Origin: a virus | Strand: one strand, 5' to 3' | DNA length: 64,000 bases | Virus record (IMG/VR): IMGVR_UViG_3300002483_000009 | Span: 5,111-69,110 of that record | Part shown: piece by piece, positions 1 through 64,000 of the stretch | Layout: every line of letters starts with the position of its first letter | Position numbering within the stretch: position 1 is the stretch's first letter | Notes under the pieces: model-generated | What the model was told of the DNA's origin: nothing | Database searches by the model: none | What the model saw: only the letters and a program-made list of their open reading frames with translations | Translations under genes and position numbers: made by a program

Positions 1-1596
1 GATCATATTGTATGGAGCCTGGACACTAATTCATTGATAGCAGGATCTAAGTTTAGAGGAGATTTTGAAGAGAGATTAAAACTGATTATAAATGCACTTG
101 ATCAAAAAGGGAAATCAATACTATTTGTTGACGAAGCACATATGATGGTAGGTGCAGGTGCAACAGGACAAGGCAACAGCATGGATATGGCCAATATGCT
201 TAAACCAGCACTTCTTAAAGGAACAATTAAAGTTGTTGCTTCTACAACTTGGGAGGAGTACAGAAAGTATTTCGAAAAAGACAGAGCACTTATGAGAAGA
301 TTCCAAAGATTGCAAGTGGGTGAACCGACTAAGGAAACTTCAATCAAAATACTAAAAGGTGTAAAACAATATTATGAGAAGTTTCACAAATGCACTATTA
401 CAGACGAGGCTTGTGAAGACGCAGTTGATTATTCGAGCAAATTTATAGCAGACAAGAAACTGCCTGATAAAGCAATAGATGTCTTGGATGTTGCCTGTGC
501 TAGATTGAGATTAAAAGGAGTCAAAGATGGTAAGATTGATCATGATGAAATAATCCATGAGATATCACAAATGACTGGAATTAGTATTGAACAATTATCT
601 CAGAAACAAGCAAGTAATTTGAAAACACTAGAAGAAAAAATGAAATTACAAGTTTTTGGACAGGATAGAGCAATAAACACAATCACAGACAAAATACTTG
701 TTGCAAGAGCAGGATTAAAAAGTTTAAACAAACCAGTTGGATCATTCTTATTCTTAGGACCAACAGGTTGTGGTAAGACTGAGACTGCTAGACAACTAGC
801 AAAAACACTGGGAGTTGAACTTGTAAGATTTGACATGTCTGAATATCAAGAAAAACATTCAATTGCAAAATTAATTGGATCACCTCCAGGATATGTAGGA
901 TATGAAGATTCGCAAATGGGCGGTGGTATGTTTATAAATGAAGTAGAAAAGAATCCACACGCAGTGGTACTGTTTGATGAAATTGAAAAAGCACATCGAG
1001 ATGTGTCTAATATGCTATTACAAGTTATGGACTATGGTACGGTTACTGGTTCAAATGGTAAGAAAGCAGACTGTAGAAATATCACACTCATAATGACTTC
1101 TAACTTAGGTGCGGAAGAGAATGAAAGAAACAACATAGGTTTTGGACCAAGTGAAAGAACCGGCGAGGACGAAGTCGCTCTTAAAAAATTCTTTCCGCCG
1201 GAGTTTAGAAACAGATTAGATGCAGTAATAAAATTTGACAAACTTGGCAAAGAGACTATGAAATCTGTTGTGAAAAAATTCCTACAAGAATTAAACGCAA
1301 TGACTATCGAAAAAGATGTTGAAGTTAATGCAACAGACGATGCAATAGAATTTTTAATGACAAAAGGATTCGATTCTAAACTAGGTGCTAGACCATTACA
1401 ACGTGTCATAGACGACGAGATCAAAAAGCCATTATCTAAGATGATGTTGTTTGGTGAACTGACAGCAGGTGGAATGGTAGAGGTAGGACTTTCAGATGAC
1501 GTTGTGCCTAAACTTACAGTAAACTTTAAGGCAGGAAAAAAGACTGAGATATTAGACCAAGTCAAGCCAACGGTGTCAGATGAGAAAACATCATAA
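1..1596 (+). CDS. clpA: ClpA-type AAA+ unfoldase, 5' end outside window
   Basis: Open frame from base 1, so the true start lies off the left edge; 531 residues are visible. It follows ClpA closely. The end of the first AAA+ module carries Walker B FVDEAH (about nt 121-141) and the arginine-finger region RALMRRFQ. The second module carries Walker A GPTGCGKT (nt 757-780), Walker [10 protein letters not shown], the [10 protein letters not shown] pore-loop region, the FRNRLD sensor and the C-terminal [10 protein letters not shown] segment. The first Walker A and the N-domain are not in the window. Family role: a hexameric ATP-driven unfoldase feeding ClpP or remodelling proteins. No clpP is visible, so the protease partner may be the host's. 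Certain as a ClpA/ClpB-class ATPase, likely ClpA because no long middle coiled coil is present. Confidence 0.9.
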
Positions 1597-2221
1597 TAAA
1601 TTATACTATGGTTTATTCAAGCACAAGACAGTGTTGCGGGTGCCTGGTAGTTTGATGTTTTATCCTACCACTAACGAACATCTTTTACAAGTCAAAAAAA
1701 ATTACCCGGATGCTCCTGACATGCATTTTCTTGCAGATTTTATAATGAATAATAGGAAAAAAATTAAATTTAGATTTCAAGGAAAAAAAGCAATATTTTA
1801 TTCCGATCAAAACCTAGCACAGCAACTGATCGAAAGATTTTGGGAGTACTGGATAGGGTCTGAAAGTGTGGATCCAAAATTGAACGATCTCCAACCAAAT
1901 ACAATTGGTTGCACCAGATTACCACATGGCAAGTACCATTATCAAATTCATTTAAAAAAAGACGCACAACTATACATAAATGATACACAAAGAGAAAACT
2001 TAAGATACTTCATCGAAAGAAACATAGACCACTGTTATATTCCAGGGTATGCCGTGATGGATTATTTAGAAAATAGATGTCCATATTGTTTCGGAGGCTA
2101 TTTCTACGTAACACAAGAACGTTTTATCACTCCAATATACATGATGGCACAGGAGGCAATTGATAAAGTGATCAAATTTAGAAAGGTTAAAAATGCAGGC
2201 AATAAAAAAACTACGAGATAA
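1580..2221 (+). CDS. hypothetical protein, 213 aa
   Basis: I do not recognise this family. The frame starts at an ATG that overlaps the end of the ClpA-like gene by 17 bp and itself overlaps the next gene, so it is probably in the same transcript. The protein is basic and rich in aromatic residues. A single CPYC pair near the C-terminus could bind metal or be redox-active, but nothing else supports that. No signal peptide or membrane segment is evident. Confidence 0.7.
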
Positions 2222-2489
2222 GAAAATATTCAACGATCAGAGTATTGTTGAGAGCATGATACAAAAGAACTGGATGGGATCTCCCGTTATAAAAAGAAGC
2301 CTACTACGTGTGAAAAAAGTAGGTGATGATGACTGTATTTGCGAAGAACTGGGATCAGCAGACGGCAAAGCCTATAAAATCAAGTACATCAACATATTGA
2401 CAGTAGACGGACAAGAACCAAACGAACTAGCCGCAGTGTATGGACTTGGACCAAAAACAGCAAGATTCAAAAGGAAAAATACAGAATAA
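2193..2489 (+). CDS. hypothetical protein, 98 aa
   Basis: Unrecognised small protein starting inside the end of the previous gene (29 bp overlap). The N-terminus is basic ([13 protein letters not shown]) and the C-terminus contains an ELAAVYGLGPKTARFKRK segment. The tail looks like a short nucleic-acid-binding or protein-contact element, but there is no diagnostic motif. It ends just before a late-promoter-like box. Confidence 0.6.
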   Translation: MQAIKKLRDKKIFNDQSIVESMIQKNWMGSPVIKRSLLRVKKVGDDDCICEELGSADGKAYKIKYINILTVDGQEPNELAAVYGLGPKTARFKRKNTE

Positions 2490-2492
2490 ATA
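2486..2492 (+). promoter_or_regulatory. T4-type late promoter box ATAAATA
   Basis: ATAAATA, six bases before the ATG at 2499. It matches the core of the T4 late promoter TATAAATA, which lies at about -13 to -6. With this spacing transcription would start at or next to the start codon. No Shine-Dalgarno sequence lies between box and ATG. Confidence 0.55.
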
Positions 2493-2498
2493 ACAACG

Positions 2499-3101
2499 AT
2501 GGCACAGACAAGCACAACATTATCAAGTGAAAAATCACACATGAGCACTGATATCACTGGAACAGATATCAGTATATCTACTAGCGGCACTATTTCATCC
2601 ACAGGAACTGTGCTGACGGGTTCTGGTAAATTAGCAGTAAGAGACCTTGTTACAATCACAGGTACTGAAAACAATAATTCAACTTTCACTGTAAAAGAAA
2701 TTGTTTCAACGACAGAATTCACAGTAGAAGAAACAATTACAACAGGCGATGATGCTGACGGTTCTACAGAGTTTACACTTGACATGACAGGTTTTGTTAC
2801 CGACAAAGCAAAAGGCGATGGCTACTATTCTCAACCAGACGGTGTTCACACTGTGGCGTACCATGTGAATAGTGCTCTGAATGACGATGAAAATATTAGC
2901 ATTAAGATGCAAGGGACTCTAGCAACAACTCCAACAGAAGATGATTGGTTCGACATAGCAGGAACATCAATAGGACGGGACAATATAGACGGATCAACAC
3001 TTGCTTTCAGTTCTAATTTTACTGGTAATTTTGTATGGGTAAGGGCAAAAGTTTCAGGAATGAGTGCTGGTGCAGTATCAAAAATCTTATACAACAACTA
3101 A
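2499..3101 (+). CDS. virion-like beta-rich structural protein, 200 aa
   Basis: A Thr/Ser/Gly-rich, Cys-free protein with the low-complexity beta-strand pattern usual in phage virion and fibre proteins. The C-terminal segment (GNFVWVRAKVSGM, then a short tail ending in ILYNN) resembles proteins I recall from marine T4-like phages. The start follows a late-type box by six bases, consistent with late expression. It probably stands alone, since the next gene has its own promoter. The exact virion location cannot be told from sequence. Confidence 0.65.
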   Translation: MAQTSTTLSSEKSHMSTDITGTDISISTSGTISSTGTVLTGSGKLAVRDLVTITGTENNNSTFTVKEIVSTTEFTVEETITTGDDADGSTEFTLDMTGFVTDKAKGDGYYSQPDGVHTVAYHVNSALNDDENISIKMQGTLATTPTEDDWFDIAGTSIGRDNIDGSTLAFSSNFTGNFVWVRAKVSGMSAGAVSKILYNN

Positions 3102-3142
3102 AAAACTCCATAAACACTAGGTTCTAGCAAGATCAACTTCAG

Positions 3143-3170
3143 TTGACACATTACCGTTATATGTTATACT
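3143..3170 (+). promoter_or_regulatory. sigma70-type promoter for 3177 and the S8 protease
   Basis: TTGACA (3143-3148), 16-bp spacer, TATACT (3165-3170). The -10 box ends six bases before the ATG at 3177, which predicts a transcript starting at the start codon. It lies in a 75-bp intergenic region with no other feature. Confidence 0.75.
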
Positions 3171-3176
3171 AATAGC

Positions 3177-3362
3177 ATGAACGACAATGACCTAGAACAG
3201 ATCAACACAGTTGATGTGAAAATAACATCGGAATCAATTGATGCCCATGTTATATGCCTTCGAGAGAACGGATACAAAGTTCTCAAGAATACTTCAGTAT
3301 TAACCAGATATGCACTTTTCTTTTTACTTGGTGCTTTCATAATGGGGAATCTATTGCAGTGA
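3177..3362 (+). CDS. small single-pass membrane protein, 61 aa
   Basis: Charged N-terminal half followed by one hydrophobic helix near the C-terminus (YALFFLLGAFIMGNLLQ). It is the first gene after a good promoter, and its TGA overlaps the GTG start of the secreted S8 protease, so the two are probably coupled. Position suggests a helper for, or modulator of, the protease at the membrane (inference). No family recognised. Confidence 0.65.
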   Translation: MNDNDLEQINTVDVKITSESIDAHVICLRENGYKVLKNTSVLTRYALFFLLGAFIMGNLLQ

Positions 3363-6319
3363 AAAAGTTAAGAAACATTGTACTATCGGGTGTAATGGCC
3401 ACTACGTTGACAGCCTGTGGCGGAGGTGGTGGCGGTGGTGCGATTGGTTCTGTTTCTAATTTTGTGCAAGATGATCTGTCAAGTCTTACAGGCAGTGAAT
3501 CCATAATAAGTTCTTATTCATCTTTATTAAGTGGATTTAATAATACAATATCTAGTGGTAATTTGGCAGGACTTTCTGCAATTATCACAGGACCTACAGA
3601 AAAGGATATTGCAAAGGCTGGCAATCTATTAACCATGCTGGACCAAGCAGAAACTTTATGGACGCAAACACTAGACCTTATTGAATCACAAGATGCAGAC
3701 ACAAAATTGCAAATATACAACAGTGAAGATTACAAAAATGCCCATGCGGCAATATTATATTTGAAAGACCATGTGAAACCAGTGATACAGAAAGTATCCC
3801 AAGGACAGAAATTATCTCTTACAGAATATAACAAAGTTGCCAGTGATAAGAAAGCAGAAGAAATAATCAAGCAAGAAAAGGAAAACACGGTGGCGACATA
3901 TGTGGCAGACAAGAAAACAAAAATTAATGCAGACAAGGAAAAGAAAGTAGCCAAAAAAGAAGAAACTAAAAAAGAAGAAACTAAAAAAGAAGAAACTAAA
4001 AAAGAAGAGAATAAAGTAGAAAAAGAAGAGGAAGTAAAAGAAGAGAAGAAGGAAGAGAAAAAGGAAGAAGAGAAGAAGGTAGTAAAAACACTTGGACACG
4101 AATTTAGAACAACAGAATTCAACAAGGATACTAGTAAATCAATCATCAATGCTGACAAGGCCTATGCAAGAGGTTGGACAGGTAAAGGATCTGTGTTAGG
4201 TGTTATAGACACATATCAACAAACAGATCACGAAGCATTAGATGGCAAATACAAATGGTACAAAGATTACGTTTTAAATGACTCGATTGTTGAAAATAAA
4301 GGAAAATATCAATCGCACGGTACACACGTGGCAGGTATAATTGCAGGTAACAAAGATGACAATCAGTTTCACGGTGTGGCCTATGATGCAGAACTAGTCG
4401 GCGCCAATGTTGACTATTACGGAAATTCAAATGCAAATATGGGCCAGGCACAGAACGCCTTACATGATATTGTAAAACTTAAAGCAAAAAAGTCTGATGG
4501 CGGAGAAGGCATGAACATTGTTGCAGTGAATATGAGTTTCAACAAAAATATACAATTTAATCACTATGGCACAATTAAAAAATTAGACGACGGCACATAT
4601 TCATCTTCAGTAATTACTGCAAATAAAGGCAGTTCCAGTTATTGGAAAGTTGGCACAGACAACGATGTGGTACTTGTAAATTCAGCAGGTAACGGTATGA
4701 TGGTAGACGGAGAAGTCAACACCGAATTTGCACTTGACCCAGGTATATGGGCAACAGAAGTTGACTCTAACGGCAACCTTGTGCTAGGCGGCAAAATGCT
4801 TATTGTAGGAAACTGGGGTGGCACAAAAGAAGACGGACAGGTTGTAGGCAGTAAATCAGGACACGTCTGTTTAGATATTGTTGATAACAAATGTAATGAC
4901 AAATATCAAGTAAAAGATTTTTACATATTGGCACCAGGTAATAATGTATTTTCAAGTGTTGCCGGTGACGGTTATTCTGAGATGAGTGGTTCGAGTATGG
5001 CGGCACCGCAAGTGACAGGTGCAGTTGGTATCTTACATCAGATGTGGCCACACATGAAAGGTGAAAACCTAGTGCAACTTGTTTTGAACACCGCAGACAC
5101 AAACATTAATGGATATGATGTCAATATTCACGGACAAGGTATGTTAGACCTGGACGAGGCAACTAAACCGCAAGGGGCAGTAGGTATTCCAACAACAGGC
5201 AGAGTTGATGGAACTGTGACAACATTAAACAACACATACTTTGCCACAGGTTCTACAGGAGCATTTTCAAATTTACAGGGACTGAAAATAATGGTGCTAG
5301 ATGATTATGACAGAGATTACTACATCAATCTTGGTTCAAGCATCACTGTACAGGATAATAGAAAATATTCTGACACAGAAATGTTAATGGTGAACAACAA
5401 CACTTTCTTGCCAGTGAATCAAAGTTTTGGTTCTTTCTCACAAGGCGGACAATACAGCCTACTTAATAATTACAATTTTGGATTTTACACAGGTGAGAAC
5501 GGAGGCGGAGATTACTCGGCAAACATAGGTAAGAACTTTATGTTGCATAACAACTTTAAATTGAAAACAAGTGTAGGACAGATGAGTGAACAAGAAACTT
5601 GGTTGGGTAATTCTTCGGATGGTATACTTGCAGTTGGAGACAACAACAACACTAATTTTGGAAACATAGGTGTAGAGTACTTACTTGGAAATAATGTATT
5701 GAGTCTTGATTACACTAAAGGACACACAAATGTAAACACCACAAGCAACAGTCTGATTAAAAATTTCTCAGACATTGAAACAGAATCTTACAGGTTGGCG
5801 TATGAAATACACAAAGATACGCAAACAACTTTCGGTTGGTCGTTCTCACTTCCAAGTCATATAACATCAGGCACGATGGACTTGGAAGTAGCCGAAAGTG
5901 TTAATCTAGATGGAACGATTAATTACAAAAACATACAGAGTGATCTTAAGCAGGATACAAGGGAAAAGAACTTTGGATTCTTCTTCGCACATCAACCAGC
6001 GGATGACTTTGATGCAACGTTCAGTTTCAGTGCTGAATACAGACAGGATATAGCAGGACAACAAGGCGAAGATGGTGTACAAGTAGGATTGAAATATTTC
6101 AAAAGATTAAACCTTGCTTGTGGAATTCCAAACACCGGAATCAAACTACTTGATAAAAAATTAGGATGGGCAAAAAATCCAAAATGTTTCAACGAGGACG
6201 GAACACCAATAGATATGAAGAAATTATATGCCGCACAAAACGGCACAATCAACAACGCAGAAATGCATGGACTCAAGTATGATCTTGAAAAGGACATGTT
6301 TGTTCCAATAGAAGAGTAA
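3359..6319 (+). CDS. secreted S8 (subtilisin-like) peptidase lipoprotein
   Basis: GTG start at 3359, overlapping the previous stop, chosen because it gives a lipoprotein signal: MKKLRN, a hydrophobic stretch, then lipobox LTAC with Cys at residue 20. The reading frame is also open upstream of this GTG. A Gly run follows, then a Lys/Glu-rich coiled spacer (about residues 196-243). The catalytic domain has Asp284 (GVIDTYQQ), His320 (SHGTHVAGI) and Ser546 (SGSSMAAPQV), the S8 triad. About 340 Gly/Asn-rich, beta-looking residues follow and resemble the passenger and barrel regions of autotransporter proteases, but the end (FVPIEE) lacks the usual terminal aromatic. 986 aa in total. Expected in the host periplasm or outer membrane; a host-like gene on a phage is notable. 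Confidence 0.88.
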   Translation: MKKLRNIVLSGVMATTLTACGGGGGGGAIGSVSNFVQDDLSSLTGSESIISSYSSLLSGFNNTISSGNLAGLSAIITGPTEKDIAKAGNLLTMLDQAETLWTQTLDLIESQDADTKLQIYNSEDYKNAHAAILYLKDHVKPVIQKVSQGQKLSLTEYNKVASDKKAEEIIKQEKENTVATYVADKKTKINADKEKKVAKKEETKKEETKKEETKKEENKVEKEEEVKEEKKEEKKEEEKKVVKTLGHEFRTTEFNKDTSKSIINADKAYARGWTGKGSVLGVIDTYQQTDHEALDGKYKWYKDYVLNDSIVENKGKYQSHGTHVAGIIAGNKDDNQFHGVAYDAELVGANVDYYGNSNANMGQAQNALHDIVKLKAKKSDGGEGMNIVAVNMSFNKNIQFNHYGTIKKLDDGTYSSSVITANKGSSSYWKVGTDNDVVLVNSAGNGMMVDGEVNTEFALDPGIWATEVDSNGNLVLGGKMLIVGNWGGTKEDGQVVGSKSGHVCLDIVDNKCNDKYQVKDFYILAPGNNVFSSVAGDGYSEMSGSSMAAPQVTGAVGILHQMWPHMKGENLVQLVLNTADTNINGYDVNIHGQGMLDLDEATKPQGAVGIPTTGRVDGTVTTLNNTYFATGSTGAFSNLQGLKIMVLDDYDRDYYINLGSSITVQDNRKYSDTEMLMVNNNTFLPVNQSFGSFSQGGQYSLLNNYNFGFYTGENGGGDYSANIGKNFMLHNNFKLKTSVGQMSEQETWLGNSSDGILAVGDNNNTNFGNIGVEYLLGNNVLSLDYTKGHTNVNTTSNSLIKNFSDIETESYRLAYEIHKDTQTTFGWSFSLPSHITSGTMDLEVAESVNLDGTINYKNIQSDLKQDTREKNFGFFFAHQPADDFDATFSFSAEYRQDIAGQQGEDGVQVGLKYFKRLNLACGIPNTGIKLLDKKLGWAKNPKCFNEDGTPIDMKKLYAAQNGTINNAEMHGLKYDLEKDMFVPIEE
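3953..4007 (+). repeat. 15-bp tandem repeat inside the S8 protease gene
   Basis: Unit AAAAAAGAAGAAACT, about 3.7 copies, encoding repeated KKEET. It forms the core of a Lys/Glu-rich linker between the N-terminal region and the peptidase domain, and is a likely site of copy-number change. Confidence 0.9.
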
Positions 6320-6663
6320 TGCAAAAAGAGATATACAAAGAAGATTATTTTGGCACTTTGATGTGCGTACTTGTAGACGAATCACGTAAAATATTACCTA
6401 CATTTAATCCAACCAAGGAACTACACAAGATACAGAATGATATGTGCAAGGCAGGAAGTTGGATTGATAGTATGCCTGTTGGCACAATAGTTGAGTCGGT
6501 ACCACAAAAGTCGATACAAAAATTACAGGCAGATGTACTTCCAGAATACAGAAGATTGGCGGCTAACTTGATAGACAAATTCATAGACGAGTTTGAGGCA
6601 CAGGGCGGACGTAGGATTGAAATCACCGAAATATTCGAAAGGATGTACAAATGGAAAAAATAG
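6319..6663 (+). CDS. hypothetical protein, 114 aa
   Basis: The ATG overlaps the TAA of the S8 protease (TAATG), so it is translationally coupled to it. Mostly helical with no signal peptide; it contains FNPTKELHKIQNDM and ends in a basic YKWKK tail. Family not recognised. It overlaps the next small gene by 13 bp. Confidence 0.65.
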   Translation: MQKEIYKEDYFGTLMCVLVDESRKILPTFNPTKELHKIQNDMCKAGSWIDSMPVGTIVESVPQKSIQKLQADVLPEYRRLAANLIDKFIDEFEAQGGRRIEITEIFERMYKWKK

Positions 6664-6845
6664 AAATAACCTGTACTAAGAATGGCAAAACTAAGATGGC
6701 GGATGTACTGCAACAAACAGACAAGTATATGAAGGTGGCCCTAGAAGGAACTCAAATAGTCATAGAACTGTTCAGGGAGGACTTAAATACTCCGTACACA
6801 GGACATACAGCAGGACTAGAATTTGAATGGCAACCGAAAAACTAA
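6651..6845 (+). CDS. hypothetical protein, 64 aa
   Basis: Small protein overlapping both neighbours. The pattern (EITCTKNGKTKMADVLQ, then YMKVALEGTQIVIEL) suggests a compact beta-barrel or SH3-like fold, but this is only a strand-pattern guess. No family recognised. Confidence 0.6.
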   Translation: MEKIEITCTKNGKTKMADVLQQTDKYMKVALEGTQIVIELFREDLNTPYTGHTAGLEFEWQPKN

Positions 6846-7309
6846 AATTTAAAATAGAACTTTTTGCAACAATGTGGATGAAGGCGCCACACGTGGAAAT
6901 CATTGTTGCTGACAAAAGTTATTTCAAAGGTGATATCACTGCAACAGAAGACAAACCGCAAGTAATAGAATTCACACACGAATTTGAGGAGGGTGAATCA
7001 TACGAACTTGTTCTCAAGAAGACTGGCAAAACACTGGATCAAACAGTGGTAAATGACAAAGGCGATATACTCAAAGACCAATTGCTTCACATCAAGAATA
7101 TAGAAATAGATGAAATTGATATTGGTTCTTTAGTGTTCGAAGGTGTTTACACTCCAGAGTATGCTGAACCATGGGCAACACAACAGGCCGAGGCAGGCAA
7201 CAAATTGCCAGAAACATTAAAAAATGTCACTAAAATGGGGCATAACGGCAAATGGACTTTCACATTTGGATCACCATTTTACATGTGGCTTTTGGAGAAC
7301 CTCTACTAA
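6827..7309 (+). CDS. hypothetical beta-sandwich-like protein, 160 aa
   Basis: Alternating strands at the N-terminus (KFKIELFATMWMKAPHVEI) and a C-terminal FTFGSPFYMWLLENLY segment. It resembles a conserved unknown of marine T4-like phages, possibly with a carbohydrate-binding-module-like fold (from memory, not checked). No catalytic motif seen. It overlaps the preceding small gene by 19 bp, and a late box straddles its stop codon. Confidence 0.6.
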   Translation: MATEKLKFKIELFATMWMKAPHVEIIVADKSYFKGDITATEDKPQVIEFTHEFEEGESYELVLKKTGKTLDQTVVNDKGDILKDQLLHIKNIEIDEIDIGSLVFEGVYTPEYAEPWATQQAEAGNKLPETLKNVTKMGHNGKWTFTFGSPFYMWLLENLY

Positions 7310-7315
7310 TAAATA
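7309..7315 (+). promoter_or_regulatory. T4-type late promoter box ATAAATA
   Basis: ATAAATA seven bases before the ATG at 7323, overlapping the stop codon of the previous gene. Same geometry as the other late boxes in this window. Confidence 0.55.
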
Positions 7316-7322
7316 TGCTTAT

Positions 7323-7679
7323 ATGAGAGCATCACAATTTATTAAAGAAGGCATAGACTCAGACGCAGTTAACGAACTTGATTCATACATCATGAACAAC
7401 GAGGACTTGTATCGTAGACGTTTTATGCCCATCATATCAAACATAAAAAGAAAAATAAAAAAGAACGTGTACGATCATGAAAAAGCACAAAAACTTTGGA
7501 TGTATCTAGTGGATGATGCGGCTAAAGAATATGTTAAAGAGTTTGGTTCTACACAAGACGATGTTGTTGACATGTTTCCTAAAGAAACAAGGCAACAGGT
7601 TGCTAGAGTAATTTCAGACAGAGAATTAGAAAATATAAAACAAGGCGAATACGATGTACCTCAGGGAATTGTTTCTTAA
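7323..7679 (+). CDS. leader-bearing late protein, 118 aa
   Basis: Start at 7323 is set by the late box seven bases upstream; the frame is open further 5' but out of context. The N-terminus MRASQFIKEG matches the recurring M-[KR]-x-x-E/Q-[FILV] leader of this block and contains an I-K-E/G site like those cut by the T4 gp21 prohead protease. The rest is a helical charged protein (ELDSYIMNNEDLYRRR, then KAQKLWMYLVDDAAKEYV). Probably a capsid-internal or head-associated protein (inference). It overlaps the next gene by 26 bp. Confidence 0.7.
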   Translation: MRASQFIKEGIDSDAVNELDSYIMNNEDLYRRRFMPIISNIKRKIKKNVYDHEKAQKLWMYLVDDAAKEYVKEFGSTQDDVVDMFPKETRQQVARVISDRELENIKQGEYDVPQGIVS

Positions 7680-8826
7680 GGAGGACGATCGTTCAACAGC
7701 GGTATTTGCCTTTGGTCGATTTAATCCTCCCACAATAGGACACCAGAAATTATTAGACAAAGTCATTTCGATGGCCAAACAGGTCAACGGAAAAGGTTAT
7801 GTGTTCCTTTCACAGAAGCAAAATAATAAAACTGATCCTTTGACTTTTAAAGAAAAGCAAGATTACTTACGAATGTTTTATCCACAACTGGCCATCGGCG
7901 ATGCTGGTGTAAAAACAATTATCCAAGCACTACAGAAAATACAGGCAGAAGGCAGAACCAGAATAGTGATGATTGCTGGCTCTGACAGAGTAATGGAATT
8001 CCAGAAACTTCTAAATCAATACAATGGAAAACCAGACAAAGCAGGAAATGACCTTTACAAGTTTGATTCAATCGATGTTGTAAGTGCCGGCGAAAGAGAT
8101 CCAGACCAAGAAGGTGCCTCTGGTGCCTCGGCATCTAAGGCAAGGGAACTTGCCAACAAAGGACAAGAACACGAATTCAGTAAAGTAATAATGGGTGGAA
8201 ACACTGGTAAAAAGTTATATAACATATTACAAGATAGACTTGCGGAGCAGATTGACGAAAACAACAAAAAGTTGTATAATGAAAATATGGCAGATGGTAA
8301 ACCAATTGTGTATCTTGACATGGATGGAGTTCTTGCAGATTTCTTCGGTGGTGTTGAATTCCTTTATGGTGTTGAGCACTGGAAAGAATTGACAAACGAC
8401 AAGACAAAGGATCTTAAAAAACAAGTGATAGATAGGATCACGGGCACAGACTTCTTTGCGGTGTTGCCTAAATTTCCCTCAGCAGACGCATTAATCGATA
8501 TGGTTAAAAAATTTACGGGTGGAAATTTTTCAATCAACACTTCACCATTAAGAGGTGATCATGAGAATTCAGCAAAATACAAAAAGATATGGATTGCAAA
8601 CAACATAGAACAACCAGATGACATAATTGTCACTGGAAGAAAAGAATCGTATGCAAAAGACAAAGCATCAGGTACCCCAAACATTCTGATAGACGACAGA
8701 CCTGTAAACATACAGAAATGGCAAGCGGCTGGCGGTTACGGAATATTATATCAAGCAAACAGAGACTCACTTGACAAAGTGAAGAAAGGACTAGAAGACT
8801 ATGCCAAAGTTCAGCGGAATCAATAG
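7654..8826 (+). CDS. nucleotidyltransferase-HAD nucleotidase fusion
   Basis: Two domains. Residues about 15-195 are a cytidylyltransferase/NMNAT-like nucleotidyltransferase with FGRFNPPTIGH (the (H/T)xGH motif) and an ASASKAREL segment typical of the C-terminal ISxSxxR motif. Residues about 220-385 are a HAD-type 5'-nucleotidase with YLDMDGVLADF (DxD nucleophile motif) and LIDDRPVNIQKW. The combination suggests nucleotide or cofactor turnover, such as NAD or dNMP salvage; the substrate cannot be read from sequence. The N-terminus MYLRELFLKED also resembles the leader of neighbouring late proteins and has an L-K-E site. Start taken at the first ATG, inside the previous gene. Confidence 0.85.
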   Translation: MYLRELFLKEDDRSTAVFAFGRFNPPTIGHQKLLDKVISMAKQVNGKGYVFLSQKQNNKTDPLTFKEKQDYLRMFYPQLAIGDAGVKTIIQALQKIQAEGRTRIVMIAGSDRVMEFQKLLNQYNGKPDKAGNDLYKFDSIDVVSAGERDPDQEGASGASASKARELANKGQEHEFSKVIMGGNTGKKLYNILQDRLAEQIDENNKKLYNENMADGKPIVYLDMDGVLADFFGGVEFLYGVEHWKELTNDKTKDLKKQVIDRITGTDFFAVLPKFPSADALIDMVKKFTGGNFSINTSPLRGDHENSAKYKKIWIANNIEQPDDIIVTGRKESYAKDKASGTPNILIDDRPVNIQKWQAAGGYGILYQANRDSLDKVKKGLEDYAKVQRNQ

Positions 8827-8980
8827 ACCATACGCGGCAGGTGAAATAGAAAAAACACCTCAAGAAAAACAAAGAGAACTAGATGAGAAGATGAAGGCCT
8901 TTCTAGCCAAAGGTGGCAAGGTAGAAAAAGTTAAGGCGCACAAACCTACCAAGCAACAGATAAGAGACTGGACCATTTAA
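8801..8980 (+). CDS. small basic protein, 59 aa
   Basis: ATG at 8801 inside the end of the fusion gene; the stop at 8978-8980 directly abuts the next ATG. Lys-rich and helical with KMKAFLAKGGKVEKVKAH, a sequence style I recall from small marine-phage proteins. Probably nucleic-acid or protein binding. The tight overlap on both sides supports it as a gene. Confidence 0.6.
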   Translation: MPKFSGINRPYAAGEIEKTPQEKQRELDEKMKAFLAKGGKVEKVKAHKPTKQQIRDWTI

Positions 8981-9190
8981 ATGGACGAGTTGGAGAGAAT
9001 AAAGCAATTAGCAGGTGTGGATAAACTACCTGCAGATGAATCCATGGGTGAAAATCTATCATACGTGGGTACACAAAAATCACAATATCAAAGAAAACAC
9101 AATATCAAACCGGGTACACCCGAGTGGTTTAAACTATGGTTCGCACAACCTAAACTCACTGGTGAAAACCCAATGCCCAAAAACAAATAA
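8981..9190 (+). CDS. hypothetical protein, 69 aa
   Basis: Starts immediately after the previous stop. The N-terminal MDELERIKQLAGV helix is a recurrent opening in T4-like marine phage proteins (from memory). The remainder (PGTPEWFKLWFAQPKLTGE) is short and unstructured-looking. Function unknown. A late box begins at its last codons and serves the next gene. Confidence 0.6.
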   Translation: MDELERIKQLAGVDKLPADESMGENLSYVGTQKSQYQRKHNIKPGTPEWFKLWFAQPKLTGENPMPKNK

Positions 9191-9193
9191 ATA
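9187..9193 (+). promoter_or_regulatory. T4-type late promoter box ATAAATA
   Basis: ATAAATA seven bases before the ATG of the superoxide dismutase gene at 9201, overlapping the previous stop. It indicates late expression of the dismutase. Confidence 0.55.
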
Positions 9194-9200
9194 CTCGCAT

Positions 9201-9755
9201 ATGCGAGCCACAGAATTCACAGAAACAAAATGTCCTAGGACTAGAGCAAAAGAATGTTCTTGTAGCAGGGTAAAAAGCATCACAGAGGGTGAATCCACTG
9301 TGATTGCACAATGTGACTTACAACATTCGGATGACGTCAATGGCAGTATATTATTGATGCAGGCTCCCGGAACTCCAACTTTGATCAAAGGCACAATCAC
9401 AGGACTGAAACCTGGACTTCACGGATTCCACATACACGAGTTTGGCGACATGAGCAAAGGTTGTGAATCGATGGGTGGACATTACAATCCAGATGGAGTC
9501 GATCACGGAGACCTAAATGAAGGACACGTGGGAGATTTAGGCAACATAACAGCCGACGAAACTGGCAAGGCAGATTTCTCAATAAAGGCAAGTAGGGTAG
9601 ACCTAATTGGTGAAAGATCTGTTGTTGGAAGAGGACTTGTGGTACATGCAGATGAGGATGATCTCGGAAAAGGCGGAGATCAAGAAAGTTTGAAAACAGG
9701 AAACGCAGGCGATAGATTGGCCTGTGGAGTAATAACTTTGAGGGCAAATGAATAA
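9201..9755 (+). CDS. sodC: Cu/Zn superoxide dismutase with capsid-targeting-like leader
   Basis: 184 aa from the ATG seven bases after a late box. The dismutase core has all landmarks: HGFHIHEFGD (Cu ligands), GGHYNP (bridging His), DHGD...GHVGDLGN (Zn ligands), GLVVHADEDDLGKGG (Cu ligand and active-site loop) and GDRLACGVI, with the structural Cys pair in KGCES and LACGV. Family reaction: superoxide to oxygen and hydrogen peroxide. SodC is normally exported, but there is no signal peptide here. The first 30 residues instead start MRATEFTE, like neighbouring late proteins, carry CSCS, and contain S-I-T-E/G, a possible gp21-type cleavage site. That suggests packaging in the virion (inference). 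Certain as SodC. Confidence 0.93.
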   Translation: MRATEFTETKCPRTRAKECSCSRVKSITEGESTVIAQCDLQHSDDVNGSILLMQAPGTPTLIKGTITGLKPGLHGFHIHEFGDMSKGCESMGGHYNPDGVDHGDLNEGHVGDLGNITADETGKADFSIKASRVDLIGERSVVGRGLVVHADEDDLGKGGDQESLKTGNAGDRLACGVITLRANE

Positions 9756-9816
9756 TATAGTATTTTGGTTAATTGTAATAGGCATATCTGCATACTTGGG
9801 GATATATATTTGGTAG
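9748..9816 (+). CDS. possible 22-aa membrane micropeptide
   Basis: A 23-codon frame starting inside the last codons of sodC and ending two bases before the next gene. It encodes one hydrophobic helix (FWLIVIGISAYLGIYIW). It fills the only gap between two genes, which is its main support. No detectable family; it could be chance. Confidence 0.3.
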   Translation: MNNIVFWLIVIGISAYLGIYIW

Positions 9817-9817
9817 T

Positions 9818-10420
9818 ATGAAATTTTTAATATTCAATGGCAGTTTAAAACCAGACGCAGAGTCAAACACATTCGCAGTGTGCAAGATGGCACAGTTGGC
9901 ATTTGAGAAAATGGGCCACGAGTGTGAAGTGATAACAATGAGAGATCTGGATTATGAAGGCTCTACTTCAGATGTCAACGATGAATTGAAACCACACATA
10001 ATGAAAATGTTCAAAGCGGATGGTGTAATATTTGCCACACCAATTTGGTGGGGTAATCACAGTTGTCACATACAGGCAATGCTGGAAAGACTAGACGTCA
10101 TATACAGTTGGGCGAAAGACAACAAGCATCAACCTTTCTACAATAAAGTTTTTGGAACACTTGTATCAGGCGGCGGAGATGGATTCCAGCACATACACGG
10201 AGTCCTATATTCGGCGGCCAGCAACTTTGGATTCACTATACCACCGCAGTGCAACATAGAATCAAAAGCACAGGGCATGGATGAGATCACGCAAGACGAT
10301 GACACACTTAACCAAGTGAAGAATTGCACAATCAACATGGTCACATGGGCAAACATTTTGAAACAAGGTAATCCCGCAAAAGACGGCAGGCACGGATCAG
10401 TAGACATCAATGAAGATTAA
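9818..10420 (+). CDS. flavodoxin-fold NAD(P)H-dependent FMN reductase family
   Basis: 200 aa. The N-terminal strand and phosphate-binding loop FLIFNGSLKPDAESNT, the TPIWWGNHSCHIQAMLER segment and the LVSGGGDGF loop are characteristic of the NADPH-dependent FMN reductase/flavodoxin-like superfamily. Expected to bind FMN and reduce quinones, flavins or related acceptors. It lies two bases after the possible micropeptide and just downstream of sodC, so redox protection is a plausible shared role (inference). Its stop overlaps the next small gene. Confidence 0.8.
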   Translation: MKFLIFNGSLKPDAESNTFAVCKMAQLAFEKMGHECEVITMRDLDYEGSTSDVNDELKPHIMKMFKADGVIFATPIWWGNHSCHIQAMLERLDVIYSWAKDNKHQPFYNKVFGTLVSGGGDGFQHIHGVLYSAASNFGFTIPPQCNIESKAQGMDEITQDDDTLNQVKNCTINMVTWANILKQGNPAKDGRHGSVDINED

Positions 10421-10559
10421 AGAAATTACAGAATACGTTCGTAAGTACGTCCATCATGACGTAAACAAGTTTCTAAAGAAATACGAAAAACAGGCAAAGG
10501 GTAGATCAAGAATGGGATATCATTCCATGATGGCATATCCATATAGAGTAAAGAAATGA
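10410..10559 (+). CDS. small basic leader-type protein, 49 aa
   Basis: ATG within the end of the flavoprotein gene. It begins MKIKEITEYVRKYV, the leader pattern of this block, then a Lys/Arg-rich helix and a YHSMMAYPYRVKK tail. It shares an ATGA overlap with the next gene. Possibly a capsid-internal peptide. The overlaps and the shared leader are the evidence that it is real. Confidence 0.6.
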   Translation: MKIKEITEYVRKYVHHDVNKFLKKYEKQAKGRSRMGYHSMMAYPYRVKK

Positions 10560-11281
10560 AAATAAAAGAATTTGTAATAATGCCACACACGGCAGACACA
10601 ATGGGTCTCATACACAAACCCGGAACAGGCCCAAACAACAGATTTGGTTTCAAGAATGTAGGCAACAATAGAGCGAACGAAGGCGCAATAAATTGGAATG
10701 CTCTGAGACAGGCAGACGCAGTGATGCCTTATCTCTATAACAGTCCAGAAGCCAGGAAGGCAGGATTAAAACCCAATCCTAGAGAACCAAACATCATAAC
10801 ATCGATAAATTTAAAAGAGCCACGTAGACCTGGAGAAACATTTACACCGTTGTACACAATGGGTAAAGCGGCATGGCAAAAATACATGGACAGTTGGTGG
10901 GCACAAAACAAAAATGATCCAAGGGCCAAAGAAAAAGTAGATCAAATTAAACAAGCGGCCGCAGATGCCAAGATGCCTATTAGTGAAGAGGCCGCAGGGG
11001 TTGGCATAGTAACTAAACAGAACGCCACAAAAGATGTACCAGTTGGTGGCCAGTACATGAACGTCAAGAAATTGAAGTTAGACTGGAAGGAATTCAACGA
11101 GAACTTCGCAGATGGCAAAAAGAAGGGCAAGAGCAGACCAGGACGTGTGAAACGTGCAGGTGCCAGTTGCAAGGGATCAGTAACATCATTAAGAAGCAAG
11201 GCGAAAAAGGCATCAGGAGAACGTGCAAAGATGTACCACTGGTGTGCCAACATGAAGTCAGGGCGTAAAAAATCAAAATAA
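10556..11281 (+). CDS. leader-bearing protein with basic Cys C-domain, 241 aa
   Basis: Begins MKIKEFVIMPHT (block leader). The N-terminal 110 residues are an unrecognised Pro/Asn-rich region; a helical segment follows (KVDQIKQAAADAKMPIS). The last 60 residues are very basic with two Cys (GASCKGSVTSLRSKAKK and AKMYHWCANMKSG), a module I recall in several T4-like marine phage proteins. A DNA-binding or condensing role inside the head would fit charge and leader (inference). Coupled by ATGA to the preceding small gene. Confidence 0.7.
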   Translation: MKIKEFVIMPHTADTMGLIHKPGTGPNNRFGFKNVGNNRANEGAINWNALRQADAVMPYLYNSPEARKAGLKPNPREPNIITSINLKEPRRPGETFTPLYTMGKAAWQKYMDSWWAQNKNDPRAKEKVDQIKQAAADAKMPISEEAAGVGIVTKQNATKDVPVGGQYMNVKKLKLDWKEFNENFADGKKKGKSRPGRVKRAGASCKGSVTSLRSKAKKASGERAKMYHWCANMKSGRKKSK

Positions 11282-11291
11282 TTACTTCTAT

Positions 11292-12074
11292 ATGAAGTAC
11301 ATTCTCGGACTAGCACTAGAATACAAACACTACAAGAAACCTCTTAAAATCAGAACATATGCAGATGACCATCTCATAGACGAGCTCGATCTGACCGAAG
11401 ACATTGGACGCAAAGGAAGTTTAGGAACTGGTAGTCACCTCGAATGGGAGCAAGGGTGGGGGAGAAATATATGGGGCAAAACTCCATGGTACGAAGGGGA
11501 CGTAAACAAATACGGAAAATGGTACTTCAATCGCAAGAAACTTTCCATGTGTGAAAAAGTTTTTACCTACGAAATAGATGATAGTAATCTAAACAAACAT
11601 CTTTCAATAGAGGTTCTGAATGATGACAACAACTACACAAATGGTTTTATGTCAAAATTTTCTTGGGTAATATTTGATATGATTTTCCTTATGCCAAAAA
11701 AATATTTTGAGAATATTGATCTAGTTGCCACAGAAAAGCCAGACGTACTTGGCAGAAGGCACAGGCGGTCAGGAATATACGACAGATGCAAAGTGCAAGA
11801 TTGGAAATGGCCTTACACTGAGGACTTGGTATATGATCCAGAAACTGAACTATATGACAATAGATTAGAAAAAAATTTCCTATCTAGAGGAATACGTTTT
11901 GGCACCAGTTTTAGGTACGATTTTGATCTTGAAGAATGGGAAGGAATGAAAGTAATAAAACCAAAAAATGTAAGCCGTAAGTTCCTTAACGAACTGTACT
12001 GTTATATGAACGAAACATTTCTTACGTATTACGTAGATGGAAAACTAATAAATAGAAGTAATGAAAATCAATGA
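11292..12074 (+). CDS. hypothetical protein, 260 aa
   Basis: Unrecognised protein rich in Tyr, Trp and Asp. The N-terminal half has alternating strands (KPLKIRTYADDHLIDELDL) and a Trp-rich loop (EWEQGWGRNIWGKTPWYEG). Such patterns are common in carbohydrate-binding or virion-decorating beta proteins, but no named family is evident. It ends inside the next gene's first codons, and a late box lies in its 3' end. Confidence 0.65.
   Translation: MKYILGLALEYKHYKKPLKIRTYADDHLIDELDLTEDIGRKGSLGTGSHLEWEQGWGRNIWGKTPWYEGDVNKYGKWYFNRKKLSMCEKVFTYEIDDSNLNKHLSIEVLNDDNNYTNGFMSKFSWVIFDMIFLMPKKYFENIDLVATEKPDVLGRRHRRSGIYDRCKVQDWKWPYTEDLVYDPETELYDNRLEKNFLSRGIRFGTSFRYDFDLEEWEGMKVIKPKNVSRKFLNELYCYMNETFLTYYVDGKLINRSNENQ
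12048..12054 (+). promoter_or_regulatory. T4-type late promoter box ATAAATA
   Basis: CTAATAAATA ending at 12054, six bases before the ATG at 12061. It is embedded in the 3' end of the preceding coding sequence. Confidence 0.5.
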
Positions 12075-12324
12075 GGTTATAATGCGTGAACAGGCCACTG
12101 CAGGTGCTACAAGCGCCGGCAACATAGCCACTGTGACATCACCTCACATTGCCATAGGTAAGGACCGAGGCAACAAGGCATACACAGGATCACCAGGAAG
12201 ATCAGGTACAAGGGCACCTAGATTACCAAAAATTATTCAACCAAAAAATCCAGATGGCACTGCCAAAGGTGCACACAATTTGCCTGGCGTAAATTTAATG
12301 GGTGGACCACTGGTCAAAAGATAA
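12061..12324 (+). CDS. leader-bearing late protein, 87 aa
   Basis: Starts MKINEVIMREQ after a late box. The body is Gly/Ala/Pro-rich and probably disordered (ATAGATSAGNIATVTSPH, then SPGRSGTRAPRLPKIIQPK), a composition I recall from small virion-associated proteins of marine T4-like phages. Leader and promoter place it with the other candidate head-internal proteins. Confidence 0.65.
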   Translation: MKINEVIMREQATAGATSAGNIATVTSPHIAIGKDRGNKAYTGSPGRSGTRAPRLPKIIQPKNPDGTAKGAHNLPGVNLMGGPLVKR

Positions 12325-12494
12325 TGAAACCACTTGAATTATTAAAGGAATGGATTGTAAAGTGCTTAAATTGTGGTTGCGACAGCCATTGCGGAGATAT
12401 TTGTAAACGCAAACAAAATGAATACCCTGTAGACGGTGGTGCAGAGTATGAAATAGAGGTATGTAAGCACTGTCGCTGTGAAGCCTGTGCTTAA
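12324..12494 (+). CDS. Cys-rich zinc-binding-like protein, 56 aa
   Basis: TAATG overlap with the previous gene; the ATG is at 12324. It carries nine Cys in two clusters, CLNCGCDSHCGDIC near residue 15-28 and CKHCRCEAC at the C-terminus, plus His residues, so it can probably hold one or two zinc ions. No family recognised. It could regulate transcription or bind other small late proteins. It ends at a late box. Confidence 0.65.
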   Translation: MKPLELLKEWIVKCLNCGCDSHCGDICKRKQNEYPVDGGAEYEIEVCKHCRCEACA

Positions 12495-12500
12495 TAAATA
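12494..12500 (+). promoter_or_regulatory. T4-type late promoter box ATAAATA
   Basis: ATAAATA eight bases before the ATG at 12509, starting on the last base of the previous stop codon. Confidence 0.55.
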
Positions 12501-12508
12501 CGGATACT

Positions 12509-13300
12509 ATGAGATTCCACGAATTTGAAAAAGCAGAAGGATCCACACTTGCAGTGAGGCAAATCAACAGATATGCTGACGAGTTAGGCAAACAATCAAT
12601 GGATTATGAAGTGATGAAGGATGCCGCTGAAATGCTAGACAAACAGATGCTGAAATCGTTAGCACAACTTCTCGATGATTCAGACACTGCTCCGAGAGAG
12701 TGGATAATGAAAACAATAGCAGATCACGATCCAGAAACTTTCAAAAAAATGTATGGTGACCAAGAAGGCTATCTGTCAGTAATGAAGCCAATGAAAAACT
12801 TAACAGATGCTGAGGACAACACAGCCAGAAGCATGAACAAGTACGGACTGGCCGCAAGGAACAAGGACGGCAAGTTCTACTCTTACAGACACGGCAAACT
12901 GACAGGCACATTTGACAACATGGCCGATCTACAGAAACACCAACATGATTTGATCAAGGACGAGTCAATGGAAGAGGGTGCAGACTTCTATGGCTACTAC
13001 AAGGATCCAAAAGATCCTGAAGGTAAGACAATGACATATCCAGATGACATGGAGTTCAAAACACCACACAGATCAAACGCAAACGCAAGGATGTTGTTGT
13101 CAAGGATAGGATTGGACCCAGACTTCGAGAACACAGGTTCAACTCCGATTGAAAAATTTTTAGCCGCAACAGACAAATACCTCAGAATGAATGTCAGTGA
13201 CAAAGATAATCCATACTACGATGAAGTAGAAATGTACGACATGGAAGCAAAAAGAATTAAGAAACAACACCCAGAAGTAACACACGTAGGATTTAATTAA
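12509..13300 (+). CDS. leader-bearing late protein, 263 aa
   Basis: Starts MRFHEFEKAEG, the block leader with a possible A-E/G processing site. It is a helical, acidic protein with no recognised domain. A second possible protease site is SMEEG near the middle. The next gene begins one base after its stop. Probably a virion or head-core protein, judged from promoter, leader and charge. Confidence 0.68.
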   Translation: MRFHEFEKAEGSTLAVRQINRYADELGKQSMDYEVMKDAAEMLDKQMLKSLAQLLDDSDTAPREWIMKTIADHDPETFKKMYGDQEGYLSVMKPMKNLTDAEDNTARSMNKYGLAARNKDGKFYSYRHGKLTGTFDNMADLQKHQHDLIKDESMEEGADFYGYYKDPKDPEGKTMTYPDDMEFKTPHRSNANARMLLSRIGLDPDFENTGSTPIEKFLAATDKYLRMNVSDKDNPYYDEVEMYDMEAKRIKKQHPEVTHVGFN

Positions 13301-13301
13301 G

Positions 13302-14387
13302 ATGAAAATTAATGAACTACACAACCAGCCAGTCGAAGCAGACACATATGAGGCTTCGATGGCTCTTAACCAATTGTTAAAGATTGGCAAACACGCAATA
13401 AAAATACACAACATGATCGATGACTCCGCGGAGATGGAGGCATGGGTGGCAAAGAAAATTGACCTTGCGGGTGACTATGTAAAAAAAGTGCATGGCTATA
13501 TGCAGGGCGAGAAGGCCGGCCTATACGATGATGGTGGCATGACGGAAGACGCAGGCGAAGGACACATGAGTAAAAGCACATTGTATCACACTGCCAAGTA
13601 TGCGATAGAGTTGATGGACATGATCGACAAGGGTGATGACCTTGAGGGTTGGGTGCAGAGCAAATTGAACAAGGCGGCAGATTACCTACAGGGTGTACAC
13701 AACTACGAAGAATATCAGAAACTTAATCCATACAGGGAAGAATTAGACTCAAACATATTACAAAGACATGCTGGTATAGTGCAGAAACACATTGATGAGA
13801 TTCTAGCAAGGGAAACTTCGTTAGATGATGTGGACACAAAGCCAGGCATGATGAATATACTTGCCAAGAGGGTAAACGAAGTTGAAAAAGAGATAGCAAA
13901 AGAACAAAGAAAAAATAATGAGGAAGCACCTCCAGGCAGAGAGAAACAGGTTAAAGCACTTAAGAAAAAATTCAAAGACAAGGGAGCACCTTACGCCATA
14001 GCATGGGCACAGCATAACAAACACGGCAAGCCTAAAAAAGAAGCAGTGTTAGATGAAGGTATCAAAGACTGGGCACGTAACCTAGCAATGGCCGGTGTTG
14101 TGGTGGCAGGATTGGCAGGTGTTGGTTCGATACAGGACGCAATAGACAGAAGTATACCGGCTGTGCAGGCAATGGAGACAGCACTTGAATTAGCACAGGA
14201 TCAAGGCAAAACAGAACTTGCTGATATGATTAAAAAAGACTTGTCAGCAGTCAAAGTAAGACTAGAATCTGGAAGAGACCTCAGTTTCGTAAAAGGTATG
14301 CAGGAAAAATATAGCAAATTTGTAAAAACCGAAGCATTGGCATACGAGTCAAAACTTGCTATACTGCTTGATCAACGCATTAAATAA
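13302..14387 (+). CDS. leader-bearing late protein with duplicated helical domain
   Basis: 361 aa starting MKINELHNQPVEA. Two copies of a helical module occur: LLKIGKHAIKIHNMI...EAWVAKKIDLAGDYVKKVHGY (about residues 24-67) and LYHTAKYAIELMDMI...EGWVQSKLNKAADYLQGVHNY (about 91-136). A GAPYAIAWAQHNKHGKP segment follows (about 230), a motif I recall in many marine phage proteins, then a small hydrophobic helix (MAGVVVAGLAGVGSI). Helix duplication, leader and late context suggest a head-core or internal protein. No enzyme motif. Confidence 0.7.
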   Translation: MKINELHNQPVEADTYEASMALNQLLKIGKHAIKIHNMIDDSAEMEAWVAKKIDLAGDYVKKVHGYMQGEKAGLYDDGGMTEDAGEGHMSKSTLYHTAKYAIELMDMIDKGDDLEGWVQSKLNKAADYLQGVHNYEEYQKLNPYREELDSNILQRHAGIVQKHIDEILARETSLDDVDTKPGMMNILAKRVNEVEKEIAKEQRKNNEEAPPGREKQVKALKKKFKDKGAPYAIAWAQHNKHGKPKKEAVLDEGIKDWARNLAMAGVVVAGLAGVGSIQDAIDRSIPAVQAMETALELAQDQGKTELADMIKKDLSAVKVRLESGRDLSFVKGMQEKYSKFVKTEALAYESKLAILLDQRIK

Positions 14388-14399
14388 AAGTACAACAAA

Positions 14400-14407
14400 T
14401 ATAAATA
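14400..14407 (+). promoter_or_regulatory. T4-type late promoter, full TATAAATA
   Basis: An exact TATAAATA, the T4 late consensus, six bases before the ATG at 14414. The best late box in the window. Confidence 0.7.
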
Positions 14408-14413
14408 CTTCAT

Positions 14414-15262
14414 ATGGCACGTAATAAATCAACAGAAAATAGTTTTGCAGACTTGGTTGCTCGTTTGAAGGAAATGAGCAATAGTTCACCAGAACAAGAG
14501 CGAGCAGAATTGATGGAAGCCGCGAGATCAGAGCCTAAAGTTTTAGATGATAAAGATATTTCATTGGCAGATATAGCCAAACTAGCAGGAATCAAAGAAT
14601 ACACAGAAGAACCAAAAGTATCGGCAAAAGCAGAGAAATTAGTTGAGTCAATAACAGAAGAACCAAAAACAGAATCAGTCATAACAAAAGCCATCAAAGA
14701 ATCAGATGCAGATGACTCACTAGCAACAAGCATTAAAAAAGCAGTGACTGAAGAAAGCAAAAGACTAGATAAAATTGCTGAATTAGAATCACAACTTGCT
14801 GAATTGAAAGCAGAACAAAAAGAAGAACAAACTTATGACGCAAAATCATTTAGAGAAGTTATGCAAAAAGATATCGCAGAATATATCAAAAACGCAGAAG
14901 AATCTCAACTTGTTGAACTATACAACACTTTCTCAGACAATGAAGCAGTTTACAACGAAGAACAAAAAAGCATTCTTGTCAAAACTCCAGAAACTACAGA
15001 AATAATAGCAGACGCGGAAAAGGCAGAGGCACCTGAGGAAGAAGTGATAGCAGATGACTCTCAAGACAAAAGAAATTTATCTGAGCCTCACAGGGGAGAA
15101 GAAAAAGCAGACGACAAAGAAGAAGAAAAAGAAGAAGAAGACGAAGACGAAAAAGCAGGCGAAGTGCCAATGCTAGATCCTGAGTTTGACGAAGGCGAGG
15201 ACGTTGAATTGCCTGCAGAAGATAAGTTTACAAACGATCTAGACCCCGCAGAAAAAAAATAA
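14414..15262 (+). CDS. acidic coiled-coil late protein, 282 aa
   Basis: Highly acidic, Glu/Lys-rich and Cys-free. Residues about 115-140 form a heptad-like coil (LDKIAELESQLAELKAEQKE). The tail is strongly negative (a long D/E/K run, then MLDPEFDEGEDVELP). An AKLAGIKEY element recalls other phage proteins. Composition is like a scaffold or core protein, but I cannot identify it as T4 gp22. The start follows the exact late box. Confidence 0.65.
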   Translation: MARNKSTENSFADLVARLKEMSNSSPEQERAELMEAARSEPKVLDDKDISLADIAKLAGIKEYTEEPKVSAKAEKLVESITEEPKTESVITKAIKESDADDSLATSIKKAVTEESKRLDKIAELESQLAELKAEQKEEQTYDAKSFREVMQKDIAEYIKNAEESQLVELYNTFSDNEAVYNEEQKSILVKTPETTEIIADAEKAEAPEEEVIADDSQDKRNLSEPHRGEEKADDKEEEKEEEDEDEKAGEVPMLDPEFDEGEDVELPAEDKFTNDLDPAEKK

Positions 15263-15271
15263 TCTAAAAAA

Positions 15272-15278
15272 TTAAATA
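15272..15278 (+). promoter_or_regulatory. late promoter-like box TTAAATA
   Basis: TTAAATA five bases before the ATG at 15284, in a 21-bp gap between genes. Confidence 0.45.
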
Positions 15279-15283
15279 AGTGT

Positions 15284-15925
15284 ATGCAATTACACTTGAC
15301 CGACAACAAGTTCAATTCGAACCCTTATTGGAGTGAACGTATTAGCAGTGTATTCGCCTGTCCACCTAAAGACACCGTTGCACTGTTTGACCAGAATGGT
15401 TATGACCTTACCAAACTAGAGCAACTATATGCTGTGGCCAATGGTGAAAATACCACAAAACACAGGGACGGTGAACACATAACTTTGCGTAAGACCTGGT
15501 TCACAGACGATTCACCGGAATCTGGACCACATGTAAATCATGCCGTGATGTTTGAGAGAAAGGGATACTCAGGTGATGCCCTGCAACAACTTAAATCTTG
15601 GGCAGACTATCGACCACACTTCCACAAACTGGTTGCAATGAAACCAAAATGGGGACTGGATTTCAGCATAGACTACTGTGATCGTGAAGGCAATGTTTTT
15701 GAATTACTGCATTGGGAGTATGATGGTTTTGAGTACAACGAGATTGCAGACAAGAAAGCATCAATGGAAGAATTTTTACTCAATCAGGATTGGGATGAAA
15801 GGGCAAAAGCAATGCTAGAACGCAAGGATGAGTGGCATTCGTTAGGATTTTTTGAGCAAAGTGCATGGAAAACAAAGTTTTTTGGCATAGACAAAGAACG
15901 TTTCAAGATGGTGCTGTGGAAATAA
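15284..15925 (+). CDS. hypothetical protein, 213 aa
   Basis: Not recognised. It has a mixed alpha/beta pattern with a metal-compatible set of His and Asp (HRDGEHI, HVNHAVMF, DFSIDYCDREG, ELLHWEYDGFEYNEI). No signal peptide or membrane helix. A late box lies upstream and another overlaps its end, so it is probably late. It could be an adaptor or decoration protein; I would not assign a function. Confidence 0.6.
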   Translation: MQLHLTDNKFNSNPYWSERISSVFACPPKDTVALFDQNGYDLTKLEQLYAVANGENTTKHRDGEHITLRKTWFTDDSPESGPHVNHAVMFERKGYSGDALQQLKSWADYRPHFHKLVAMKPKWGLDFSIDYCDREGNVFELLHWEYDGFEYNEIADKKASMEEFLLNQDWDERAKAMLERKDEWHSLGFFEQSAWKTKFFGIDKERFKMVLWK

Positions 15926-15928
15926 ATA
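15922..15928 (+). promoter_or_regulatory. T4-type late promoter box ATAAATA
   Basis: ATAAATA six bases before the ATG at 15935, overlapping the previous stop codon. Confidence 0.55.
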
Positions 15929-15934
15929 CATCAT

Positions 15935-16702
15935 ATGACGGGTATACCTTACAACTACGGCAAATACATAGACGACACTGTGAAACTACGAGACCAAGGT
16001 GTTGTTGATGCTAAGAAACAGGTGCAGTCACCTGCAAGTGCTGGTAGCAGAGGCTTGACTAAGACCACACAATTCACAAAAGACAAAACACAAATGCAGA
16101 TGGGAGAATCGATTACAATGGAAGACATGAAATCTTTAATAAGCAGGATTGACGGTGTGAACGCAACAACTAACGAAGCACCGAAAGACAGCGACATAGA
16201 TTACACAAAACTGATGTTAGACATTTCCGCTATGAAAGACAGGATAGCAGAATTGCCAATAGACGACGACAGGAAGACATCGGCTCTTACAGCACTTGGA
16301 CAGGTTGAAGATGATTTATCAACAGACGAATCTTACGAGCCATTCCCAGAAGGTGATGAATTCAACATAGAAGAGGACGAGGATTTCGAAGAAGTGCTTG
16401 GTCCATTAGGTTTCCCAGAAGACGAGACAGAATTGTTTGACGCAGAATACAGAGGCAGAAAAGTGCCACTTAATAAACCAATGAGAGGTGATGTTAAGAA
16501 ATTTAAAGTGTACGTGAAGGATCCAAAATCCGGAAACGTGAAGAAAGTAAACTTTGGACACGGCGGTACTAGTGCAAAAAGAAAAACTATGAGAATTAGA
16601 AAAAGCAATCCAAAAGCAAGAAAAAGTTTTAGAGCACGTCACAACTGTGCTAACCCAGGACCAAAGACCAAAGCGAGATATTGGTCTTGTAGAAAGTGGT
16701 AA
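15935..16702 (+). CDS. late protein with acidic middle and basic C-domain
   Basis: 255 aa. Acidic central region (EGDEFNIEEDEDFEEVLG) followed by a strongly basic C-terminal module with MRGDVKKFKVYVKD, SNPKARKSFRARHNC and a Cys/Trp end (KARYWSCRKW). I recall this C-terminal module in proteins of T4-like marine phages. Opposite charge at the two ends would suit a DNA-packing or head-core protein (inference). Start set by the late box; the next gene starts one base after the stop. Confidence 0.68.
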   Translation: MTGIPYNYGKYIDDTVKLRDQGVVDAKKQVQSPASAGSRGLTKTTQFTKDKTQMQMGESITMEDMKSLISRIDGVNATTNEAPKDSDIDYTKLMLDISAMKDRIAELPIDDDRKTSALTALGQVEDDLSTDESYEPFPEGDEFNIEEDEDFEEVLGPLGFPEDETELFDAEYRGRKVPLNKPMRGDVKKFKVYVKDPKSGNVKKVNFGHGGTSAKRKTMRIRKSNPKARKSFRARHNCANPGPKTKARYWSCRKW

Positions 16703-16703
16703 C

Positions 16704-16889
16704 ATGAAAGTTAACGAAGTCACAGGAATCACATTAGAAGAGTTTGAAAAACTAGCAGAGAAGAAAGACGCCTGCTATCACAAAGTCAGATCAAGATACA
16801 AAGTTTGGCCTTCGGCTTACGCCTCTGGTGCTCTAGTTCAGTGTCGTAAAAAAGGCGCGGCCAATTGGGGCAACAAGAGTAAGAAGTAA
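16704..16889 (+). CDS. small leader-bearing protein with CYHKV...QCRKKG motif
   Basis: 61 aa from the ATG at 16704 (MKVNEVTGITLEEFEK); the frame is open upstream but that region belongs to the previous gene. The core DACYHKVRSRYKVWPSAYAS followed by GALVQCRKKG is a compact basic two-Cys module that recurs in large T4-like phages (from memory). Probably nucleic-acid binding. Its stop overlaps the next ATG (TAATG). Confidence 0.7.
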   Translation: MKVNEVTGITLEEFEKLAEKKDACYHKVRSRYKVWPSAYASGALVQCRKKGAANWGNKSKK

Positions 16890-17290
16890 TGAAGATAAAC
16901 GAAATTCTAGAAGGAACACGTTGTTGGAAAGGCTACGAGAAGAAGGGCATGAAGACCATGTTCGGCAAACGTGTGCCCAACTGCGTTAAGAGAGAACACG
17001 TAGACTTCTGTGTGAACTGCCATGGACTCGTGCTACACGAATCATTAGATGAAAATCTTAAGAAGTGGTTCAAGGACAAATGGGTACGAATGGGTCCAGG
17101 TGGAAAAATCCGAGGATCATGCGGTGGCAAAAGCAAGGGTGAAGGCAAGCCTAAATGTTTACCGAGGTCTAAAGCATACGCACTAGGTAAAAAAGGCAGG
17201 GCAAGTGCGGCACGTAGAAAAAGAAGAAAAGATCCAAATCCAAATAGGCGTGGTAAAGCAATAAACGTCGCTACCAAAAAGAAAAAATAA
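16889..17290 (+). CDS. basic Cys-rich leader-bearing protein, 133 aa
   Basis: Starts MKINEILEG, with an I-L-E/G site right after the leader. It then has RCWKGYEKKGMKTMFGKRVP, a CVNCHG zinc-knuckle-like pair, LDENLKKWFKDKWVRMGPGG, and a long Arg/Lys tail (ASAARRKRRKDPNPNRRG). The second half resembles what I remember of the DUF5872 type. Charge and leader suggest a DNA-binding protein packaged in the head (inference). Last gene before the promoter of dsbA. Confidence 0.72.
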   Translation: MKINEILEGTRCWKGYEKKGMKTMFGKRVPNCVKREHVDFCVNCHGLVLHESLDENLKKWFKDKWVRMGPGGKIRGSCGGKSKGEGKPKCLPRSKAYALGKKGRASAARRKRRKDPNPNRRGKAINVATKKKK

Positions 17291-17291
17291 T

Positions 17292-17320
17292 TTGCATTCA
17301 TACAAAATTTGTTATATACT
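17292..17320 (+). promoter_or_regulatory. sigma70-type promoter for dsbA and polymerase operon
   Basis: TTGCAT (17292-17297), 17-bp spacer, TATACT (17315-17320). Unlike most other promoters here there is a real leader of about 18 bases with an AGGAGA Shine-Dalgarno (17335-17340) five bases before the ATG at 17346. Confidence 0.75.
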
Positions 17321-17345
17321 TGTTGAATAACAACAGGAGAAACAA

Positions 17346-17603
17346 ATGGCAGTAAGAAACTTTAATGACGCTGAAAAACAAAAATTAATCCAAATCATTT
17401 CACAGGGCTCACAGGTACTAGGTGAGGTAGAAGATCTTAGATCGGGATTGAAAGACACAGTTAAAGCAATAGCAGAAGAACTAGAATTGAAACCAGCACT
17501 TATCAACAAGGCGATATCTGTTGCACACAGAGGCAACTATCAAAACATCGCTGACGAGATGGACACGCTGGAAAGCATACTAAACACAGCCGGCAAACTT
17601 TAG
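17346..17603 (+). CDS. dsbA: DsbA-like double-stranded DNA-binding protein
   Basis: 85 aa with a good Shine-Dalgarno. The sequence (NFNDAEKQKLIQIISQG, LKDTVKAIAEELELKPALIN, DTLESILNTAGKL) matches the small all-helical DsbA-like proteins that T4-like marine phages carry near replication genes. T4 DsbA binds dsDNA near late promoters. Followed by a GTG-started membrane gene overlapping its stop. Confidence 0.75.
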   Translation: MAVRNFNDAEKQKLIQIISQGSQVLGEVEDLRSGLKDTVKAIAEELELKPALINKAISVAHRGNYQNIADEMDTLESILNTAGKL

Positions 17604-17884
17604 TGATAAAATTACTCAAAGAATTTTGGGTAAACAGTTATAAGACAGATAATTTTGCGTTCTATCTAGAACTGTTTTCCGTAATAGTCACAGTAATGGG
17701 TTCTGCAGTCTTGACTTTTACATCACCTCATCCTATAATGAGTATAGTGTTTCCTTTGTACTGGCTAGGGTCTAGCACCATGTGTTGGGCAGGATACAGA
17801 CGAAGACTTGTTTGGATCGCTTGCCTTACAGGGTGGTTTACAATTATGAACACAATAGGATTATACAAGGTATTCATACAATGA
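17603..17884 (+). CDS. small membrane protein, 93 aa
   Basis: GTG start overlapping the dsbA TAG (TAGTG). Three or so hydrophobic helices: FAFYLELFSVIVTVMGSAVL, IVFPLYWLGSSTMCWAG, and IACLTGWFTIMNTIGLYKVF. No family recognised. It sits between dsbA and the polymerase with ATGA coupling to the latter, so it is expressed with replication genes. Function unknown. Confidence 0.65.
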   Translation: MIKLLKEFWVNSYKTDNFAFYLELFSVIVTVMGSAVLTFTSPHPIMSIVFPLYWLGSSTMCWAGYRRRLVWIACLTGWFTIMNTIGLYKVFIQ

Positions 17885-20544
17885 GTTATATAGACGCACT
17901 ATACAAAAAGGACGAAGACAGGATCTATGTTGTAGAACGTGATCCCAAAAAAGGACGTGTGTTCGTAGAGTATGACGCTAGGTATGTGTTCTACTATCCT
18001 GACGCTAGGGGTAAACACAGGTCAATGACTGGCGAACCGTTGCAGAGGGTAATTTGCCAAACAAACAAAGAATTCATCAAGGAGCAGAGGATAAGATCCA
18101 ACAAGCAACTTTATGAACATGATATCAATCCGGTATTCAGATGCTTGGAGGAGAACTACCTAGGTAAGGAAACTCCAAAACTGAATGTTATGTTTTTTGA
18201 TATCGAGGTTGACTTCGATCCAGATCGAGGTTATTCAACAACGGATGATCCGTTCATGCCTATAACTGCCATAAGTTGTTACATGGGTTGGACGGATCAA
18301 CTGGTCACACTAGCAGTTCCGCCAAAAACAATCAGTATGCAAGATGCGAAGGTGCTTACAGAACGTTTTCCTAACACAATGCTTTTTGAAAAAGAAAAAG
18401 ATATGCTTGATGCATTTTTGCAACTAGTAGAAGATGCAGATATTTTATCAGGATGGAACAGTGAGGGTTATGATATTCCATACACTGTTGGAAGGATACA
18501 GAAAGTGTTGAGTGGTGATGACACAAGGCGACTTTGTTTCTGGGGCGAAAAACCAAAGAGGAGAGTGTTTGAAAAGTATGGCAGAGAACAGTTAAGTTTT
18601 GACCTTGTGGGTAGGGTGCATTTGGACTTGCTCGAACTATACAGGAAATACACATATGAGGAAAGACACAGTTTCAGACTAGATGCAATCGGTGAACATG
18701 AACTTGGAGAAAAGAAAACAATATATGAAGGTTCTTTAGATAACCTGTATAAAAATGATTTTGGATTGTTTATAGAATACAACAGGCAGGATACTGCACT
18801 ATTGGCCAAACTTGAGAAGAAACTAAAGTTTATAGAACTTGCCAATGAGATTGCACACCAGAACACAGTGTTGCTTCAGACTACAATGGGTGCGGTTGCA
18901 GTAACTGAACAGGCGATAGTGAACGAAACACACAGACGTGGCATGATTGTTCCTGGTAGAAAATACAAGAAAGAGGGAGAAGAGAACCAACCGGCCGCGG
19001 GTGCATACGTTGCCACTCCACAAAAAGGTATACATGACTGGATTGGTTCCATCGACATTAACTCACTGTATCCATCTGTCATTAGAGCACTGAACATGGG
19101 TCCTGAAACAATCGTAGGACAGATAAGACCTGTGATCACATCAGCAGAAATAAACAGAGCCAAACATGCCAAGAAATCATTCGCGGCGGCATGGGACAGT
19201 CAGTTCGGGAGTTGGGAATATCAGGCAGTAATGAATAAGGAAAAAGGTACAGAAATAATTGTAGACTGGGAAGACAAAACAAGTGTGAGGATGAGTGCGG
19301 CACAACTTTATGATATTATATTCGACGGCAACAACAAATGGATGTTGAGTGCGAATGGTACTATATTCACATACGAGTATGAAGCAATTATTCCAGGATT
19401 ACTAAAACGTTGGTATGCAGAAAGACAGGAAATGCAACAGAAAATGCGAGATTGTGCCGATAATGAAATTGAAAGGGAGTATTGGGACAAAAGGCAACTT
19501 GTCAAAAAAATTAATTTGAACAGTTTGTATGGCGCAATACTTAATCCAGGCTGTAGGTTCTTTGACATCAGGATAGGACAATCAGTCACCTTGACCGGTA
19601 GATGTATAACAAAACACATGGGAGCCAAAGTAAACGAAATTGTTGCAGGCAACTATGATCACAAAGGTGAAAGTGTTGTGTATGGTGATACTGATTCAGT
19701 GTATTTTTCAGCACATAAAACATTGAAAAAAGAAATCAATGATGGATTGATACCATGGACAAAAGAATCTGTAATTGGGTTATACGATAAAATTGCAGAA
19801 GAAGTCAATGGATCTTTTAAGGCATTCATGACCAAAGCATTCCATTGTCCAACAACAAGAGGAGATGTAATTAAAGCAGGCAGGGAACTTGTTGCTTCGA
19901 AAGGATTATTCATAACAAAGAAAAGGTATGCAGTGTTATACTATGACGTGGAAGGCAAACGTACAGATGTGGAAGGCAAAGAAGGCAAAATGAAGGCCAT
20001 GGGACTAGATCTTAAACGTAGTGATACGCCTGTTTTTGTACAGGATTTTTTAAGTGACTTACTATACATGGTATTGACAGGCAAAACAGAAACAGAAGTA
20101 CTGGAAAAAATAAGTGAATTCAGAGCAGAGTTCAAAGCAAGACCAGGTTGGGAAAAAGGTTCACCAAAAAGAGCAAACAATATGACAAAGTACACAGAAG
20201 CAGAAGAAAAACAAGGCAGAGCGAATATGCCTGGACATGTGAGGGCAAGTATGAATTGGAATAAATGCAGAGAAATGTATGGAGACAAGTATTCTCTTCC
20301 TATCACCGATGGTGCAAAAGTAATTGTTTGTAAATTGAAAAACAATCCATTAGGTTATACTAGTATTGCATATCCTGTAGATGAAATGCGTATACCAGAA
20401 TGGTTCAAAGAATTGCCATTTGATAGCGATGCAATGGAATCAACAATACTAGATCAGAAAATTGATAATCTTATAGGAGTGCTAGGGTGGGACGTGCAAT
20501 CAACTGAAACCACAAATACATTTAACAAACTATTTGACTTCTAA
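17881..20544 (+). CDS. 43: family B DNA polymerase, T4 gp43-like
   Basis: 887 aa from the ATG at 17881 (ATGA overlap), close to the 898 aa of T4 gp43. Exonuclease motifs: FFDIEVD (Exo I), SGWNSEGYDIPY (Exo II), YNRQDTALL (Exo III). Polymerase motifs: SIDINSLYPS (A), KINLNSLYGA (B), VYGDTDSVY (C), and a KKRYAV segment. All catalytic acidic residues are present, so both polymerase and 3'-5' proofreading should be active. The replicative polymerase of the phage, paired with the gp45-like clamp downstream. Confidence 0.97.
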   Translation: MSYIDALYKKDEDRIYVVERDPKKGRVFVEYDARYVFYYPDARGKHRSMTGEPLQRVICQTNKEFIKEQRIRSNKQLYEHDINPVFRCLEENYLGKETPKLNVMFFDIEVDFDPDRGYSTTDDPFMPITAISCYMGWTDQLVTLAVPPKTISMQDAKVLTERFPNTMLFEKEKDMLDAFLQLVEDADILSGWNSEGYDIPYTVGRIQKVLSGDDTRRLCFWGEKPKRRVFEKYGREQLSFDLVGRVHLDLLELYRKYTYEERHSFRLDAIGEHELGEKKTIYEGSLDNLYKNDFGLFIEYNRQDTALLAKLEKKLKFIELANEIAHQNTVLLQTTMGAVAVTEQAIVNETHRRGMIVPGRKYKKEGEENQPAAGAYVATPQKGIHDWIGSIDINSLYPSVIRALNMGPETIVGQIRPVITSAEINRAKHAKKSFAAAWDSQFGSWEYQAVMNKEKGTEIIVDWEDKTSVRMSAAQLYDIIFDGNNKWMLSANGTIFTYEYEAIIPGLLKRWYAERQEMQQKMRDCADNEIEREYWDKRQLVKKINLNSLYGAILNPGCRFFDIRIGQSVTLTGRCITKHMGAKVNEIVAGNYDHKGESVVYGDTDSVYFSAHKTLKKEINDGLIPWTKESVIGLYDKIAEEVNGSFKAFMTKAFHCPTTRGDVIKAGRELVASKGLFITKKRYAVLYYDVEGKRTDVEGKEGKMKAMGLDLKRSDTPVFVQDFLSDLLYMVLTGKTETEVLEKISEFRAEFKARPGWEKGSPKRANNMTKYTEAEEKQGRANMPGHVRASMNWNKCREMYGDKYSLPITDGAKVIVCKLKNNPLGYTSIAYPVDEMRIPEWFKELPFDSDAMESTILDQKIDNLIGVLGWDVQSTETTNTFNKLFDF

Positions 20545-20547
20545 ATA
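20541..20547 (+). promoter_or_regulatory. late promoter-like box CTAAATA
   Basis: CTAAATA across the stop codon of the polymerase gene, five bases before the ATG at 20553. Confidence 0.45.
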
Positions 20548-20552
20548 ACCAT

Positions 20553-21368
20553 ATGCTGAGCATAGAAGAAATCAAACTACTAATTGAAAAACTAGAAAAA
20601 GTCAAAAAAGAAGACTTACAAAAGTTAATAGATTCGAATCTAAAAATACTGCGTGATATAGCAACCGCGGTGGATGCCAATAACCAGGAATCAATCAACA
20701 GATATGATAAAACGCCAGAATGGTTTGTGAAAGATGTCGAAATGAAGAGAGCAAAACCAGTAACCGATGAATTCCTATACAGGATGGTGCAAACAAAAAT
20801 ATATCAATTTGCGAGAAACGGTGCTGAATTTAACAGTCTTGAAATTGGACCGGGATTTGGTACATTTTCAAAAGAATTTAGAGCATGGCGATTAAATTTC
20901 TTCCTTGACATAATACCGGAGTTTGAAAGGACAGTTCGTAGAAGATTCAATCCAGGCCACCAAAAATATATAAAATGGTACAACACCGATGAAAACAACT
21001 GGGGCCTAGATAATAGACATAAAATACCAACTGCATCATGCAATTTTATCTTTAGTTGGGACACATTTGTGTTCTTTACACAAAAGCACATAGAGGAATA
21101 TCTTAGACTGATAAAAAGGATATTGATTCCGGGTGGTTATGTATTTTTGCAATACGCAGACTGCCATTATGATGTTGATTTACATAATGCAAAAAGAGGT
21201 TATTGGGCGTTCAACAACAAAAATGCAATGACCAAGATGATTAAATCTGCTGGTTATGATGTTGTAGAAATGAGTCAATTCAGGCCAGGTGCCAATTTTG
21301 CCATTTTCCGTAAGCCTGGTAAACAAAATCCGGTTGTATACAAAGTTTCTGAAATAACACTAGACTAA
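20553..21368 (+). CDS. class I SAM-dependent methyltransferase-like protein
   Basis: 271 aa. N-terminal helical coil, then a Rossmann methyltransferase core: motif I SLEIGPGFGTFSKEF, an acidic strand end (FFLDIIPEFERTV), a motif IV region NFIFSWDTFVFFTQ, and IPGGYVFLQYADCHYD as the strand-5 region. It lacks the DPPY/NPPY of N6A or N4C DNA methylases and the PC of C5 methylases, so a DNA base target is not indicated. It may modify a small molecule, sugar or protein. Located between polymerase and clamp. Confidence 0.78.
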   Translation: MLSIEEIKLLIEKLEKVKKEDLQKLIDSNLKILRDIATAVDANNQESINRYDKTPEWFVKDVEMKRAKPVTDEFLYRMVQTKIYQFARNGAEFNSLEIGPGFGTFSKEFRAWRLNFFLDIIPEFERTVRRRFNPGHQKYIKWYNTDENNWGLDNRHKIPTASCNFIFSWDTFVFFTQKHIEEYLRLIKRILIPGGYVFLQYADCHYDVDLHNAKRGYWAFNNKNAMTKMIKSAGYDVVEMSQFRPGANFAIFRKPGKQNPVVYKVSEITLD

Positions 21369-21389
21369 GATCTAAATATACTATACAAT
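21361..21389 (+). promoter_or_regulatory. weak sigma70-like promoter before clamp gene
   Basis: TAGACT (21361-21366), 17-bp spacer, TACAAT (21384-21389), eight bases before the ATG at 21398. The same TAGACT -35 is seen at 35795. A CTAAATA late-like box at 21372-21378 lies inside the spacer, so this could be a dual early/late start. Weak matches. Confidence 0.4.
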
Positions 21390-21397
21390 AAGACATT

Positions 21398-22135
21398 ATG
21401 ATAGACATCTTAAAAGACATCGTTAAGCACACGCATGGACTGGGATTTTTAGATCTTGTTAAAATTACTGGTGATGACAAAGAAACCAATATCGACAGTA
21501 TGGCAGAAGACAGATCAGTAATCTTGCAAGGGTCTTTTCACAAACCACAAGCGGAAATGTCTGGTACGTTTGGTATGCCTCAGATGGGTAAATTAGATAT
21601 CCATTTAAAGTGTCCTGAGTACAAAGATAAAGCAAAGATAACTGTATTGTCCGGCGAAAGAAATGGAGCCACAGTTCCAACAGGTATACACTTTGAGAAT
21701 GAAAAAGGTGACTTTAAGAACGACTACAGATTTATGAATGCTGAGATAATCAACGAGAAACTTAAGACTGTGAAGTTTAAGGGAGTTAAGTGGGACGTTG
21801 AAATAGAACCAACAGTGGCAAGTGTACAAAGATTCAACTTCCAGGCAACAGCAAACACAGAACACAATTCATTCGTTGTAAGAACCGAAGATGGAAACCT
21901 GATATTCACATTCGGAGATCAAGCATCACATGGTGGTGAGTTTACGTTTGCAACTGACGTTAAGGGCACTCTTAACAAAGGTTGGAGTTGGCCGGTAGGA
22001 CAAGTATTGCAGATCTTGAAACTATCTGATTCAGCGAAAGTCATGTTGCACTTCTCAAACGAGGGTGCTATGATGGTTTCTGTTGATTCAGGACTAGGCA
22101 AGTATCAATATATTATACCAGCACAGGCGCAGTAA
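21398..22135 (+). CDS. 45: sliding clamp, T4 gp45-like
   Basis: 245 aa, near the 228 aa of T4 gp45. It has the clamp layout of two similar domains. The C-terminal end KYQYIIPAQAQ and the segments VRTEDGNLIFTFGD and VMLHFSNEGAMMVSVDSG match T4-like phage clamps as I remember them. Role: trimeric processivity ring for the polymerase, and in T4 also the late-transcription coactivator platform. That role would fit the late boxes in this window. Its stop overlaps the DpdA ATG. Confidence 0.85.
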   Translation: MIDILKDIVKHTHGLGFLDLVKITGDDKETNIDSMAEDRSVILQGSFHKPQAEMSGTFGMPQMGKLDIHLKCPEYKDKAKITVLSGERNGATVPTGIHFENEKGDFKNDYRFMNAEIINEKLKTVKFKGVKWDVEIEPTVASVQRFNFQATANTEHNSFVVRTEDGNLIFTFGDQASHGGEFTFATDVKGTLNKGWSWPVGQVLQILKLSDSAKVMLHFSNEGAMMVSVDSGLGKYQYIIPAQAQ

Positions 22136-23583
22136 TGACTGAACAGAGTAGTAAGCAGGAACACTTAGGAGAGTTAAGTAGAGACTTTGCTGTATTCCTG
22201 CCTGCTATTTCGAACTTTTACAATACTTTCATATCAAAACAAAGAGTATCAGAGGGCAAACACATAGCCGAAGAAAGAATTCCTAAAACATTCGAACACG
22301 GGGTAGAGTCATTGAACTTTATAAATCCAGACAAAGGAATGTTCACTTATCCTACCGCATTGTATTCGGCAGGACATGCCTGTCTTGATATGGATAAGGT
22401 TGCAGACAGAGATCATATGTTTGTAAACAGAGATAGAAAGTTCAGTACAATAGTAGGCGACTCAGGTGGATATCAAATCGGCAAAGGTGTAATCAAATTT
22501 GATTGGAAAGACTTTGAAGGTAACAAAGCAAACAAAGTGAGATCTGATATACTGAACTGGCTAGAACTGACAAGCGATTGGGCAATGACACTAGACGTAC
22601 CAACATGGGCGGCAGATGATTTGAACAGTCCTAAAACAGGGTTGAAAAGTTTTCAAGACACACTAGATGGAACAATATACAACAACAAATTTTTTCAAAA
22701 GAATAGATTAGGACAAACTAAACTATTGAACGTGCTACAAGGCGACGATTGGAACACTGCACAGATATGGTATGATGCTGTAAAAGATTTCGAATTCGAA
22801 GGATGGGCAATGGGTGGTATCAATATGTGTGATATGGAAGTAATGCTCAAACGCCTAATCATAATGAGAGATGAAAAGAAACTTGACGGCAAAGATTGGA
22901 TGCACGTACTGGGTACATCACAGATGGATTGGGGGTGTTATCTTACACAGGTACAGCGACAGGTTAGAAAACATATCAATCCAAATTTCACAATAAGTTT
23001 TGATAGTGCATCAGCATTTTTATCAACAGCGAACGGACTTGTTTACACACACAACTCATTTGCCAATGACAGATTCTCATTCGTTATGGACAAGGCGCCG
23101 GATGACAAGAAATTGAAAGGTTCCGAAATACAATTTCCATTCGATAGCGGTGTCGGACGTAGATTGAAGATGAAGGACGTGTGTTGGTATGGTGAGAAGG
23201 ATCTAAACAAGAATGGTAAAATTGGTGCAACCAGTTGGGACAGTTTCAGTTATGTGTTAATGATGGCCCACAACGTATACAATCAAATCAGAGCGATACA
23301 GATAGCAAATGATTTAAATGATATCGAATCAATCAAATACAGACCAGAAGTAAAACATTGGCGGAAAACAAAAGCGTCAGACAAAACTGACGAGCCAAGT
23401 ATATACGTTCCTAGGAATATATTGTATTTCAACACCCTAGTCGAAGAAGTATTCACAAGTGAGACCCCCATGGAAGTCATAAGCAATGCATCAAGTTATT
23501 TGGCAGACATTAGAGGCAACAGATGGGCAAGAGCAACAGGCGGTGGTAAAGGCACAAACAATTTCAGTTCATTATTCGAATAG
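22135..23583 (+). CDS. dpdA: TGT-family DNA transglycosylase, DpdA-like
   Basis: 482 aa. It carries the tRNA-guanine transglycosylase signatures VGDSGGYQIG (substrate-binding Asp, Ser, Gly, Gln) and a TISFDSASAF segment where DpdA and TGT place the nucleophilic Asp, with an EGWAMGGINM loop between. In phages this family (DpdA) swaps guanine in DNA for a 7-deazaguanine. The neighbours agree: a QueD-like protein 2 kb downstream, FolE, YhhQ and QueE within 12 kb, and replication genes upstream. A tRNA target cannot be excluded by sequence alone. Coupled to the clamp gene by TAATG. Confidence 0.85.
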   Translation: MTEQSSKQEHLGELSRDFAVFLPAISNFYNTFISKQRVSEGKHIAEERIPKTFEHGVESLNFINPDKGMFTYPTALYSAGHACLDMDKVADRDHMFVNRDRKFSTIVGDSGGYQIGKGVIKFDWKDFEGNKANKVRSDILNWLELTSDWAMTLDVPTWAADDLNSPKTGLKSFQDTLDGTIYNNKFFQKNRLGQTKLLNVLQGDDWNTAQIWYDAVKDFEFEGWAMGGINMCDMEVMLKRLIIMRDEKKLDGKDWMHVLGTSQMDWGCYLTQVQRQVRKHINPNFTISFDSASAFLSTANGLVYTHNSFANDRFSFVMDKAPDDKKLKGSEIQFPFDSGVGRRLKMKDVCWYGEKDLNKNGKIGATSWDSFSYVLMMAHNVYNQIRAIQIANDLNDIESIKYRPEVKHWRKTKASDKTDEPSIYVPRNILYFNTLVEEVFTSETPMEVISNASSYLADIRGNRWARATGGGKGTNNFSSLFE

Positions 23584-23591
23584 GAGGAAGC

Positions 23592-23807
23592 ATGGCAACT
23601 GGTAACTTTAAGAAAAACAAAAGGCTAAAAAAGTTGATTGACCATCACACCTATCTAAATAAGAAGGTAGAGGAACTTACCAAAGATAGGAAAAAAGATA
23701 GAAGTGATGAAAGCAAACAAATACTGATGCGTTTGAAGAAAACCAAATTGGCAACGAAGGACGCAATCGCTTCAGCAAAAGCAAAACTTGGTTTGACAAA
23801 CAAGTAA
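23592..23807 (+). CDS. DUF465/YdcH-like small coiled-coil protein
   Basis: 71 aa after an AGGAGG site. A basic helix followed by LKKLIDHHTYLNKKVEELTKD and LKKTKLATKDAIASAKAKL, the two-helix hairpin of the YdcH/DUF465 type. The function of that family is unclear. Its 3' end contains the promoter of the next gene. Confidence 0.6.
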   Translation: MATGNFKKNKRLKKLIDHHTYLNKKVEELTKDRKKDRSDESKQILMRLKKTKLATKDAIASAKAKLGLTNK

Positions 23808-23820
23808 TTTGTAGTATAAT
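23793..23820 (+). promoter_or_regulatory. sigma70-type promoter, -10 six bases from ATG
   Basis: TTGACA (23793-23798), 16-bp spacer, TATAAT (23815-23820), six bases, then the ATG at 23827. Near-perfect elements; the predicted start is the ATG itself, with no room for a Shine-Dalgarno. Confidence 0.8.
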
Positions 23821-23826
23821 AGAAAC

Positions 23827-24357
23827 ATGGACAGAGATTACAAAACAGGCAAGAGTGATAGTATAGGTATATTTTCAGGATTGGAAGTAGAACACACTCC
23901 AGCATATGGCAAACAGACACTATTCCTAGCAAGAAACGATTTAACATTTCATAAAATTAAAGAAATTGCGGAAAAGGTAAATGCAGAAGCCATTTACTAT
24001 GGTGCAAACAGAACATACATGCATAACCACGGAATGCAACTGGCACAAATGAAAAAATTTATCGAGGACGGTTATTTTGTAACTGTTGATTATGATTACA
24101 GCATACACAAAGAAGTAAAAGAAAAATTTAATATGTTATGGAACAATGAAAAATTCATTCCATTCTGTTCAGTAATATTTCCAAATAGTGAAGAAGATGA
24201 TCAACTTTGCATAAAGGTTGATGATGTCGATTTCAACAAAACTAATCCAGGAGTTTGGACGATGAGCATGAATCATTTCAAGCAGTCAGCAGGATTCACA
24301 TCTTGGAAAGAATACAAACAAGACGAACCAATAGAGGAGAAACAATGGGCAACGTAA
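23827..24357 (+). CDS. hypothetical protein near the deazaguanine genes, 176 aa
   Basis: Not recognised. It opens with SDSIGIFSGLEVEHTPAYGKQ followed by TLFLA. Middle segments EAIYYGANRTYMHNHGMQ and KKFIEDGYFVTVDYDYSIH give an alpha/beta pattern with several conserved-looking His. It lies between DpdA and the QueD-like gene and has its own strong promoter, so a part in base modification is possible (inference). It overlaps the QueD-like gene by 13 bp. Confidence 0.65.
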   Translation: MDRDYKTGKSDSIGIFSGLEVEHTPAYGKQTLFLARNDLTFHKIKEIAEKVNAEAIYYGANRTYMHNHGMQLAQMKKFIEDGYFVTVDYDYSIHKEVKEKFNMLWNNEKFIPFCSVIFPNSEEDDQLCIKVDDVDFNKTNPGVWTMSMNHFKQSAGFTSWKEYKQDEPIEEKQWAT

Positions 24358-24818
24358 TAGATGACATGTATAATGTTCCAGATGTTGAGACTAAAAGAGA
24401 ACAAGCACTAAAGGAACAAGCGGCAAAAGGATCAAAAATGATATGGGTTACATTCAGGAAAGAAGGTATCCACAAATATCCAGCGGCGTTGGACGATCCA
24501 AAATTAAAAACTGGTGATATGTATGATGTATCATTTCTAGGATATCCACACAGACACATATTCCACTTCAAAGTGGCCATAGAAGTGTTTCATGACGACA
24601 GGGACATAGAGTTCATACAATTCAAAAGATGGATGGAAAATATGTATGCAGATGGCACAATGAAACTTGATTTTAAATCTTGTGAAATGATATCAGATGA
24701 TTTATACACAGCGATAGCAAAAAGATATCCAGGAAGAAAAATTGAAATAGACGTAAGCGAAGATGGTGAAAATGGAAGCCATGCGGTTTACGAAGTGCCA
24801 GTAATGGGCGGAATATAA
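24345..24818 (+). CDS. queD: QueD/6-pyruvoyltetrahydropterin synthase-like protein
   Basis: 157 aa from the ATG at 24345 (GAGGAG upstream). By eye it lines up with QueD: IHKYP for the first zinc His (HRLP in QueD), PHRHIFHFKVAI for the HGHxxxxxVxI strand with two zinc His, DIEFIQFKRWME for the IDFxxLK element, SCEMISDDLYTAIA for the PTSE helix, and a late EDGENG Glu. The Cys that QueD uses just before its HGH motif is absent. Family reaction: dihydroneopterin triphosphate to 6-carboxytetrahydropterin, the step between FolE and QueE, both nearby. Fold likely, activity unproven. Confidence 0.6.
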   Translation: MGNVIDDMYNVPDVETKREQALKEQAAKGSKMIWVTFRKEGIHKYPAALDDPKLKTGDMYDVSFLGYPHRHIFHFKVAIEVFHDDRDIEFIQFKRWMENMYADGTMKLDFKSCEMISDDLYTAIAKRYPGRKIEIDVSEDGENGSHAVYEVPVMGGI

Positions 24819-25147
24819 TGAAAGAGATTCATATACAACAAAAACGAGCAACAACTAGAATGGGACATTTACCCGTAGAGGGTGGTGGCTTGAATGCTGG
24901 ATATGATACAGTTGATGCGGTGGCAAACATCTGCACAACGGCAGGTAATCTTGGCATGAAGTATGGCAAGGACTTTATCTGGGCATACGCAGGATACGAA
25001 GAAGTAGGGGACGATCTTGAAGATTGTATTACACTTATGGTTAAGGAAGACAAATACGAATCGTTCTTGCAACTTGCCATTCAAAATAATCACAAAATAA
25101 AACATACAAACACAGGAACAGTAAAACTTATAAAGGAGAGAACATAA
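24818..25147 (+). CDS. hypothetical protein, 109 aa
   Basis: TAATG-type overlap with the QueD-like gene, so it is co-translated. Segments TRMGHLPVEGGGLNAGYDTVD, FIWAYAGYEEVGDDLED and LQLAIQNNHKIKH suggest an alpha/beta fold. Family not recognised. The peroxiredoxin ATG follows its stop directly. Confidence 0.62.
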   Translation: MKEIHIQQKRATTRMGHLPVEGGGLNAGYDTVDAVANICTTAGNLGMKYGKDFIWAYAGYEEVGDDLEDCITLMVKEDKYESFLQLAIQNNHKIKHTNTGTVKLIKERT

Positions 25148-25699
25148 ATGAAAGTACCATACACAAATTTTAAAACTAGAACAGGCGACGACACAGCAGT
25201 AGGTGGTTGCGGATTTATAGGTGGTGAATGGAAAGACGTAGACACAGTTGAAATTTTTGATAACAAGAAAATTGTCGTTTTTGCACTTCCAGGAGCATTT
25301 ACGCCCACTTGTAGTTCACAGCAGTTGCCAGGTTATGAAGAACTGTATGATGAAATCAAAGCACAGGGTGTCGACGAAATTTACTGTCTTTCAGTAAACG
25401 ATGCTTTTGTAATGAATGCTTGGTTTAAAAATCAAGATATCAAGAAGGTCAAGCCAATAGGAGATGGTGAAGGTGTTTTTACACAAGGTGCAGGATTTCT
25501 TGTAAGCAAACCGGCACAGGGTTTCGGAATGAGATCATGGAGATATTCTATGTATGTCGAAAACGGAACTATTGTAAAACAGTTTGTTGAAGAAGGACAA
25601 AACAATTCAAGTGAAGACAATGATCCATTTGAAGTATCAGATGCAAAAACCATGTTGGAATTCTTGAAAGACCTTAAAGCAAAAAGGGGAAATGTATAA
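25148..25699 (+). CDS. peroxiredoxin, Prx5/AhpC-TSA type
   Basis: 183 aa. It carries the Prx active site ALPGAFTPTCSSQQLPGYEE with the peroxidatic Cys in TPTC, the conserved downstream Arg (GMRSWRYSM) and a C-terminal helix. Matches the single-domain Prx5 class. Family reaction: reduction of hydrogen and organic peroxides with a thiol donor. No dedicated reductase is adjacent. Together with SodC, the FMN-reductase-like protein and alternative oxidase it forms an oxidative-stress set. Good Shine-Dalgarno (AAGGAGAG). Confidence 0.92.
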   Translation: MKVPYTNFKTRTGDDTAVGGCGFIGGEWKDVDTVEIFDNKKIVVFALPGAFTPTCSSQQLPGYEELYDEIKAQGVDEIYCLSVNDAFVMNAWFKNQDIKKVKPIGDGEGVFTQGAGFLVSKPAQGFGMRSWRYSMYVENGTIVKQFVEEGQNNSSEDNDPFEVSDAKTMLEFLKDLKAKRGNV

Positions 25700-26012
25700 A
25701 CCATTACCAGACGGATTGACTGTGAGGGAATCTGATGTGCAGGGTCTCGGACTATTTGCAACAAAGGATTTCGACGCTGACGTTGTGTTAGGAATAGTGC
25801 ATATTCGGAATAAAAATTTTCCACATGGAGCAATTAGAACTGCCTTAGGAGCATTTTACAATCATTCAGATAATCCGAATTGTAGGAATGTAAAAGGTTT
25901 TTGGCATCAATTACCAGTACATTACCTAATGACTACCAAAACAATCAAGGCCGGAGATGAACTTACAGCAGAATATAGTTTGTATAAAGATTTCAGTGAC
26001 AAATGGGATTAA
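25692..26012 (+). CDS. SET-domain protein, 106 aa
   Basis: Minimal SET domain: VQGLGLFATKDF (the GxGxxA turn), FYNHSDNPNC (the NHSxxPN motif) and GDELTAEYSLY (the GEELTxxY motif). SET proteins are SAM-dependent protein lysine methyltransferases. Here it is only the catalytic core, without pre- or post-SET Cys clusters. It overlaps the peroxiredoxin gene by 8 bp. The target is unknown; a host or virion protein is possible. Confidence 0.85.
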   Translation: MYKPLPDGLTVRESDVQGLGLFATKDFDADVVLGIVHIRNKNFPHGAIRTALGAFYNHSDNPNCRNVKGFWHQLPVHYLMTTKTIKAGDELTAEYSLYKDFSDKWD

Positions 26013-26024
26013 AGGAGTTATAAT
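25996..26024 (+). promoter_or_regulatory. sigma70-type promoter, -10 six bases from ATG
   Basis: GTGACA (25996-26001), 17-bp spacer, TATAAT (26019-26024), six bases, ATG at 26031. An AGGAG lies inside the spacer at 26013-26017 and would serve read-through transcripts from upstream. Confidence 0.65.
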
Positions 26025-26030
26025 AAACGT

Positions 26031-27197
26031 ATGAAGATATTTTACATGGGATTAGAATCTTATCAAGCAAGATACACTTTTCAATTGACTGACTGGACAA
26101 AAAGAGCATATGACAAACGTGGCGTGAAGTATGAAATTGTTCCAGGCGAAACAATAGATGATTCAGAAGCAATAGTAACAGGACAGGTGCTAGATGCACA
26201 TGGCAGAAGTTATTTCAGCATGAGCCAGATGATGAACTTGGTCAAGATGCTGAAGGCAGGAGAGATCACAAGTAAGGACGCAATTTTCTTTGAGGATATG
26301 TTCCAACCAGGAATGGAATCACTTCCTTATATTTTACAACAGACACCTGAGAAGTACAGACCAACAATATACTTGCGTTGTCTGGCACAGGCAATTGATC
26401 CTGATGATTTCGTACACGTATGGGGTATGAGCAAATGGATGAGTTTATACGAGCAGATGTGCAACGAGATTCCAAATGTTGTAATATTGGCCAGCAATGA
26501 AGAAATGGTGGCAAACATGAGAATAGCAAACTGGAAGGCACCCATATACAACATATCAGGATTGAGTTTTGGAAAAGAAGAGGTTCAAGGTAGAGTAGAA
26601 CAGAAGCCATTCATAGAAAGAAAACAGAGAGTGGTTTTTGGTGCAAGATGGGATCAAGAGAAGCAACCACAATTCTTTATGGATCTAATTCAAGCATATA
26701 AAAAGAAACATCCAGAGACAGAATTTGCAATATGTCAGGGTGGTCCTTTGAGATCAAACAATGACTATTACGTGAAAGAAGCCAAATATCTAGAAAAAGA
26801 AGGATTACTTACAATTCATGAAAATTTGAAAAAAAATGATTACTACAATATACTTGCTGATTCGAGAGTACTATTCAATTGTGCTTTACAGGACTGGACA
26901 TCTAACACTGTGTCTGAAGCAGATGCTTTAGGCTGTAATGTTCTTTTTCCGGCATACAGATCTTTCCCAGAAGTATTTGCAAATGACCACACAAGATTGT
27001 ATGTGCCATGGTCACAGGAAGATGCAATGAACAAGTTAGAATTACTATTAAGCAAACCATCCCCTAGTATGGGTCAAATATCAGATTGGACAAACGGCAC
27101 AATCGACAGAATGTTAGACATCATGACAGGCAAGGGTGAACAATGGAGAAGAGATGGACAACACTATAGAACACCAGTATCAGAGCCCAAGTATTAA
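26031..27197 (+). CDS. GT-B type glycosyltransferase
   Basis: 388 aa. The C-terminal half shows the GT-B donor-binding domain: VVFGARWDQEKQPQFFMDLI, a helix-loop FAICQGG, then NDYYNILADSRVLFNCALQD and SNTVSEADALGCNVLFP, which is the acidic EA element. Family role: transfer of a sugar from a nucleotide donor. GalE directly downstream (44-bp overlap) could supply the donor. The acceptor could be modified phage DNA, a virion protein or host surface glycan; sequence does not decide. Confidence 0.75.
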   Translation: MKIFYMGLESYQARYTFQLTDWTKRAYDKRGVKYEIVPGETIDDSEAIVTGQVLDAHGRSYFSMSQMMNLVKMLKAGEITSKDAIFFEDMFQPGMESLPYILQQTPEKYRPTIYLRCLAQAIDPDDFVHVWGMSKWMSLYEQMCNEIPNVVILASNEEMVANMRIANWKAPIYNISGLSFGKEEVQGRVEQKPFIERKQRVVFGARWDQEKQPQFFMDLIQAYKKKHPETEFAICQGGPLRSNNDYYVKEAKYLEKEGLLTIHENLKKNDYYNILADSRVLFNCALQDWTSNTVSEADALGCNVLFPAYRSFPEVFANDHTRLYVPWSQEDAMNKLELLLSKPSPSMGQISDWTNGTIDRMLDIMTGKGEQWRRDGQHYRTPVSEPKY

Positions 27198-28191
27198 AGG
27201 TCTGAGCAAGGCAGTGCTAGTCACGGGCGGAGCCGGATATGTGGGTTCACATACCTGTAAGTTTTTGGTCAAGAACGGATTCACACCAATAACCATAGAC
27301 AGAGATCTAAGATTAAAACACAAACCTGTTTCATTTGGTCCATCATATGATATAAATCTACCACAGGAAATCGACAGGCTTGACGAGATAATAAAAAGAT
27401 ACAATGTAACAAGTTGTATACATTTTGCCGGCAGTGCCTCTGTGTCCGAATCAGTGGTAAATCCATCGGAATATTATAAGAACAATGTTATTGCAACTGT
27501 TGTACTTCTAGACAAGTTGATAGAGTGTGGTGTGAAAACATTTGTTTATAGTTCTAGTGCGGCCACTTATGGTGATCCAGGATTGAAAATGTGTAAAGAA
27601 TCTGACTGGGCAAAACCAATTAGTTCTTATGGAGCCAGTAAACTGATGATGGAAATGATATGCAAAGATTATTTGAGAGCATATGGACTATCAAGTGTTG
27701 GCTTAAGATATTTCAATGCGGCTGGTGCCGATCCAGATGCAGAAGTAGGAGAATTAAGAGATCGTGAAACACATATAATACCACTTGCAGTGGCGGCCGC
27801 CAAACAAGGTAAAACGTTCAAGATGTTTGGTGACAAGTATGACACTCCAGATGGTTCATGTGTAAGAGATTATGTCCATGTAATGGATCTTGCAGATGCA
27901 CACGTTAAGGCGTTGAACTATGCCAATGACAATTCAGTGTCAGAAGTATTCAATTTAGGATCAGGAGCACCTGCGTCTAACAAAGAATTGCTTGATGCTG
28001 TGCAGAAACATGCAGGCGCTATGAACATCGAGATACATGACAACAGACCGGGAGATCCAGCATACCTGGTCGCTGACATATCAAAGGTAAAAAGCATTTT
28101 AGGTTGGGAACCAGCACAGAGTTCTATTGACAACGTGGTGGCAACTGCTGTAAAATGGTATAACAAGACTCACAAGAAGGAGATACAATGA
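27154..28191 (+). CDS. galE: UDP-glucose 4-epimerase-like SDR
   Basis: 345 aa from the ATG at 27154, preceded by GGAGAAG; an upstream TTG in the same frame is less likely. Rossmann NAD motif TGGAGYVGSH, catalytic YGASK (YxxxK) with SSSAATYG before it, and the GalE-typical RYFNAAGADPDAEVGE and VRDYVHVMDLADAHV. Family reaction: UDP-Glc/UDP-Gal (or the GlcNAc forms) interconversion. Overlaps the glycosyltransferase gene and has an ATGA overlap with the next gene. Confidence 0.92.
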   Translation: MDNTIEHQYQSPSIKGLSKAVLVTGGAGYVGSHTCKFLVKNGFTPITIDRDLRLKHKPVSFGPSYDINLPQEIDRLDEIIKRYNVTSCIHFAGSASVSESVVNPSEYYKNNVIATVVLLDKLIECGVKTFVYSSSAATYGDPGLKMCKESDWAKPISSYGASKLMMEMICKDYLRAYGLSSVGLRYFNAAGADPDAEVGELRDRETHIIPLAVAAAKQGKTFKMFGDKYDTPDGSCVRDYVHVMDLADAHVKALNYANDNSVSEVFNLGSGAPASNKELLDAVQKHAGAMNIEIHDNRPGDPAYLVADISKVKSILGWEPAQSSIDNVVATAVKWYNKTHKKEIQ

Positions 28192-28418
28192 CAGACTCAG
28201 AAGAAAAGCAAAGAGCACTAGACGCCTCTATGGAAAATGAGAGTGTGGGACACAAAGACAACTATGGTCCTATGGTGCAAATATCAATCAAAGAATATGA
28301 CAAGTTGAAAGAAAGATCTAAATATATCACAGACAGAGACATGATTGCCGTGATAGACAAAATTGAAGAATTGGTTAGAGCATTGAGAAAACATATCGTT
28401 AGATTGGACGTAGAATAA
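28188..28418 (+). CDS. hypothetical protein, 76 aa
   Basis: ATGA overlap with galE and TAATG overlap with folE. Charged N-terminus, then YDKLKERSKYITDRDMIAVI and KIEELVRALRKHIVRL, a helical dimerisation-type pattern. Family not recognised. Confidence 0.6.
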   Translation: MTDSEEKQRALDASMENESVGHKDNYGPMVQISIKEYDKLKERSKYITDRDMIAVIDKIEELVRALRKHIVRLDVE

Positions 28419-29128
28419 TGGACGACTCCTTAAAAGACAGTTGGGTTCCGGAAGGACCTATCAGTAAGAAGATAAAAGACAGATTGCAGAAGGCAGGCAA
28501 GAGATTCCACTCCAATGACAACATCTCAGAATTCATAGAGGACGGTGAGATGGACCTATTGCAGGCAGAGGTACAAGAAAAACTTCAAGGCGTGTTAGAC
28601 AGCCTTGTGATTGACACAGAAAACGATCACAACACACAGGAAACTGCCAAACGTGTGGCCAAGATGTACATAAGAGAAACATTTGGTGGTAGGTTCAAAC
28701 CAGCACCAAGGGTTACAAGTTTTCCCAACATGGGTTACAAGAGTATGTACACCAGTGGTCCAATATCAATTAGATCAACGTGTGCCCACCACTTCCAGAA
28801 CATTGTGGGTAATGCCTGGGTAGGTATAATTCCCAATGGTGAAGTTATTGGATTGAGTAAATTCAACAGGATCGTACATCACATCGTGGAGAGACCGCAG
28901 ATACAAGAAGAGATGACAACACAGATTGCAGATGAATTGAAAAAGTATGCAAAGACTGACAACCTTGCAGTAGTGGTCAAAGCAGAACATCACTGCATGA
29001 CGCACAGAGGTGTAAGAGAACACGAATCAGACATGACAACTGCAATTATGTTGGGTGCATTCAAGGAAGATCCTGCTACAAGAGATGAATTCTACAAAAT
29101 CTGTATGAGTATGAAGGGACATGACTAG
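28418..29128 (+). CDS. folE: GTP cyclohydrolase I
   Basis: 236 aa. Zinc and active-site motifs STCAHHFQNI (usual CEHH, here CAHH), KAEHHCMTHRGVREH, and LSKFNRIVHHIVERPQIQE. Cys and His zinc ligands are kept; the Glu to Ala change inside CEHH is unusual. An N-terminal extension of about 55 residues precedes the core. Reaction: GTP to 7,8-dihydroneopterin triphosphate, the first step to queuosine-type 7-deazaguanines and folates. With QueE, the QueD-like protein and DpdA in the same region, deazaguanine supply is the likely role. Confidence 0.93.
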   Translation: MDDSLKDSWVPEGPISKKIKDRLQKAGKRFHSNDNISEFIEDGEMDLLQAEVQEKLQGVLDSLVIDTENDHNTQETAKRVAKMYIRETFGGRFKPAPRVTSFPNMGYKSMYTSGPISIRSTCAHHFQNIVGNAWVGIIPNGEVIGLSKFNRIVHHIVERPQIQEEMTTQIADELKKYAKTDNLAVVVKAEHHCMTHRGVREHESDMTTAIMLGAFKEDPATRDEFYKICMSMKGHD

Positions 29129-29348
29129 CAAATCTAAAAAAGACCAACAATTGGAGATGGGATTCAGCGAAGGAATAACATACGGTGGAGACCTAGACAC
29201 CAGTTTCACTTACAGTTTTGGAGATTTAGATTTAGGAAACCCAGAAGAGGATATGCGAGAAAAATATCCTGCACTGAAACAGGCATGGGAACACTATCAA
29301 AGTATTTTAGAAGTATGCAAAACAAAGGAACAAGAAGATGAGGATTAA
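29121..29348 (+). CDS. hypothetical protein, 75 aa
   Basis: Overlaps folE and the next gene by 8-11 bp. Acidic with SFGDLDLGNPEEDMREKYPA then LKQAWEHYQSILEVCK. A small conserved-looking phage protein of unknown role. Confidence 0.6.
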   Translation: MTSKSKKDQQLEMGFSEGITYGGDLDTSFTYSFGDLDLGNPEEDMREKYPALKQAWEHYQSILEVCKTKEQEDED

Positions 29349-30387
29349 TTACGACGCAAAATTGAATTTTGAGGACGTGCTACTACAACCAAAACGTTCT
29401 ACATTGTCATCACGTAAAGATGTAGACATGACTCGTAACTTTACATTTAGGAACTCTGGCAAACAGATGAACTTCTTGCCTATCTTTGCGAGCAACATGG
29501 ATGGTGTTGGAACCTTCTCAATGGCAAAAGTATTGCAAGAGTACAAAATGATGACTGTGATCACAAAAACTACCGGCATAGAAGAATGGCGGAAAGCAGT
29601 TGGCAGTGGTGTAAGGTTACAAAGTGTATCGGTTTGCACAGGCACAAATATTATGTGGGATAAGGAAGCACAGGATTGGAAGACAATGCAAGATGTATTG
29701 AAAAGTTTTCCTGACATAAAAATGATCACTGTTGATGTTGCAAACGCCTATCACCAGAACATGGTGGATTTTATTAAAAAGGTACGTGATGAATATCCTA
29801 CAAAAATTATTGTTGCAGGAAATGTTGTAACCCCTGAAATGACAGAAGAACTTATTATCAACGGTGCTGATGTTGTCAAAATTGGTATTGGTCCTGGATC
29901 AGTATGTACAACAAGAACAATGACAGGTGTTGGCGTACCACAATTCAGTGCGATATTAGATTGTGCTGACGCGGCCAACGGTGTAGATGGACACATAATG
30001 GCGGATGGAGGTTGTGTGTACCCGGGAGATATAGCCAAAGCATTTGGTGGCGGTGCCCACATGGTAATGATAGGTGGCATGTTGGCAGGCCATGACGAGT
30101 CAGAGCAGGAAATAGTCGACGGCAAAGTAGAATTTTACGGAATGAGCTCGGATCGTGCAAGAGAAAAACATGGCAAACGTAAAGATGGATACAGAGGCAA
30201 TGAAGGCAGATTAATAAGTCTGCCGTACAGAGGTCCTGTGCAACACACAGTAGAAGATATACTGGGCGGAGTAAGAAGTGCCTGCACATACATAGGTGCA
30301 AGAAGATTGAAAGATATGCCCAAGTGTGCAAGTTTCGTGACTACAAATAATGTTATAAACAGGATATATGAAAAATACGACAAATAA
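29338..30387 (+). CDS. guaC: GMP reductase
   Basis: 349 aa, the length of E. coli GuaC (347). IMPDH/GMPR TIM barrel with VVKIGIGPGSVCTTR (catalytic Cys loop), DGGCVYPGDIAKAFGGGA, MIGGMLAGHDES and an EFYGMSSDRAREKH flap, all GMPR-specific rather than IMPDH; there is no CBS domain. Reaction: GMP plus NADPH to IMP plus ammonia. It sits with folE and a xanthine/guanine phosphoribosyltransferase, so guanine nucleotide flow appears to be a target of this block. Confidence 0.92.
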   Translation: MRINYDAKLNFEDVLLQPKRSTLSSRKDVDMTRNFTFRNSGKQMNFLPIFASNMDGVGTFSMAKVLQEYKMMTVITKTTGIEEWRKAVGSGVRLQSVSVCTGTNIMWDKEAQDWKTMQDVLKSFPDIKMITVDVANAYHQNMVDFIKKVRDEYPTKIIVAGNVVTPEMTEELIINGADVVKIGIGPGSVCTTRTMTGVGVPQFSAILDCADAANGVDGHIMADGGCVYPGDIAKAFGGGAHMVMIGGMLAGHDESEQEIVDGKVEFYGMSSDRAREKHGKRKDGYRGNEGRLISLPYRGPVQHTVEDILGGVRSACTYIGARRLKDMPKCASFVTTNNVINRIYEKYDK

Positions 30388-30700
30388 ACCAATCGAACCT
30401 ATAACAGAAAAACTTGACGACAAGATCAAGGCCCTTAATTCATCAAGAGTTTACAAAAAAGTTACACCTCGAGGTGACCTATCATGGTATATCAAATGGG
30501 CAAGTAGTATCACATTGATTGTGGCAATGCTTTTCACTTCTGCAAATATGTTTCCTGTGAATTTATGGATTGCAAATTTAGGATTTATAGGTTGGTTAAT
30601 AGTTGGTATGCTGTGGCACGACAGATCATTAATAGTTTTAAACGCAGTATCATTAGCAATTTATTCTTTAGGTATTTTAAATTATTATTATGGAAGTTAA
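30368..30700 (+). CDS. three-helix membrane protein, DUF6552-like
   Basis: 110 aa. A cytoplasmic N-terminus of about 45 residues, then SSITLIVAMLFTSANMFPVN, LGFIGWLIVGMLW and LIVLNAVSLAIYSLGIL as membrane helices. The GDLSWYIKWASS entry recalls DUF6552 proteins of alphaproteobacteria (from memory). It overlaps guaC and the phosphoribosyltransferase gene. Function unknown. Confidence 0.68.
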   Translation: MKNTTNKPIEPITEKLDDKIKALNSSRVYKKVTPRGDLSWYIKWASSITLIVAMLFTSANMFPVNLWIANLGFIGWLIVGMLWHDRSLIVLNAVSLAIYSLGILNYYYGS

Positions 30701-31148
30701 GAAGAATTATTTTACAACAGGACAGATGCGTAATGCATTAATTCAAATAGAAGATAAAATGGTGCACTCCAACTGGATGCCAAGCATTATACTAGGAATT
30801 AATAGGGGAGGTTGCATACCGGGAGTATATCTTTCACACAGACTAAACACTGCCCACGAAGTGCTAGATATAAGATTAAGAGACCATAAAGCAAAACCAA
30901 ACCTAAGTGTGCTAGAAAAAGCATTTGCATTTCAAAAGAAAATACTAATCATAGATGACATAAACGATTCTGGTGCAACATTCAAGTATATAGAAGAAAA
31001 TTTTGGCAAACATGAAGAACGAATAAAATTTGCCGCACTTATACATAACAAACCTTCAGAAGTAAAAGTAGATTACCATGGATACGAGATCAACAAAGAC
31101 GAAGTGCCCAGTTGGATAGTATTTCCATGGGAAGAGTGGGACAAATAA
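30690..31148 (+). CDS. gpt: type I phosphoribosyltransferase, xanthine/guanine type
   Basis: 152 aa, the size of E. coli Gpt. PRPP-binding motif ILIIDDINDSGATF, an N-terminal GINRGGCIPG loop, and SWIVFPWEEWDK at the end, like the WVVFPWE of XGPRT. Reaction: guanine or xanthine plus PRPP to GMP or XMP. With GuaC next door it would let the phage recycle guanine, perhaps including the free guanine released by DpdA when it exchanges bases (inference). Confidence 0.82.
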   Translation: MEVKKNYFTTGQMRNALIQIEDKMVHSNWMPSIILGINRGGCIPGVYLSHRLNTAHEVLDIRLRDHKAKPNLSVLEKAFAFQKKILIIDDINDSGATFKYIEENFGKHEERIKFAALIHNKPSEVKVDYHGYEINKDEVPSWIVFPWEEWDK

Positions 31149-31161
31149 ACTAAAGGTTGTG

Positions 31162-31191
31162 TTGACACAATCGCGGTAATCATAGTACAAT
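31162..31191 (+). promoter_or_regulatory. sigma70-type promoter for yhhQ
   Basis: TTGACA (31162-31167), 18-bp spacer, TACAAT (31186-31191), then a leader of about 28 bases with a strong AGGAGG (31215-31220) before the ATG at 31226. The leader does not look like a preQ1 aptamer. Confidence 0.7.
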
Positions 31192-31225
31192 TAGCATACA
31201 TTAATTAAACCTTAAGGAGGACTTA

Positions 31226-31873
31226 ATGTTCAAAACATTAATGGCAGGTGTAGATAAAACACTTGTAAGAAATCTAGTAATTTTACACACGGCAGTTATT
31301 GCCTTATCGAATTATCTAGTCACAATCAGATTTGATTTATTCCCCGGAGCAGAACTTCCATTTTTTGGATCGTTCCCATTGGCGGCGGCGGCATTCACAT
31401 TTCCGATTGTTGTAGTAGCGACTGACTTGACGGTTAGGTTGGTTGGCAAAGAAGCAGGAAGGGCCGTTGTTGCAATGGCAATCATTCCGGCGATCGTTGC
31501 ATCAGTACTTGTACTGTTGGCATTAGGTGACCCACACGCATACAGAGTTGGATTTGCAAGTGGTACTGCTTATGCTATTGGTACCATGCTTGATGTGTAC
31601 GTGTTCCAAGCAATCAGAGAAAGATCGGACAATTGGTGGGCGGCTCCGGCACTTTCAACTATCGCGGCAAACATAATTGATACATACTCGTTCTTTTATG
31701 TTGCGTTCGCAGGTTCGCTTGACGCAGAAGGTAACCTATCGTGGATTGGTGCAAACTGGCACGTGGTTGCACAAAACAACACATTGACTAAAATTGTAGT
31801 TGGTCTAATAGTATTCTTACCAGCATATGGTATCCTATTAAACAGGTTACAAGTTATAGGCAAAAAGAAATAG
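31226..31873 (+). CDS. yhhQ: queuosine precursor transporter, YhhQ/VUT family
   Basis: 215 aa, about six membrane helices. Family landmarks: NLVILHTAVIALSNYLV, FTFPIVVVATDLTVRLVGKE, YAIGTMLDVYVFQAIRE and a later STIAANIIDTYSFFYVAFAG segment. YhhQ imports preQ0/preQ1 across the inner membrane in bacteria. In a phage it would let the host take up deazaguanine precursors for DpdA. It has its own promoter and a strong Shine-Dalgarno, so high early expression is likely. Confidence 0.88.
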   Translation: MFKTLMAGVDKTLVRNLVILHTAVIALSNYLVTIRFDLFPGAELPFFGSFPLAAAAFTFPIVVVATDLTVRLVGKEAGRAVVAMAIIPAIVASVLVLLALGDPHAYRVGFASGTAYAIGTMLDVYVFQAIRERSDNWWAAPALSTIAANIIDTYSFFYVAFAGSLDAEGNLSWIGANWHVVAQNNTLTKIVVGLIVFLPAYGILLNRLQVIGKKK

Positions 31874-31874
31874 T

Positions 31875-31958
31875 GTGAAAGACAAAATATACACAGGCGC
31901 CGGTATTATTGCAGTAATATTAGCCGTGACGGCTGTTGTGGCATTCACACTATTGTGA
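31875..31958 (+). CDS. possible 27-aa membrane micropeptide
   Basis: GTG-started 28-codon frame one base after the yhhQ stop, encoding KDKIYTG then a hydrophobic helix (AGIIAVILAVTAVVAFTLL). It fills the space between yhhQ and the hairpin at 31964, which supports its reality. No family. Confidence 0.4.
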   Translation: MKDKIYTGAGIIAVILAVTAVVAFTLL

Positions 31959-31963
31959 GTTCT

Positions 31964-31985
31964 TGGGGGAGTTTTTTCTCCCCCA
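31964..31985 (+). terminator. GC-rich hairpin between yhhQ and the cupin gene
   Basis: TGGGGGAG, loop TTTTTT, CTCCCCCA: an eight-base-pair perfect stem. The T run is in the loop, with none after the stem, so it is not a textbook intrinsic terminator. It lies directly before a new promoter and probably separates transcripts. Confidence 0.6.
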
Positions 31986-32014
31986 TTGACAAAATATCTA
32001 AATACATATATAAT
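31986..32014 (+). promoter_or_regulatory. perfect sigma70 consensus promoter
   Basis: TTGACA (31986-31991), 17-bp spacer, TATAAT (32009-32014). Both boxes are exact consensus. The ATG at 32027 is twelve bases after the -10 with no Shine-Dalgarno, so the leader is about six bases. It drives the cupin, amidinotransferase pair and queE run. Confidence 0.88.
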
Positions 32015-32026
32015 TAAAAGTACATC

Positions 32027-32425
32027 ATGGGAAACAAAGCAGGTAAAATTTGGGGACAAACAGAACTCATTGAAGCAAATGGTTCTTGCGAATTCCACAG
32101 GATAGATTTTGTAAAAGGTGGCACGTGTTCAAAGCACAAACACGAATACAAATGGAACGGTTTCTACGTGATGTCAGGCGAGATGAAAATCCGTGTATGG
32201 CAGAAGGACTATGAATTGATAGACGAAACTATACTTAAAGCCGGTGACTACACAGCCGTAAAACCAGGACTATATCACTCATTCGAGGGATTGGAAGACG
32301 GTGTTGCGTTTGAATTGTACTGGGCGGAATTCAGACACAACGATATACAACGAGAAAGTGTTGGTCATTTGAAGACAGATAACATAGTTAGACTGGACAA
32401 GAAAAATGACAAAACAAGAAAATAA
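32027..32425 (+). CDS. cupin-fold protein, 132 aa
   Basis: Single cupin barrel: motif 1 CSKHKHEYKWNGFYVMSGEM (HxH, distal Gly) and motif 2 LKAGDYTAVKPGLYHSFEGL (His). The metal ligands H-x-H and the later His are kept. Possible roles include sugar-isomerase-like or binding functions; it cannot be assigned. First gene after the strongest promoter in the window; its end overlaps the first amidinotransferase gene. Confidence 0.75.
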   Translation: MGNKAGKIWGQTELIEANGSCEFHRIDFVKGGTCSKHKHEYKWNGFYVMSGEMKIRVWQKDYELIDETILKAGDYTAVKPGLYHSFEGLEDGVAFELYWAEFRHNDIQRESVGHLKTDNIVRLDKKNDKTRK

Positions 32426-33422
32426 AATTCCCATAAAAGGCTACGCAACTTTTCATCCATTGAAACATTGTTTGATCGGATCTGGATTCAAAGCAGAATG
32501 GTTCAGAAACCTTCCCATCTATAAAAATAATAAAATTATGGACCCCCTAAGGCGTATTGCAGAAGAAACCGAGGAAGATTTTGAGACACTTGAAAAAATA
32601 TTGAAAGAAGCCAATATCAAAACTTACCGTGCCAGGTTGAATATGGAAAAGTATGGATCTCTACAAAACATTTATAGACCTCCAATGGCACCAAGAGATC
32701 ACTTTGCAGTTCTTGGAGAAAAACTTTATGCAGTTGGTGGGATATCAGAAGGATATGCAGATGTGTTGAAACAGATAGACAGGAAAAATCTTATAATAGA
32801 AAAGGCAGGGTTAGAACCAATATCTACTGCACACATTTGTAGAGTTGGAAAGGATATATGGTGGGATATATCAAATAAGATGGACAAGGATTTGATAGAA
32901 AAGTACAAGACACTCTGGACTGAAGAAGGATTCAGGGTTCACCTTTCTCACAGAGGACATCATACAGATGCTGAATTTTGTGTTGTTAAGCCAGGATGTA
33001 TAGTATCTATGTACGATGTGCAGGATTATAAAAAAGAATTTCCGAATTGGGACGTTCAGTATGTCGCAGATAAGTCCTGGGACAAATTAAGTTCATTCAT
33101 GCAGATGAAAGATAAGGTCGGAGGACGTTGGTGGTTAAAAGGAGAAGAACATAACGATGAATTAATTCACTTCGTTAACACCTGGTTAAATGATTGGGTA
33201 GGTTTTGTGGAAGAAACTGTGTTTGATGTCAACATGCTGTCACTTGACGAAAATACAATCATATGTAACAATTATAATAAAGATGTATTTGATTATTTTA
33301 AAAAACATAAAGTTGATCCAATCATATTCAACCCAAGACATAGATTCTTTTGGGACGGTGGAATACATTGTATAACACAGGATTTATATAGAGAAGGAAC
33401 CATGGAGGACTATTTTGGATAA
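32406..33422 (+). CDS. amidinotransferase-like protein (GATM superfamily), copy 1
   Basis: 338 aa. Guanidino-modifying fold with APRDHFAVLG (the PRD motif), SHRGHHTDAEFCVVKPG (His and Asp of the HxD motif) and WDGGIHCITQDLYREG (the HC nucleophile motif). It aligns by eye with human GATM around residues 303-310 and 400-415. At the position of GATM catalytic Asp254 (FDAADFIRAGRD) this protein reads ISTAHICRVGKD, that is Ser. GATM-type enzymes move an amidino group from arginine to an amine. Tandem with a close paralogue, between yhhQ and queE. Confidence 0.82.
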   Translation: MTKQENKIPIKGYATFHPLKHCLIGSGFKAEWFRNLPIYKNNKIMDPLRRIAEETEEDFETLEKILKEANIKTYRARLNMEKYGSLQNIYRPPMAPRDHFAVLGEKLYAVGGISEGYADVLKQIDRKNLIIEKAGLEPISTAHICRVGKDIWWDISNKMDKDLIEKYKTLWTEEGFRVHLSHRGHHTDAEFCVVKPGCIVSMYDVQDYKKEFPNWDVQYVADKSWDKLSSFMQMKDKVGGRWWLKGEEHNDELIHFVNTWLNDWVGFVEETVFDVNMLSLDENTIICNNYNKDVFDYFKKHKVDPIIFNPRHRFFWDGGIHCITQDLYREGTMEDYFG

Positions 33423-34443
33423 GATACCTATCAAATCCTATGCAAACTTTCACCCATTGAAACATTGTATAATTGGGTCAGGATTTCAAGCAGACTGGTT
33501 TCATGACTTACCTATATACAAGAACAAAAAAATAATGGATCCTTTGAAACGTATTGCAGAAGAAACTGAGGAAGACTATCAGATGCTTGTTAAATTATTG
33601 CAAGATGCAGGTGTGCAAACTTATAGACCAGAATTAAACATGGAAAAAATACAATCATTGCAGAACATCTATAGACCTCCTATGATGCCTAGAGATAGTT
33701 TTGCTGTGTTAGGTGAAAAATTTTATTCTTGTACTGCAGATGGTAGGAAAGGTTATACAGATATTATCAAACGTATAGATAAGAAAAACTTATATTTAAA
33801 ACAGATCGATAGTGCAGTATCAAGTGCTAACATAATGAGAGTGGGCAAAGACATATTTTGGGATCATCACGAGGGAGACAAAAGCAACGGGTTAGTCGAT
33901 GGCTATCCAAAGATGTACAAGGAGATACTTGACGATTTACAACAACAAGGCTTCCGCGTTCATCACACGTATAGAGGTTATCATTCAGATGCTGTGATGT
34001 GCATAGTAAAACCAGGGTGCATTGTGTCATTGCACGATATACAAAACTACAAAGAAACATTTCCAGGATGGGACGTGTTGTACATACCAGATCAATCTTG
34101 GAACAGTGTAAGTGATTTTGGAAAAATAAGAAAAAAAGTAGGTGGCAGATGGTGGTTAAAGGGAGAAGAACATAACGATCAATTGATAGAATTTGTAAAC
34201 ACATGGCTGAACGATTGGGTAGGTTACGTAGAAGAAACTGTGTTTGATGTCAATATGTTGCAACTTGACGAAAACACAATTATATGCAACAATTATAATA
34301 AAGAAATATTTGAATTTTTTAAGAAACACAAGGTTGAACCAATAATATTCAACTTTAGGCATAGGTTTTTTTGGGATGGTGGAATACATTGCATAACACA
34401 AGACCTATATAGAGAAGGGACAATGGAGGATTATTTTGGCTGA
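33415..34443 (+). CDS. amidinotransferase-like protein (GATM superfamily), copy 2
   Basis: 342 aa, starting at a TTG that overlaps the end of copy 1. Most of the length matches copy 1 by eye, including the ends KPHLK-type start, KVGGRWWLKGEEHND, and WDGGIHCITQDLYREG with the nucleophilic Cys. The HxD motif is YHSDAVMCIVKPG. The Asp254 position is again Ser (VSSANIMRVGKD). An insertion near residue 160 distinguishes it. Duplication followed by division of substrate, or a heterodimer, would explain keeping both. Confidence 0.82.
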   Translation: MDKIPIKSYANFHPLKHCIIGSGFQADWFHDLPIYKNKKIMDPLKRIAEETEEDYQMLVKLLQDAGVQTYRPELNMEKIQSLQNIYRPPMMPRDSFAVLGEKFYSCTADGRKGYTDIIKRIDKKNLYLKQIDSAVSSANIMRVGKDIFWDHHEGDKSNGLVDGYPKMYKEILDDLQQQGFRVHHTYRGYHSDAVMCIVKPGCIVSLHDIQNYKETFPGWDVLYIPDQSWNSVSDFGKIRKKVGGRWWLKGEEHNDQLIEFVNTWLNDWVGYVEETVFDVNMLQLDENTIICNNYNKEIFEFFKKHKVEPIIFNFRHRFFWDGGIHCITQDLYREGTMEDYFG

Positions 34444-34903
34444 CATTTATCACATATTCGCAGATCATAATGCAGATGTAAACGCAATGGAGTTTACAAC
34501 AAAGATGCGTAAATTTCTCGACCAGATGGTTGAAATGAAAAGAATGAATTCCTATAGACTTACAAGAGCAAAACTAGGATTCAGATCAATGAATCTTCCA
34601 GAGTTTCACATAATGATGGAGTTTGATAATATGCAACAACTAGATGATGCAATGACTTCTGTTATAAGAAATGAAAAGAATATAGAGGAGTCACACGTTG
34701 GATTCAACCAACTAGTTGATGTTGAAACAATACAGCATTTTCTGTACAGAGATTATCCAGACGATATCAAAATTGAACAACCAAAAGTGCAAGAAAACAA
34801 ACCAATAGATCCTGAGTTAGAGAAACGTATGAAAGGCAGTTGGACAGTTGAAGAGATTGTTGAATCAATGAAAAACAGTCATCCGGAGATATGGAAAAAG
34901 TAG
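34436..34903 (+). CDS. DUF6614-like protein, 155 aa
   Basis: TTG start overlapping the end of amidinotransferase copy 2. The first 110 residues (IYHIFADHNADVNAMEF, MNSYRLTRAKLGF, LPEFHIMMEFDNM, QHFLYRDYPDD) resemble DUF6614 as I remember it, a dimeric alpha/beta-barrel-like family of unknown function. The C-terminal extension is helical and charged. It sits directly upstream of queE with a 13-bp overlap. Confidence 0.65.
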   Translation: MADIYHIFADHNADVNAMEFTTKMRKFLDQMVEMKRMNSYRLTRAKLGFRSMNLPEFHIMMEFDNMQQLDDAMTSVIRNEKNIEESHVGFNQLVDVETIQHFLYRDYPDDIKIEQPKVQENKPIDPELEKRMKGSWTVEEIVESMKNSHPEIWKK

Positions 34904-35793
34904 AAAAAAAATATTACTATTCTGAAATATTTCACAGCATACAGGGTGAAGGACACTACACAGGCGTTCCAACCGCATGGATAAGATTCTTCCTTTGCAA
35001 TTTACAATGCAATGGCTTCGGTCAAAAAGATCCAACGGACCCAAGCACATATGAACTGCCGTTTGAGAATTTTGATGTGTCAAGTGTAAAACGTGTTGAG
35101 GACTTGCCTGTGTGGGACAAAGGCTGTGACAGTTCTTACACATGGGCAAAAAAATTTAAAGGTCTTATGGGACAGGAGACTCCCACTGTGTTGGCAGACA
35201 AACTTGTTGACATCATAAAGACAGAATCAAATCCAGAGGGTAAATTTTTACATCCGTTTTCTAAACAACATCAGCATCTGTGTTTCACAGGTGGCGAGCC
35301 TTTGATGATTACAGGACAGGCCGCAGTAGTTGGAATATACAGGGCACTTGAAAAACGAAATAATCTTCCAGGGTCTATGACATTCGAAACAAATGGCACA
35401 CAGATATTGAAAGAGCCTTTTAAGGAGTGGGTAAGAAACATAGACACAGAAGTGTTCTTCAGTGTAAGTCCAAAACTGTTCACGGTGTCGGGCGAGAAAA
35501 CAGAAAAAGCAATCAAGCCTGAGAACGTGGCCGAATACTACAAACTATCCAAAGCAGGCCAGTTAAAATTCGTTGTTGGATCCGCAGACAAGGAATGGGA
35601 CGAAATGGAAAGCACAATCAAGAAATTCAGAGACGCTGGTGTAGATTGGCCAGTCTGGGTGATGCCAACAGGTGCTAGGGAAGAAGAACAGACAGCAACG
35701 GCTGGTAAAGTGGCGGAGAAGGCATTCAAGAAAGGGTATAATGTGGCCGCAAGAGTCCATGTGTATCTATTTGGTAATGCTATTGGAACATAG
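34891..35793 (+). CDS. queE: 7-carboxy-7-deazaguanine synthase, radical SAM QueE
   Basis: 300 aa. SEIFHSIQGEGHYTGVPTAWIRF is the QueE N-terminal signature, and CFTGGEPLM and FETNGTQ are the SAM-binding GGE and the QueE TNG motif. The cluster cysteines are split: Cys36 and Cys40 (FLCNLQC), then the third at Cys79 in GCDSSYTW, which aligns with the CDSxFTW of normal QueE after an insertion of about 36 residues. Reaction: 6-carboxytetrahydropterin to 7-carboxy-7-deazaguanine. Third chemical step after FolE and QueD. Confidence 0.88.
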   Translation: MEKVEKKYYYSEIFHSIQGEGHYTGVPTAWIRFFLCNLQCNGFGQKDPTDPSTYELPFENFDVSSVKRVEDLPVWDKGCDSSYTWAKKFKGLMGQETPTVLADKLVDIIKTESNPEGKFLHPFSKQHQHLCFTGGEPLMITGQAAVVGIYRALEKRNNLPGSMTFETNGTQILKEPFKEWVRNIDTEVFFSVSPKLFTVSGEKTEKAIKPENVAEYYKLSKAGQLKFVVGSADKEWDEMESTIKKFRDAGVDWPVWVMPTGAREEEQTATAGKVAEKAFKKGYNVAARVHVYLFGNAIGT

Positions 35794-35794
35794 G

Positions 35795-35823
35795 TAGACT
35801 AGGAGGTAAAAATAAAGTATAAT
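35795..35823 (+). promoter_or_regulatory. sigma70-like promoter, -10 six bases from ATG
   Basis: TAGACT (35795-35800), 17-bp spacer containing AGGAGG, TATAAT (35818-35823), six bases, ATG at 35830. Weak -35, exact -10. Confidence 0.55.
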
Positions 35824-35829
35824 AATGTT

Positions 35830-36153
35830 ATGAAGGTAAAGAAAACAAAAAAGACTACAATTAAGAAAAATAAAAAAGATTCTAAAAAAAGTCAAGAACC
35901 AATGGTTAAAGTTCTCAACTTGAATGTGAATCCTGAAAACCCAAGAAATGGTTTCTTCGAACTAGATTGGAATGATGAGTTCGTGAATATGTTACAACAA
36001 TCAGGCTATCAAGGGCAAACTGAGGAAGAGATAGTGGACAGATGGTTCCAAACACTTTGCAGAACTATTGGAAATGAACAAGGTATTGACGTCACTGGAT
36101 CTGGTTACGTTCAGATCAACAGGAGAGACGACGGCAAAACTGAGGTGTCGTAA
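35830..36153 (+). CDS. hypothetical protein, 107 aa
   Basis: Lys-rich start, then VKVLNLNVNPENPRNGFFELDWNDEF and EEEIVDRWFQTLCRTIG, ending in strands. Unrecognised; its stop overlaps the RNase H ATG. An upstream ATG at 35824 is in the same frame but would start inside the promoter spacing. Confidence 0.62.
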   Translation: MKVKKTKKTTIKKNKKDSKKSQEPMVKVLNLNVNPENPRNGFFELDWNDEFVNMLQQSGYQGQTEEEIVDRWFQTLCRTIGNEQGIDVTGSGYVQINRRDDGKTEVS

Positions 36154-37139
36154 TGACACATATTCTTGTAGACACAGCCAACACATTCTTTAGAGCCAGA
36201 CACGTGATCAGGGGAGACACTTCTGAGAAGGTGGGAATGGCCATACACATAATGATGAACTCCATAAAGAAAGCATGGCAGGACTTCGATGGCACTCATG
36301 TTATATTCTGTCTTGAAGGTAGATCATGGCGTAAGGATCATTATGCACCATACAAAAGAAACAGAAAAGAAATGGCAGATGCTATGACTGAGAAAGAAAA
36401 AGAGGAGAACGAAGTATTCTGGGAGTGCTACGATGACTTCTGTGACTTCATAAAGACCAAGACAAATGTAACAGTGTTAAGAAATCCAAGGGCAGAAGCA
36501 GATGACCTAATTGCCCGTTGGATAGATAAACATCCTGATCAAAAACATGTGATTATAAGCACAGACAAGGATCTAAATCAACTTGTGAATAAAAATGTGA
36601 AACAGTACAACGGTGTTACAGAACAGACATTGACCCACGAGGGTTGGTTTGACAAGAAGGGTAATACAGTGATAGACAAAAAAACAAAAGCACCTAAGGG
36701 TGCACCAGACACCGAATGGATTATATTTGAAAAGGCAATGAGAGGTGACCCAAGTGATAACATATTTTCGGCATACCCAGGTGTGCGTACAAAGGGCACA
36801 AAGAATAAGATAGGTTTACAAGAAGCATTCGCGGATCGCAAGGAAAAAGGGTACACATGGAACAACCTTATGTTGAGTAAATGGGTGGATCATGACGGCA
36901 AAGAACACAGAGTTCTAGAAGATTATGAACGTAATAGACTATTAGTTGACCTTCATGCACAGCCAGAAGCAATTATTGAGGAATTGGACCAAACAATATC
37001 ACAAGCAAAAGCCGAAGTAAAAAATATTGCACAGGTAGGAATCAGATTTATGAGGTTCTGTGCCAAGTACGACCTAAATAAGATTAGTGAGCAGGCGCAA
37101 ATGTACGTTGAGCCTTTTAATGCGAGGTTAGAAGCATGA
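36153..37139 (+). CDS. rnh: T4 RNase H-like 5'-3' exonuclease
   Basis: 328 aa (T4 Rnh 305). FEN/PIN-like nuclease with acidic active-site residues in HILVDTANTFFRAR, LEGRSWRKDHYAPYKRNR, RAEADDLIARWID and IISTDKDLNQL, plus MRGDPSDNIFSAYPGV of the helix-hairpin-helix region. Removes RNA primers and acts 5'-3' on DNA during lagging-strand synthesis. Fits with the polymerase and clamp upstream. Confidence 0.88.
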   Translation: MTHILVDTANTFFRARHVIRGDTSEKVGMAIHIMMNSIKKAWQDFDGTHVIFCLEGRSWRKDHYAPYKRNRKEMADAMTEKEKEENEVFWECYDDFCDFIKTKTNVTVLRNPRAEADDLIARWIDKHPDQKHVIISTDKDLNQLVNKNVKQYNGVTEQTLTHEGWFDKKGNTVIDKKTKAPKGAPDTEWIIFEKAMRGDPSDNIFSAYPGVRTKGTKNKIGLQEAFADRKEKGYTWNNLMLSKWVDHDGKEHRVLEDYERNRLLVDLHAQPEAIIEELDQTISQAKAEVKNIAQVGIRFMRFCAKYDLNKISEQAQMYVEPFNARLEA

Positions 37140-37651
37140 CAGTAAGAGCAAAAACCCTAGTCAAAGACAAGTTCTGGATAGTAGAAGAGAACGGCCAAAA
37201 GTTAGGAACTTTACAAAAAAAAGATAACAACGGTTGGATTTACCTAAACAAAGCAGAAAAAGAGACGCAAGTCTATGCAAATGCTGAAAGCCTTGTCAAA
37301 AAATTTGGAGTTGATATATTTGCAGAGTCAAATTCCCCAAACAAAGAAGATGAGATACAACAAGATAATTTTGAAGTGCATGGTTTCCCTTGTAGTCAAC
37401 ATCCATACAATCCTATGTTTGATGTGCAGAAACAACTGCCAGTATATACAAAAACACCAAAAAGCAAAAGTCAATTCTGTGCAGGGTATTACATAATTTG
37501 CTTTGAAAAAGGATGGCGTAAAGCATATTGTCCTAAAATGATTACACTATCAAGATATGAATTTAAAGGACCAATGAAAACAAAAATAGAAATGCAACAG
37601 GTATTAAACAATGCAGTCAAAGAATTCCAAGATACAAACAAGACCTATTGA
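37136..37651 (+). CDS. hypothetical protein, 171 aa
   Basis: ATGA overlap with rnh. The N-terminal part (KFWIVEENGQKLGTLQKKD, then GWIYLNKAEKETQVY) is strand-rich. A Cys/Trp stretch follows (YYIICFEKGWRKAYCPKMI). I recall similar unknowns after rnh in marine T4-like phages. Function unknown. Confidence 0.65.
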   Translation: MTVRAKTLVKDKFWIVEENGQKLGTLQKKDNNGWIYLNKAEKETQVYANAESLVKKFGVDIFAESNSPNKEDEIQQDNFEVHGFPCSQHPYNPMFDVQKQLPVYTKTPKSKSQFCAGYYIICFEKGWRKAYCPKMITLSRYEFKGPMKTKIEMQQVLNNAVKEFQDTNKTY

Positions 37652-37868
37652 AGACCTATTAGGTAGGATACGGACACTTAGGCAAAAGGGTGAGCGACAG
37701 ATAGTCATTCAGGCCAAAGAGGCCGACCAACTAGCAGACAGCCTGAGTCAGGTAATGACTAGAATGGTCACTATACAAGAAGATATCATAGAAGCACTGA
37801 AGACTGCCAGAGAATCACAGACTATAAACATCGAAATGGATGGCGGTGATTTTGACAACAAAAAATAA
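37611..37868 (+). CDS. hypothetical coiled protein, 85 aa
   Basis: Overlaps the previous gene by 41 bp and the next by 29 bp. Helical: RPIEDLLGRIRTLRQKGER and KEADQLADSLSQVMTRMV. Acidic end. Start uncertain because of the long overlap. Family not recognised. Confidence 0.55.
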   Translation: MQSKNSKIQTRPIEDLLGRIRTLRQKGERQIVIQAKEADQLADSLSQVMTRMVTIQEDIIEALKTARESQTINIEMDGGDFDNKK

Positions 37869-38688
37869 TATAACATTTACCGTAGTGTTGACCAACAACA
37901 CCAAAAATGATCTTAAAGTGATGTACGAACTTGCGGACAACGTGGTTGCAGACAAGTGGTACAAAGCAATGAAACATCTTAGAAAAATCAAACCTCATGA
38001 TCATGATTCAGGTATAAAGGCACCTAGAGATATACAAACAGTATACAAAGAATTTTGCGTTGCCGCTGGCATTGATTCAATAAAGTTTGACCAAATAGAC
38101 CAATCGGCTCTAAACAAACTGCATGAACTTTTCATGGAACATGCAGATAGGATGTCAAGGAACGAATCAAAACATATTCTATATGAATTCCATCAGGCGA
38201 TACACCAAACGGAAAGTGCTATGGATGAAAAATTACACTACAAATGGACTCACATGCATATTGTTTCATACAGTGACAAGGCAGGCCTGTTGCAGGAGGA
38301 ATTTCCATGCAACAAATATTACAGTGATTCTTTGATTCAGGACAACATCTATCTGTTATATTCGCAGTCGGGTAAAAAACCATACAACTATTTCTTCGAT
38401 GGCGAACCTGCAGACTCTGACAAGGTTAAGAAAGTCATGAAGCCACACCACACTTTCATTCCAAACTGGTTTATATGTTTGAAGGACAGAGAGCCCATGC
38501 ACTTGCCACAGGAGTTTTGGGATTTTTTCGAACCTTTCAGACCATGGTTTCTAGAAAATTATGGACTTGAAAAATGGGATCACGAAGATGAGTATGGCGG
38601 AGTGCTCTTGGCCAAACCGTTGACAGATACAAATGTGTCAGAGATGATAACAAAAAACAATTACACCTATAGTCATATCGAACTGTAA
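37840..38688 (+). CDS. hypothetical protein, 282 aa
   Basis: Starts MAVILTTKNNITFTVVL. Helical middle with many His (KHILYEFHQAIHQTESAM, KWTHMHIVSY) and an aromatic C-terminal half (KPHHTFIPNWFICLKDRE, FWDFFEPFRPWFLENYG). No known domain. The many His and aromatic residues might reflect metal or nucleotide binding, but nothing diagnostic is present. Last gene before a 60-bp gap. Confidence 0.65.
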   Translation: MAVILTTKNNITFTVVLTNNTKNDLKVMYELADNVVADKWYKAMKHLRKIKPHDHDSGIKAPRDIQTVYKEFCVAAGIDSIKFDQIDQSALNKLHELFMEHADRMSRNESKHILYEFHQAIHQTESAMDEKLHYKWTHMHIVSYSDKAGLLQEEFPCNKYYSDSLIQDNIYLLYSQSGKKPYNYFFDGEPADSDKVKKVMKPHHTFIPNWFICLKDREPMHLPQEFWDFFEPFRPWFLENYGLEKWDHEDEYGGVLLAKPLTDTNVSEMITKNNYTYSHIEL

Positions 38689-38748
38689 AATAAGCGGTCT
38701 CTAATCTTAATCTGCAAATACAATTTTTGGTAAATACAGTTATAAATT

Positions 38749-39036
38749 ATGAGCAGACCAAAACCCACAGTGTTACTCCAACACAGTAATAAAAAAACGT
38801 ACAAAATGGACGAAGTCCTTGCGGCAGAAGGCATATGGGCGGTTTTTTATGATGGTAAACCGATCAATTTAAAGAGCTCTAGTTTGGTGGCAAATTACCC
38901 TGGTCCAAAGTACAAGAAAGTGTCTTTTTCCAACCCAGGCCACGCAGAAAATTTAGCAAAGAAATTAAACACACAACACAACACCGACAAGTTTGGTGTT
39001 TATCTTTTAAAATCCGGCGAAAAATTCTCTAGATAA
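38749..39036 (+). CDS. hypothetical protein, 95 aa
   Basis: MSRPKPTVLLQHSNKKTYK, then IWAVFYDGKPINLKS and GHAENLAKKLNTQHNT. A small alpha/beta protein; I recall relatives in T4-like cyanophages and pelagiphages. The 60-bp region before it contains TAAATA at 38731 and TATAAAT at 38741, AT-rich possible promoter elements too ambiguous to call. Confidence 0.6.
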   Translation: MSRPKPTVLLQHSNKKTYKMDEVLAAEGIWAVFYDGKPINLKSSSLVANYPGPKYKKVSFSNPGHAENLAKKLNTQHNTDKFGVYLLKSGEKFSR

Positions 39037-39044
39037 TTAATTGT

Positions 39045-39440
39045 ATGGATCGCAAGACTGCATACACCCGTACCTTCATGGAACTGTTAGAACAACCTAT
39101 ACACGACGAGACAGTCAAAAACAGTTACTACGCATGGTGGCAAAATGTACGTGAAAGTTATCAGGCTAGATCGCTACGTTTGACCAAGCAAGGACTGAGT
39201 GCCATAGAAAAACTGGACATCAAGACCTACACAATCAAGTTTCCTGCAAAAGTCATATTCACACCCCAAACATACCTTTGGTTAGACGAATTTGTTGACT
39301 GTCCATACTTCGTTGACAAGAAACAGATCATAGTGACTATGGAAAAAATGGCATTACAACTCATGCTTTTTGCCGGAGATATCACAAAATACGGACTTGC
39401 TAGGGCAATGAGCAAGATGGACGAGCAAAAAGACCAGTAA
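39045..39440 (+). CDS. hypothetical protein, 131 aa
   Basis: Helical first half (TRTFMELLEQPIHDETVKN), then IKFPAKVIFTPQTYLWLDEF and IIVTMEKMALQLMLFAGDIT. No known domain. Probably shares a transcript with the preceding gene (8-bp gap). Confidence 0.6.
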   Translation: MDRKTAYTRTFMELLEQPIHDETVKNSYYAWWQNVRESYQARSLRLTKQGLSAIEKLDIKTYTIKFPAKVIFTPQTYLWLDEFVDCPYFVDKKQIIVTMEKMALQLMLFAGDITKYGLARAMSKMDEQKDQ

Positions 39441-39470
39441 AATAGCGACTTTTTAGCCACAATTACCAGG

Positions 39471-39498
39471 TTGACGCATAACATTATCCTGCTATAAT
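39471..39498 (+). promoter_or_regulatory. sigma70-type promoter for the MoxR/VWA operon
   Basis: TTGACG (39471-39476), 16-bp spacer, TATAAT (39493-39498). A leader of about 30 bases with CAGGAG (39519-39524) precedes the ATG at 39533. Confidence 0.75.
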
Positions 39499-39532
39499 GG
39501 TATTATAAACATTTTAAACAGGAGTGTACAAA

Positions 39533-40636
39533 ATGCCAAGAGCAAAAAACAAAGAAGCCGCAGTAGGCTCACAAAACAGAACAGTTTCACCCAACGAGGC
39601 GAAATCCGCACTGACACATTGTATTCAATTACAAAGACCAATAATGATGTGGGGTGCACCAGGTATTGGTAAATCCGATATCGTAAAACAGATTGCAGAT
39701 GCAGAAGGAAGAGAAGTTATTGATATTAGACTTCCTTTGTGGGAACCAACAGACATCAAAGGTATCCCTTATTACAATTCAAAAGAGAACAACATGGTTT
39801 GGGCAAGTCCGGCAGAACTGCCAACTGATCCCAAGTCTAATGCTATTGTATTCTTGGACGAGTTGAATTCGGCGGCTCCGGCAGTACAGGCGGCGGCTTA
39901 TCAACTTATTTTAAACAGAAGAGTGGGTCAGTATCACCTACCAGAAGGCGTTTCAATTGTAGCGGCAGGTAATAGGGACAGTGACAAAGGTGTCACTTAC
40001 AGAATGCCGGCTCCATTGGCAAACAGATTTGTTCACATTGAATTGAGAGTGGACTTCGAAGATTGGTTGCAGTGGGCAACTAACCAACACATCCACGCAG
40101 ACGTTGTGGGTTATTGCACATTCGCCAAACAAGATTTATATGATTTTGATCCTAGAGGATCAAGTAGATCATTCGCAACTCCAAGATCATGGAGTTTCGT
40201 AAGCCAACTTCTATCAGATGACCTGCCAGAAAGTACGCTCACTGACCTCGTAGCAGGTTGCGTAGGAGAGGGATTGGCCGTTAAGTTTATGAATCATCGT
40301 AAAATTAGCGGTCAACTTCCAAACCCATCTGATATATTGAGCGGTAAGGTCCGAGACCTTAAGACTAAAGAGATATCAGCGATGTATTCATTAACTGTTT
40401 CGTTGTGTTATGAATTACAACAGGCACACGAGAAGAAGGACAAGAAGTGGAATGAACAGGCTGATAGATTTTTCAACTACATGATGGACAACTTTGAAAC
40501 TGAATTGGTTGTGATGGGTGCCAAGATTGCACTTACAAATTACAAACTTCCGTTCGATCCTAGCAAGTTGAAATCATTTGATAGGTTCCATAAGAAGTTT
40601 GGCAAGTACGTCATTACTGCTATGGAGTCTAAATAA
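39533..40636 (+). CDS. MoxR-type AAA+ ATPase
   Basis: 367 aa from the ATG at 39533, eight bases after AGGAG; an in-frame GTG at 39524 overlaps that site and is rejected. Walker A GAPGIGKSD, Walker B AIVFLDELNSA, sensor 1 VAAGNRDSD and an arginine-finger region RMPAPLANRF. MoxR ATPases act with VWA-domain partners as chaperones or metal-insertion machines; exactly such a partner lies downstream. The pair is known in T4-like marine phages (from memory). Role in infection unknown. Confidence 0.88.
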   Translation: MPRAKNKEAAVGSQNRTVSPNEAKSALTHCIQLQRPIMMWGAPGIGKSDIVKQIADAEGREVIDIRLPLWEPTDIKGIPYYNSKENNMVWASPAELPTDPKSNAIVFLDELNSAAPAVQAAAYQLILNRRVGQYHLPEGVSIVAAGNRDSDKGVTYRMPAPLANRFVHIELRVDFEDWLQWATNQHIHADVVGYCTFAKQDLYDFDPRGSSRSFATPRSWSFVSQLLSDDLPESTLTDLVAGCVGEGLAVKFMNHRKISGQLPNPSDILSGKVRDLKTKEISAMYSLTVSLCYELQQAHEKKDKKWNEQADRFFNYMMDNFETELVVMGAKIALTNYKLPFDPSKLKSFDRFHKKFGKYVITAMESK

Positions 40637-40767
40637 TGGATAAATCTAAAATTATAGATCCCAAAAATCCTAAATACGTAGGCAACAGTTGGGCCAACCT
40701 TGGCAACCATGTGTTGATCATAGGCTTTTGCCTAGCAATAGGATTTGTAATTTATGCGAGTTATTAA
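40636..40767 (+). CDS. small membrane protein, 43 aa
   Basis: TAATG overlaps on both sides, between the ATPase and its VWA partner. Short charged N-terminus, then one hydrophobic helix (HVLIIGFCLAIGFVIYASY). It could anchor the ATPase complex to the membrane (inference). The double coupling supports it as a real gene. Confidence 0.65.
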   Translation: MDKSKIIDPKNPKYVGNSWANLGNHVLIIGFCLAIGFVIYASY

Positions 40768-42005
40768 TGGAGTATAGAGAACAAAAAATAATAGACAAAC
40801 TAGTGACAGCAAGGATCGCCTTGTTATTGAAACATCCTTTCTTTGGCAACCTTGCAACTAGATTAAAACTTGTCAACGCAGATGACTGGTGTCCGACAGC
40901 AGGCACAGATGGCAGACACTTCTTCTACAACACTAAATTCATAGATTCACTTACACCCAAAGAAGCAGAGTTCTTGTTTGGACACGAAGTTCTACACAAT
41001 GTATTTGAACATATGCTTGTAAGGATAGGTGACAGGGATCCACAACTTTGGAACATAGCGGCGGACTATGCCGTTAACCAGATATTGAAAGATTCAAACA
41101 TAGGCGAGATGCCAAAAGGTAAAAAAGGTGAGAACAAAGGCTTCCAAGATGACAAGTACAAGGACTGGGCAAGTGAGAGAATATATGATGACTTGTTTAA
41201 AACTGCCAAAAAGAACGGCAAGAAATTTTTAGAAAAATTAGGCGAACTGATGGACGATCACCAAGAGTGGGGACAAGGCGAAGGTGAAGGACAAGGCAAA
41301 GGTGGAGACAAGAAAGGCACAAAAGGTGGCAAGCCTGTTTACACAAAAGAAGAACTTAAGAAGATCAGAGACGAAGTAAAAGAAGCAATGGTAAGTGCCG
41401 CACAATCTACAGGTGCTAGTAATTTGCCAGGTGCTCTACAAAGACTTGTAAAAGATCTTACAGAGCCAAAGATGGACTGGAGAGAGATACTTCAGCAACA
41501 GATAATGAGTACAATGAAATCGGACTACACTTGGATGAGACCCAGCAGGAAGTCATGGCACACGTCTGCTATACTTCCAGGCCAAAACAACGACGAGATG
41601 ATTGATATATGTTTGGCTCTTGATGCATCTGGATCAATCAGTAATGATCAATGCAGGGAGTTTTTAACAGAAGTAAAAAACATTATGGATCAATATAAAG
41701 ATTACAGAATACACCTTTGGAGTTTTGATACAGAGGTCTTCAATCCAAAAGTGTTTACACCAGATAACGCAGATGAATTATTAGATTACAAATTGGGTTC
41801 AGGTGGCGGTACAGAGTTTGAATGTAATTGGGACTACATGAAAAAAGAAGGCATTGAGCCTAAGAAATTTGTTATGTTCACAGATGGATGGCCTTTCAAT
41901 ACATGGGGTGACGAGAATTATTGCGATACAATATTCTTAATTAATAATCCTTACGAAAGAGATATTGAAGCACCATGGGGAATGACTGTCCAATACAACG
42001 ATTAG
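40767..42005 (+). CDS. metallopeptidase-like plus VWA domain protein (DUF2201 type)
   Basis: 412 aa from the ATG at 40767, set by the TAATG overlap. The N-terminal part has FLFGHEVLHNVFEHM, an HExxH zinc site. The middle is a Gly/Lys-rich linker. The C-terminal VWA-like domain has ICLALDASGSISND (DxSxS MIDAS) and FVMFTDGWPFN. Partner of the MoxR ATPase two genes upstream, comparable to RavA-ViaA pairs. Substrate unknown. Confidence 0.85.
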   Translation: MEYREQKIIDKLVTARIALLLKHPFFGNLATRLKLVNADDWCPTAGTDGRHFFYNTKFIDSLTPKEAEFLFGHEVLHNVFEHMLVRIGDRDPQLWNIAADYAVNQILKDSNIGEMPKGKKGENKGFQDDKYKDWASERIYDDLFKTAKKNGKKFLEKLGELMDDHQEWGQGEGEGQGKGGDKKGTKGGKPVYTKEELKKIRDEVKEAMVSAAQSTGASNLPGALQRLVKDLTEPKMDWREILQQQIMSTMKSDYTWMRPSRKSWHTSAILPGQNNDEMIDICLALDASGSISNDQCREFLTEVKNIMDQYKDYRIHLWSFDTEVFNPKVFTPDNADELLDYKLGSGGGTEFECNWDYMKKEGIEPKKFVMFTDGWPFNTWGDENYCDTIFLINNPYERDIEAPWGMTVQYND

Positions 42006-42006
42006 T

Positions 42007-42273
42007 ATGCGTATAAATCCTAAAAATTTTTACAAGCGAGAACTTGATATGTTACCACCACACTTTGTTAATACTGTGGTAAAGGCACACGAGGCCGATG
42101 TAGAAAAAATGCGTAAATGGATTTACGAAAACTGCACAGGCAGATATTCAATTACCAAAGATGTTGTGTCAGATGGTAATTCATCTAGGGCAATCACTGT
42201 GCTAGGATTTGAAGAACCTGGTGACCTAACACTGTTTGCATTGAGCGGAATTGCTCAGAACTATCAAAAATAA
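42007..42273 (+). CDS. hypothetical protein, 88 aa
   Basis: Starts one base after the previous stop. Segments KFYKRELDMLPPHFVNTVV (approximately) and VEKMRKWIYENCTGRYSI suggest a small alpha/beta protein; the end is hydrophobic (GDLTLFALSGIAQNYQK). Unrecognised. Same operon as the MoxR/VWA pair. Confidence 0.6.
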   Translation: MRINPKNFYKRELDMLPPHFVNTVVKAHEADVEKMRKWIYENCTGRYSITKDVVSDGNSSRAITVLGFEEPGDLTLFALSGIAQNYQK

Positions 42274-42276
42274 CTG

Positions 42277-42306
42277 TTGCACTCCATAATTACTTTATAG
42301 TATAAT
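42277..42306 (+). promoter_or_regulatory. sigma70-type promoter for 42346
   Basis: TTGCAC (42277-42282), 18-bp spacer, TATAAT (42301-42306). A leader of about 33 bases with AGGAGA (42334-42339) precedes the ATG at 42346. Confidence 0.7.
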
Positions 42307-42345
42307 ATGCGTATATTATATTAATCGATTAATAGGAGAAAATAA

Positions 42346-42630
42346 ATGGTAGCAAAAAAGAAAAGTTTGAAGAAGCCAGACGAAGCAACCGGAACGGCGA
42401 CGGCCAATCCGCAGGCTCCACAACAGGATCCAACTGCTTTATCTATCGGCGACTTGAAGAATCTTTCTACAATACTTGATGTAGCATCTACAAGAGGTGC
42501 ATTCAAGGCCGGTGAAATGGCAGGAGTAGGATTCTTATATAACAAACTTCAGGCGTTCTTAGCCAAAGTGGCACCGGAACAAAAACCTGAAGGTAATGCA
42601 GGAGCATCAGCACCTGCGGAAGGAAAATAA
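42346..42630 (+). CDS. hypothetical protein, 94 aa
   Basis: Lys-rich start and Ala/Pro/Gln-rich linkers at both ends, with a helical middle (LSIGDLKNLSTILDVASTRG, FKAGEMAGVGFLYNKLQAFL). Probably a small adaptor or DNA-associated protein. Good Shine-Dalgarno. The next gene starts one base after its stop. Confidence 0.62.
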   Translation: MVAKKKSLKKPDEATGTATANPQAPQQDPTALSIGDLKNLSTILDVASTRGAFKAGEMAGVGFLYNKLQAFLAKVAPEQKPEGNAGASAPAEGK

Positions 42631-42631
42631 T

Positions 42632-43177
42632 ATGGCAACTCTAATGAACGTGAACAACCAGGCTATGCCAATGGGTGAAAACACAGGAGCGGCAGGTGAT
42701 GGTCAGACGGGTCCAAAGAGACACTTCAAACATATTGGAGAATTAGCGGATGAGTCAAAAGCGAAAGTAGTAATCATGTACAGAACAGTACCAGGCGAGG
42801 CAGACAACTGTCTAGTAGTTGGCACTAAATTTTTACCTGATATGTACCACAATGCATTAATGAAAGCAGTTGAATCAGAAGGCGGACAACAAGCAGAAGA
42901 ATTTGCAGATTTCGCCAGCAGACAGACTTTCCCTGATGGCACTAATATGTTACAACTTTTACACAATGACAATTACATCAAAAAGTTTAAGACCAAAGAG
43001 ATAATGGTCACTTTTGGTTCAACAGAAGATGGTAGAATTCTACTTAACAAGTTGAACGAGATGATAGCAAAAGAGAAAGGTGTATCAGTTAAAGATCTTG
43101 CACAAGATCCAGAAGCACCAGCGGCCAAGAAAAAAGCGTCAAAAAAAGATGCCAAAGAGACAGCCGCCAAAGAATAG
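42632..43177 (+). CDS. hypothetical protein, 181 aa
   Basis: Start at 42632 (MATLMNVNNQAMP); the upstream part of the frame belongs to the previous gene. The core (RHFKHIGELADESKAKVVIM, NCLVVGTKFLPDMYHNALMK, GRILLNKLNEMIAKEKG) is alpha/beta with a Lys/Ala-rich tail (AAKKKASKKDAKE). Reminiscent of abundant small nucleoid-associated or head-associated proteins, but unassigned. Confidence 0.62.
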   Translation: MATLMNVNNQAMPMGENTGAAGDGQTGPKRHFKHIGELADESKAKVVIMYRTVPGEADNCLVVGTKFLPDMYHNALMKAVESEGGQQAEEFADFASRQTFPDGTNMLQLLHNDNYIKKFKTKEIMVTFGSTEDGRILLNKLNEMIAKEKGVSVKDLAQDPEAPAAKKKASKKDAKETAAKE

Positions 43178-43490
43178 TACATGGGTACAACTTACGAAGG
43201 ATTTCGTAAAAGAGTGGCCGGAGGTACTGGATGGTTTACACTTCCAGAACATGCCGGTCAAGTACCTGTTGTATGTAAATCTTATTCTTAAGAACAACAT
43301 CACAATAAACTACAATATACAAAAAGAGCTCAAATCAAAAAAGCAGACCAGCATTGCTAGATTCCTTAAATCTACAATAGAGCAAAACTATTCTAAGATA
43401 AAGAACGTGCATCTGAAGTTTGATATTCCAAAGTTAAAAAAAGACATGGAGTCAAAAACTTCATTAATGCTTTCTAAGACATTCAAGTAA
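43149..43490 (+). CDS. hypothetical protein, 113 aa, start uncertain
   Basis: The frame containing TKDFVKEWPEVLDGLHFQNM, LYVNLILKNNITINYNI and VHLKFDIPKLKKDM is coherent and ends at a TAATG overlap with the next gene. The first ATG that includes all of it is 43149, inside the previous gene; an internal ATG at the MPVKYL segment is the alternative. Unrecognised. Confidence 0.55.
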   Translation: MPKRQPPKNSTWVQLTKDFVKEWPEVLDGLHFQNMPVKYLLYVNLILKNNITINYNIQKELKSKKQTSIARFLKSTIEQNYSKIKNVHLKFDIPKLKKDMESKTSLMLSKTFK

Positions 43491-44128
43491 TGACCTACGA
43501 TAAGAAATTTTTAATTATTACAGCACACCCCGATGACCTGGAGATGGCCTGTGGCGGATTAGTTGCCAAGATAAAAGCGAACGGTGGAAGTGTTACCAAC
43601 CTAATACTTGTACAGCCATCTGCCGAAATAAATGAAAAAAGGAACATGCAGATTGTCAAAAAGGAATTGGACAAGAGCCAAGACATTTTAGGATTCAAGT
43701 CAGTGGTATACAACACGCCATTGCATGACAACGGAAGACCAAATTTAACACTTGATAATAATTTAATTACTGATGCAGAACATATTGCCCAAGGACATGA
43801 CATTTTGATCACACATTGGAAAGAGGATCATCATCAAGATCATAGAGTGTGCTATGATGTAGGACGCAGTATTGCTAGGAAAAATTTTCAACAGTTTTGG
43901 TGTATGGATGAACCGCCATATAATCTACATTACAAAAATTTCAATTGCAACCAATATGTAGATATAACCGATTATGTTGATACTAAAATAAAGGCCTTAC
44001 AATCATATGACACTTACTTTAATAAAGACAGCATAGATACAATAATAAATTACAATAGATACAGAGGCAGTTTTTTGGGATCGGGCAAGGTTGCAGAAAC
44101 GTTTCAAATAATGTACAATAAAATATGA
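43490..44128 (+). CDS. PIG-L/LmbE-type N-acetylglucosaminyl deacetylase
   Basis: 212 aa. LIITAHPDDLEMACGG is the AHPDD zinc motif and HWKEDHHQDHRVCYD supplies the downstream HxxDH. Family reaction: zinc-dependent removal of acetyl from GlcNAc conjugates or similar. ATGA-coupled to a sugar epimerase, so it probably belongs to sugar or glycan modification. Rossmann-like N-terminus is typical. Confidence 0.88.
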   Translation: MTYDKKFLIITAHPDDLEMACGGLVAKIKANGGSVTNLILVQPSAEINEKRNMQIVKKELDKSQDILGFKSVVYNTPLHDNGRPNLTLDNNLITDAEHIAQGHDILITHWKEDHHQDHRVCYDVGRSIARKNFQQFWCMDEPPYNLHYKNFNCNQYVDITDYVDTKIKALQSYDTYFNKDSIDTIINYNRYRGSFLGSGKVAETFQIMYNKI

Positions 44129-45126
44129 GAATTTTAGTATTAGGCGGTTATGGTTTTATTGGCAGTCACATATGCCAACAATTAAAAGCAGAAGGACACA
44201 CGATAGGTATTGTTGACTGCTTTCATCAGTATTACACATTTCCAGACTGGGAGTACCATCCTGTTTTATCACAAAGGAAATCGATTACAAATACAGACAA
44301 AGAATACATAGGACAAATTGAGAACTTTCAATTTATGGAACAGACATTCGAAGATTTCAAGCCAGAAAGAGTAATTCACGTAGCGACGTATCCAAATGCT
44401 AGAATGGTCAAAAGAAATGTGCTAGATGCAACCAACAACATGATCACTGCCACTGCGTATATCTTAGATTTATGTGTGAAACATAAAGTTGAAAAAATTG
44501 TATATGCATCAAGCAGTATGGTCTATGGTGAATTTAATGGAGGCATTCCAGATGAGAATGTTGTGCCAAAACCTAACACACTTTATGGTTCATATAAAAG
44601 ACAAGGGGAGTTGATGTGTAAAATTTGGCATCGTGAACAAGGATTGAATTATGTAATAATGAGGCCTTCCGCATTGTATGGTGAGAAAGATACTATCACA
44701 CGTGTTATAAGTCAATTAGTCAAAAATGCTTTGACTGTTGGGGACATGACTGTACAAGGTCCTGACAATAAACTTGATTTCTCAAATGTCTTAGATGTGG
44801 CCAAATACTTTGCACTAGCAACAACAAACGAAGTAGTAAATGAAACATTTAATTGCACTAGAGGTAATGGAAGAAAAATTGTTGAAGCGGCTGAAATAAT
44901 TAAATCAAGATTGGGAGTGGGTAACATAATAACAAAACCACACGATGCATTCTATCCTAATAGAGATACATTAAACAGTGACAAAGCAAAAACCATGTTA
45001 AATTTCAATCCAACTATAGATATAGAGCAAGGTATACCAAAATACATAAATTGGTTTTTAAGACAACCGTTCTATTTTCAAAATTTAGATATTAATAAAA
45101 AGTTTCAGTTGGGTACAACTGTTTAA
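44125..45126 (+). CDS. NAD-dependent nucleotide-sugar epimerase/dehydratase
   Basis: 333 aa extended SDR. NAD motif LGGYGFIGSHI, SSSMVYG before a YGSYKRQGE catalytic YxxxK, and MRPSALYGEKD. Works on a UDP- or other NDP-sugar; exact reaction open. ATGA overlap with the deacetylase. Its 3' end overlaps the minus-strand glycosyltransferase gene by 35 bp; it is the last plus-strand gene. Confidence 0.88.
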   Translation: MRILVLGGYGFIGSHICQQLKAEGHTIGIVDCFHQYYTFPDWEYHPVLSQRKSITNTDKEYIGQIENFQFMEQTFEDFKPERVIHVATYPNARMVKRNVLDATNNMITATAYILDLCVKHKVEKIVYASSSMVYGEFNGGIPDENVVPKPNTLYGSYKRQGELMCKIWHREQGLNYVIMRPSALYGEKDTITRVISQLVKNALTVGDMTVQGPDNKLDFSNVLDVAKYFALATTNEVVNETFNCTRGNGRKIVEAAEIIKSRLGVGNIITKPHDAFYPNRDTLNSDKAKTMLNFNPTIDIEQGIPKYINWFLRQPFYFQNLDINKKFQLGTTV

Positions 45127-46417
45127 ATTTATCTCTACAAAAATCCCAAGTATAAGTTTTTAAAATTTTATCTTCGTCAAACTCACACTCTTCTGTAAAT
45201 TGTTTACCGTCATGCGATCCTTTGGACAACCATTCGTTATCAGTGTCCAGCCATTTTTTTAACCTATGACTTGTTTCAACAGTAGGTTTTTTACTGTGCC
45301 ATAGTACTAATTTCGAAACTTCCCTGAAAGCATTTTTCCAAGCCGTGTATGGATCAGGTGCCAGGAGAGATTCGCTGGCTACAATGGGCACAACTTCGTG
45401 AGGCTGTGACAGTGTGAAATCCAGTATGTTATTATCGGGTGTTGCCAAACAAAGTGATTTGCTGTATAGATCTATGTTAAAGGTTCCGTATTCTAAGTCC
45501 AATTCGTTTAATCTTGCATGGAATATCCTATGTCTTTTTGATAGTCCCCTGTCGACTGTGTAATCAAATCTAAAATCATCTTTCACAATACTTTTGGCAA
45601 AAACTGCATAGAAATATTCTGTCCCCGATGTTTCTGCCGCTTTCTTGTATGCTTTGGTACGACCGTCGACCCCTTTTATCCAATGTAATTTGTTAGATAG
45701 GTTATTCTTTTGTAAATGCTCTTGCAATATTTTGAAATTTTTATCCTCAAATGGTTCTCCATTGGAAATAAATGTTATATCGAAACAATCTTTTTTATCC
45801 TCTTCACCAATCACGTACAACAACGGATAGTCGTATATTTGTGTTTTGATTGAGTCTAATGCTTTCCTTGGAATATAAAATGTGTTTTTGTCTTTATAAA
45901 TTTTTAAATCTTCCCAGTAAGAAGGATAAATCTTGCTATTGTTTTCTTTTTCATAGTATCTAATATAACTTGCATTAGAAATTTTTATGTCTGGTATGTT
46001 GTGTATAACATTTTCTAGATTGTATTCCAAGTCATGAAAATCAAAATCATAATTGCCATTGTACTCATGATAATTTACGTCTTTAAAATCTCGTAAAAAT
46101 TTAATTTTTTGCTCTGAAAAACATTTAGGAAATAAAAATGTGTCTCCTTCATTTTGCCCTTTTTCACTCCAAACGTGTAATTGCTTTGTTTGATGCTGTT
46201 CTGGTATGTAATCGAAATCAAATTTTGTGTAATCAATTTTTGTGCTTAACAACCAAGTGTATTCTGTGTTGGATGTTGATAGCATTGATTTTATAATATC
46301 ATGATAACTGTTAACGAATGGCACAATAATTGCATGTGGAAACTTATTACGTATCGTTTGCAAATTAATGTCAGTGTTTTTGTTTTTAAAATCTACTACT
46401 ACACAATCAAACGCCAT
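45092..46417 (-). CDS. large glycosyltransferase-like protein
   Basis: 441 aa; start taken at the ATG at 46417 (MAFDCVVVDF), which overlaps the DegT gene by 11 bp. The C-terminal half has DITFISNGEPF, NKLHWIKGVDGRTKAYKKAA and TEYFYAVFAKS, the same pattern as the GT-A-like protein at 58361 (VDGVVGFDSAHKAAAEKAET). No clear DxD at the expected place (AKSIVKDDF). Probably a divergent GT-A glycosyltransferase acting on a surface or virion glycan. Last gene of the minus-strand operon. Confidence 0.6.
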   Translation of the reverse strand: MAFDCVVVDFKNKNTDINLQTIRNKFPHAIIVPFVNSYHDIIKSMLSTSNTEYTWLLSTKIDYTKFDFDYIPEQHQTKQLHVWSEKGQNEGDTFLFPKCFSEQKIKFLRDFKDVNYHEYNGNYDFDFHDLEYNLENVIHNIPDIKISNASYIRYYEKENNSKIYPSYWEDLKIYKDKNTFYIPRKALDSIKTQIYDYPLLYVIGEEDKKDCFDITFISNGEPFEDKNFKILQEHLQKNNLSNKLHWIKGVDGRTKAYKKAAETSGTEYFYAVFAKSIVKDDFRFDYTVDRGLSKRHRIFHARLNELDLEYGTFNIDLYSKSLCLATPDNNILDFTLSQPHEVVPIVASESLLAPDPYTAWKNAFREVSKLVLWHSKKPTVETSHRLKKWLDTDNEWLSKGSHDGKQFTEECEFDEDKILKTYTWDFCRDKFKQLYPTETFY

Positions 46418-47489
46418 AATATTCTCCAATACATTTACATATGTAAAGAACTTCTTGTTTTTTAAGAAAAGGATGTATTGGTAATGATAACACGTCTGTA
46501 CAGAATTTTTCAGCATTTGGCATTTCCTGTCCGTTATCAAACATCTTCATTTTAGACATTGGTTGTGGATAATGTATTTGTGTCTGTATACCTTTCTCTT
46601 CTAAAAATTTTTTAAGACCATCTCTGTCCTGTGTTTTAATTACTAGTTTGTGATTGTTTGATATTGTACCTGTGCCTGTTTGTATCGAATTTATACCTAG
46701 ATCCAAAAGTTTTTCTTCATACCACTTTCTCACCTTCTTTGTTTTGCCTAGAAGTCCTTTGTACTTCGACAGCAAGAAATTTAAAATATTTGCGTGTTCA
46801 TGACTCATGCATGAGTTATAACCATGGTTTAACTTTGCTGTGCCTTGACCATGATATCTAAGGCTACGTATTAGATCTCTATCAATTTCGCTATCTGTCA
46901 AAACCATACCACCGTTGCCGAAAGCAGGTAATGGTTTACTTGGTGCAAAACTCAAAGTGCTTATATCACCAAGTTTGCCGCTTGGCACATTATTGTAATA
47001 ACTTCCAAAACTCTGTGCCGCGTCCTCTATCAAAGGTATTCTTCTCTTTACACAAAATTCTTTGAGTGTTGAATAGTCAGCAAGATTGCCAAAAAGATTC
47101 ACATATACCACAGCGTCAGGCAATCCAAAGTCAGGTAATTTTGAAATCAACCCTTTGTTGTCAACGTCCACAAAATTTATTGTAGCACCTGTTCTTTTTA
47201 TCGATTCGGCCGTGGCCAAATAACTGATTGCAGGACAAAGTACTGTGCTCTCAGGTCCTATGCCTTTGGCTCTAAGGGCAAAGTATAATGCATCGGTACC
47301 ACTACCTACAGCGATAGCATATTTTCTTTTTGTGTGTTTTGCCACTGCGGATTCAAACTGATCAACATAACTTCCTTCAACGTGTCTGTTACCAACTACG
47401 TTTCCTGTTTTCCAAACTTGCTTGGCTCTACGTGTGATACGCCAACTGTATTCGTCATATATTCTGTCCAAACCATTGAACTTTATCAT
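46407..47489 (-). CDS. DegT/DnrJ/EryC1 PLP-dependent sugar aminotransferase
   Basis: 360 aa from the ATG at 47489 (ATGA overlap with the carbamoyltransferase). YAIAVGSGTDALYFAL is the PLP-phosphate site, LIEDAAQSFGSYY gives the ring-contact Asp and Gln, and SFAPSKPLPAFGNGG gives the Schiff-base Lys. Reaction: transfer of an amino group from glutamate to a keto-sugar nucleotide. Pairs logically with the epimerase at 44125 and the acyltransferase-like 49094. Confidence 0.92.
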   Translation of the reverse strand: MIKFNGLDRIYDEYSWRITRRAKQVWKTGNVVGNRHVEGSYVDQFESAVAKHTKRKYAIAVGSGTDALYFALRAKGIGPESTVLCPAISYLATAESIKRTGATINFVDVDNKGLISKLPDFGLPDAVVYVNLFGNLADYSTLKEFCVKRRIPLIEDAAQSFGSYYNNVPSGKLGDISTLSFAPSKPLPAFGNGGMVLTDSEIDRDLIRSLRYHGQGTAKLNHGYNSCMSHEHANILNFLLSKYKGLLGKTKKVRKWYEEKLLDLGINSIQTGTGTISNNHKLVIKTQDRDGLKKFLEEKGIQTQIHYPQPMSKMKMFDNGQEMPNAEKFCTDVLSLPIHPFLKKQEVLYICKCIGEYYGV

Positions 47490-48949
47490 AAAACTTTCAC
47501 TCCGTATTTTGCTGTCCAATCTTTACCATCTTTGGTGTCATTTACCATGGGCATACCCTTAATATTCAAACTGGTGTTCAAAAGTATTGGACAACCCGTT
47601 TCTTTCTTCCATGCTTTCAGCAGTTCATAAAACCCTTCATTGTCGCTTTTTGACACGGTTTGCACCCTAGATGTGCCATCATAGTGTAATATGGCAGGAC
47701 AGTCTTTACCATGCGTGTACGCCGCTGTATATTGCATATAAGGGGTGTTTTTGACGCCGGTAGGTAGGGCAAAATAGTCGTTTACATCCTCTTCTAGTAT
47801 GGCCGGAGCGAACGGTCTGAACTTCTGCCTTTTCTTGATTGCGTTTACCAGATCCTTGATGTCCTCACCCCTCGGGTCTGCCAAAAGCGATCTATTACCA
47901 AGTGCCCTCGGTCCAAACTCTGCTCTGCCATTTGCGACTCCCACCATCTTGTTTTCTTTCAATTCTTTTATTATTGCGTCCACAGGATACTCACCTTCTA
48001 TGTTGTGTCCAAGGAATGGATGTTCCCATTTGATATGAGATTTTTCATTTGCCGCTATGCAACCCAAACTGGAACCTGCGTCTCCTGGATTTGGTATTAT
48101 CCATATGTTGTCAAACAATCCAAGATTAGCCAACACTTTGTTGGCCGCACAGTTGAGTGCTACTCCACCGGCATATACCAAATTACGTGATCCATACTTG
48201 CTGGCTCTATGCCATAACCCTGCAAGGCATTCTTCTGTTACCGACTGTATACTTGCGGCGAGGTCCATGGGATCTGCTTCCGGATGCCAATCTCCCAACC
48301 CTCTGTGTAGATTCTGTTTGAGTTTGAAAGGAGATTGATGCACGAAGTCGTTGTATATGTCATCTTTGTATTTTGGTTCACCGTAAGCGGCCATTCCCAT
48401 TAGAATATATTCCTCCTCGGCAGGTTTCAGTCCACAACGATGTGTGAATGCAGAATACAATATACCTAAACTATGTGGATATTTTATTGTTTCTTTTCTT
48501 TCTATCCAAATTTTTTCCGCTGTGCTTATTGAAACAGTATCCCATTCACCTATTGCATCCACTGTCAGTATTGTTGCTTCTCTGAATGGCGATGTAAAGT
48601 ATCCTGCGGCGGCGTGTGAGTCATGGTGTTTCACATACTCATCTATCTTAATATTGAAGTGATCCAAGTGCCACTGTGGAAGTTCTGTGTAACTCAATGC
48701 GTCTGTGTATTGTCCTGCATATAGTTGACGTGTTTTCTTAAGCCAGGGTTTTTCGTAGTAAACAACCTTGTCGAAAGGTCCATATGTCATTGCCTCATTG
48801 ACTATCGCCTGATTCAAATAATGATCATTCTTTACTTTGGAATAACGTTCTGCGTGTGCGGCCCAAAGTATTTTTCCTATTCCTGAACTGTAATCAACTA
48901 CTGCCATAGCGGCATCATGATTCATGCAATTAATTCCCAGTATCTTCAT
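47486..48949 (-). CDS. NodU/CmcH-type carbamoyltransferase
   Basis: 487 aa. Opening KILGINCMNHDAAMAVVD, KHHDSHAAAGYFTS (Fe/ATP-site His) and LTVDAIGEWD from the kinase-like fold; GGVALNCAANKVL and EFGPRALGNRSLLADPR at the carbamoyl-AMP site; C-terminal PILLNTSLNIKGMPMV. Reaction: carbamoyl phosphate plus ATP to a carbamoylated hydroxyl, usually on a sugar or antibiotic. Common in large marine myoviruses. Acceptor probably the sugar made by this operon (inference). Confidence 0.93.
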   Translation of the reverse strand: MKILGINCMNHDAAMAVVDYSSGIGKILWAAHAERYSKVKNDHYLNQAIVNEAMTYGPFDKVVYYEKPWLKKTRQLYAGQYTDALSYTELPQWHLDHFNIKIDEYVKHHDSHAAAGYFTSPFREATILTVDAIGEWDTVSISTAEKIWIERKETIKYPHSLGILYSAFTHRCGLKPAEEEYILMGMAAYGEPKYKDDIYNDFVHQSPFKLKQNLHRGLGDWHPEADPMDLAASIQSVTEECLAGLWHRASKYGSRNLVYAGGVALNCAANKVLANLGLFDNIWIIPNPGDAGSSLGCIAANEKSHIKWEHPFLGHNIEGEYPVDAIIKELKENKMVGVANGRAEFGPRALGNRSLLADPRGEDIKDLVNAIKKRQKFRPFAPAILEEDVNDYFALPTGVKNTPYMQYTAAYTHGKDCPAILHYDGTSRVQTVSKSDNEGFYELLKAWKKETGCPILLNTSLNIKGMPMVNDTKDGKDWTAKYGVKVL

Positions 48950-49097
48950 CTTCCTCCTTGTGCCATCCCATGTCTTCTATTTGTATGCTTTTACACTTAG
49001 GACAGACCCAACCTTCTTCTGTGTCAAAATCTTCTGCTAGTTCCTGTGCCACTCCCCGCCATTGACAGTCGTAACAATACCAGTTCCACCAAGTCAT
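48930..49097 (-). CDS. small zinc-ribbon protein, 55 aa
   Basis: ATG at 49097, ATGA overlap with the GNAT-like gene. CYDCQWRG and VCPKCKS form two CxxC knuckles of a rubredoxin-like zinc ribbon, with an acidic tail. Possibly a metal- or electron-carrying accessory, which would be relevant next to iron-sulfur radical SAM proteins (inference). Overlaps the carbamoyltransferase start. Confidence 0.7.
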   Translation of the reverse strand: MTWWNWYCYDCQWRGVAQELAEDFDTEEGWVCPKCKSIQIEDMGWHKEEDEDTGN

Positions 49098-49741
49098 CCT
49101 ATTTTGAAGAATCTTTTTGCTTTCTCGAGAGCCTTTTCCCAATCTTCAAGTGTGATGTCGTATTCGAAGTTCTGAGTCTTTTCATTGACTTGCAATTCCT
49201 TTGCACCATTTTTGATATGAAATCTTCTTGCCATTTCTGTCAATGGGGACAGTGTAACAAGTCTGTTTAGGTGATGTGATTTCTTTACCATCTTGTAAAC
49301 TTCATTGACCATGTGTTTACCTCCACCTTTCTTCTTGGCCCACACTGTGTATGCTATTGCTATGTTACCTTGCACACCTGCTCTGTGTACTGCCTGCATG
49401 GCGGCGTCTTTACTCATTACATCCATTTCTTCCACAGTCTTGGGTACGTCATTGGTAAATGCAAAACACATAATTGCACATAAGTCACCCTCTTCGTCCT
49501 TTAATCCAAATATTTTTCTACCGTACGCCTGTCTAAACGCAAGGTCCAGTTCTGGTCTCACAGGATCTTCTGAACAGTCTATGTATGGAAGTTCTATTAA
49601 ATCAAACTTTGGTTCTTTCTCCAACTTCTTTTTTGTATAATTTTGCAGTTTGTCGAACCTATCCATTAAATCTGTGATAGATGGATGTCCCCTCCACTTT
49701 TTAAGAACTTCTTGCAGTTTCTCTTTATTAAGTATGTCCAT
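49094..49741 (-). CDS. GNAT-like acyltransferase, 215 aa
   Basis: N-terminal helical domain, then GNAT-like elements: DLCAIMCFAFTND strand, NIAIAYTVWAKKKGGGKHM with a basic Gly loop where acetyl-CoA pyrophosphate would bind, and EMARRFHIKNGAKEL, the usual helix before the last strand. Divergent, so only the fold is suggested. An N-acyltransferase would suit the DegT product. Follows the small basic protein by three bases. Confidence 0.6.
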   Translation of the reverse strand: MDILNKEKLQEVLKKWRGHPSITDLMDRFDKLQNYTKKKLEKEPKFDLIELPYIDCSEDPVRPELDLAFRQAYGRKIFGLKDEEGDLCAIMCFAFTNDVPKTVEEMDVMSKDAAMQAVHRAGVQGNIAIAYTVWAKKKGGGKHMVNEVYKMVKKSHHLNRLVTLSPLTEMARRFHIKNGAKELQVNEKTQNFEYDITLEDWEKALEKAKRFFKIG

Positions 49742-49744
49742 GTC

Positions 49745-49849
49745 CTATTTGTATATGAATGGGTCTTTCTTTTTTAATTCTTTCAGTCTTTTTCTGTACT
49801 TGATTTCTTCTCTTATTCTATTCCAAATATTTTTTAACCATTTTATCAT
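49745..49849 (-). CDS. small basic peptide, 34 aa
   Basis: ATG at 49849 with GGAGGAAAAC directly upstream, ATGA overlap with the SGNH-like gene, stop three bases before the GNAT-like gene. A basic amphipathic helix (MIKWLKNIWNRIREEIKYRK) with a DPFIYK end. The strong Shine-Dalgarno and placement make it convincing as a gene. Function unknown; it could be membrane-active or a peptide substrate of the nearby radical SAM proteins (speculative). Confidence 0.6.
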   Translation of the reverse strand: MIKWLKNIWNRIREEIKYRKRLKELKKKDPFIYK

Positions 49850-50655
49850 CGTTTTCCTCCTATAAGATTATTAAACATTGGTTTCATTAACATTATAGCA
49901 TCTTCGTGTGCTTTGTCTAGTGGATGTGTTACCCCCCTTTCGTAGTCGTTCAGCAAGGCCCATTGGTTGAAACCCATCATCCTTTCGCCAAAACTAAACC
50001 ATTTGGTAAAATCAATTTCCTTGTGAAGTGCCTGGAGTAAAGGTTCGCCTTCCATAACATGTTTCAATTCATGGTAAAACAAACTATTATCGGCTAGTGT
50101 GAACATAAATGGTATGCCTTTCTTTTGTAAAATATTTTGCAACCAAATTATCGCATTCCAACTGAGATAGGTCTCATGGAACCAATTAGCGGCATGCCTA
50201 TACAATGCATTTGCAAATGGTCTCACACCTGTCTGCTCGTAATTGTCTTCTCTTTTTTTCCATTCATTCAATTGCACTTCAGAATTTGCAAGTGTTCTAT
50301 GTCTCTCTGCCGCACCTATGTTGGTGTCCCACGGCGATATAGAGGCCCATCTTGTGTTTTCCAATGTTTTATGTCTTGGGAATGCCCAGTCATACCTCGA
50401 TGTGAACGTCCACATCACAAATACGCCTTTGATAGTTTTGTGGGGGTGTTTTGAAACTTCCTGGAACACCTTTCTCGCAATGGCACAGTTTCCTATTCCA
50501 CCATCTGCCGTGTTAATTAATTTTTTGCCCAATCCTTGTGTCTGTTGGAACAACCTATACGCCCATGATTTTTTAGAGGGCACCTGTCCCTTGACATCAT
50601 CACTGAGCTCATGTCCAAAAGTAAAACTACAACCACCTGCAATATAATTAATCAT
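49846..50655 (-). CDS. SGNH-hydrolase-like protein, 269 aa
   Basis: IAGGCSFTFGHELSD carries a GxS motif like block I of SGNH/GDSL hydrolases, NTADGGIGNCAIAR gives a Gly-Asn element (blocks II-III), and the C-terminal THPLDKAHEDA could provide the Asp/His pair. Possible esterase or acyltransferase on a glycan or lipid. Overlaps the neighbouring radical SAM gene by 8 bp. A second, shorter SGNH-like protein is at 56402. Confidence 0.65.
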   Translation of the reverse strand: MINYIAGGCSFTFGHELSDDVKGQVPSKKSWAYRLFQQTQGLGKKLINTADGGIGNCAIARKVFQEVSKHPHKTIKGVFVMWTFTSRYDWAFPRHKTLENTRWASISPWDTNIGAAERHRTLANSEVQLNEWKKREDNYEQTGVRPFANALYRHAANWFHETYLSWNAIIWLQNILQKKGIPFMFTLADNSLFYHELKHVMEGEPLLQALHKEIDFTKWFSFGERMMGFNQWALLNDYERGVTHPLDKAHEDAIMLMKPMFNNLIGGKR

Positions 50656-51826
50656 AAATCTGTAATACCTTATTTAAAAGTGGAAAAACTTCTCCAAAAT
50701 TTTCTTTCCTGTACTTGTCTGTACGATGAATTCTCTGTATTCTTTGTTCTCTAATTTCCGGCGTGTCCCTATCAGCCGCGTTCATAAATCTAATGCTAGG
50801 TTGATAGTCTGTGAGCATATGGTACCTGTCTGTCACAATCTGTTTAACTTGTTTTGGTAGTGTTTGTATATTGAAAACATCTGGATCAAAACAGGTGTTC
50901 ACATAAAAAAACTTGGGTTGGTACTGTGCCACCCATAATGAAATCTTTGCCCAATTAAAAACATTGAATACAGATACTGTTGAACATATCTGGAAATCCA
51001 TGTTCTCAGTTTTCCTTTGTTTAAACTTAACAAGGTTAGCACTTACTTCTCGCCATTTTGCAGGGTGCCTTTGATATTCAAATGCATCGCCTATATCGTC
51101 TATACTGAATGCTATCTCCACGTGTTTGAAATACGACCATAAGTCAAATATCTCTTGTGGTGGTAACTGAGTGCCGTTGGTGTTGTAGTGTATATCTATG
51201 TTCTTGGCATATCCTTTTTCAACACAATGCATTAGTATTTTGTAGTGGTCCTTTATCATGAACGGTTCACCTCCTGTGAACTCAAAGTACTCCACGTGTT
51301 TTAGATCCTCCTGCAACTCTTCAAAAAACTGTGGATTACGTTTAGGCCATCCGCCCTCCTTTAATTGTTTCCTTGCAAGGGGATTGTCTTTGCCCTTGGC
51401 TGTTTCATAATCTATTTCTTCTTGAGCCCATTTTGAGGAACTCCACGATCCGCATATTCTACATTTTAAATTACACACATTGCCTAACTTAAAGTCTATG
51501 AACTTGAGCGTTGGCTCGCTATTAGGTGTCCAATCCATCAAACTTTTCTTCATTTTATAAATGCTGTTTTGTCTTTTTGATGTTTTGCCTGCGTCCTCTT
51601 CTTGCCAGCAACTCTGACAACCAGCGGGGCGTTCACCATTCTTAAATTTTTCCCTGAGTTTCTGCATGTATTCATGTCTCTGTATGTCACTTAGGTTTTG
51701 CTCATACACTTTGACATCAGGAATGCTACCTTTGTACAGACAGCAAGGCGATGCCCCACCGTTCACGTCAACTTCCAAGTGTGTCCAGGGTAATGGACAT
51801 ACATTTGATTTTATATACTTGTCCAC
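50648..51826 (-). CDS. radical SAM protein with N-terminal twitch-like motif, RS1
   Basis: 392 aa. N-terminal cysteines: NVCPLPWTHL, SPCCLYKG, and GERPAGCQSCW, a four- to five-Cys auxiliary cluster motif ahead of the core. Radical SAM core: GNVCNLKCRICGSW (CxxxCxxC), EFTGGEPFM (GGE), NTNGTQ and SIDDIGDAFEYQR. The layout resembles the family in which a twitch domain precedes the radical SAM barrel. Such enzymes use SAM and a second Fe-S cluster for peptide or sugar chemistry; the substrate here is unknown. One of five tandem paralogues. Confidence 0.88.
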   Translation of the reverse strand: MDKYIKSNVCPLPWTHLEVDVNGGASPCCLYKGSIPDVKVYEQNLSDIQRHEYMQKLREKFKNGERPAGCQSCWQEEDAGKTSKRQNSIYKMKKSLMDWTPNSEPTLKFIDFKLGNVCNLKCRICGSWSSSKWAQEEIDYETAKGKDNPLARKQLKEGGWPKRNPQFFEELQEDLKHVEYFEFTGGEPFMIKDHYKILMHCVEKGYAKNIDIHYNTNGTQLPPQEIFDLWSYFKHVEIAFSIDDIGDAFEYQRHPAKWREVSANLVKFKQRKTENMDFQICSTVSVFNVFNWAKISLWVAQYQPKFFYVNTCFDPDVFNIQTLPKQVKQIVTDRYHMLTDYQPSIRFMNAADRDTPEIREQRIQRIHRTDKYRKENFGEVFPLLNKVLQIYD

Positions 51827-53208
51827 CAGTCTAATGCCTTTTTGTTTTTTGCTAATATTTTTGTTATGTCTGTTCCTCTAATTTTATCCAGGCGTTGGAC
51901 TTCTGCTTTTCCTTGTTTTTGCCCTTGCTTGTATGTTTCTTCATCATACACCAATTCATTGTTTCTTTTTTGTTTCTGCATCTCGTCTAACTGCCCGAAA
52001 AAATTGTTTAAATTTTTATTTTTATATTTGATTGTTTTGTCTCTGGCGTCATTTATGATCTCGCTCATTATGTCATATGGCATAAACAAAGGAGCCATAG
52101 CATTGTCGTGTGAGAAATTGAACACTTGTTTAGTCAATAATTCTATGTTGAGTTCGTTACTTAACATCACCATGTTTTCCAAATCGAAAAGACCCGGTAG
52201 GGTAATGGTCAAATCCAACTGCATTCTTTGATGTTGCTGTTTTACAAATTGTAGTCCATACTTCATGTTTGCCAACCATTCGTCATACTTTAAACCTGTC
52301 CTAATGTATTCTCCCACTTCTCCTGTACCATCAATTGACGCACATATCTGCCAGTTAGGATAATGTTTCAATATGTCATCAAATAGATTGTACTTGTAGA
52401 AATTTATTCTGCTCATGTTGGAGTTGTATCTCGCCAATACTTGATCTTGATATCCTAGTTCCACAATCCTCTTCATTGCTTCCCAATGTATCTTCCACAT
52501 TAGGGGTTCGCCTCCGCACCAATATAACTCGGTGATACGTTTCTGTTCAACTGCTTCTGTGAATTCTTTTACCACTTGCTGATCATGGAATTGTTCTAAC
52601 TGTGCTTTGATATCTTTTCTGCCCCAAATTCTGTAACGATCATAATCACCTCTGCCGTTTTTCTTATTTTCAGTTTCCCAACTACTGCTCAGCATGTCGC
52701 CACACATTCTACAACTAAAATTACACAGATTAGAAAACCTATAATCAAAACTCTCCACCTGCATTGTTGTGGCACCTGTCTCATCTGTGCTGTTGAATGC
52801 TTCTTCGATTTTATTTTTATACAACCAATTAAAATGTTGTCTGTACACTTGTTCGTTAAGGAGTTTGTGATTGCACACAGCACACTGCGGTATCTCTTCA
52901 CCTGCCAATAATTTCAATCTCACACTTTTCATATAGTCTGAATTCCAATGCTGTTCCAATGTTGTGAGATTCATCTTATCATTATTTCCCTTTGGATCGA
53001 AGGTATCAATGTACTGTTTGAAATTGGTAGATGATTCACGTGAACTGCAACATAAACGTCTTTCCATCTGCGGTGACAGATATGTGTGAGTCCATGGTGC
53101 CATGCAGAATGTTTTGTTTCCGTCTTTTGGCTTAATCCTTTGATTCATCTTAGACACAATACCATTCCTTGGCCACCTTTCATCTGCTGTTGGAAATCTA
53201 TCTGCCAT
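51811..53208 (-). CDS. radical SAM protein with N-terminal twitch-like motif, RS2
   Basis: 465 aa, the longest paralogue. N-terminal cysteines KTFCMAPWTHTY, RRLCCSSRE and IPQCAVCNH; core SNLCNFSCRMCGDM; LYWCGGEPLM with GGE; SIDGTGEVGEYIRTG. The C-terminal 60 residues are charged and rich in Lys/Gln, absent from the others. Overlaps RS1 by 16 bp and the alternative oxidase by 11 bp. Substrate unknown. Confidence 0.87.
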   Translation of the reverse strand: MADRFPTADERWPRNGIVSKMNQRIKPKDGNKTFCMAPWTHTYLSPQMERRLCCSSRESSTNFKQYIDTFDPKGNNDKMNLTTLEQHWNSDYMKSVRLKLLAGEEIPQCAVCNHKLLNEQVYRQHFNWLYKNKIEEAFNSTDETGATTMQVESFDYRFSNLCNFSCRMCGDMLSSSWETENKKNGRGDYDRYRIWGRKDIKAQLEQFHDQQVVKEFTEAVEQKRITELYWCGGEPLMWKIHWEAMKRIVELGYQDQVLARYNSNMSRINFYKYNLFDDILKHYPNWQICASIDGTGEVGEYIRTGLKYDEWLANMKYGLQFVKQQHQRMQLDLTITLPGLFDLENMVMLSNELNIELLTKQVFNFSHDNAMAPLFMPYDIMSEIINDARDKTIKYKNKNLNNFFGQLDEMQKQKRNNELVYDEETYKQGQKQGKAEVQRLDKIRGTDITKILAKNKKALDWWTSI

Positions 53209-53809
53209 TTTCAGCCTCTAGTGTGTCAGCCATGTTATGATTTTCTTGTGCATGACCTCTTTCGTCTTCCCTTACTGCTGTCACAACGTCTCTTAATTTT
53301 GCATCATCTTTTAACCTATAATAATTTTTTGCAATTAGTGGAGCATCTATATTGTCTATTTTGCCTAGATCTATTGCCTTTAGATACGATGTGTAACTTA
53401 TCACTGCTTGTTCCTCAAAATATCCAACCATCCTATGTGCAACTTTAGGGAAAAAAATGTAAAGGAACATATAGAAGTGCCAAAACAAAAATTGTGCCGT
53501 TATAATCATCCAACGTTCAAACCAATTTGGCTTCGCTATTTCGATGAATATCATCAAGTGCATACGTTCATTTTCTGCTTCGGCAAGTAATTTTTGTATC
53601 CACCCTCTATCATCTGGTTTCATTTTTCTCAAACTACGCAGATGGTTCCACATTCCTGCTACCATGCCAGGCACACCTGCAACAGTTTCTAACACAACTG
53701 CCCTATGTCCATAACGTTTTGCAAAGAATGTATCTGCAATCCACCTTAATCTCATAGTGAACCACAATGCACATTTGTCTCCAAAGTCTTTAGGTCTTCT
53801 ATGCCTCAT
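53198..53809 (-). CDS. aox: alternative (ubiquinol) oxidase, AOX
   Basis: 203 aa from the ATG at 53809 (MRHRRPKDF), which fits the AOX N-terminus; the frame is open upstream. Diiron ligands: Glu41 in VLETVAGVPGM, ExxH in AENERMHLM (Glu81, His84), Glu in GYFEEQAVISY, and ExxH in REDERGHAQ. Hydrophobic membrane-surface helices lie in the middle (FLFWHFYMFLYIFF). The motifs are those of proteobacterial/mitochondrial AOX, not plastoquinol PTOX. Reaction: ubiquinol plus O2 to ubiquinone and water, without proton pumping. Overlaps radical SAM genes on both sides. Confidence 0.93.
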   Translation of the reverse strand: MRHRRPKDFGDKCALWFTMRLRWIADTFFAKRYGHRAVVLETVAGVPGMVAGMWNHLRSLRKMKPDDRGWIQKLLAEAENERMHLMIFIEIAKPNWFERWMIITAQFLFWHFYMFLYIFFPKVAHRMVGYFEEQAVISYTSYLKAIDLGKIDNIDAPLIAKNYYRLKDDAKLRDVVTAVREDERGHAQENHNMADTLEAENGR

Positions 53810-55088
53810 ATCTATCGAACAACTCCTTCCATTCAGGAAATACATCTGTAAAATTTTCATTTCTAATTTTATCATATTTTCTTGTTTCGTTTATAAACAT
53901 TTCAAGTTTGTCTGTTTTATCTCTACGGAATAGATAATCCAAAGCACTCTCATAACCTTTTGATGCACGTGTAAGGTGATCTTGTTTTTTTAACCATTCT
54001 ATGTGTTTCTTATATTTTTCTTTAATTTTTTGTTTGTAATCATCAGGTAAAAGATCCATACGTTGCCAGAGAGGATACTGCAACAAATTGAAGTTAAAGT
54101 CTTGTGCTTTGATAAGTCCTTGATCTACCCAGTTTTTATGAAAATCAACTACGTGCAAAGAATTTGCAAGTCCTACCGTAGAACTTATATAAAAATCAAC
54201 TTGTGGACATACTTCTAACATACGTTTTCTGTTTGCAACTGTTTCTTCCCATACTGTACCTTTACGCATAAGTTCTGCACGTGGACCTTCTGCATCTAAA
54301 CTTGCACCAATAGACACAGAATCAAATTTATTCCATAATTCAAATATATCAGTACCTTTGAATTTAGATTTACTAAAGTTTGTATTGTAAATCAATCTTA
54401 CATGATACATTTTACGTTTGTCTAACTCCTTTAATATCCGTAAATGTTCTTCCATTATAATAGGTTCACCTCCAGCAAAGTAAAACTGTTCTACATGATC
54501 AAATTGTTTCAGTAACTGCTCCCAAATATCATTACTGCTTCTACCAGCCCTCATAATTTTTGCATGTGGTGGGGGCGAACCTGTAAGTTTTTTGTGATCT
54601 TCGTACCAGTTACTACTAAACCAAGTGCCACAACTCCTGCAGGCCATGTTGCATAGGTTTGAGAAACGTATATCCCAATATTTGATTACAAAGTCAGCAG
54701 TACCATCTGGCTTTGTTGTATTGACCATGTCTATGTTGTGTCCAAAATGTTTGTTTGAACTTAGACGTAAACTAAAGAAACCTGATTTTTCTTGATCATA
54801 ACATTTGAAACATTCTCGTGATGGTTTATTTGCCAACATATTCAAACGCATCTGTTTCATCTTAGGACCATTGAACACTTCTTCCATTGATTGTTTGTTT
54901 ACATCACCTACTGGCAATTTGTCTAATGCAAAACAACAAGGGTATGCTCTGCCGTCTGGAAATGCATGAAGGTGCATCCATGGTAACATACAGAAGTTAT
55001 CACTATCTATCAACAACTCCTTTTGTTTAGGAGTCATGTCTTTTATCTTAAGTTTCTCGGGCTCTTTGGCCCCATACTCATATGCCAC
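53799..55088 (-). CDS. radical SAM protein with N-terminal twitch-like motif, RS3
   Basis: 429 aa. N-terminal NFCMLPWMHLHAFPDG, YPCCFALD and ECFKCYDQEKSG cysteines; core SNLCNMACRSCGTWFSSNW; FYFAGGEPIIM; ASLDAEGPRAELMRKG. Closest in pattern to RS1 and RS2. Overlaps RS4 by 11 bp and the oxidase gene by 11 bp. Confidence 0.88.
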   Translation of the reverse strand: MAYEYGAKEPEKLKIKDMTPKQKELLIDSDNFCMLPWMHLHAFPDGRAYPCCFALDKLPVGDVNKQSMEEVFNGPKMKQMRLNMLANKPSRECFKCYDQEKSGFFSLRLSSNKHFGHNIDMVNTTKPDGTADFVIKYWDIRFSNLCNMACRSCGTWFSSNWYEDHKKLTGSPPPHAKIMRAGRSSNDIWEQLLKQFDHVEQFYFAGGEPIIMEEHLRILKELDKRKMYHVRLIYNTNFSKSKFKGTDIFELWNKFDSVSIGASLDAEGPRAELMRKGTVWEETVANRKRMLEVCPQVDFYISSTVGLANSLHVVDFHKNWVDQGLIKAQDFNFNLLQYPLWQRMDLLPDDYKQKIKEKYKKHIEWLKKQDHLTRASKGYESALDYLFRRDKTDKLEMFINETRKYDKIRNENFTDVFPEWKELFDRYEA

Positions 55089-56421
55089 GGTACCATTCTC
55101 CTATAATTGGGAAAGTTTTTTCAAAGTCCTTCCCTTGTCGTTTGTCATATTGACTGTAGAATGCTTTAAAGTCCTTTTGCAGTTTACTCTGTTCGGCCGC
55201 ACCTGCGTGTGGTGTCTTTACTACATCTAAATAATCTATTAATCTTTGTGTGTGGTTCACTTCCATTTGTTCTAAAAATTTTTCATTGCCTTTTAAAAAC
55301 TTCACAAGGTCTTCTTTAAATCTGTTACGTAAGTCATCTGGCAATACTAAAGGACTTTGAAAACTTGGAAATCTTAAAATGTTTAGTGTATAATTTATTG
55401 TTGGTCCGTATATGGCACTTGCTGTTTTAAACCAAACTATTTTTTCCAAAAACTCAGGCAATGACTCCAAGCATAATGCATTAATGGTACACATGTTATG
55501 AATTTCTGATGGAACTTTGTCAACCATCATGTGTAATAGATTAGAATGCCATTCGCCATAGTTTAATCCATCTCTGATATATTCTGCTTGTTTGAATGTT
55601 GCTTCACAACTTGTATATAAATGAAAGTGTTTAAATCCTTTCAGTTTGTTTTTAAATCTATCAATAATACTTTGTTTGGCACCAAGATTAGAATTTATTG
55701 CAAGACGCATACCGGGTCTCATTTTGTCTCCTTGCGTTTCGATCCAATCAAGCAGTCGCCATAGGTTAGGGGACATCATTGGTTCTCCTCCAGTGATACG
55801 TAATTCGTCCAGTGTTTTGTGTAGGTCGCTTTCCCACCATTTATAAAATGCCTCGACATAAGGATTGGTCTCATCTTTTTTGTATGGTTCTGCCGAATCA
55901 TGTGCATGGGTGAAGTGGTTACGTCCATCTGACATTAGGCTCATGTATGGTCCTTGATTTTTTATGTTGTTTGCCCATGTCGAACTAAAAGCAGGATTAC
56001 AATACGTGCAGGCAAACTGACACACCCTGTCAAAAGCAATTTCCAACGTTCTTAAATTAAAATCTTTTTGGTGATCAGACTTGTAAGCATCGTCGAGTTC
56101 TTTGTCAGTGTATATTTTTGATTTGTATACTCTGTCACTGATTGCATCTCTGCCTATGTCCTCTATCTTCCAACAGTACTCACAACCTGCAGGTCTTTCT
56201 CCACACTGCATCTGTCTACGTTGTTCTTTCTTTTGCCTTGTGTTGTGTATTGCACTTGGATTCTTTTTAATTTCTTCTAAATCAATTTTGTGTGGCAATG
56301 GGTGATGGCAACTTGTGGTCATACCACTGCCCAACCAAATAGTCGCATTGTACCATTTTGCCGCACAGAAACTTGCGGATTTAGTATCTAATTTTTTTTG
56401 TTTAAACTCTAAGTCGTCCAT
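55078..56421 (-). CDS. radical SAM protein with N-terminal twitch-like motif, RS4
   Basis: 447 aa from the ATG at 56421, short overlap with the SGNH-like gene; an ATG at 56454 is the alternative. N-terminal motif differs: SFCAAKWYNATIW, TSCHHPLPHKID and GERPAGCEYCWKIED; core DRVCQFACTYCNPAFSSTW; LRITGGEPMMSP. It shares the KID...NPSAIHNT...GERP pattern with RS5, so RS4 and RS5 form a subgroup. Confidence 0.88.
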   Translation of the reverse strand: MDDLEFKQKKLDTKSASFCAAKWYNATIWLGSGMTTSCHHPLPHKIDLEEIKKNPSAIHNTRQKKEQRRQMQCGERPAGCEYCWKIEDIGRDAISDRVYKSKIYTDKELDDAYKSDHQKDFNLRTLEIAFDRVCQFACTYCNPAFSSTWANNIKNQGPYMSLMSDGRNHFTHAHDSAEPYKKDETNPYVEAFYKWWESDLHKTLDELRITGGEPMMSPNLWRLLDWIETQGDKMRPGMRLAINSNLGAKQSIIDRFKNKLKGFKHFHLYTSCEATFKQAEYIRDGLNYGEWHSNLLHMMVDKVPSEIHNMCTINALCLESLPEFLEKIVWFKTASAIYGPTINYTLNILRFPSFQSPLVLPDDLRNRFKEDLVKFLKGNEKFLEQMEVNHTQRLIDYLDVVKTPHAGAAEQSKLQKDFKAFYSQYDKRQGKDFEKTFPIIGEWYRGI

Positions 56422-57004
56422 ATACCTTATCTGCCCATTGTTTATTTTGTTCAACTGTCATATGATTTATATCACCTTTGCCCCAGTTGTCTTTGCCGCC
56501 ACTGAACTGAAACATACTTTCGTCTATGAATGTCCCGGTTTTTAATTTTATTCCTGCGTCCTTGTCTGCTGTCTCAAATGGTTTGAAACTCCACATCTGT
56601 ACTATCTCACTTTTTACTTTTGATAACACTTCCTTATCATAGTGCTTGATAGCATATTCGTACGCCATTTCGTCTTTGTCGTAGTTGTGTAAATATTTCC
56701 AATAATTGTCTAAAGTTTTGTAAATGTTTGGGTCAACACCTTCCAATGGTTGTGTGTTTGCACTTAAAATTAAATTTGGATGATACAACCTGTAAGGTTC
56801 AGTCCAACAAAATATAGATATATCCGGAACCATATTGCTTCTTATAAGTTTATTGTATAGAAAGAACACACTCCAAATACTTCTACCTGGACTGCCAAAC
56901 CATCTAATTCTTGCCGCTCCTAATTTCTCTTGTAAGATATTACACCAACTTTCGGGTTGGTTACTTGCACAGAAACTATCTCCAAAAAATCCTATTGTCT
57001 TCAT
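56402..57004 (-). CDS. SGNH/GDSL-hydrolase-like protein, 200 aa
   Basis: ATGA overlap with RS5. IGFFGDSFCASNQPES is a GDS block I, FGSPGRSIWS a Gly block II, and GKGDINHMTVEQN near the end offers the DxxH pair. Compact GDSL esterase/acyltransferase candidate. Located between RS4 and RS5, so it probably serves the same pathway. Confidence 0.72.
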   Translation of the reverse strand: MKTIGFFGDSFCASNQPESWCNILQEKLGAARIRWFGSPGRSIWSVFFLYNKLIRSNMVPDISIFCWTEPYRLYHPNLILSANTQPLEGVDPNIYKTLDNYWKYLHNYDKDEMAYEYAIKHYDKEVLSKVKSEIVQMWSFKPFETADKDAGIKLKTGTFIDESMFQFSGGKDNWGKGDINHMTVEQNKQWADKVYGRLRV

Positions 57005-58395
57005 GCGTTCCTACACTCCTCATAAAATTCTTCCATCTCTGGAAATGTGTTTAAAAACCTTGTCAGGCGTCTACGATCGTGCTCATTAAAGAAAGCGTAA
57101 AAGTTTTTTTTATTTTGCGTACTTGCGTCCGTGTTTTCGCGCCAGTATGCGAGATTACGTTGCATCTTTTGAATCTCGAAATCCTTGAATATGTGTAACC
57201 CGTTGTCCTCGCCGGAATTATCTTTCATGTAGTCGATGTTGCTTTGGTGTATAGCCTGGTACGACTCTGGTAGCATTGTTATCTGTTGCCAAGCAGGTTG
57301 TCTTAACAGTGGCACGTCGAACCATACCCTCTGATAGGTTTTGGAGTACTTGCTACGCAGTTCCAGTATCTTCTGTAATAGTTTGTCCATACTTGTTATG
57401 CTTAGGTTGTTGTAAGTGCATATGAATGTGATAGAATTACGCACAGGTATACGGTCCAGGAATTCCTCCACGTTGTCCATCATGTAGTTGAAATCCAATC
57501 CATGTCGTATGTATTCTGCTTTTTCTCCCCATGCATCCACTGACACGAACTGCATCATGTGTTCAACCTTCTTCTCCATGCATATGTTCTGTGCCATGTT
57601 GAAGTACTTCTCCTTCAGTTTTTTATCTGGAGGACACATATTGCTTGTGACGTTAAGGTGCAGGTCATCCTTTGGATGATCCATAATGTATTGAAACACC
57701 TTGTATGTGTTTACATCCATCATGGGCTCTCCGCCAGTCATACGGAAGTGTTTGAGATTCTTGTACAATGTGGGCCACCATTTCCAGAACGCTGTCACGT
57801 AGGGATTGTCCTCACGATTGGGTATTGGACGTCTCCTTCCCTGGAAGTGCTCTGGTGCATTGTGGGGAGGAGATGTGGGATATTGGCCATACCTGTCAAT
57901 CTCCTTGCCCCACGTTGTTGAGAACTGTGGAGAACAATAACTGCACTTGAAGTTACAAGCGTTGTTAAAGTTTACCTCCACATACCTCGGTGTCCAACGA
58001 GTTGTCATTGGATTCTGTCTAATCTGCTCAAAGTCCTGCATGGCCCATGGTTCACCGGAACGGTAGTGTCTGTCCGACATCTCCCCAGTGTCCTCTAGTT
58101 TCCAGCAGTACGAACATCCGTCCGGACGTTCTCCTTGTAGCATCTTGAATCTTTGGTCCAGTTTCTCCACTGTGTTGTGCAGTGCGGCTGGATTCCTCTC
58201 TAGTTGCTTTTCATCGATCTTGTGCAGTGGCGGATGATAGCATGAATTGGTCAGTCCTGTTGGCAGGTGCAGTGATGTTTGGTTCCACTTGGCCAGGCAC
58301 ATGGTTGGAGAAACTTGTTGCAGTTTCTCTTTGGCCTTTAGTGCGTCTGCTTTGTAGTCACTAGTACTCACGGTCTTGCACTCCTCTGTTGACAT
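57001..58395 (-). CDS. radical SAM protein with N-terminal twitch-like motif, RS5
   Basis: 464 aa. TMCLAKWNQTSLHL, NSCYHPPLHKID and GERPDGCSYCWKLED cysteines; core NNACNFKCSYCSPQFSTTW; FRMTGGEPMMDVN; VSVDAWGEKAEYIRHG. The GC content of this stretch is visibly higher than that of RS3, suggesting a different history. Start at 58395, but a GTG at 58371 preceded by GAGGAG is an alternative. Close to RS4. Confidence 0.88.
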   Translation of the reverse strand: MSTEECKTVSTSDYKADALKAKEKLQQVSPTMCLAKWNQTSLHLPTGLTNSCYHPPLHKIDEKQLERNPAALHNTVEKLDQRFKMLQGERPDGCSYCWKLEDTGEMSDRHYRSGEPWAMQDFEQIRQNPMTTRWTPRYVEVNFNNACNFKCSYCSPQFSTTWGKEIDRYGQYPTSPPHNAPEHFQGRRRPIPNREDNPYVTAFWKWWPTLYKNLKHFRMTGGEPMMDVNTYKVFQYIMDHPKDDLHLNVTSNMCPPDKKLKEKYFNMAQNICMEKKVEHMMQFVSVDAWGEKAEYIRHGLDFNYMMDNVEEFLDRIPVRNSITFICTYNNLSITSMDKLLQKILELRSKYSKTYQRVWFDVPLLRQPAWQQITMLPESYQAIHQSNIDYMKDNSGEDNGLHIFKDFEIQKMQRNLAYWRENTDASTQNKKNFYAFFNEHDRRRLTRFLNTFPEMEEFYEECRNA

Positions 58396-59257
58396 GTTGT
58401 GGCATTACGAAACGATAGAACCTGCTGTCTGCCTCGCTGAATTCTGCTATGGGCATGTCAAGTTGCTGTCTTAGACTGTTGCCCCACATCTCTAATTCTC
58501 TACTCATGTTGGCCGGTTGCACAGATGCATGGAAGTAGTCCGCCATGCCGTTCAGATCACTCACATCGAAGTCATAGTTCTTGTGATCGACCACCGAGTA
58601 GAAACTGCCCATCCTCGCACCCAACATCGCAAACTTGCCGTTCTCCACATCGGCACCAATGGTGCACCATGTGGAAAGTATACGTAAGTTCGTGGGCCAT
58701 ATCCTTGCGAACTCTCCAGCAGATATAGGCTTGCCTTTGTCTGTACACATTTTGACACCTTCTCTGAATCCTGCCACGAATGCCTGCTGTGGTGTTGCAT
58801 TTATCACTGTGTCCGAATAACAGTTGTGTAGATTCTCGTGTGGCACTCCCCAACAGAAATCTATTTTGTTTTCTTCACTCTCTGCGTTCTCGTGTGTCTT
58901 CATGTCTAGGCAGGTCTGCTTGTCCCAACCTACAAGTCCACCATTTCCATATACCAACCCATTTACATTATTCTTTGCTCGCCATCTATGCACATGTTTC
59001 TTGTTTGTCTTTGTCCAATCCAGTGTCTGCAAAAGGAAACTCTCATCGATTATGTTGTCTCCGTCCACACTTATGAAGAAATCTGTTTCCGCTTTCTCGG
59101 CCGCGGCCTTGTGTGCTGAATCAAATCCCACAACACCGTCCACACGCTTGGCCCATGGCACCTTGTTCTTGAGGTCCGCCCAGTTCTCTTCCTTGTTAGG
59201 CTCTTTAAAACTGATGTAAACAAAATCTAGGTCACTTACTCGGACTTTATCTGCCAT
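58361..59257 (-). CDS. GT-A-like glycosyltransferase, 298 aa
   Basis: ATG at 59257 after GGAGGG. N-terminal strand-helix pattern (DFVYISFKEPNKEENW), KRVDGVVGFDSAHKAAAEKA and FFISVDGDNIIDESFL, where DGD is a DxD metal site, and a GLVYGNGGLVGWDK acceptor loop. Related in pattern to 45092. Probably transfers a sugar to a virion protein or glycan. Base composition is also relatively GC-rich here. Confidence 0.75.
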   Translation of the reverse strand: MADKVRVSDLDFVYISFKEPNKEENWADLKNKVPWAKRVDGVVGFDSAHKAAAEKAETDFFISVDGDNIIDESFLLQTLDWTKTNKKHVHRWRAKNNVNGLVYGNGGLVGWDKQTCLDMKTHENAESEENKIDFCWGVPHENLHNCYSDTVINATPQQAFVAGFREGVKMCTDKGKPISAGEFARIWPTNLRILSTWCTIGADVENGKFAMLGARMGSFYSVVDHKNYDFDVSDLNGMADYFHASVQPANMSRELEMWGNSLRQQLDMPIAEFSEADSRFYRFVMPQHVNRGVQDREY

Positions 59258-59541
59258 GTGTGCCCTCCTTTGTCTATGCCATCTACCCAAAATGGATCTC
59301 TGTCTTTGAAAACGTATCCCAGTTCTGATTTTTCTAGCGTTGGAAACTGTCTGCTAGTTTTTGGTTTTTCCTTCAGTGCAAACGTAGTAGGTGACGTCCA
59401 TTCGTATGCGTACTCACCATTCTTGATCACATCCAATTTTTGCTCCAATGTGACCACTATGCTTTGTCCTTTTATGGTCACTGTATGCACTTTCTTTTTC
59501 GGCGATTGCAATTTATTAAATGCTTCAAAAAATCCTGGCAT
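59236..59541 (-). CDS. hypothetical protein, 101 aa
   Basis: Strand-rich with KKKVHTVTIKGQSIVVTLEQ and EWTSPTTFALKEKPK; a WVDGIDKGGHTWQI end. A small beta protein that overlaps both glycosyltransferase genes. Unrecognised. Confidence 0.6.
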   Translation of the reverse strand: MPGFFEAFNKLQSPKKKVHTVTIKGQSIVVTLEQKLDVIKNGEYAYEWTSPTTFALKEKPKTSRQFPTLEKSELGYVFKDRDPFWVDGIDKGGHTWQIKSE

Positions 59542-60325
59542 CTAGTTCTCCTGGTATTTGCTTATCATGGTAATGTACAATCCTATCCTGTTTGTGTCCG
59601 CCTATGTACAAGGCATCACCTACTTTAATTGGAAAGAGATAATTGTTGTTGTCAAACCCTGTGTTTATATTGTTGATATGCTGTTTGTTGTGCATAAACT
59701 GAAACCATTTGAAGTTGACTTTCTGTAATTGCAGAGGATCCTGTAATTTATTGGCCAATGCATACACAACATCAGTTGTAGGTTGTTCGTCATGGCAGGC
59801 GATCAGTACATTGTTTTTGACTGTCTGCCAATTTTTAATAATAGTTTCGCATATGTCATAAAATTTTTTTGCCTTTACGCTTTTTCTAAAGTAGTGTAAC
59901 CCGTTGTATACGTCAGGTAATTGGTTCCTAGCAAATAATTTCCTATAAAAACTGTTCTCCACAACATCATCTCTGTAATTTCTGCAGTTGTAAGAAAACA
60001 CCTGGTCATGTTGACACAATTGATTCCACCACCAATCTGTATTTTGTGTGAACAGCATGTCTGCTTCAAGTTTTATAGTATGTGTGAAAGGTGTTAACCT
60101 AAATGCTTTGTACTCATTACTCAATTTCCATTCTTCATTGACACTTGCATCTTGCTTTAACACTCTCACGTGATCAAAAAGTTCGTCATCAACTTCCTTA
60201 TTTGTTACCAGACATATACTGTTATGTTCGTTGTGCTTCTTTATACTTTCTGCAAGTCTTTTGCTTAACTCAACGTAGTCTGTTGTGGAGTTATTGAGTG
60301 CAAACCACATGAATCCTTTATCCAT
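59525..60325 (-). CDS. GT8-like glycosyltransferase, 266 aa
   Basis: Nucleotide-sugar transferase pattern: GFMWFALNNSTTDYVELSKR, ICLVTNKEV, FTHTIKLEADMLFTQN (an ExD/DxD-like metal site EAD) and YNGLHYFRKS. Ends overlap the neighbours by 8 and 17 bp. Donor and acceptor unknown. Similar in size and layout to the next gene, suggesting duplication. Confidence 0.68.
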   Translation of the reverse strand: MDKGFMWFALNNSTTDYVELSKRLAESIKKHNEHNSICLVTNKEVDDELFDHVRVLKQDASVNEEWKLSNEYKAFRLTPFTHTIKLEADMLFTQNTDWWWNQLCQHDQVFSYNCRNYRDDVVENSFYRKLFARNQLPDVYNGLHYFRKSVKAKKFYDICETIIKNWQTVKNNVLIACHDEQPTTDVVYALANKLQDPLQLQKVNFKWFQFMHNKQHINNINTGFDNNNYLFPIKVGDALYIGGHKQDRIVHYHDKQIPGELDARIF

Positions 60326-61070
60326 TACACCACTCCTTGTCCATGATGTGTAAATCTTGTCCAGATGTGAAATTTACTTTGTCATCATATTTGAATATTA
60401 CACCGTCATCATCACTGTCAATTACATCAACAGAATCGGCCAACATCGGCATGGCTGTTTTTATAAAGTTTCCAACTTTCATTTGATGCATGGCAATGGC
60501 GAATGCATAATCATTCCTAAAGTTTGGATATCTTATCCTGTACAGGTTTCTGTAATGAATATAGTTGTTTTGAACATGCGTTATCATGTCGAATACTGCA
60601 CGTGTGTTTTTGCATTTACGAAACAAAGTGACTGTTGCCCATACTAATTTCAGTGTTGCTTCGTCTGTGCCTTTAATACTGTCCTGTCCTGTGAGATCAT
60701 GTACTTTGTCATGCAACATTATTTCAAAGTTAGTTTTTGTCAATTCCAAAAGCACCGATGAAAAAACAAAATAATCACAGTCCATTAATATAGTAATGTC
60801 ATAGGGGGAGTGGTCATAGGCCATACTTCTTTCCTTGTTGTACCAGGCAACACTATTTCCCCTGTAAGGCCTTGTGTTGGTTGTAGAATTTTCAATCAAC
60901 TTGTAATTGATCATGCCCATTGGCTTCATTTCTTTGTACGTTTCCATATTGGTCACGATAGTGATTTCTAGATTTAGATGTTTACGTATTTGGTGTACAC
61001 AACGCTCTGCCAACTTGTGATATTTTACTTCGGGGGTGTCGAAACAATACAATAATACGCCAGTTGTCAT
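60318..61070 (-). CDS. GT8-like glycosyltransferase, 250 aa
   Basis: GVLLYCFDTPEVKYHKLAER, LEITIVTNMETY, ITILMDCDYFVFSS (DCD metal motif) and LVWATVTLFRKCKNT. The DxD and topology fit a GT-A/GT8-like enzyme. ATGA overlap with the first gene of the operon. Confidence 0.7.
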   Translation of the reverse strand: MTTGVLLYCFDTPEVKYHKLAERCVHQIRKHLNLEITIVTNMETYKEMKPMGMINYKLIENSTTNTRPYRGNSVAWYNKERSMAYDHSPYDITILMDCDYFVFSSVLLELTKTNFEIMLHDKVHDLTGQDSIKGTDEATLKLVWATVTLFRKCKNTRAVFDMITHVQNNYIHYRNLYRIRYPNFRNDYAFAIAMHQMKVGNFIKTAMPMLADSVDVIDSDDDGVIFKYDDKVNFTSGQDLHIMDKEWCNG

Positions 61071-61387
61071 TTAGATCTCTTGTTAGCGAGATCCTCGTGT
61101 AGTAGATGATAAGCGTTTAATGTCTCCTGGTTTCTTTCTATCAATTTTTCAAGAAAAACTTGTGGTTCTTTTATGTGACAGGGATTGTCGTTTACATCTA
61201 AAACATAGAACTCGTCTTTGATTTGTTTAAGTGTGCTTACCAGATTAATGGTATCGGCATCCGCACTGAACAGTCTCTCGTTGTATGCGATTATCTGTCT
61301 AGATCGCAATTTCTCAAGAGCGTTCTTTTTTGCTTGGGCTACCTCGAAGTTGAGGTCAGCGTGTTGTTTAAGATTGCCAATATCCAT
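61067..61387 (-). CDS. hypothetical helical protein, first gene of the minus operon
   Basis: 106 aa, mostly helix: EVAQAKKNALEKLRSRQII, VSTLKQIKDEFYVLDVN, FLEKLIERNQETLNAYHLL. I recall similar small proteins next to tail-fibre genes in T4-like marine phages. Directly preceded, at six bases, by a strong -10. Function unknown. Confidence 0.65.
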   Translation of the reverse strand: MDIGNLKQHADLNFEVAQAKKNALEKLRSRQIIAYNERLFSADADTINLVSTLKQIKDEFYVLDVNDNPCHIKEPQVFLEKLIERNQETLNAYHLLHEDLANKRSK

Positions 61388-61393
61388 AACTGA

Positions 61394-61422
61394 ATTATAC
61401 AGTTAATTATTTTGGCCGTCAA
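61394..61422 (-). promoter_or_regulatory. sigma70-type promoter of the 16-kb minus operon
   Basis: On the minus strand: TTGACG (61417-61422), 17-bp spacer, TATAAT (61394-61399), six bases, ATG at 61387. It is the only good promoter I see for the 19 genes down to 45092. The 75-bp region between this operon and the fibre gene holds nothing else. Confidence 0.78.
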
Positions 61423-61462
61423 TTGGTAAAGGAAGAATTGGTCCTGCGAATAGTTATTATTA

Positions 61463-62449
61463 TTAGGCTGTTGTGTTACTTGCGATCGCACTCGCTGAGA
61501 TGGACGCCACACTTGCTAGACCCTGTGCTGTTGTTGGGTTGACTGTGTGTAGTGCAAAGTCAGTCTGTCCAATGAAGTTTGCGTACTGGTCAACACCTGA
61601 TGTGTTACCACTTGTGAATTCACTGTCTCCGGAGTCTGCATCAGTCAATGTCATCTTGACAGTGACTATCGTGTCGTTTCCGTACGTTCCGTTGTTGACT
61701 TTTGCCTCACCTTTGAGTGTCATTGAAGTGTAAGTTCCTGATGACTGTGTAAGTAGGAATATTGTTGAGTAACCTGTTCCAAGGTCTGCCACGCCGTTCG
61801 CAAAACCATCTGTGGATAGTGTCTCACCTGATCCTGATCTTGTTGACGTTGCCGAACCTATGTCGAAGTTGCCCATCGCTGTGATCATTTCATCAACTGA
61901 TCCATCTTTTGATGTTGCTGAACCACCACCGTTACCAGTTCTTGTAAGTTTGACTCTGATCCTACCACCTGCGTTGAAGAAGTGTCTTAGGTTGTCGCCA
62001 CTTGCAAAAGTTACTGTAAATTCTACTGTGTGTGATCCTGTCCATCTTGTTGATGACTGAGCACTTTGTAATTCCGATGACTCTGCAACCGCTGTTGCCG
62101 ATGGACATCCTGCCGCTACTGCCGCCGCTAATGATGCCAAGTCTGCTTCTACAGCCGCTTTTATCTTGATCGTGTCACCTGATGTGACCTGTGTTCTTGC
62201 TGTTACTGAAACGTTTGTGTGATTGGCTATGTTGTCCATAGCAGTCAATAAACTATTCCAGTGTGCCGCTGTGATTGTTGTATCTCCGCCGGACACAACT
62301 GGGATATGCGTTTGCCCTAAACCGTAAAGTCCGTCAGCGCCTGAGCCACCTGTTCCTGCAAAGTGGTTGTATCCAAATGGACTTGATGAACTATTGACGA
62401 ACGTGTTGTATTCGTCGTCTAAAATTTTATCCCCTGCCGCGTATGCCAT
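61463..62449 (-). CDS. virion structural/fibre-like protein, 328 aa
   Basis: Cys-poor, Ser/Thr/Gly/Ala-rich beta protein with DDEYNTFVNSSSSPFGYNHF and RHFFNAGGRIRVKLTRTG, the latter a motif I recall in tail or fibre proteins of marine T4-like phages. Late-type box five bases before the ATG. It lies just downstream of a larger fibre-like protein, so it is probably a distal tail component. Confidence 0.72.
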   Translation of the reverse strand: MAYAAGDKILDDEYNTFVNSSSSPFGYNHFAGTGGSGADGLYGLGQTHIPVVSGGDTTITAAHWNSLLTAMDNIANHTNVSVTARTQVTSGDTIKIKAAVEADLASLAAAVAAGCPSATAVAESSELQSAQSSTRWTGSHTVEFTVTFASGDNLRHFFNAGGRIRVKLTRTGNGGGSATSKDGSVDEMITAMGNFDIGSATSTRSGSGETLSTDGFANGVADLGTGYSTIFLLTQSSGTYTSMTLKGEAKVNNGTYGNDTIVTVKMTLTDADSGDSEFTSGNTSGVDQYANFIGQTDFALHTVNPTTAQGLASVASISASAIASNTTA

Positions 62450-62453
62450 ACTT

Positions 62454-64000
62454 TTATTTAATTCCTATTACACACTCAGTTAATTGTGTGCCTTCGTTAT
62501 ATTTATCCTTGATTAGACGTCCCAACACATTAAAAGCAGTACACTCGCTTAAATTGGCCACCCTTGCTTCGCCGTTTCCTGCAGAAACTACACGGTCACC
62601 TGCTTTACCAGTGCCTTTTAATTTAACAAACACTCTCCCTTTTAGTGCTACCATTGGGTGTGTGTCGTTATTTCCGGCCTCTGCATTCATCAAAAATGCT
62701 GGTGAATCAGATATGACCCCAAATACTGCATCTGAAAGTTCATCGTTGCATTTTGTTATCTCTGCAGAACCTCCTAGAATGACTACTTCTCCAATCGCCA
62801 ATGGACCATCGGATTCGTACCTCTCAGCCAAATCCGCGTATTGTGCCGCTGTGGCTGTCGCATGTACCACGTTCGCTCTAATATCTACCAACGTTGGGGC
62901 AGACATCTCTGTGCCACCAACATCTGATGATTTGAATGCTGTCCAGGCTCCGCCTGAATTGCCATAAATTGTTGTGCCGTCATCTGCAAACGTTTCGTCC
63001 CATACCCAAAACAGATCTTGTTCTGTGGCTGTTGATGCATCGCCTCTGTTTACTTTGATTCCTGAATAACTAGGCATGCCTGAGTTGGATGACACATTTC
63101 TGTTTAATTCTATAATGTTGTCTTCAACAGTCAGAGTTGATGTGTTGCTTGTGATGGAATCACCATCCACTGTTAGGCTACCGTGTATTCTTACATCACC
63201 ACTGTCACCTTGCATAGTCAATACTGTTTTTGTTGCACCACCGTCATTTACTGTGAATGCTATGTTTCCGTCCTGTGTAACATTGGCAATAGTGAAGTTA
63301 TCACCCGACATGGTCATGGTGATGTCACTACCTGCACCAATCCTTAGACCGTTGTCATTTAATATTTCCAAATGACCCGACGTCGAATCGTTTCCGTCTG
63401 ATCTTAAGAAGTTTGCAACCGCAACTCCGCCAAGTGCGTCTGAGTCTGTTGCTGTACCTCTGAACTTCGCACTTGATACTGTGCTTGAAAGTTGAACACC
63501 CTGTGCCACTGATGCGAAACCTGCCGCTATCAAGGCCGCCGCATTGGTTTCACTCGAATCTGGAGTGAACGCAAGGTTGGATACTATACCAACCACTGTG
63601 TCTTGGGTCACAAGTTTTAATATTGATCTAAACACACCTGTGTTGTCTTTCACAGTTTCTGTCACAACCTGTGTCACGCCCGATCCTGCAATCGTAGTTG
63701 GTCCAATCAGTGTGAATGCTGTACCGTCGTAACAGTACAACTGACTGTTTGCTGTGTCAAACCAAAGATCGCCTTTGACAGCATTTGATGGTGCAGTGGC
63801 CGAATTGGTCGGTGAACCAACCGGTTTGAATTTTGTACCATCGTAAACGTTTATCTGTTTGTTGGTTTGATCGAACCAAAGTTGTCCTTGTATCTTGTTT
63901 GAAGGTGCAGATGTGTTGTTAAAATTCTCTAATAGTTTGATAAGGTTCTCATTCAGTTTCTCACCAAAACCTGCGTAACCTTTTCCAAATAGTGTGAGGT
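62454..64000 (-). CDS. tail-fibre-like protein, 5' end outside window
   Basis: The frame is open from the right edge to 62454 (515 codons including stop), so the start is off-window. The N-terminal visible part has repeats of the type GQLWFDQTNKQINVYDG and GDLWFDTANSQLYCYDG, typical of phage fibre proteins. The C-terminal part has YADLAERYESDGPLAIGEVV and DAVFGVISDSPAF, a conserved fibre C-terminus in marine T4-like phages (from memory) that resembles self-cleaving chaperone ends. Host-recognition or tail protein. Confidence 0.82.
   Translation of the reverse strand, partial: LTLFGKGYAGFGEKLNENLIKLLENFNNTSAPSNKIQGQLWFDQTNKQINVYDGTKFKPVGSPTNSATAPSNAVKGDLWFDTANSQLYCYDGTAFTLIGPTTIAGSGVTQVVTETVKDNTGVFRSILKLVTQDTVVGIVSNLAFTPDSSETNAAALIAAGFASVAQGVQLSSTVSSAKFRGTATDSDALGGVAVANFLRSDGNDSTSGHLEILNDNGLRIGAGSDITMTMSGDNFTIANVTQDGNIAFTVNDGGATKTVLTMQGDSGDVRIHGSLTVDGDSITSNTSTLTVEDNIIELNRNVSSNSGMPSYSGIKVNRGDASTATEQDLFWVWDETFADDGTTIYGNSGGAWTAFKSSDVGGTEMSAPTLVDIRANVVHATATAAQYADLAERYESDGPLAIGEVVILGGSAEITKCNDELSDAVFGVISDSPAFLMNAEAGNNDTHPMVALKGRVFVKLKGTGKAGDRVVSAGNGEARVANLSECTAFNVLGRLIKDKYNEGTQLTECVIGIK
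62455..62461 (-). promoter_or_regulatory. late promoter-like box TTAAATA
   Basis: On the minus strand TTAAATA lies five bases before the ATG at 62449, within the end of the upstream fibre gene. Confidence 0.45.

Follow-up and report, generated by a model that had tools for sequence, protein, structure and literature searches.

Hypervariable glycan islands are known from marine T4-like phages, where their genes are usually listed singly as auxiliary metabolic genes. In pelagimyophages, as described in the parts of PMC7029224 that deal with it, the host-recognition cluster (HRC) is a hypervariable region of tail fibres, glycosyltransferases and radical-SAM cassettes, which forms an island between VrlC and gp14 and diverges gradually; the terms carbamoyltransferase, aminotransferase and epimerase do not occur in the main text of that paper. 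In the Pelagibacter phage Mosig EXVC030M (L004), a DegT aminotransferase, a MoaA-like radical-SAM (rSAM) protein and a carbamoyltransferase form a run on one strand. In bacteria, WbpB/WbpE and QdtB/DesV carry out steps of amino-sugar pathways. A phage carbamoyltransferase of the TobZ-like kind is also part of the 5-hydroxymethylcytosine carbamoyltransferase system, according to the text on that system in PMC8670742.

Here, we have analysed a stretch of 64,000 nucleotides, which we refer to as “the window” (Table 1), and we consider it likely that positions 43490-47486 hold one of the alleles of an exchangeable nucleotide-sugar cassette in an uncultured marine phage family of the T4 superfamily. 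The DNA polymerase is nearest to those of Sinorhizobium phage Phosso (49.9%) and Agrobacterium phage Atu_ph07. As in the HRC, variable content is found together with tail fibres, glycosyltransferases and radical-SAM genes; unlike the gradually diverging HRC, the locus is built around a precise cassette with partner rules. The likeness to Mosig EXVC030M consists of a DegT (37%) near a carbamoyltransferase (35%) on one strand, but the gene order is different and 25 kb of that phage contain no match to f2, SDR, PIG-L or UP. The bacterial pathways offer relatives of DegT, as well as a pairing of Gfo/Idh with DegT that recurs in some phage alleles, whereas the phage has its own f2 and no full pathway. 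The 5-hydroxymethylcytosine system, as presented in that part of PMC8670742, differs from the present locus, where sugar genes adjoin the carbamoyltransferase and nine records contain no thymidylate synthase homologue. No description of such a cassette has been found in the open-licence literature that was searched.

Table 1. Features of the window that are discussed in the text, with the evidence for each.
Feature	Positions	Strand	Evidence
GT1-type glycosyltransferase, adjoining GalE	26031-27197	+	PF00534 31.3 bits (cut-off 26.4)
GalE-type UDP-glucose 4-epimerase	27136-28191	+	TIGR01179 328.3 bits (cut-off 262.3)
Conserved flank UP, opposite side of cassette from CT	42596-43177	+	With CT, defines 113 loci
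f3, small gene of the flank, directly preceding PIG-L	43080-43490	+	Family f3 in 41/45 loci
Exact swap unit (cassette): PIG-L, SDR-A, f2, DegT	43490-47486	both	blastn against other-cassette relatives
PIG-L/LmbE-type de-N-acetylase, type 1	43490-44128	+	PF02585 61.9 bits (cut-off 28.2)
Epimerase-type SDR (SDR-A)	44125-45126	+	PF01370 129.6 bits
f2, GT-A-like fold protein without DXD	45092-46417 (open frame to 46540)	-	AF2 model, structure comparison
DegT aminotransferase (DegT-AB)	46407-47489 (open frame to 47519)	-	PF01041 244.6 bits
TobZ/NodU-type O-carbamoyltransferase (CT), conserved backbone	47486-48949	-	PF02543 144.2 bits, PF16861 179.1 bits, over cut-off
Small Cys-rich protein, encoded between CT and the GNAT-like gene, outside cassette	48930-49142	-	8/38 clusters
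GNAT-fold, malonyl-CoA-decarboxylase-like protein, outside cassette	49094-49741	-	Fold neighbours
GT309, GT-A-like relative of f2 C-domain	58361-59290	-	DGD in 21/21
Glycosyltransferase-like protein	59525-60325	-	phrog_1903 (unknown function); EAD motif by eye
Glycosyltransferase-like protein	60318-61070	-	DCD motif by eye

Edges and replacement of the swap unit

The cassette is composed of two converging gene pairs, PIG-L and SDR on the plus strand, and f2 and DegT on the minus strand. An earlier note on this DNA had correctly recognised the LmbE-type deacetylase and the SDR on the plus strand, the DegT aminotransferase and the carbamoyltransferase on the minus strand, and the upstream GalE; the tail-to-tail neighbour of the SDR, taken there to be DegT, is in fact f2, and the unit, which was drawn as far as 49741, ends at 47486. 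These edges come from blastn comparison with relatives that carry other cassettes (L013, L014, L015, L119, L127 and L161), where similarity is lost at 43430-43491 and returns at 47482-47493: the block is replaced exactly, as one unit, by other sugar gene sets. No tRNA is present within the window.

Our sample consists of 113 loci in 47 clusters, collected with three queries (DegT, CT and f2), each locus having both flanks, UP and CT, and loci that are cut before a flank being excluded. Across the loci, the cassette beside the carbamoyltransferase measures 1.7-10 kb. When CT and UP are each aligned over at least 90% (26 clusters), the cassette is aligned over at most 5% in 17 clusters, over 25-53% in three and over at least 99% in six. 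The pairwise identities of f2 are bimodal, with a single pair out of 990 at 45-50%, and f2 identity is at most 45% in 97 of the 231 pairs with CT identity of at least 85%. The flank tree, built from 44 of the 47 clusters (the other three hold at most two of the four flank proteins each), implies a minimum of 26 changes of cassette type, against 29 on the CT tree (47 rows, three of them short fragments); both are quick trees with open forks. The identities of SDR-A and SDR-B follow the backbone (rho 0.88 and 0.90), which argues for many of the alleles being old, local ones and against free mobility; f2, SDR and DegT are retained even in distant phages with CT at 48-54%. The cassette would be exchanged as a unit most likely via homologous recombination in the conserved flanks, i.e. 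the carbamoyltransferase/rSAM side and the UP/VWA/MoxR side.

The carbamoyltransferase, whose PDB neighbours are novobiocin carbamoyltransferase, GdmN and TobZ, is located upstream of the cassette and is translationally coupled to DegT in the window, where the likely start of DegT (ATG 47489) and the stop of CT overlap in ATGA. Since CT also occurs without the cassette (f2 is absent in 22 of the 69 CT loci with at least 2 kb downstream), we assign it to the backbone and not to the cassette.

Partner rules among the cassette genes

The 47 clusters combine a shared set of parts in varying ways, which places the neighbourhood far from chance: f2 is found in 45 clusters (absent from two), DegT in 40 (absent from seven) and PIG-L in 15. 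PIG-L and SDR-A occur together in 15 clusters, neither of them ever alone, and both are missing from 32. Gfo/Idh is found only with DegT-C (14/14), while rSAM-f10 accompanies DegT-C2 in 5/5 cases and never shares a layout with Gfo/Idh. All 11 cassettes with type-1 PIG-L have f2 of clade 2 and DegT-AB; one f2 clade-2 member is without PIG-L type 1.

As 13 of the 47 clusters were reached only via f2 or a genome scan, and are thus biased toward f2, the counts have been redone on the other 34, which were reached by the CT query, a query that does not select for cassette genes. PIG-L and SDR-A are both present in 12 of these, either one alone in none, and both absent in 22; for PIG-L type 1 and f2 clade 2, in the 32 clusters with f2, the corresponding counts are eight with both, none with PIG-L only, one with f2 clade 2 only and 23 with neither. 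Among phylogenetically independent pairs (starred branches), f2 and PIG-L switch together in 4-5 of 5; with so few pairs, this falls short of significance (sign test, median p 0.0625 and 0.125).

PIG-L, SDR, DegT and f2 do not assort independently. The linkage that the earlier note had proposed for five genes thus holds for PIG-L, SDR and DegT, joined by the overlooked f2, and does not extend to CT or to the GNAT-like gene, which is found in 25 of 38 clusters independently of SDR-A (p 0.49).

Predicted chemistry and the glycosyltransferase-like proteins

The nearest PDB structure to PIG-L is 2ixd, which is LmbE-related, and the metal-site motifs AHP[DE]D and HQDH occur in all 13 distinct family members. 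SDR-A, which starts within the ATGA that also contains the stop of PIG-L, is nearest to the epimerase 6zl6 and to GalE; in 37 distinct members, GxxGFIG is invariant and SSS-YxxxK, the S-Y-K triad, is found in 35. DegT has mixed PDB neighbours (7b0d, WbpE and QdtB), with the motifs SFxPxK, containing the PLP lysine, and DxAQS in 30/30 sequences.

Judging by these families, a variable amino-sugar cassette is the best reading: the SDR would epimerise or oxidise a nucleotide sugar, DegT would add an amino group to the sugar, and PIG-L would take off an N-acetyl group. Cassettes with DegT-AB, the window included, contain no dedicated dehydrogenase for the keto sugar of DegT; in other alleles, Gfo/Idh or the radical-SAM enzyme probably makes the keto sugar for the allele's own DegT. 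The product would be used with f2, the allele of which changes alongside the sugar genes; the backbone carbamoyltransferase and the glycosyltransferases may also take part. Of the acylated, carbamoylated amino sugar that was originally envisaged, the amino sugar is retained at this level, carbamoylation is possible, and acylation by the protein at 49094-49741 has been set aside as unsupported, because its gene is unlinked to the cassette and its highest fold neighbours (Z 12.5-14.1) include malonyl-CoA decarboxylases next to GNAT-like proteins; the GNAT fold itself has been borne out. PF05292 is matched by 17 of the 25 members of this family at E up to 1 (best 8e-4) and not by the window member; the family profile gives only chance matches against PDB sequences.

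f2 (441-482 residues depending on the start, which is likely ATG 46417) has no match in Pfam, PHROG or NCBIfam. Its AF2 model, with a mean pLDDT of 89.7, has two alternating alpha/beta halves. In the model, residues 208-352 superpose on the GT-A enzyme 9h6l with VIA Z 12.0 and rmsd 2.7 over 140 aligned residues; at the place of the DXD motif, no D occurs in the three aligned columns in any of 30 sequences. Metal-independent GT-A enzymes exist. The predicted fold is GT-A-like and a transferase role is putative. Comparison by hhalign with a GT309 set cleared of f2 sequences (26 of 47 retrieved) relates the C-domain of f2 to GT309 (99.5%, E 6e-23; reversed alignments 0.1%), the match of the N-domain being weak (2.8%, E 0.016), and we do not propose that the two halves arose by tandem duplication. 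A search of a phage collection with f2 gave no match, and a search of a genome collection gave three loci, all on MAG contigs that resemble phage fragments. Three of the four glycosyltransferase-like proteins that had been proposed show a DXD-like motif by eye, the fourth being f2 itself; neither GT309 nor the protein at 60318-61070 has a match in Pfam or PHROG. A speculative and rather unlikely extension is that f2, having lost the metal motif, is an interchangeable specificity subunit in a glycosylation system of the phage, which pairs with the DGD-bearing GT309 of the backbone and recognises the sugar of the co-travelling genes.

Possible target of the sugar and alternative readings

From position only, we lean slightly towards the phage's own late (tail) proteins as the target, rather than the host surface: the minus-strand half of the cassette ends a run of minus-strand genes that starts with tail-fibre-like proteins, and neither a flippase nor a lipid-carrier sugar transferase has been found. 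Either of the latter would mark a self-sufficient O-antigen or polysaccharide synthesis cluster, and ten records, possibly fragments, have neither the initiating transferase (PF02397, 0/10) nor the flippase (PF01943, 0/10). A tie to the conserved tail-fibre-like protein itself is not supported, since its sequence, at 60-81% identity in 20 of 25 records, shows no variation that follows the cassette. It is possible, and somewhat less probable, that the same cassette alters the LPS or O-antigen of the host during infection, blocking other phages: such a target has been proposed for pelagimyophage glycosyltransferases, with PMC7029224 arguing, in the part concerned, for modification of the O-chain, and a surface trait would agree with diversity being retained in the form of old alleles. 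Modification of the host surface would, however, require host machinery, given the same two missing families in these possibly fragmentary records, and the location of the minus-strand half downstream of tail-fibre-like genes suggests late expression.

Host-derived genes that are unrelated, share no pathway and have piled up by chance at a hypervariable site would account for the widely differing gene order and orientation among the 47 clusters and for the few that hold other enzymes at the cassette site, such as the FAD-oxidoreductase-like protein (by eye) of L059; the strict partner rules, the repeated co-switching and the near-constant f2 make this improbable. Still less credible is DNA hypermodification, in which the carbamoyltransferase and the glycosyltransferase-like proteins would decorate hydroxymethylated bases, as a phage carbamoyltransferase is known to act on 5-hydroxymethylcytosine. 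In the relevant part of PMC8670742, proteins of the thymidylate synthase family accompany that system, and the carbamoyltransferases of unmodified contigs sit beside glycosyltransferases, as they do here. We have rejected this reading, since thymidylate synthase (PF00303) was found in none of nine records of up to 196 kb, possibly fragments (control positive in 9/14), and TGT-type PF01702 in none of ten.

With the variable amino-sugar cassette as the preferred reading, these phages probably vary a sugar that is attached to themselves or to the host, the exchange of the cassette resembling that of surface-sugar gene clusters among bacteria. The island here proves to be a precise unit of exchange, with rules that pair deacetylase with epimerase, dehydrogenase with aminotransferase, and the glycosyltransferase-fold allele with the sugar genes; the constant member of the cassette, f2, represents a large phage-borne glycosyltransferase-fold family without the metal motif. 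In phages, the cassette would correspond to an O-antigen or serotype locus, and testable predictions of the sugar chemistry can be made for each of its alleles. If f2 were indeed a specificity subunit, the phage would own a serotype-like locus, with old, recombining alleles that are kept diverse by selection. The alleles match in age the phage lineages in which they are found, a pattern that selection for rarity would leave.

Gene layout around the strand switch

In the virus record from which the window is taken (71,148 bases), a minus-strand run begins at approximately 63.7 kb with tail-fibre-like proteins, continues through glycosyltransferase-like, radical-SAM, alternative oxidase and SGNH-like genes, and ends with a carbamoyltransferase (CT), a DegT sugar aminotransferase and f2, a GT-A-like fold protein; the f2 end of this run (45092) converges on a plus-strand pair, composed of a PIG-L (LmbE-type) de-N-acetylase and an epimerase-type SDR. 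CT and DegT are joined by an ATGA overlap, as are PIG-L and SDR, and the DegT and f2 genes also overlap. The family assignments of PIG-L, SDR, DegT and CT are strong, while f2 found no match in family-profile searches. CT is intact by domain content, with TobZ, GdmN and the novobiocin carbamoyltransferase as family neighbours. The DNA polymerase of the phage is of the T4 type, the nearest being those of Sinorhizobium phage Phosso and Agrobacterium phage Atu_ph07.

Features of the window and of two related loci
Feature	Sequence	Coordinates	Strand	Remarks
YhhQ-type transporter family and nearby QueE-like radical-SAM gene	window	31226-31873; 34891-35793	+	PF02592, 74.3 bits (transporter)
phrog_25854 paralogues	window	32406-33422; 33415-34443	+	in tandem; presumably amidinotransferase-like (by eye)
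UP, flank gene	window	42596-43177	+	
Cassette	window	43490-47486		PIG-L, SDR-A (+); f2, DegT (-)
f2	window	45092-46417	-	
CT, flank gene	window	47486-48949	-	
GNAT-fold protein	window	49094-49741	-	
Five consecutive radical-SAM proteins	window	50648-58395	-	SPASM/twitch type where detected; kept in most relatives
Alternative oxidase	window	53198-53875	-	PF01786, 264.5 bits; within radical-SAM run; no PHROG match; close counterpart in locus L027 at the same position (89%); single match among 50,697 records, Phage C48C1 (56.9%)
Homologue of f2 C-domain	window	58361-59290		
Cassette without f2	L059	11461-13878		same flanks enclose cupin-like and FAD-dependent oxidoreductase-like genes (by eye)
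f2 of 771 aa	L047	12436-14748		N-terminal domains repeated

The swap unit and its partner rules

Scans of viral contigs have returned 78 loci with CT as the query, 7 with DegT and 69 with f2, and a genome collection has added 3; both CT and UP are present, in convergent order, in 113 loci, which form 47 clusters at 95% nucleotide identity. Of the three contigs from the genome collection, one is binned as a betaproteobacterium, one as a Pelagibacter and one as an unnamed bacterium; because they carry the CT and the cassette of the window phage, they look like phage fragments wrongly assigned to MAGs.

Nucleotide similarity between the window and relatives with other gene sets is lost at 43430-43491 and returns at 47482-47493, edges that coincide with the beginning of the PIG-L gene and the stop codon of CT. 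Counted from the alignment table, 26 clusters have both flanks aligned over at least 90%, and of these 17 have an unalignable cassette (at most 5%), 3 a partly alignable one and 6 one that aligns in full; the flank-to-flank length varies from 1.7 to 10.2 kb. Among 69 loci with enough downstream sequence, CT occurs without f2 in 22, of which 19 belong to other phage groups (CT at most 65%).

Across the 47 clusters, f2 is found in 45, DegT in 40, SDR-B in 34, SDR-A and PIG-L in 15 each, Gfo/Idh in 14 and the radical-SAM protein f10 in 5, with an SDR of some type in 44 (layouts read by eye). PIG-L is present exactly where SDR-A is present (Fisher p 1.3e-12); Gfo/Idh is always accompanied by a DegT of the C group (14/14, p 3.4e-8) and f10 by DegT-C2 (5/5), and Gfo/Idh and f10 never share a layout. 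As radical-SAM dehydrogenases provide keto substrates for aminotransferases in aminocyclitol pathways, we read f10, by analogy, as a putative functional stand-in for Gfo/Idh. PIG-L itself occurs in two types: type 2 accompanies Gfo/Idh in 4/4 cases and type 1 in 0/11, while all 11 cassettes with type 1 carry f2 of clade 2, one of whose 12 members occurs with type 2 instead. When the count is restricted to the 34 clusters that the CT query retrieved, PIG-L against SDR-A reads 12/0/0/22, and type-1 PIG-L against f2 clade 2, among the 32 of them with f2, reads 8/0/1/23.

The AlphaFold2 model of f2 (mean pLDDT 89.7) resembles GT-A enzymes at residues 208-352 (Z up to 12.0), and its C-domain is homologous to another protein of the window (hhalign 99.5%, E 6e-23). 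That homologue retains a DGD motif in 21/21 sequences; at the same position f2 has F-P-K, F-A-K, F-P-T and similar, with aspartate in 0/30, and because of this absence f2 would be a transferase that works without a metal, or else a partner without catalytic activity.

Exchange and age of the alleles

CT identity correlates with that of the flank genes UP, VWA and MoxR (rho 0.82, 0.79 and 0.72) and less with that of f2 (0.39), these values being descriptive, as the pairs are non-independent; in 97 of the 231 pairs with CT identity of at least 85%, f2 identity is at most 45%, and a gap at 45-50% divides the f2 clades. A tree built from four flank proteins on the downstream side (44 rows) requires at least 26 changes of cassette type, 9 of SDR-A presence and 12 of f2 clade; the CT tree (47 rows) requires at least 29, 10 and 14, respectively. 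The identities of SDR-A and SDR-B track the backbone (rho 0.88 for 105 pairs and 0.90 for 561 pairs, likewise descriptive), which indicates alleles as old as the phage lineages, swapped mostly among near relatives. The pattern fits old alleles presumably maintained by selection.

Hypervariable glycan islands themselves are known: islands with glycosyltransferases and radical-SAM cassettes appear in marine T4-like phages (PMC7029224). DNA-acting phage carbamoyltransferases have also been described (PMC8670742), and glycosyltransferases belong to the core genes of another large aquatic phage lineage (PMC12619734). No description of the exact swap unit, of its partner rules or of f2 was found in the literature searched.

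Possible target of the sugar and neighbouring functions

Thymidylate synthase was found in 0/9 records, and TGT, PF02397 and PF01943 in 0/10 each, the records possibly being fragments; these absences argue against both the decoration of hydroxymethylated bases and a self-sufficient pathway to a polysaccharide. The location at the end of a tail-fibre-like gene run slightly favours late virion modification; a tail-fibre-like protein itself shows no variation in step with the cassette, and the pelagimyophage authors prefer modification of the host O-chain (PMC7029224). Virion and host O-chain modification are both kept as candidate targets. Elsewhere in the window, the YhhQ-type transporter and the QueE-like gene suggest a queuosine/7-deazaguanine interest, although TGT was found in none of the 10 records.

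The protein beyond CT, which the earlier note had counted in the amino-sugar pathway, shows no linkage to the cassette in the loci compared. It has a GNAT fold (model pLDDT 80.5), and its top fold matches include GNAT-like decarboxylases and malonyl-CoA decarboxylases (Z 12.5-14.1; identity to the latter 18-21%); PF05292 matches weakly in 17/25 members of its family and not in the window's own member. Such a malonyl-CoA-decarboxylase-like phage protein could affect the fatty-acid or malonyl-CoA supply of the host.
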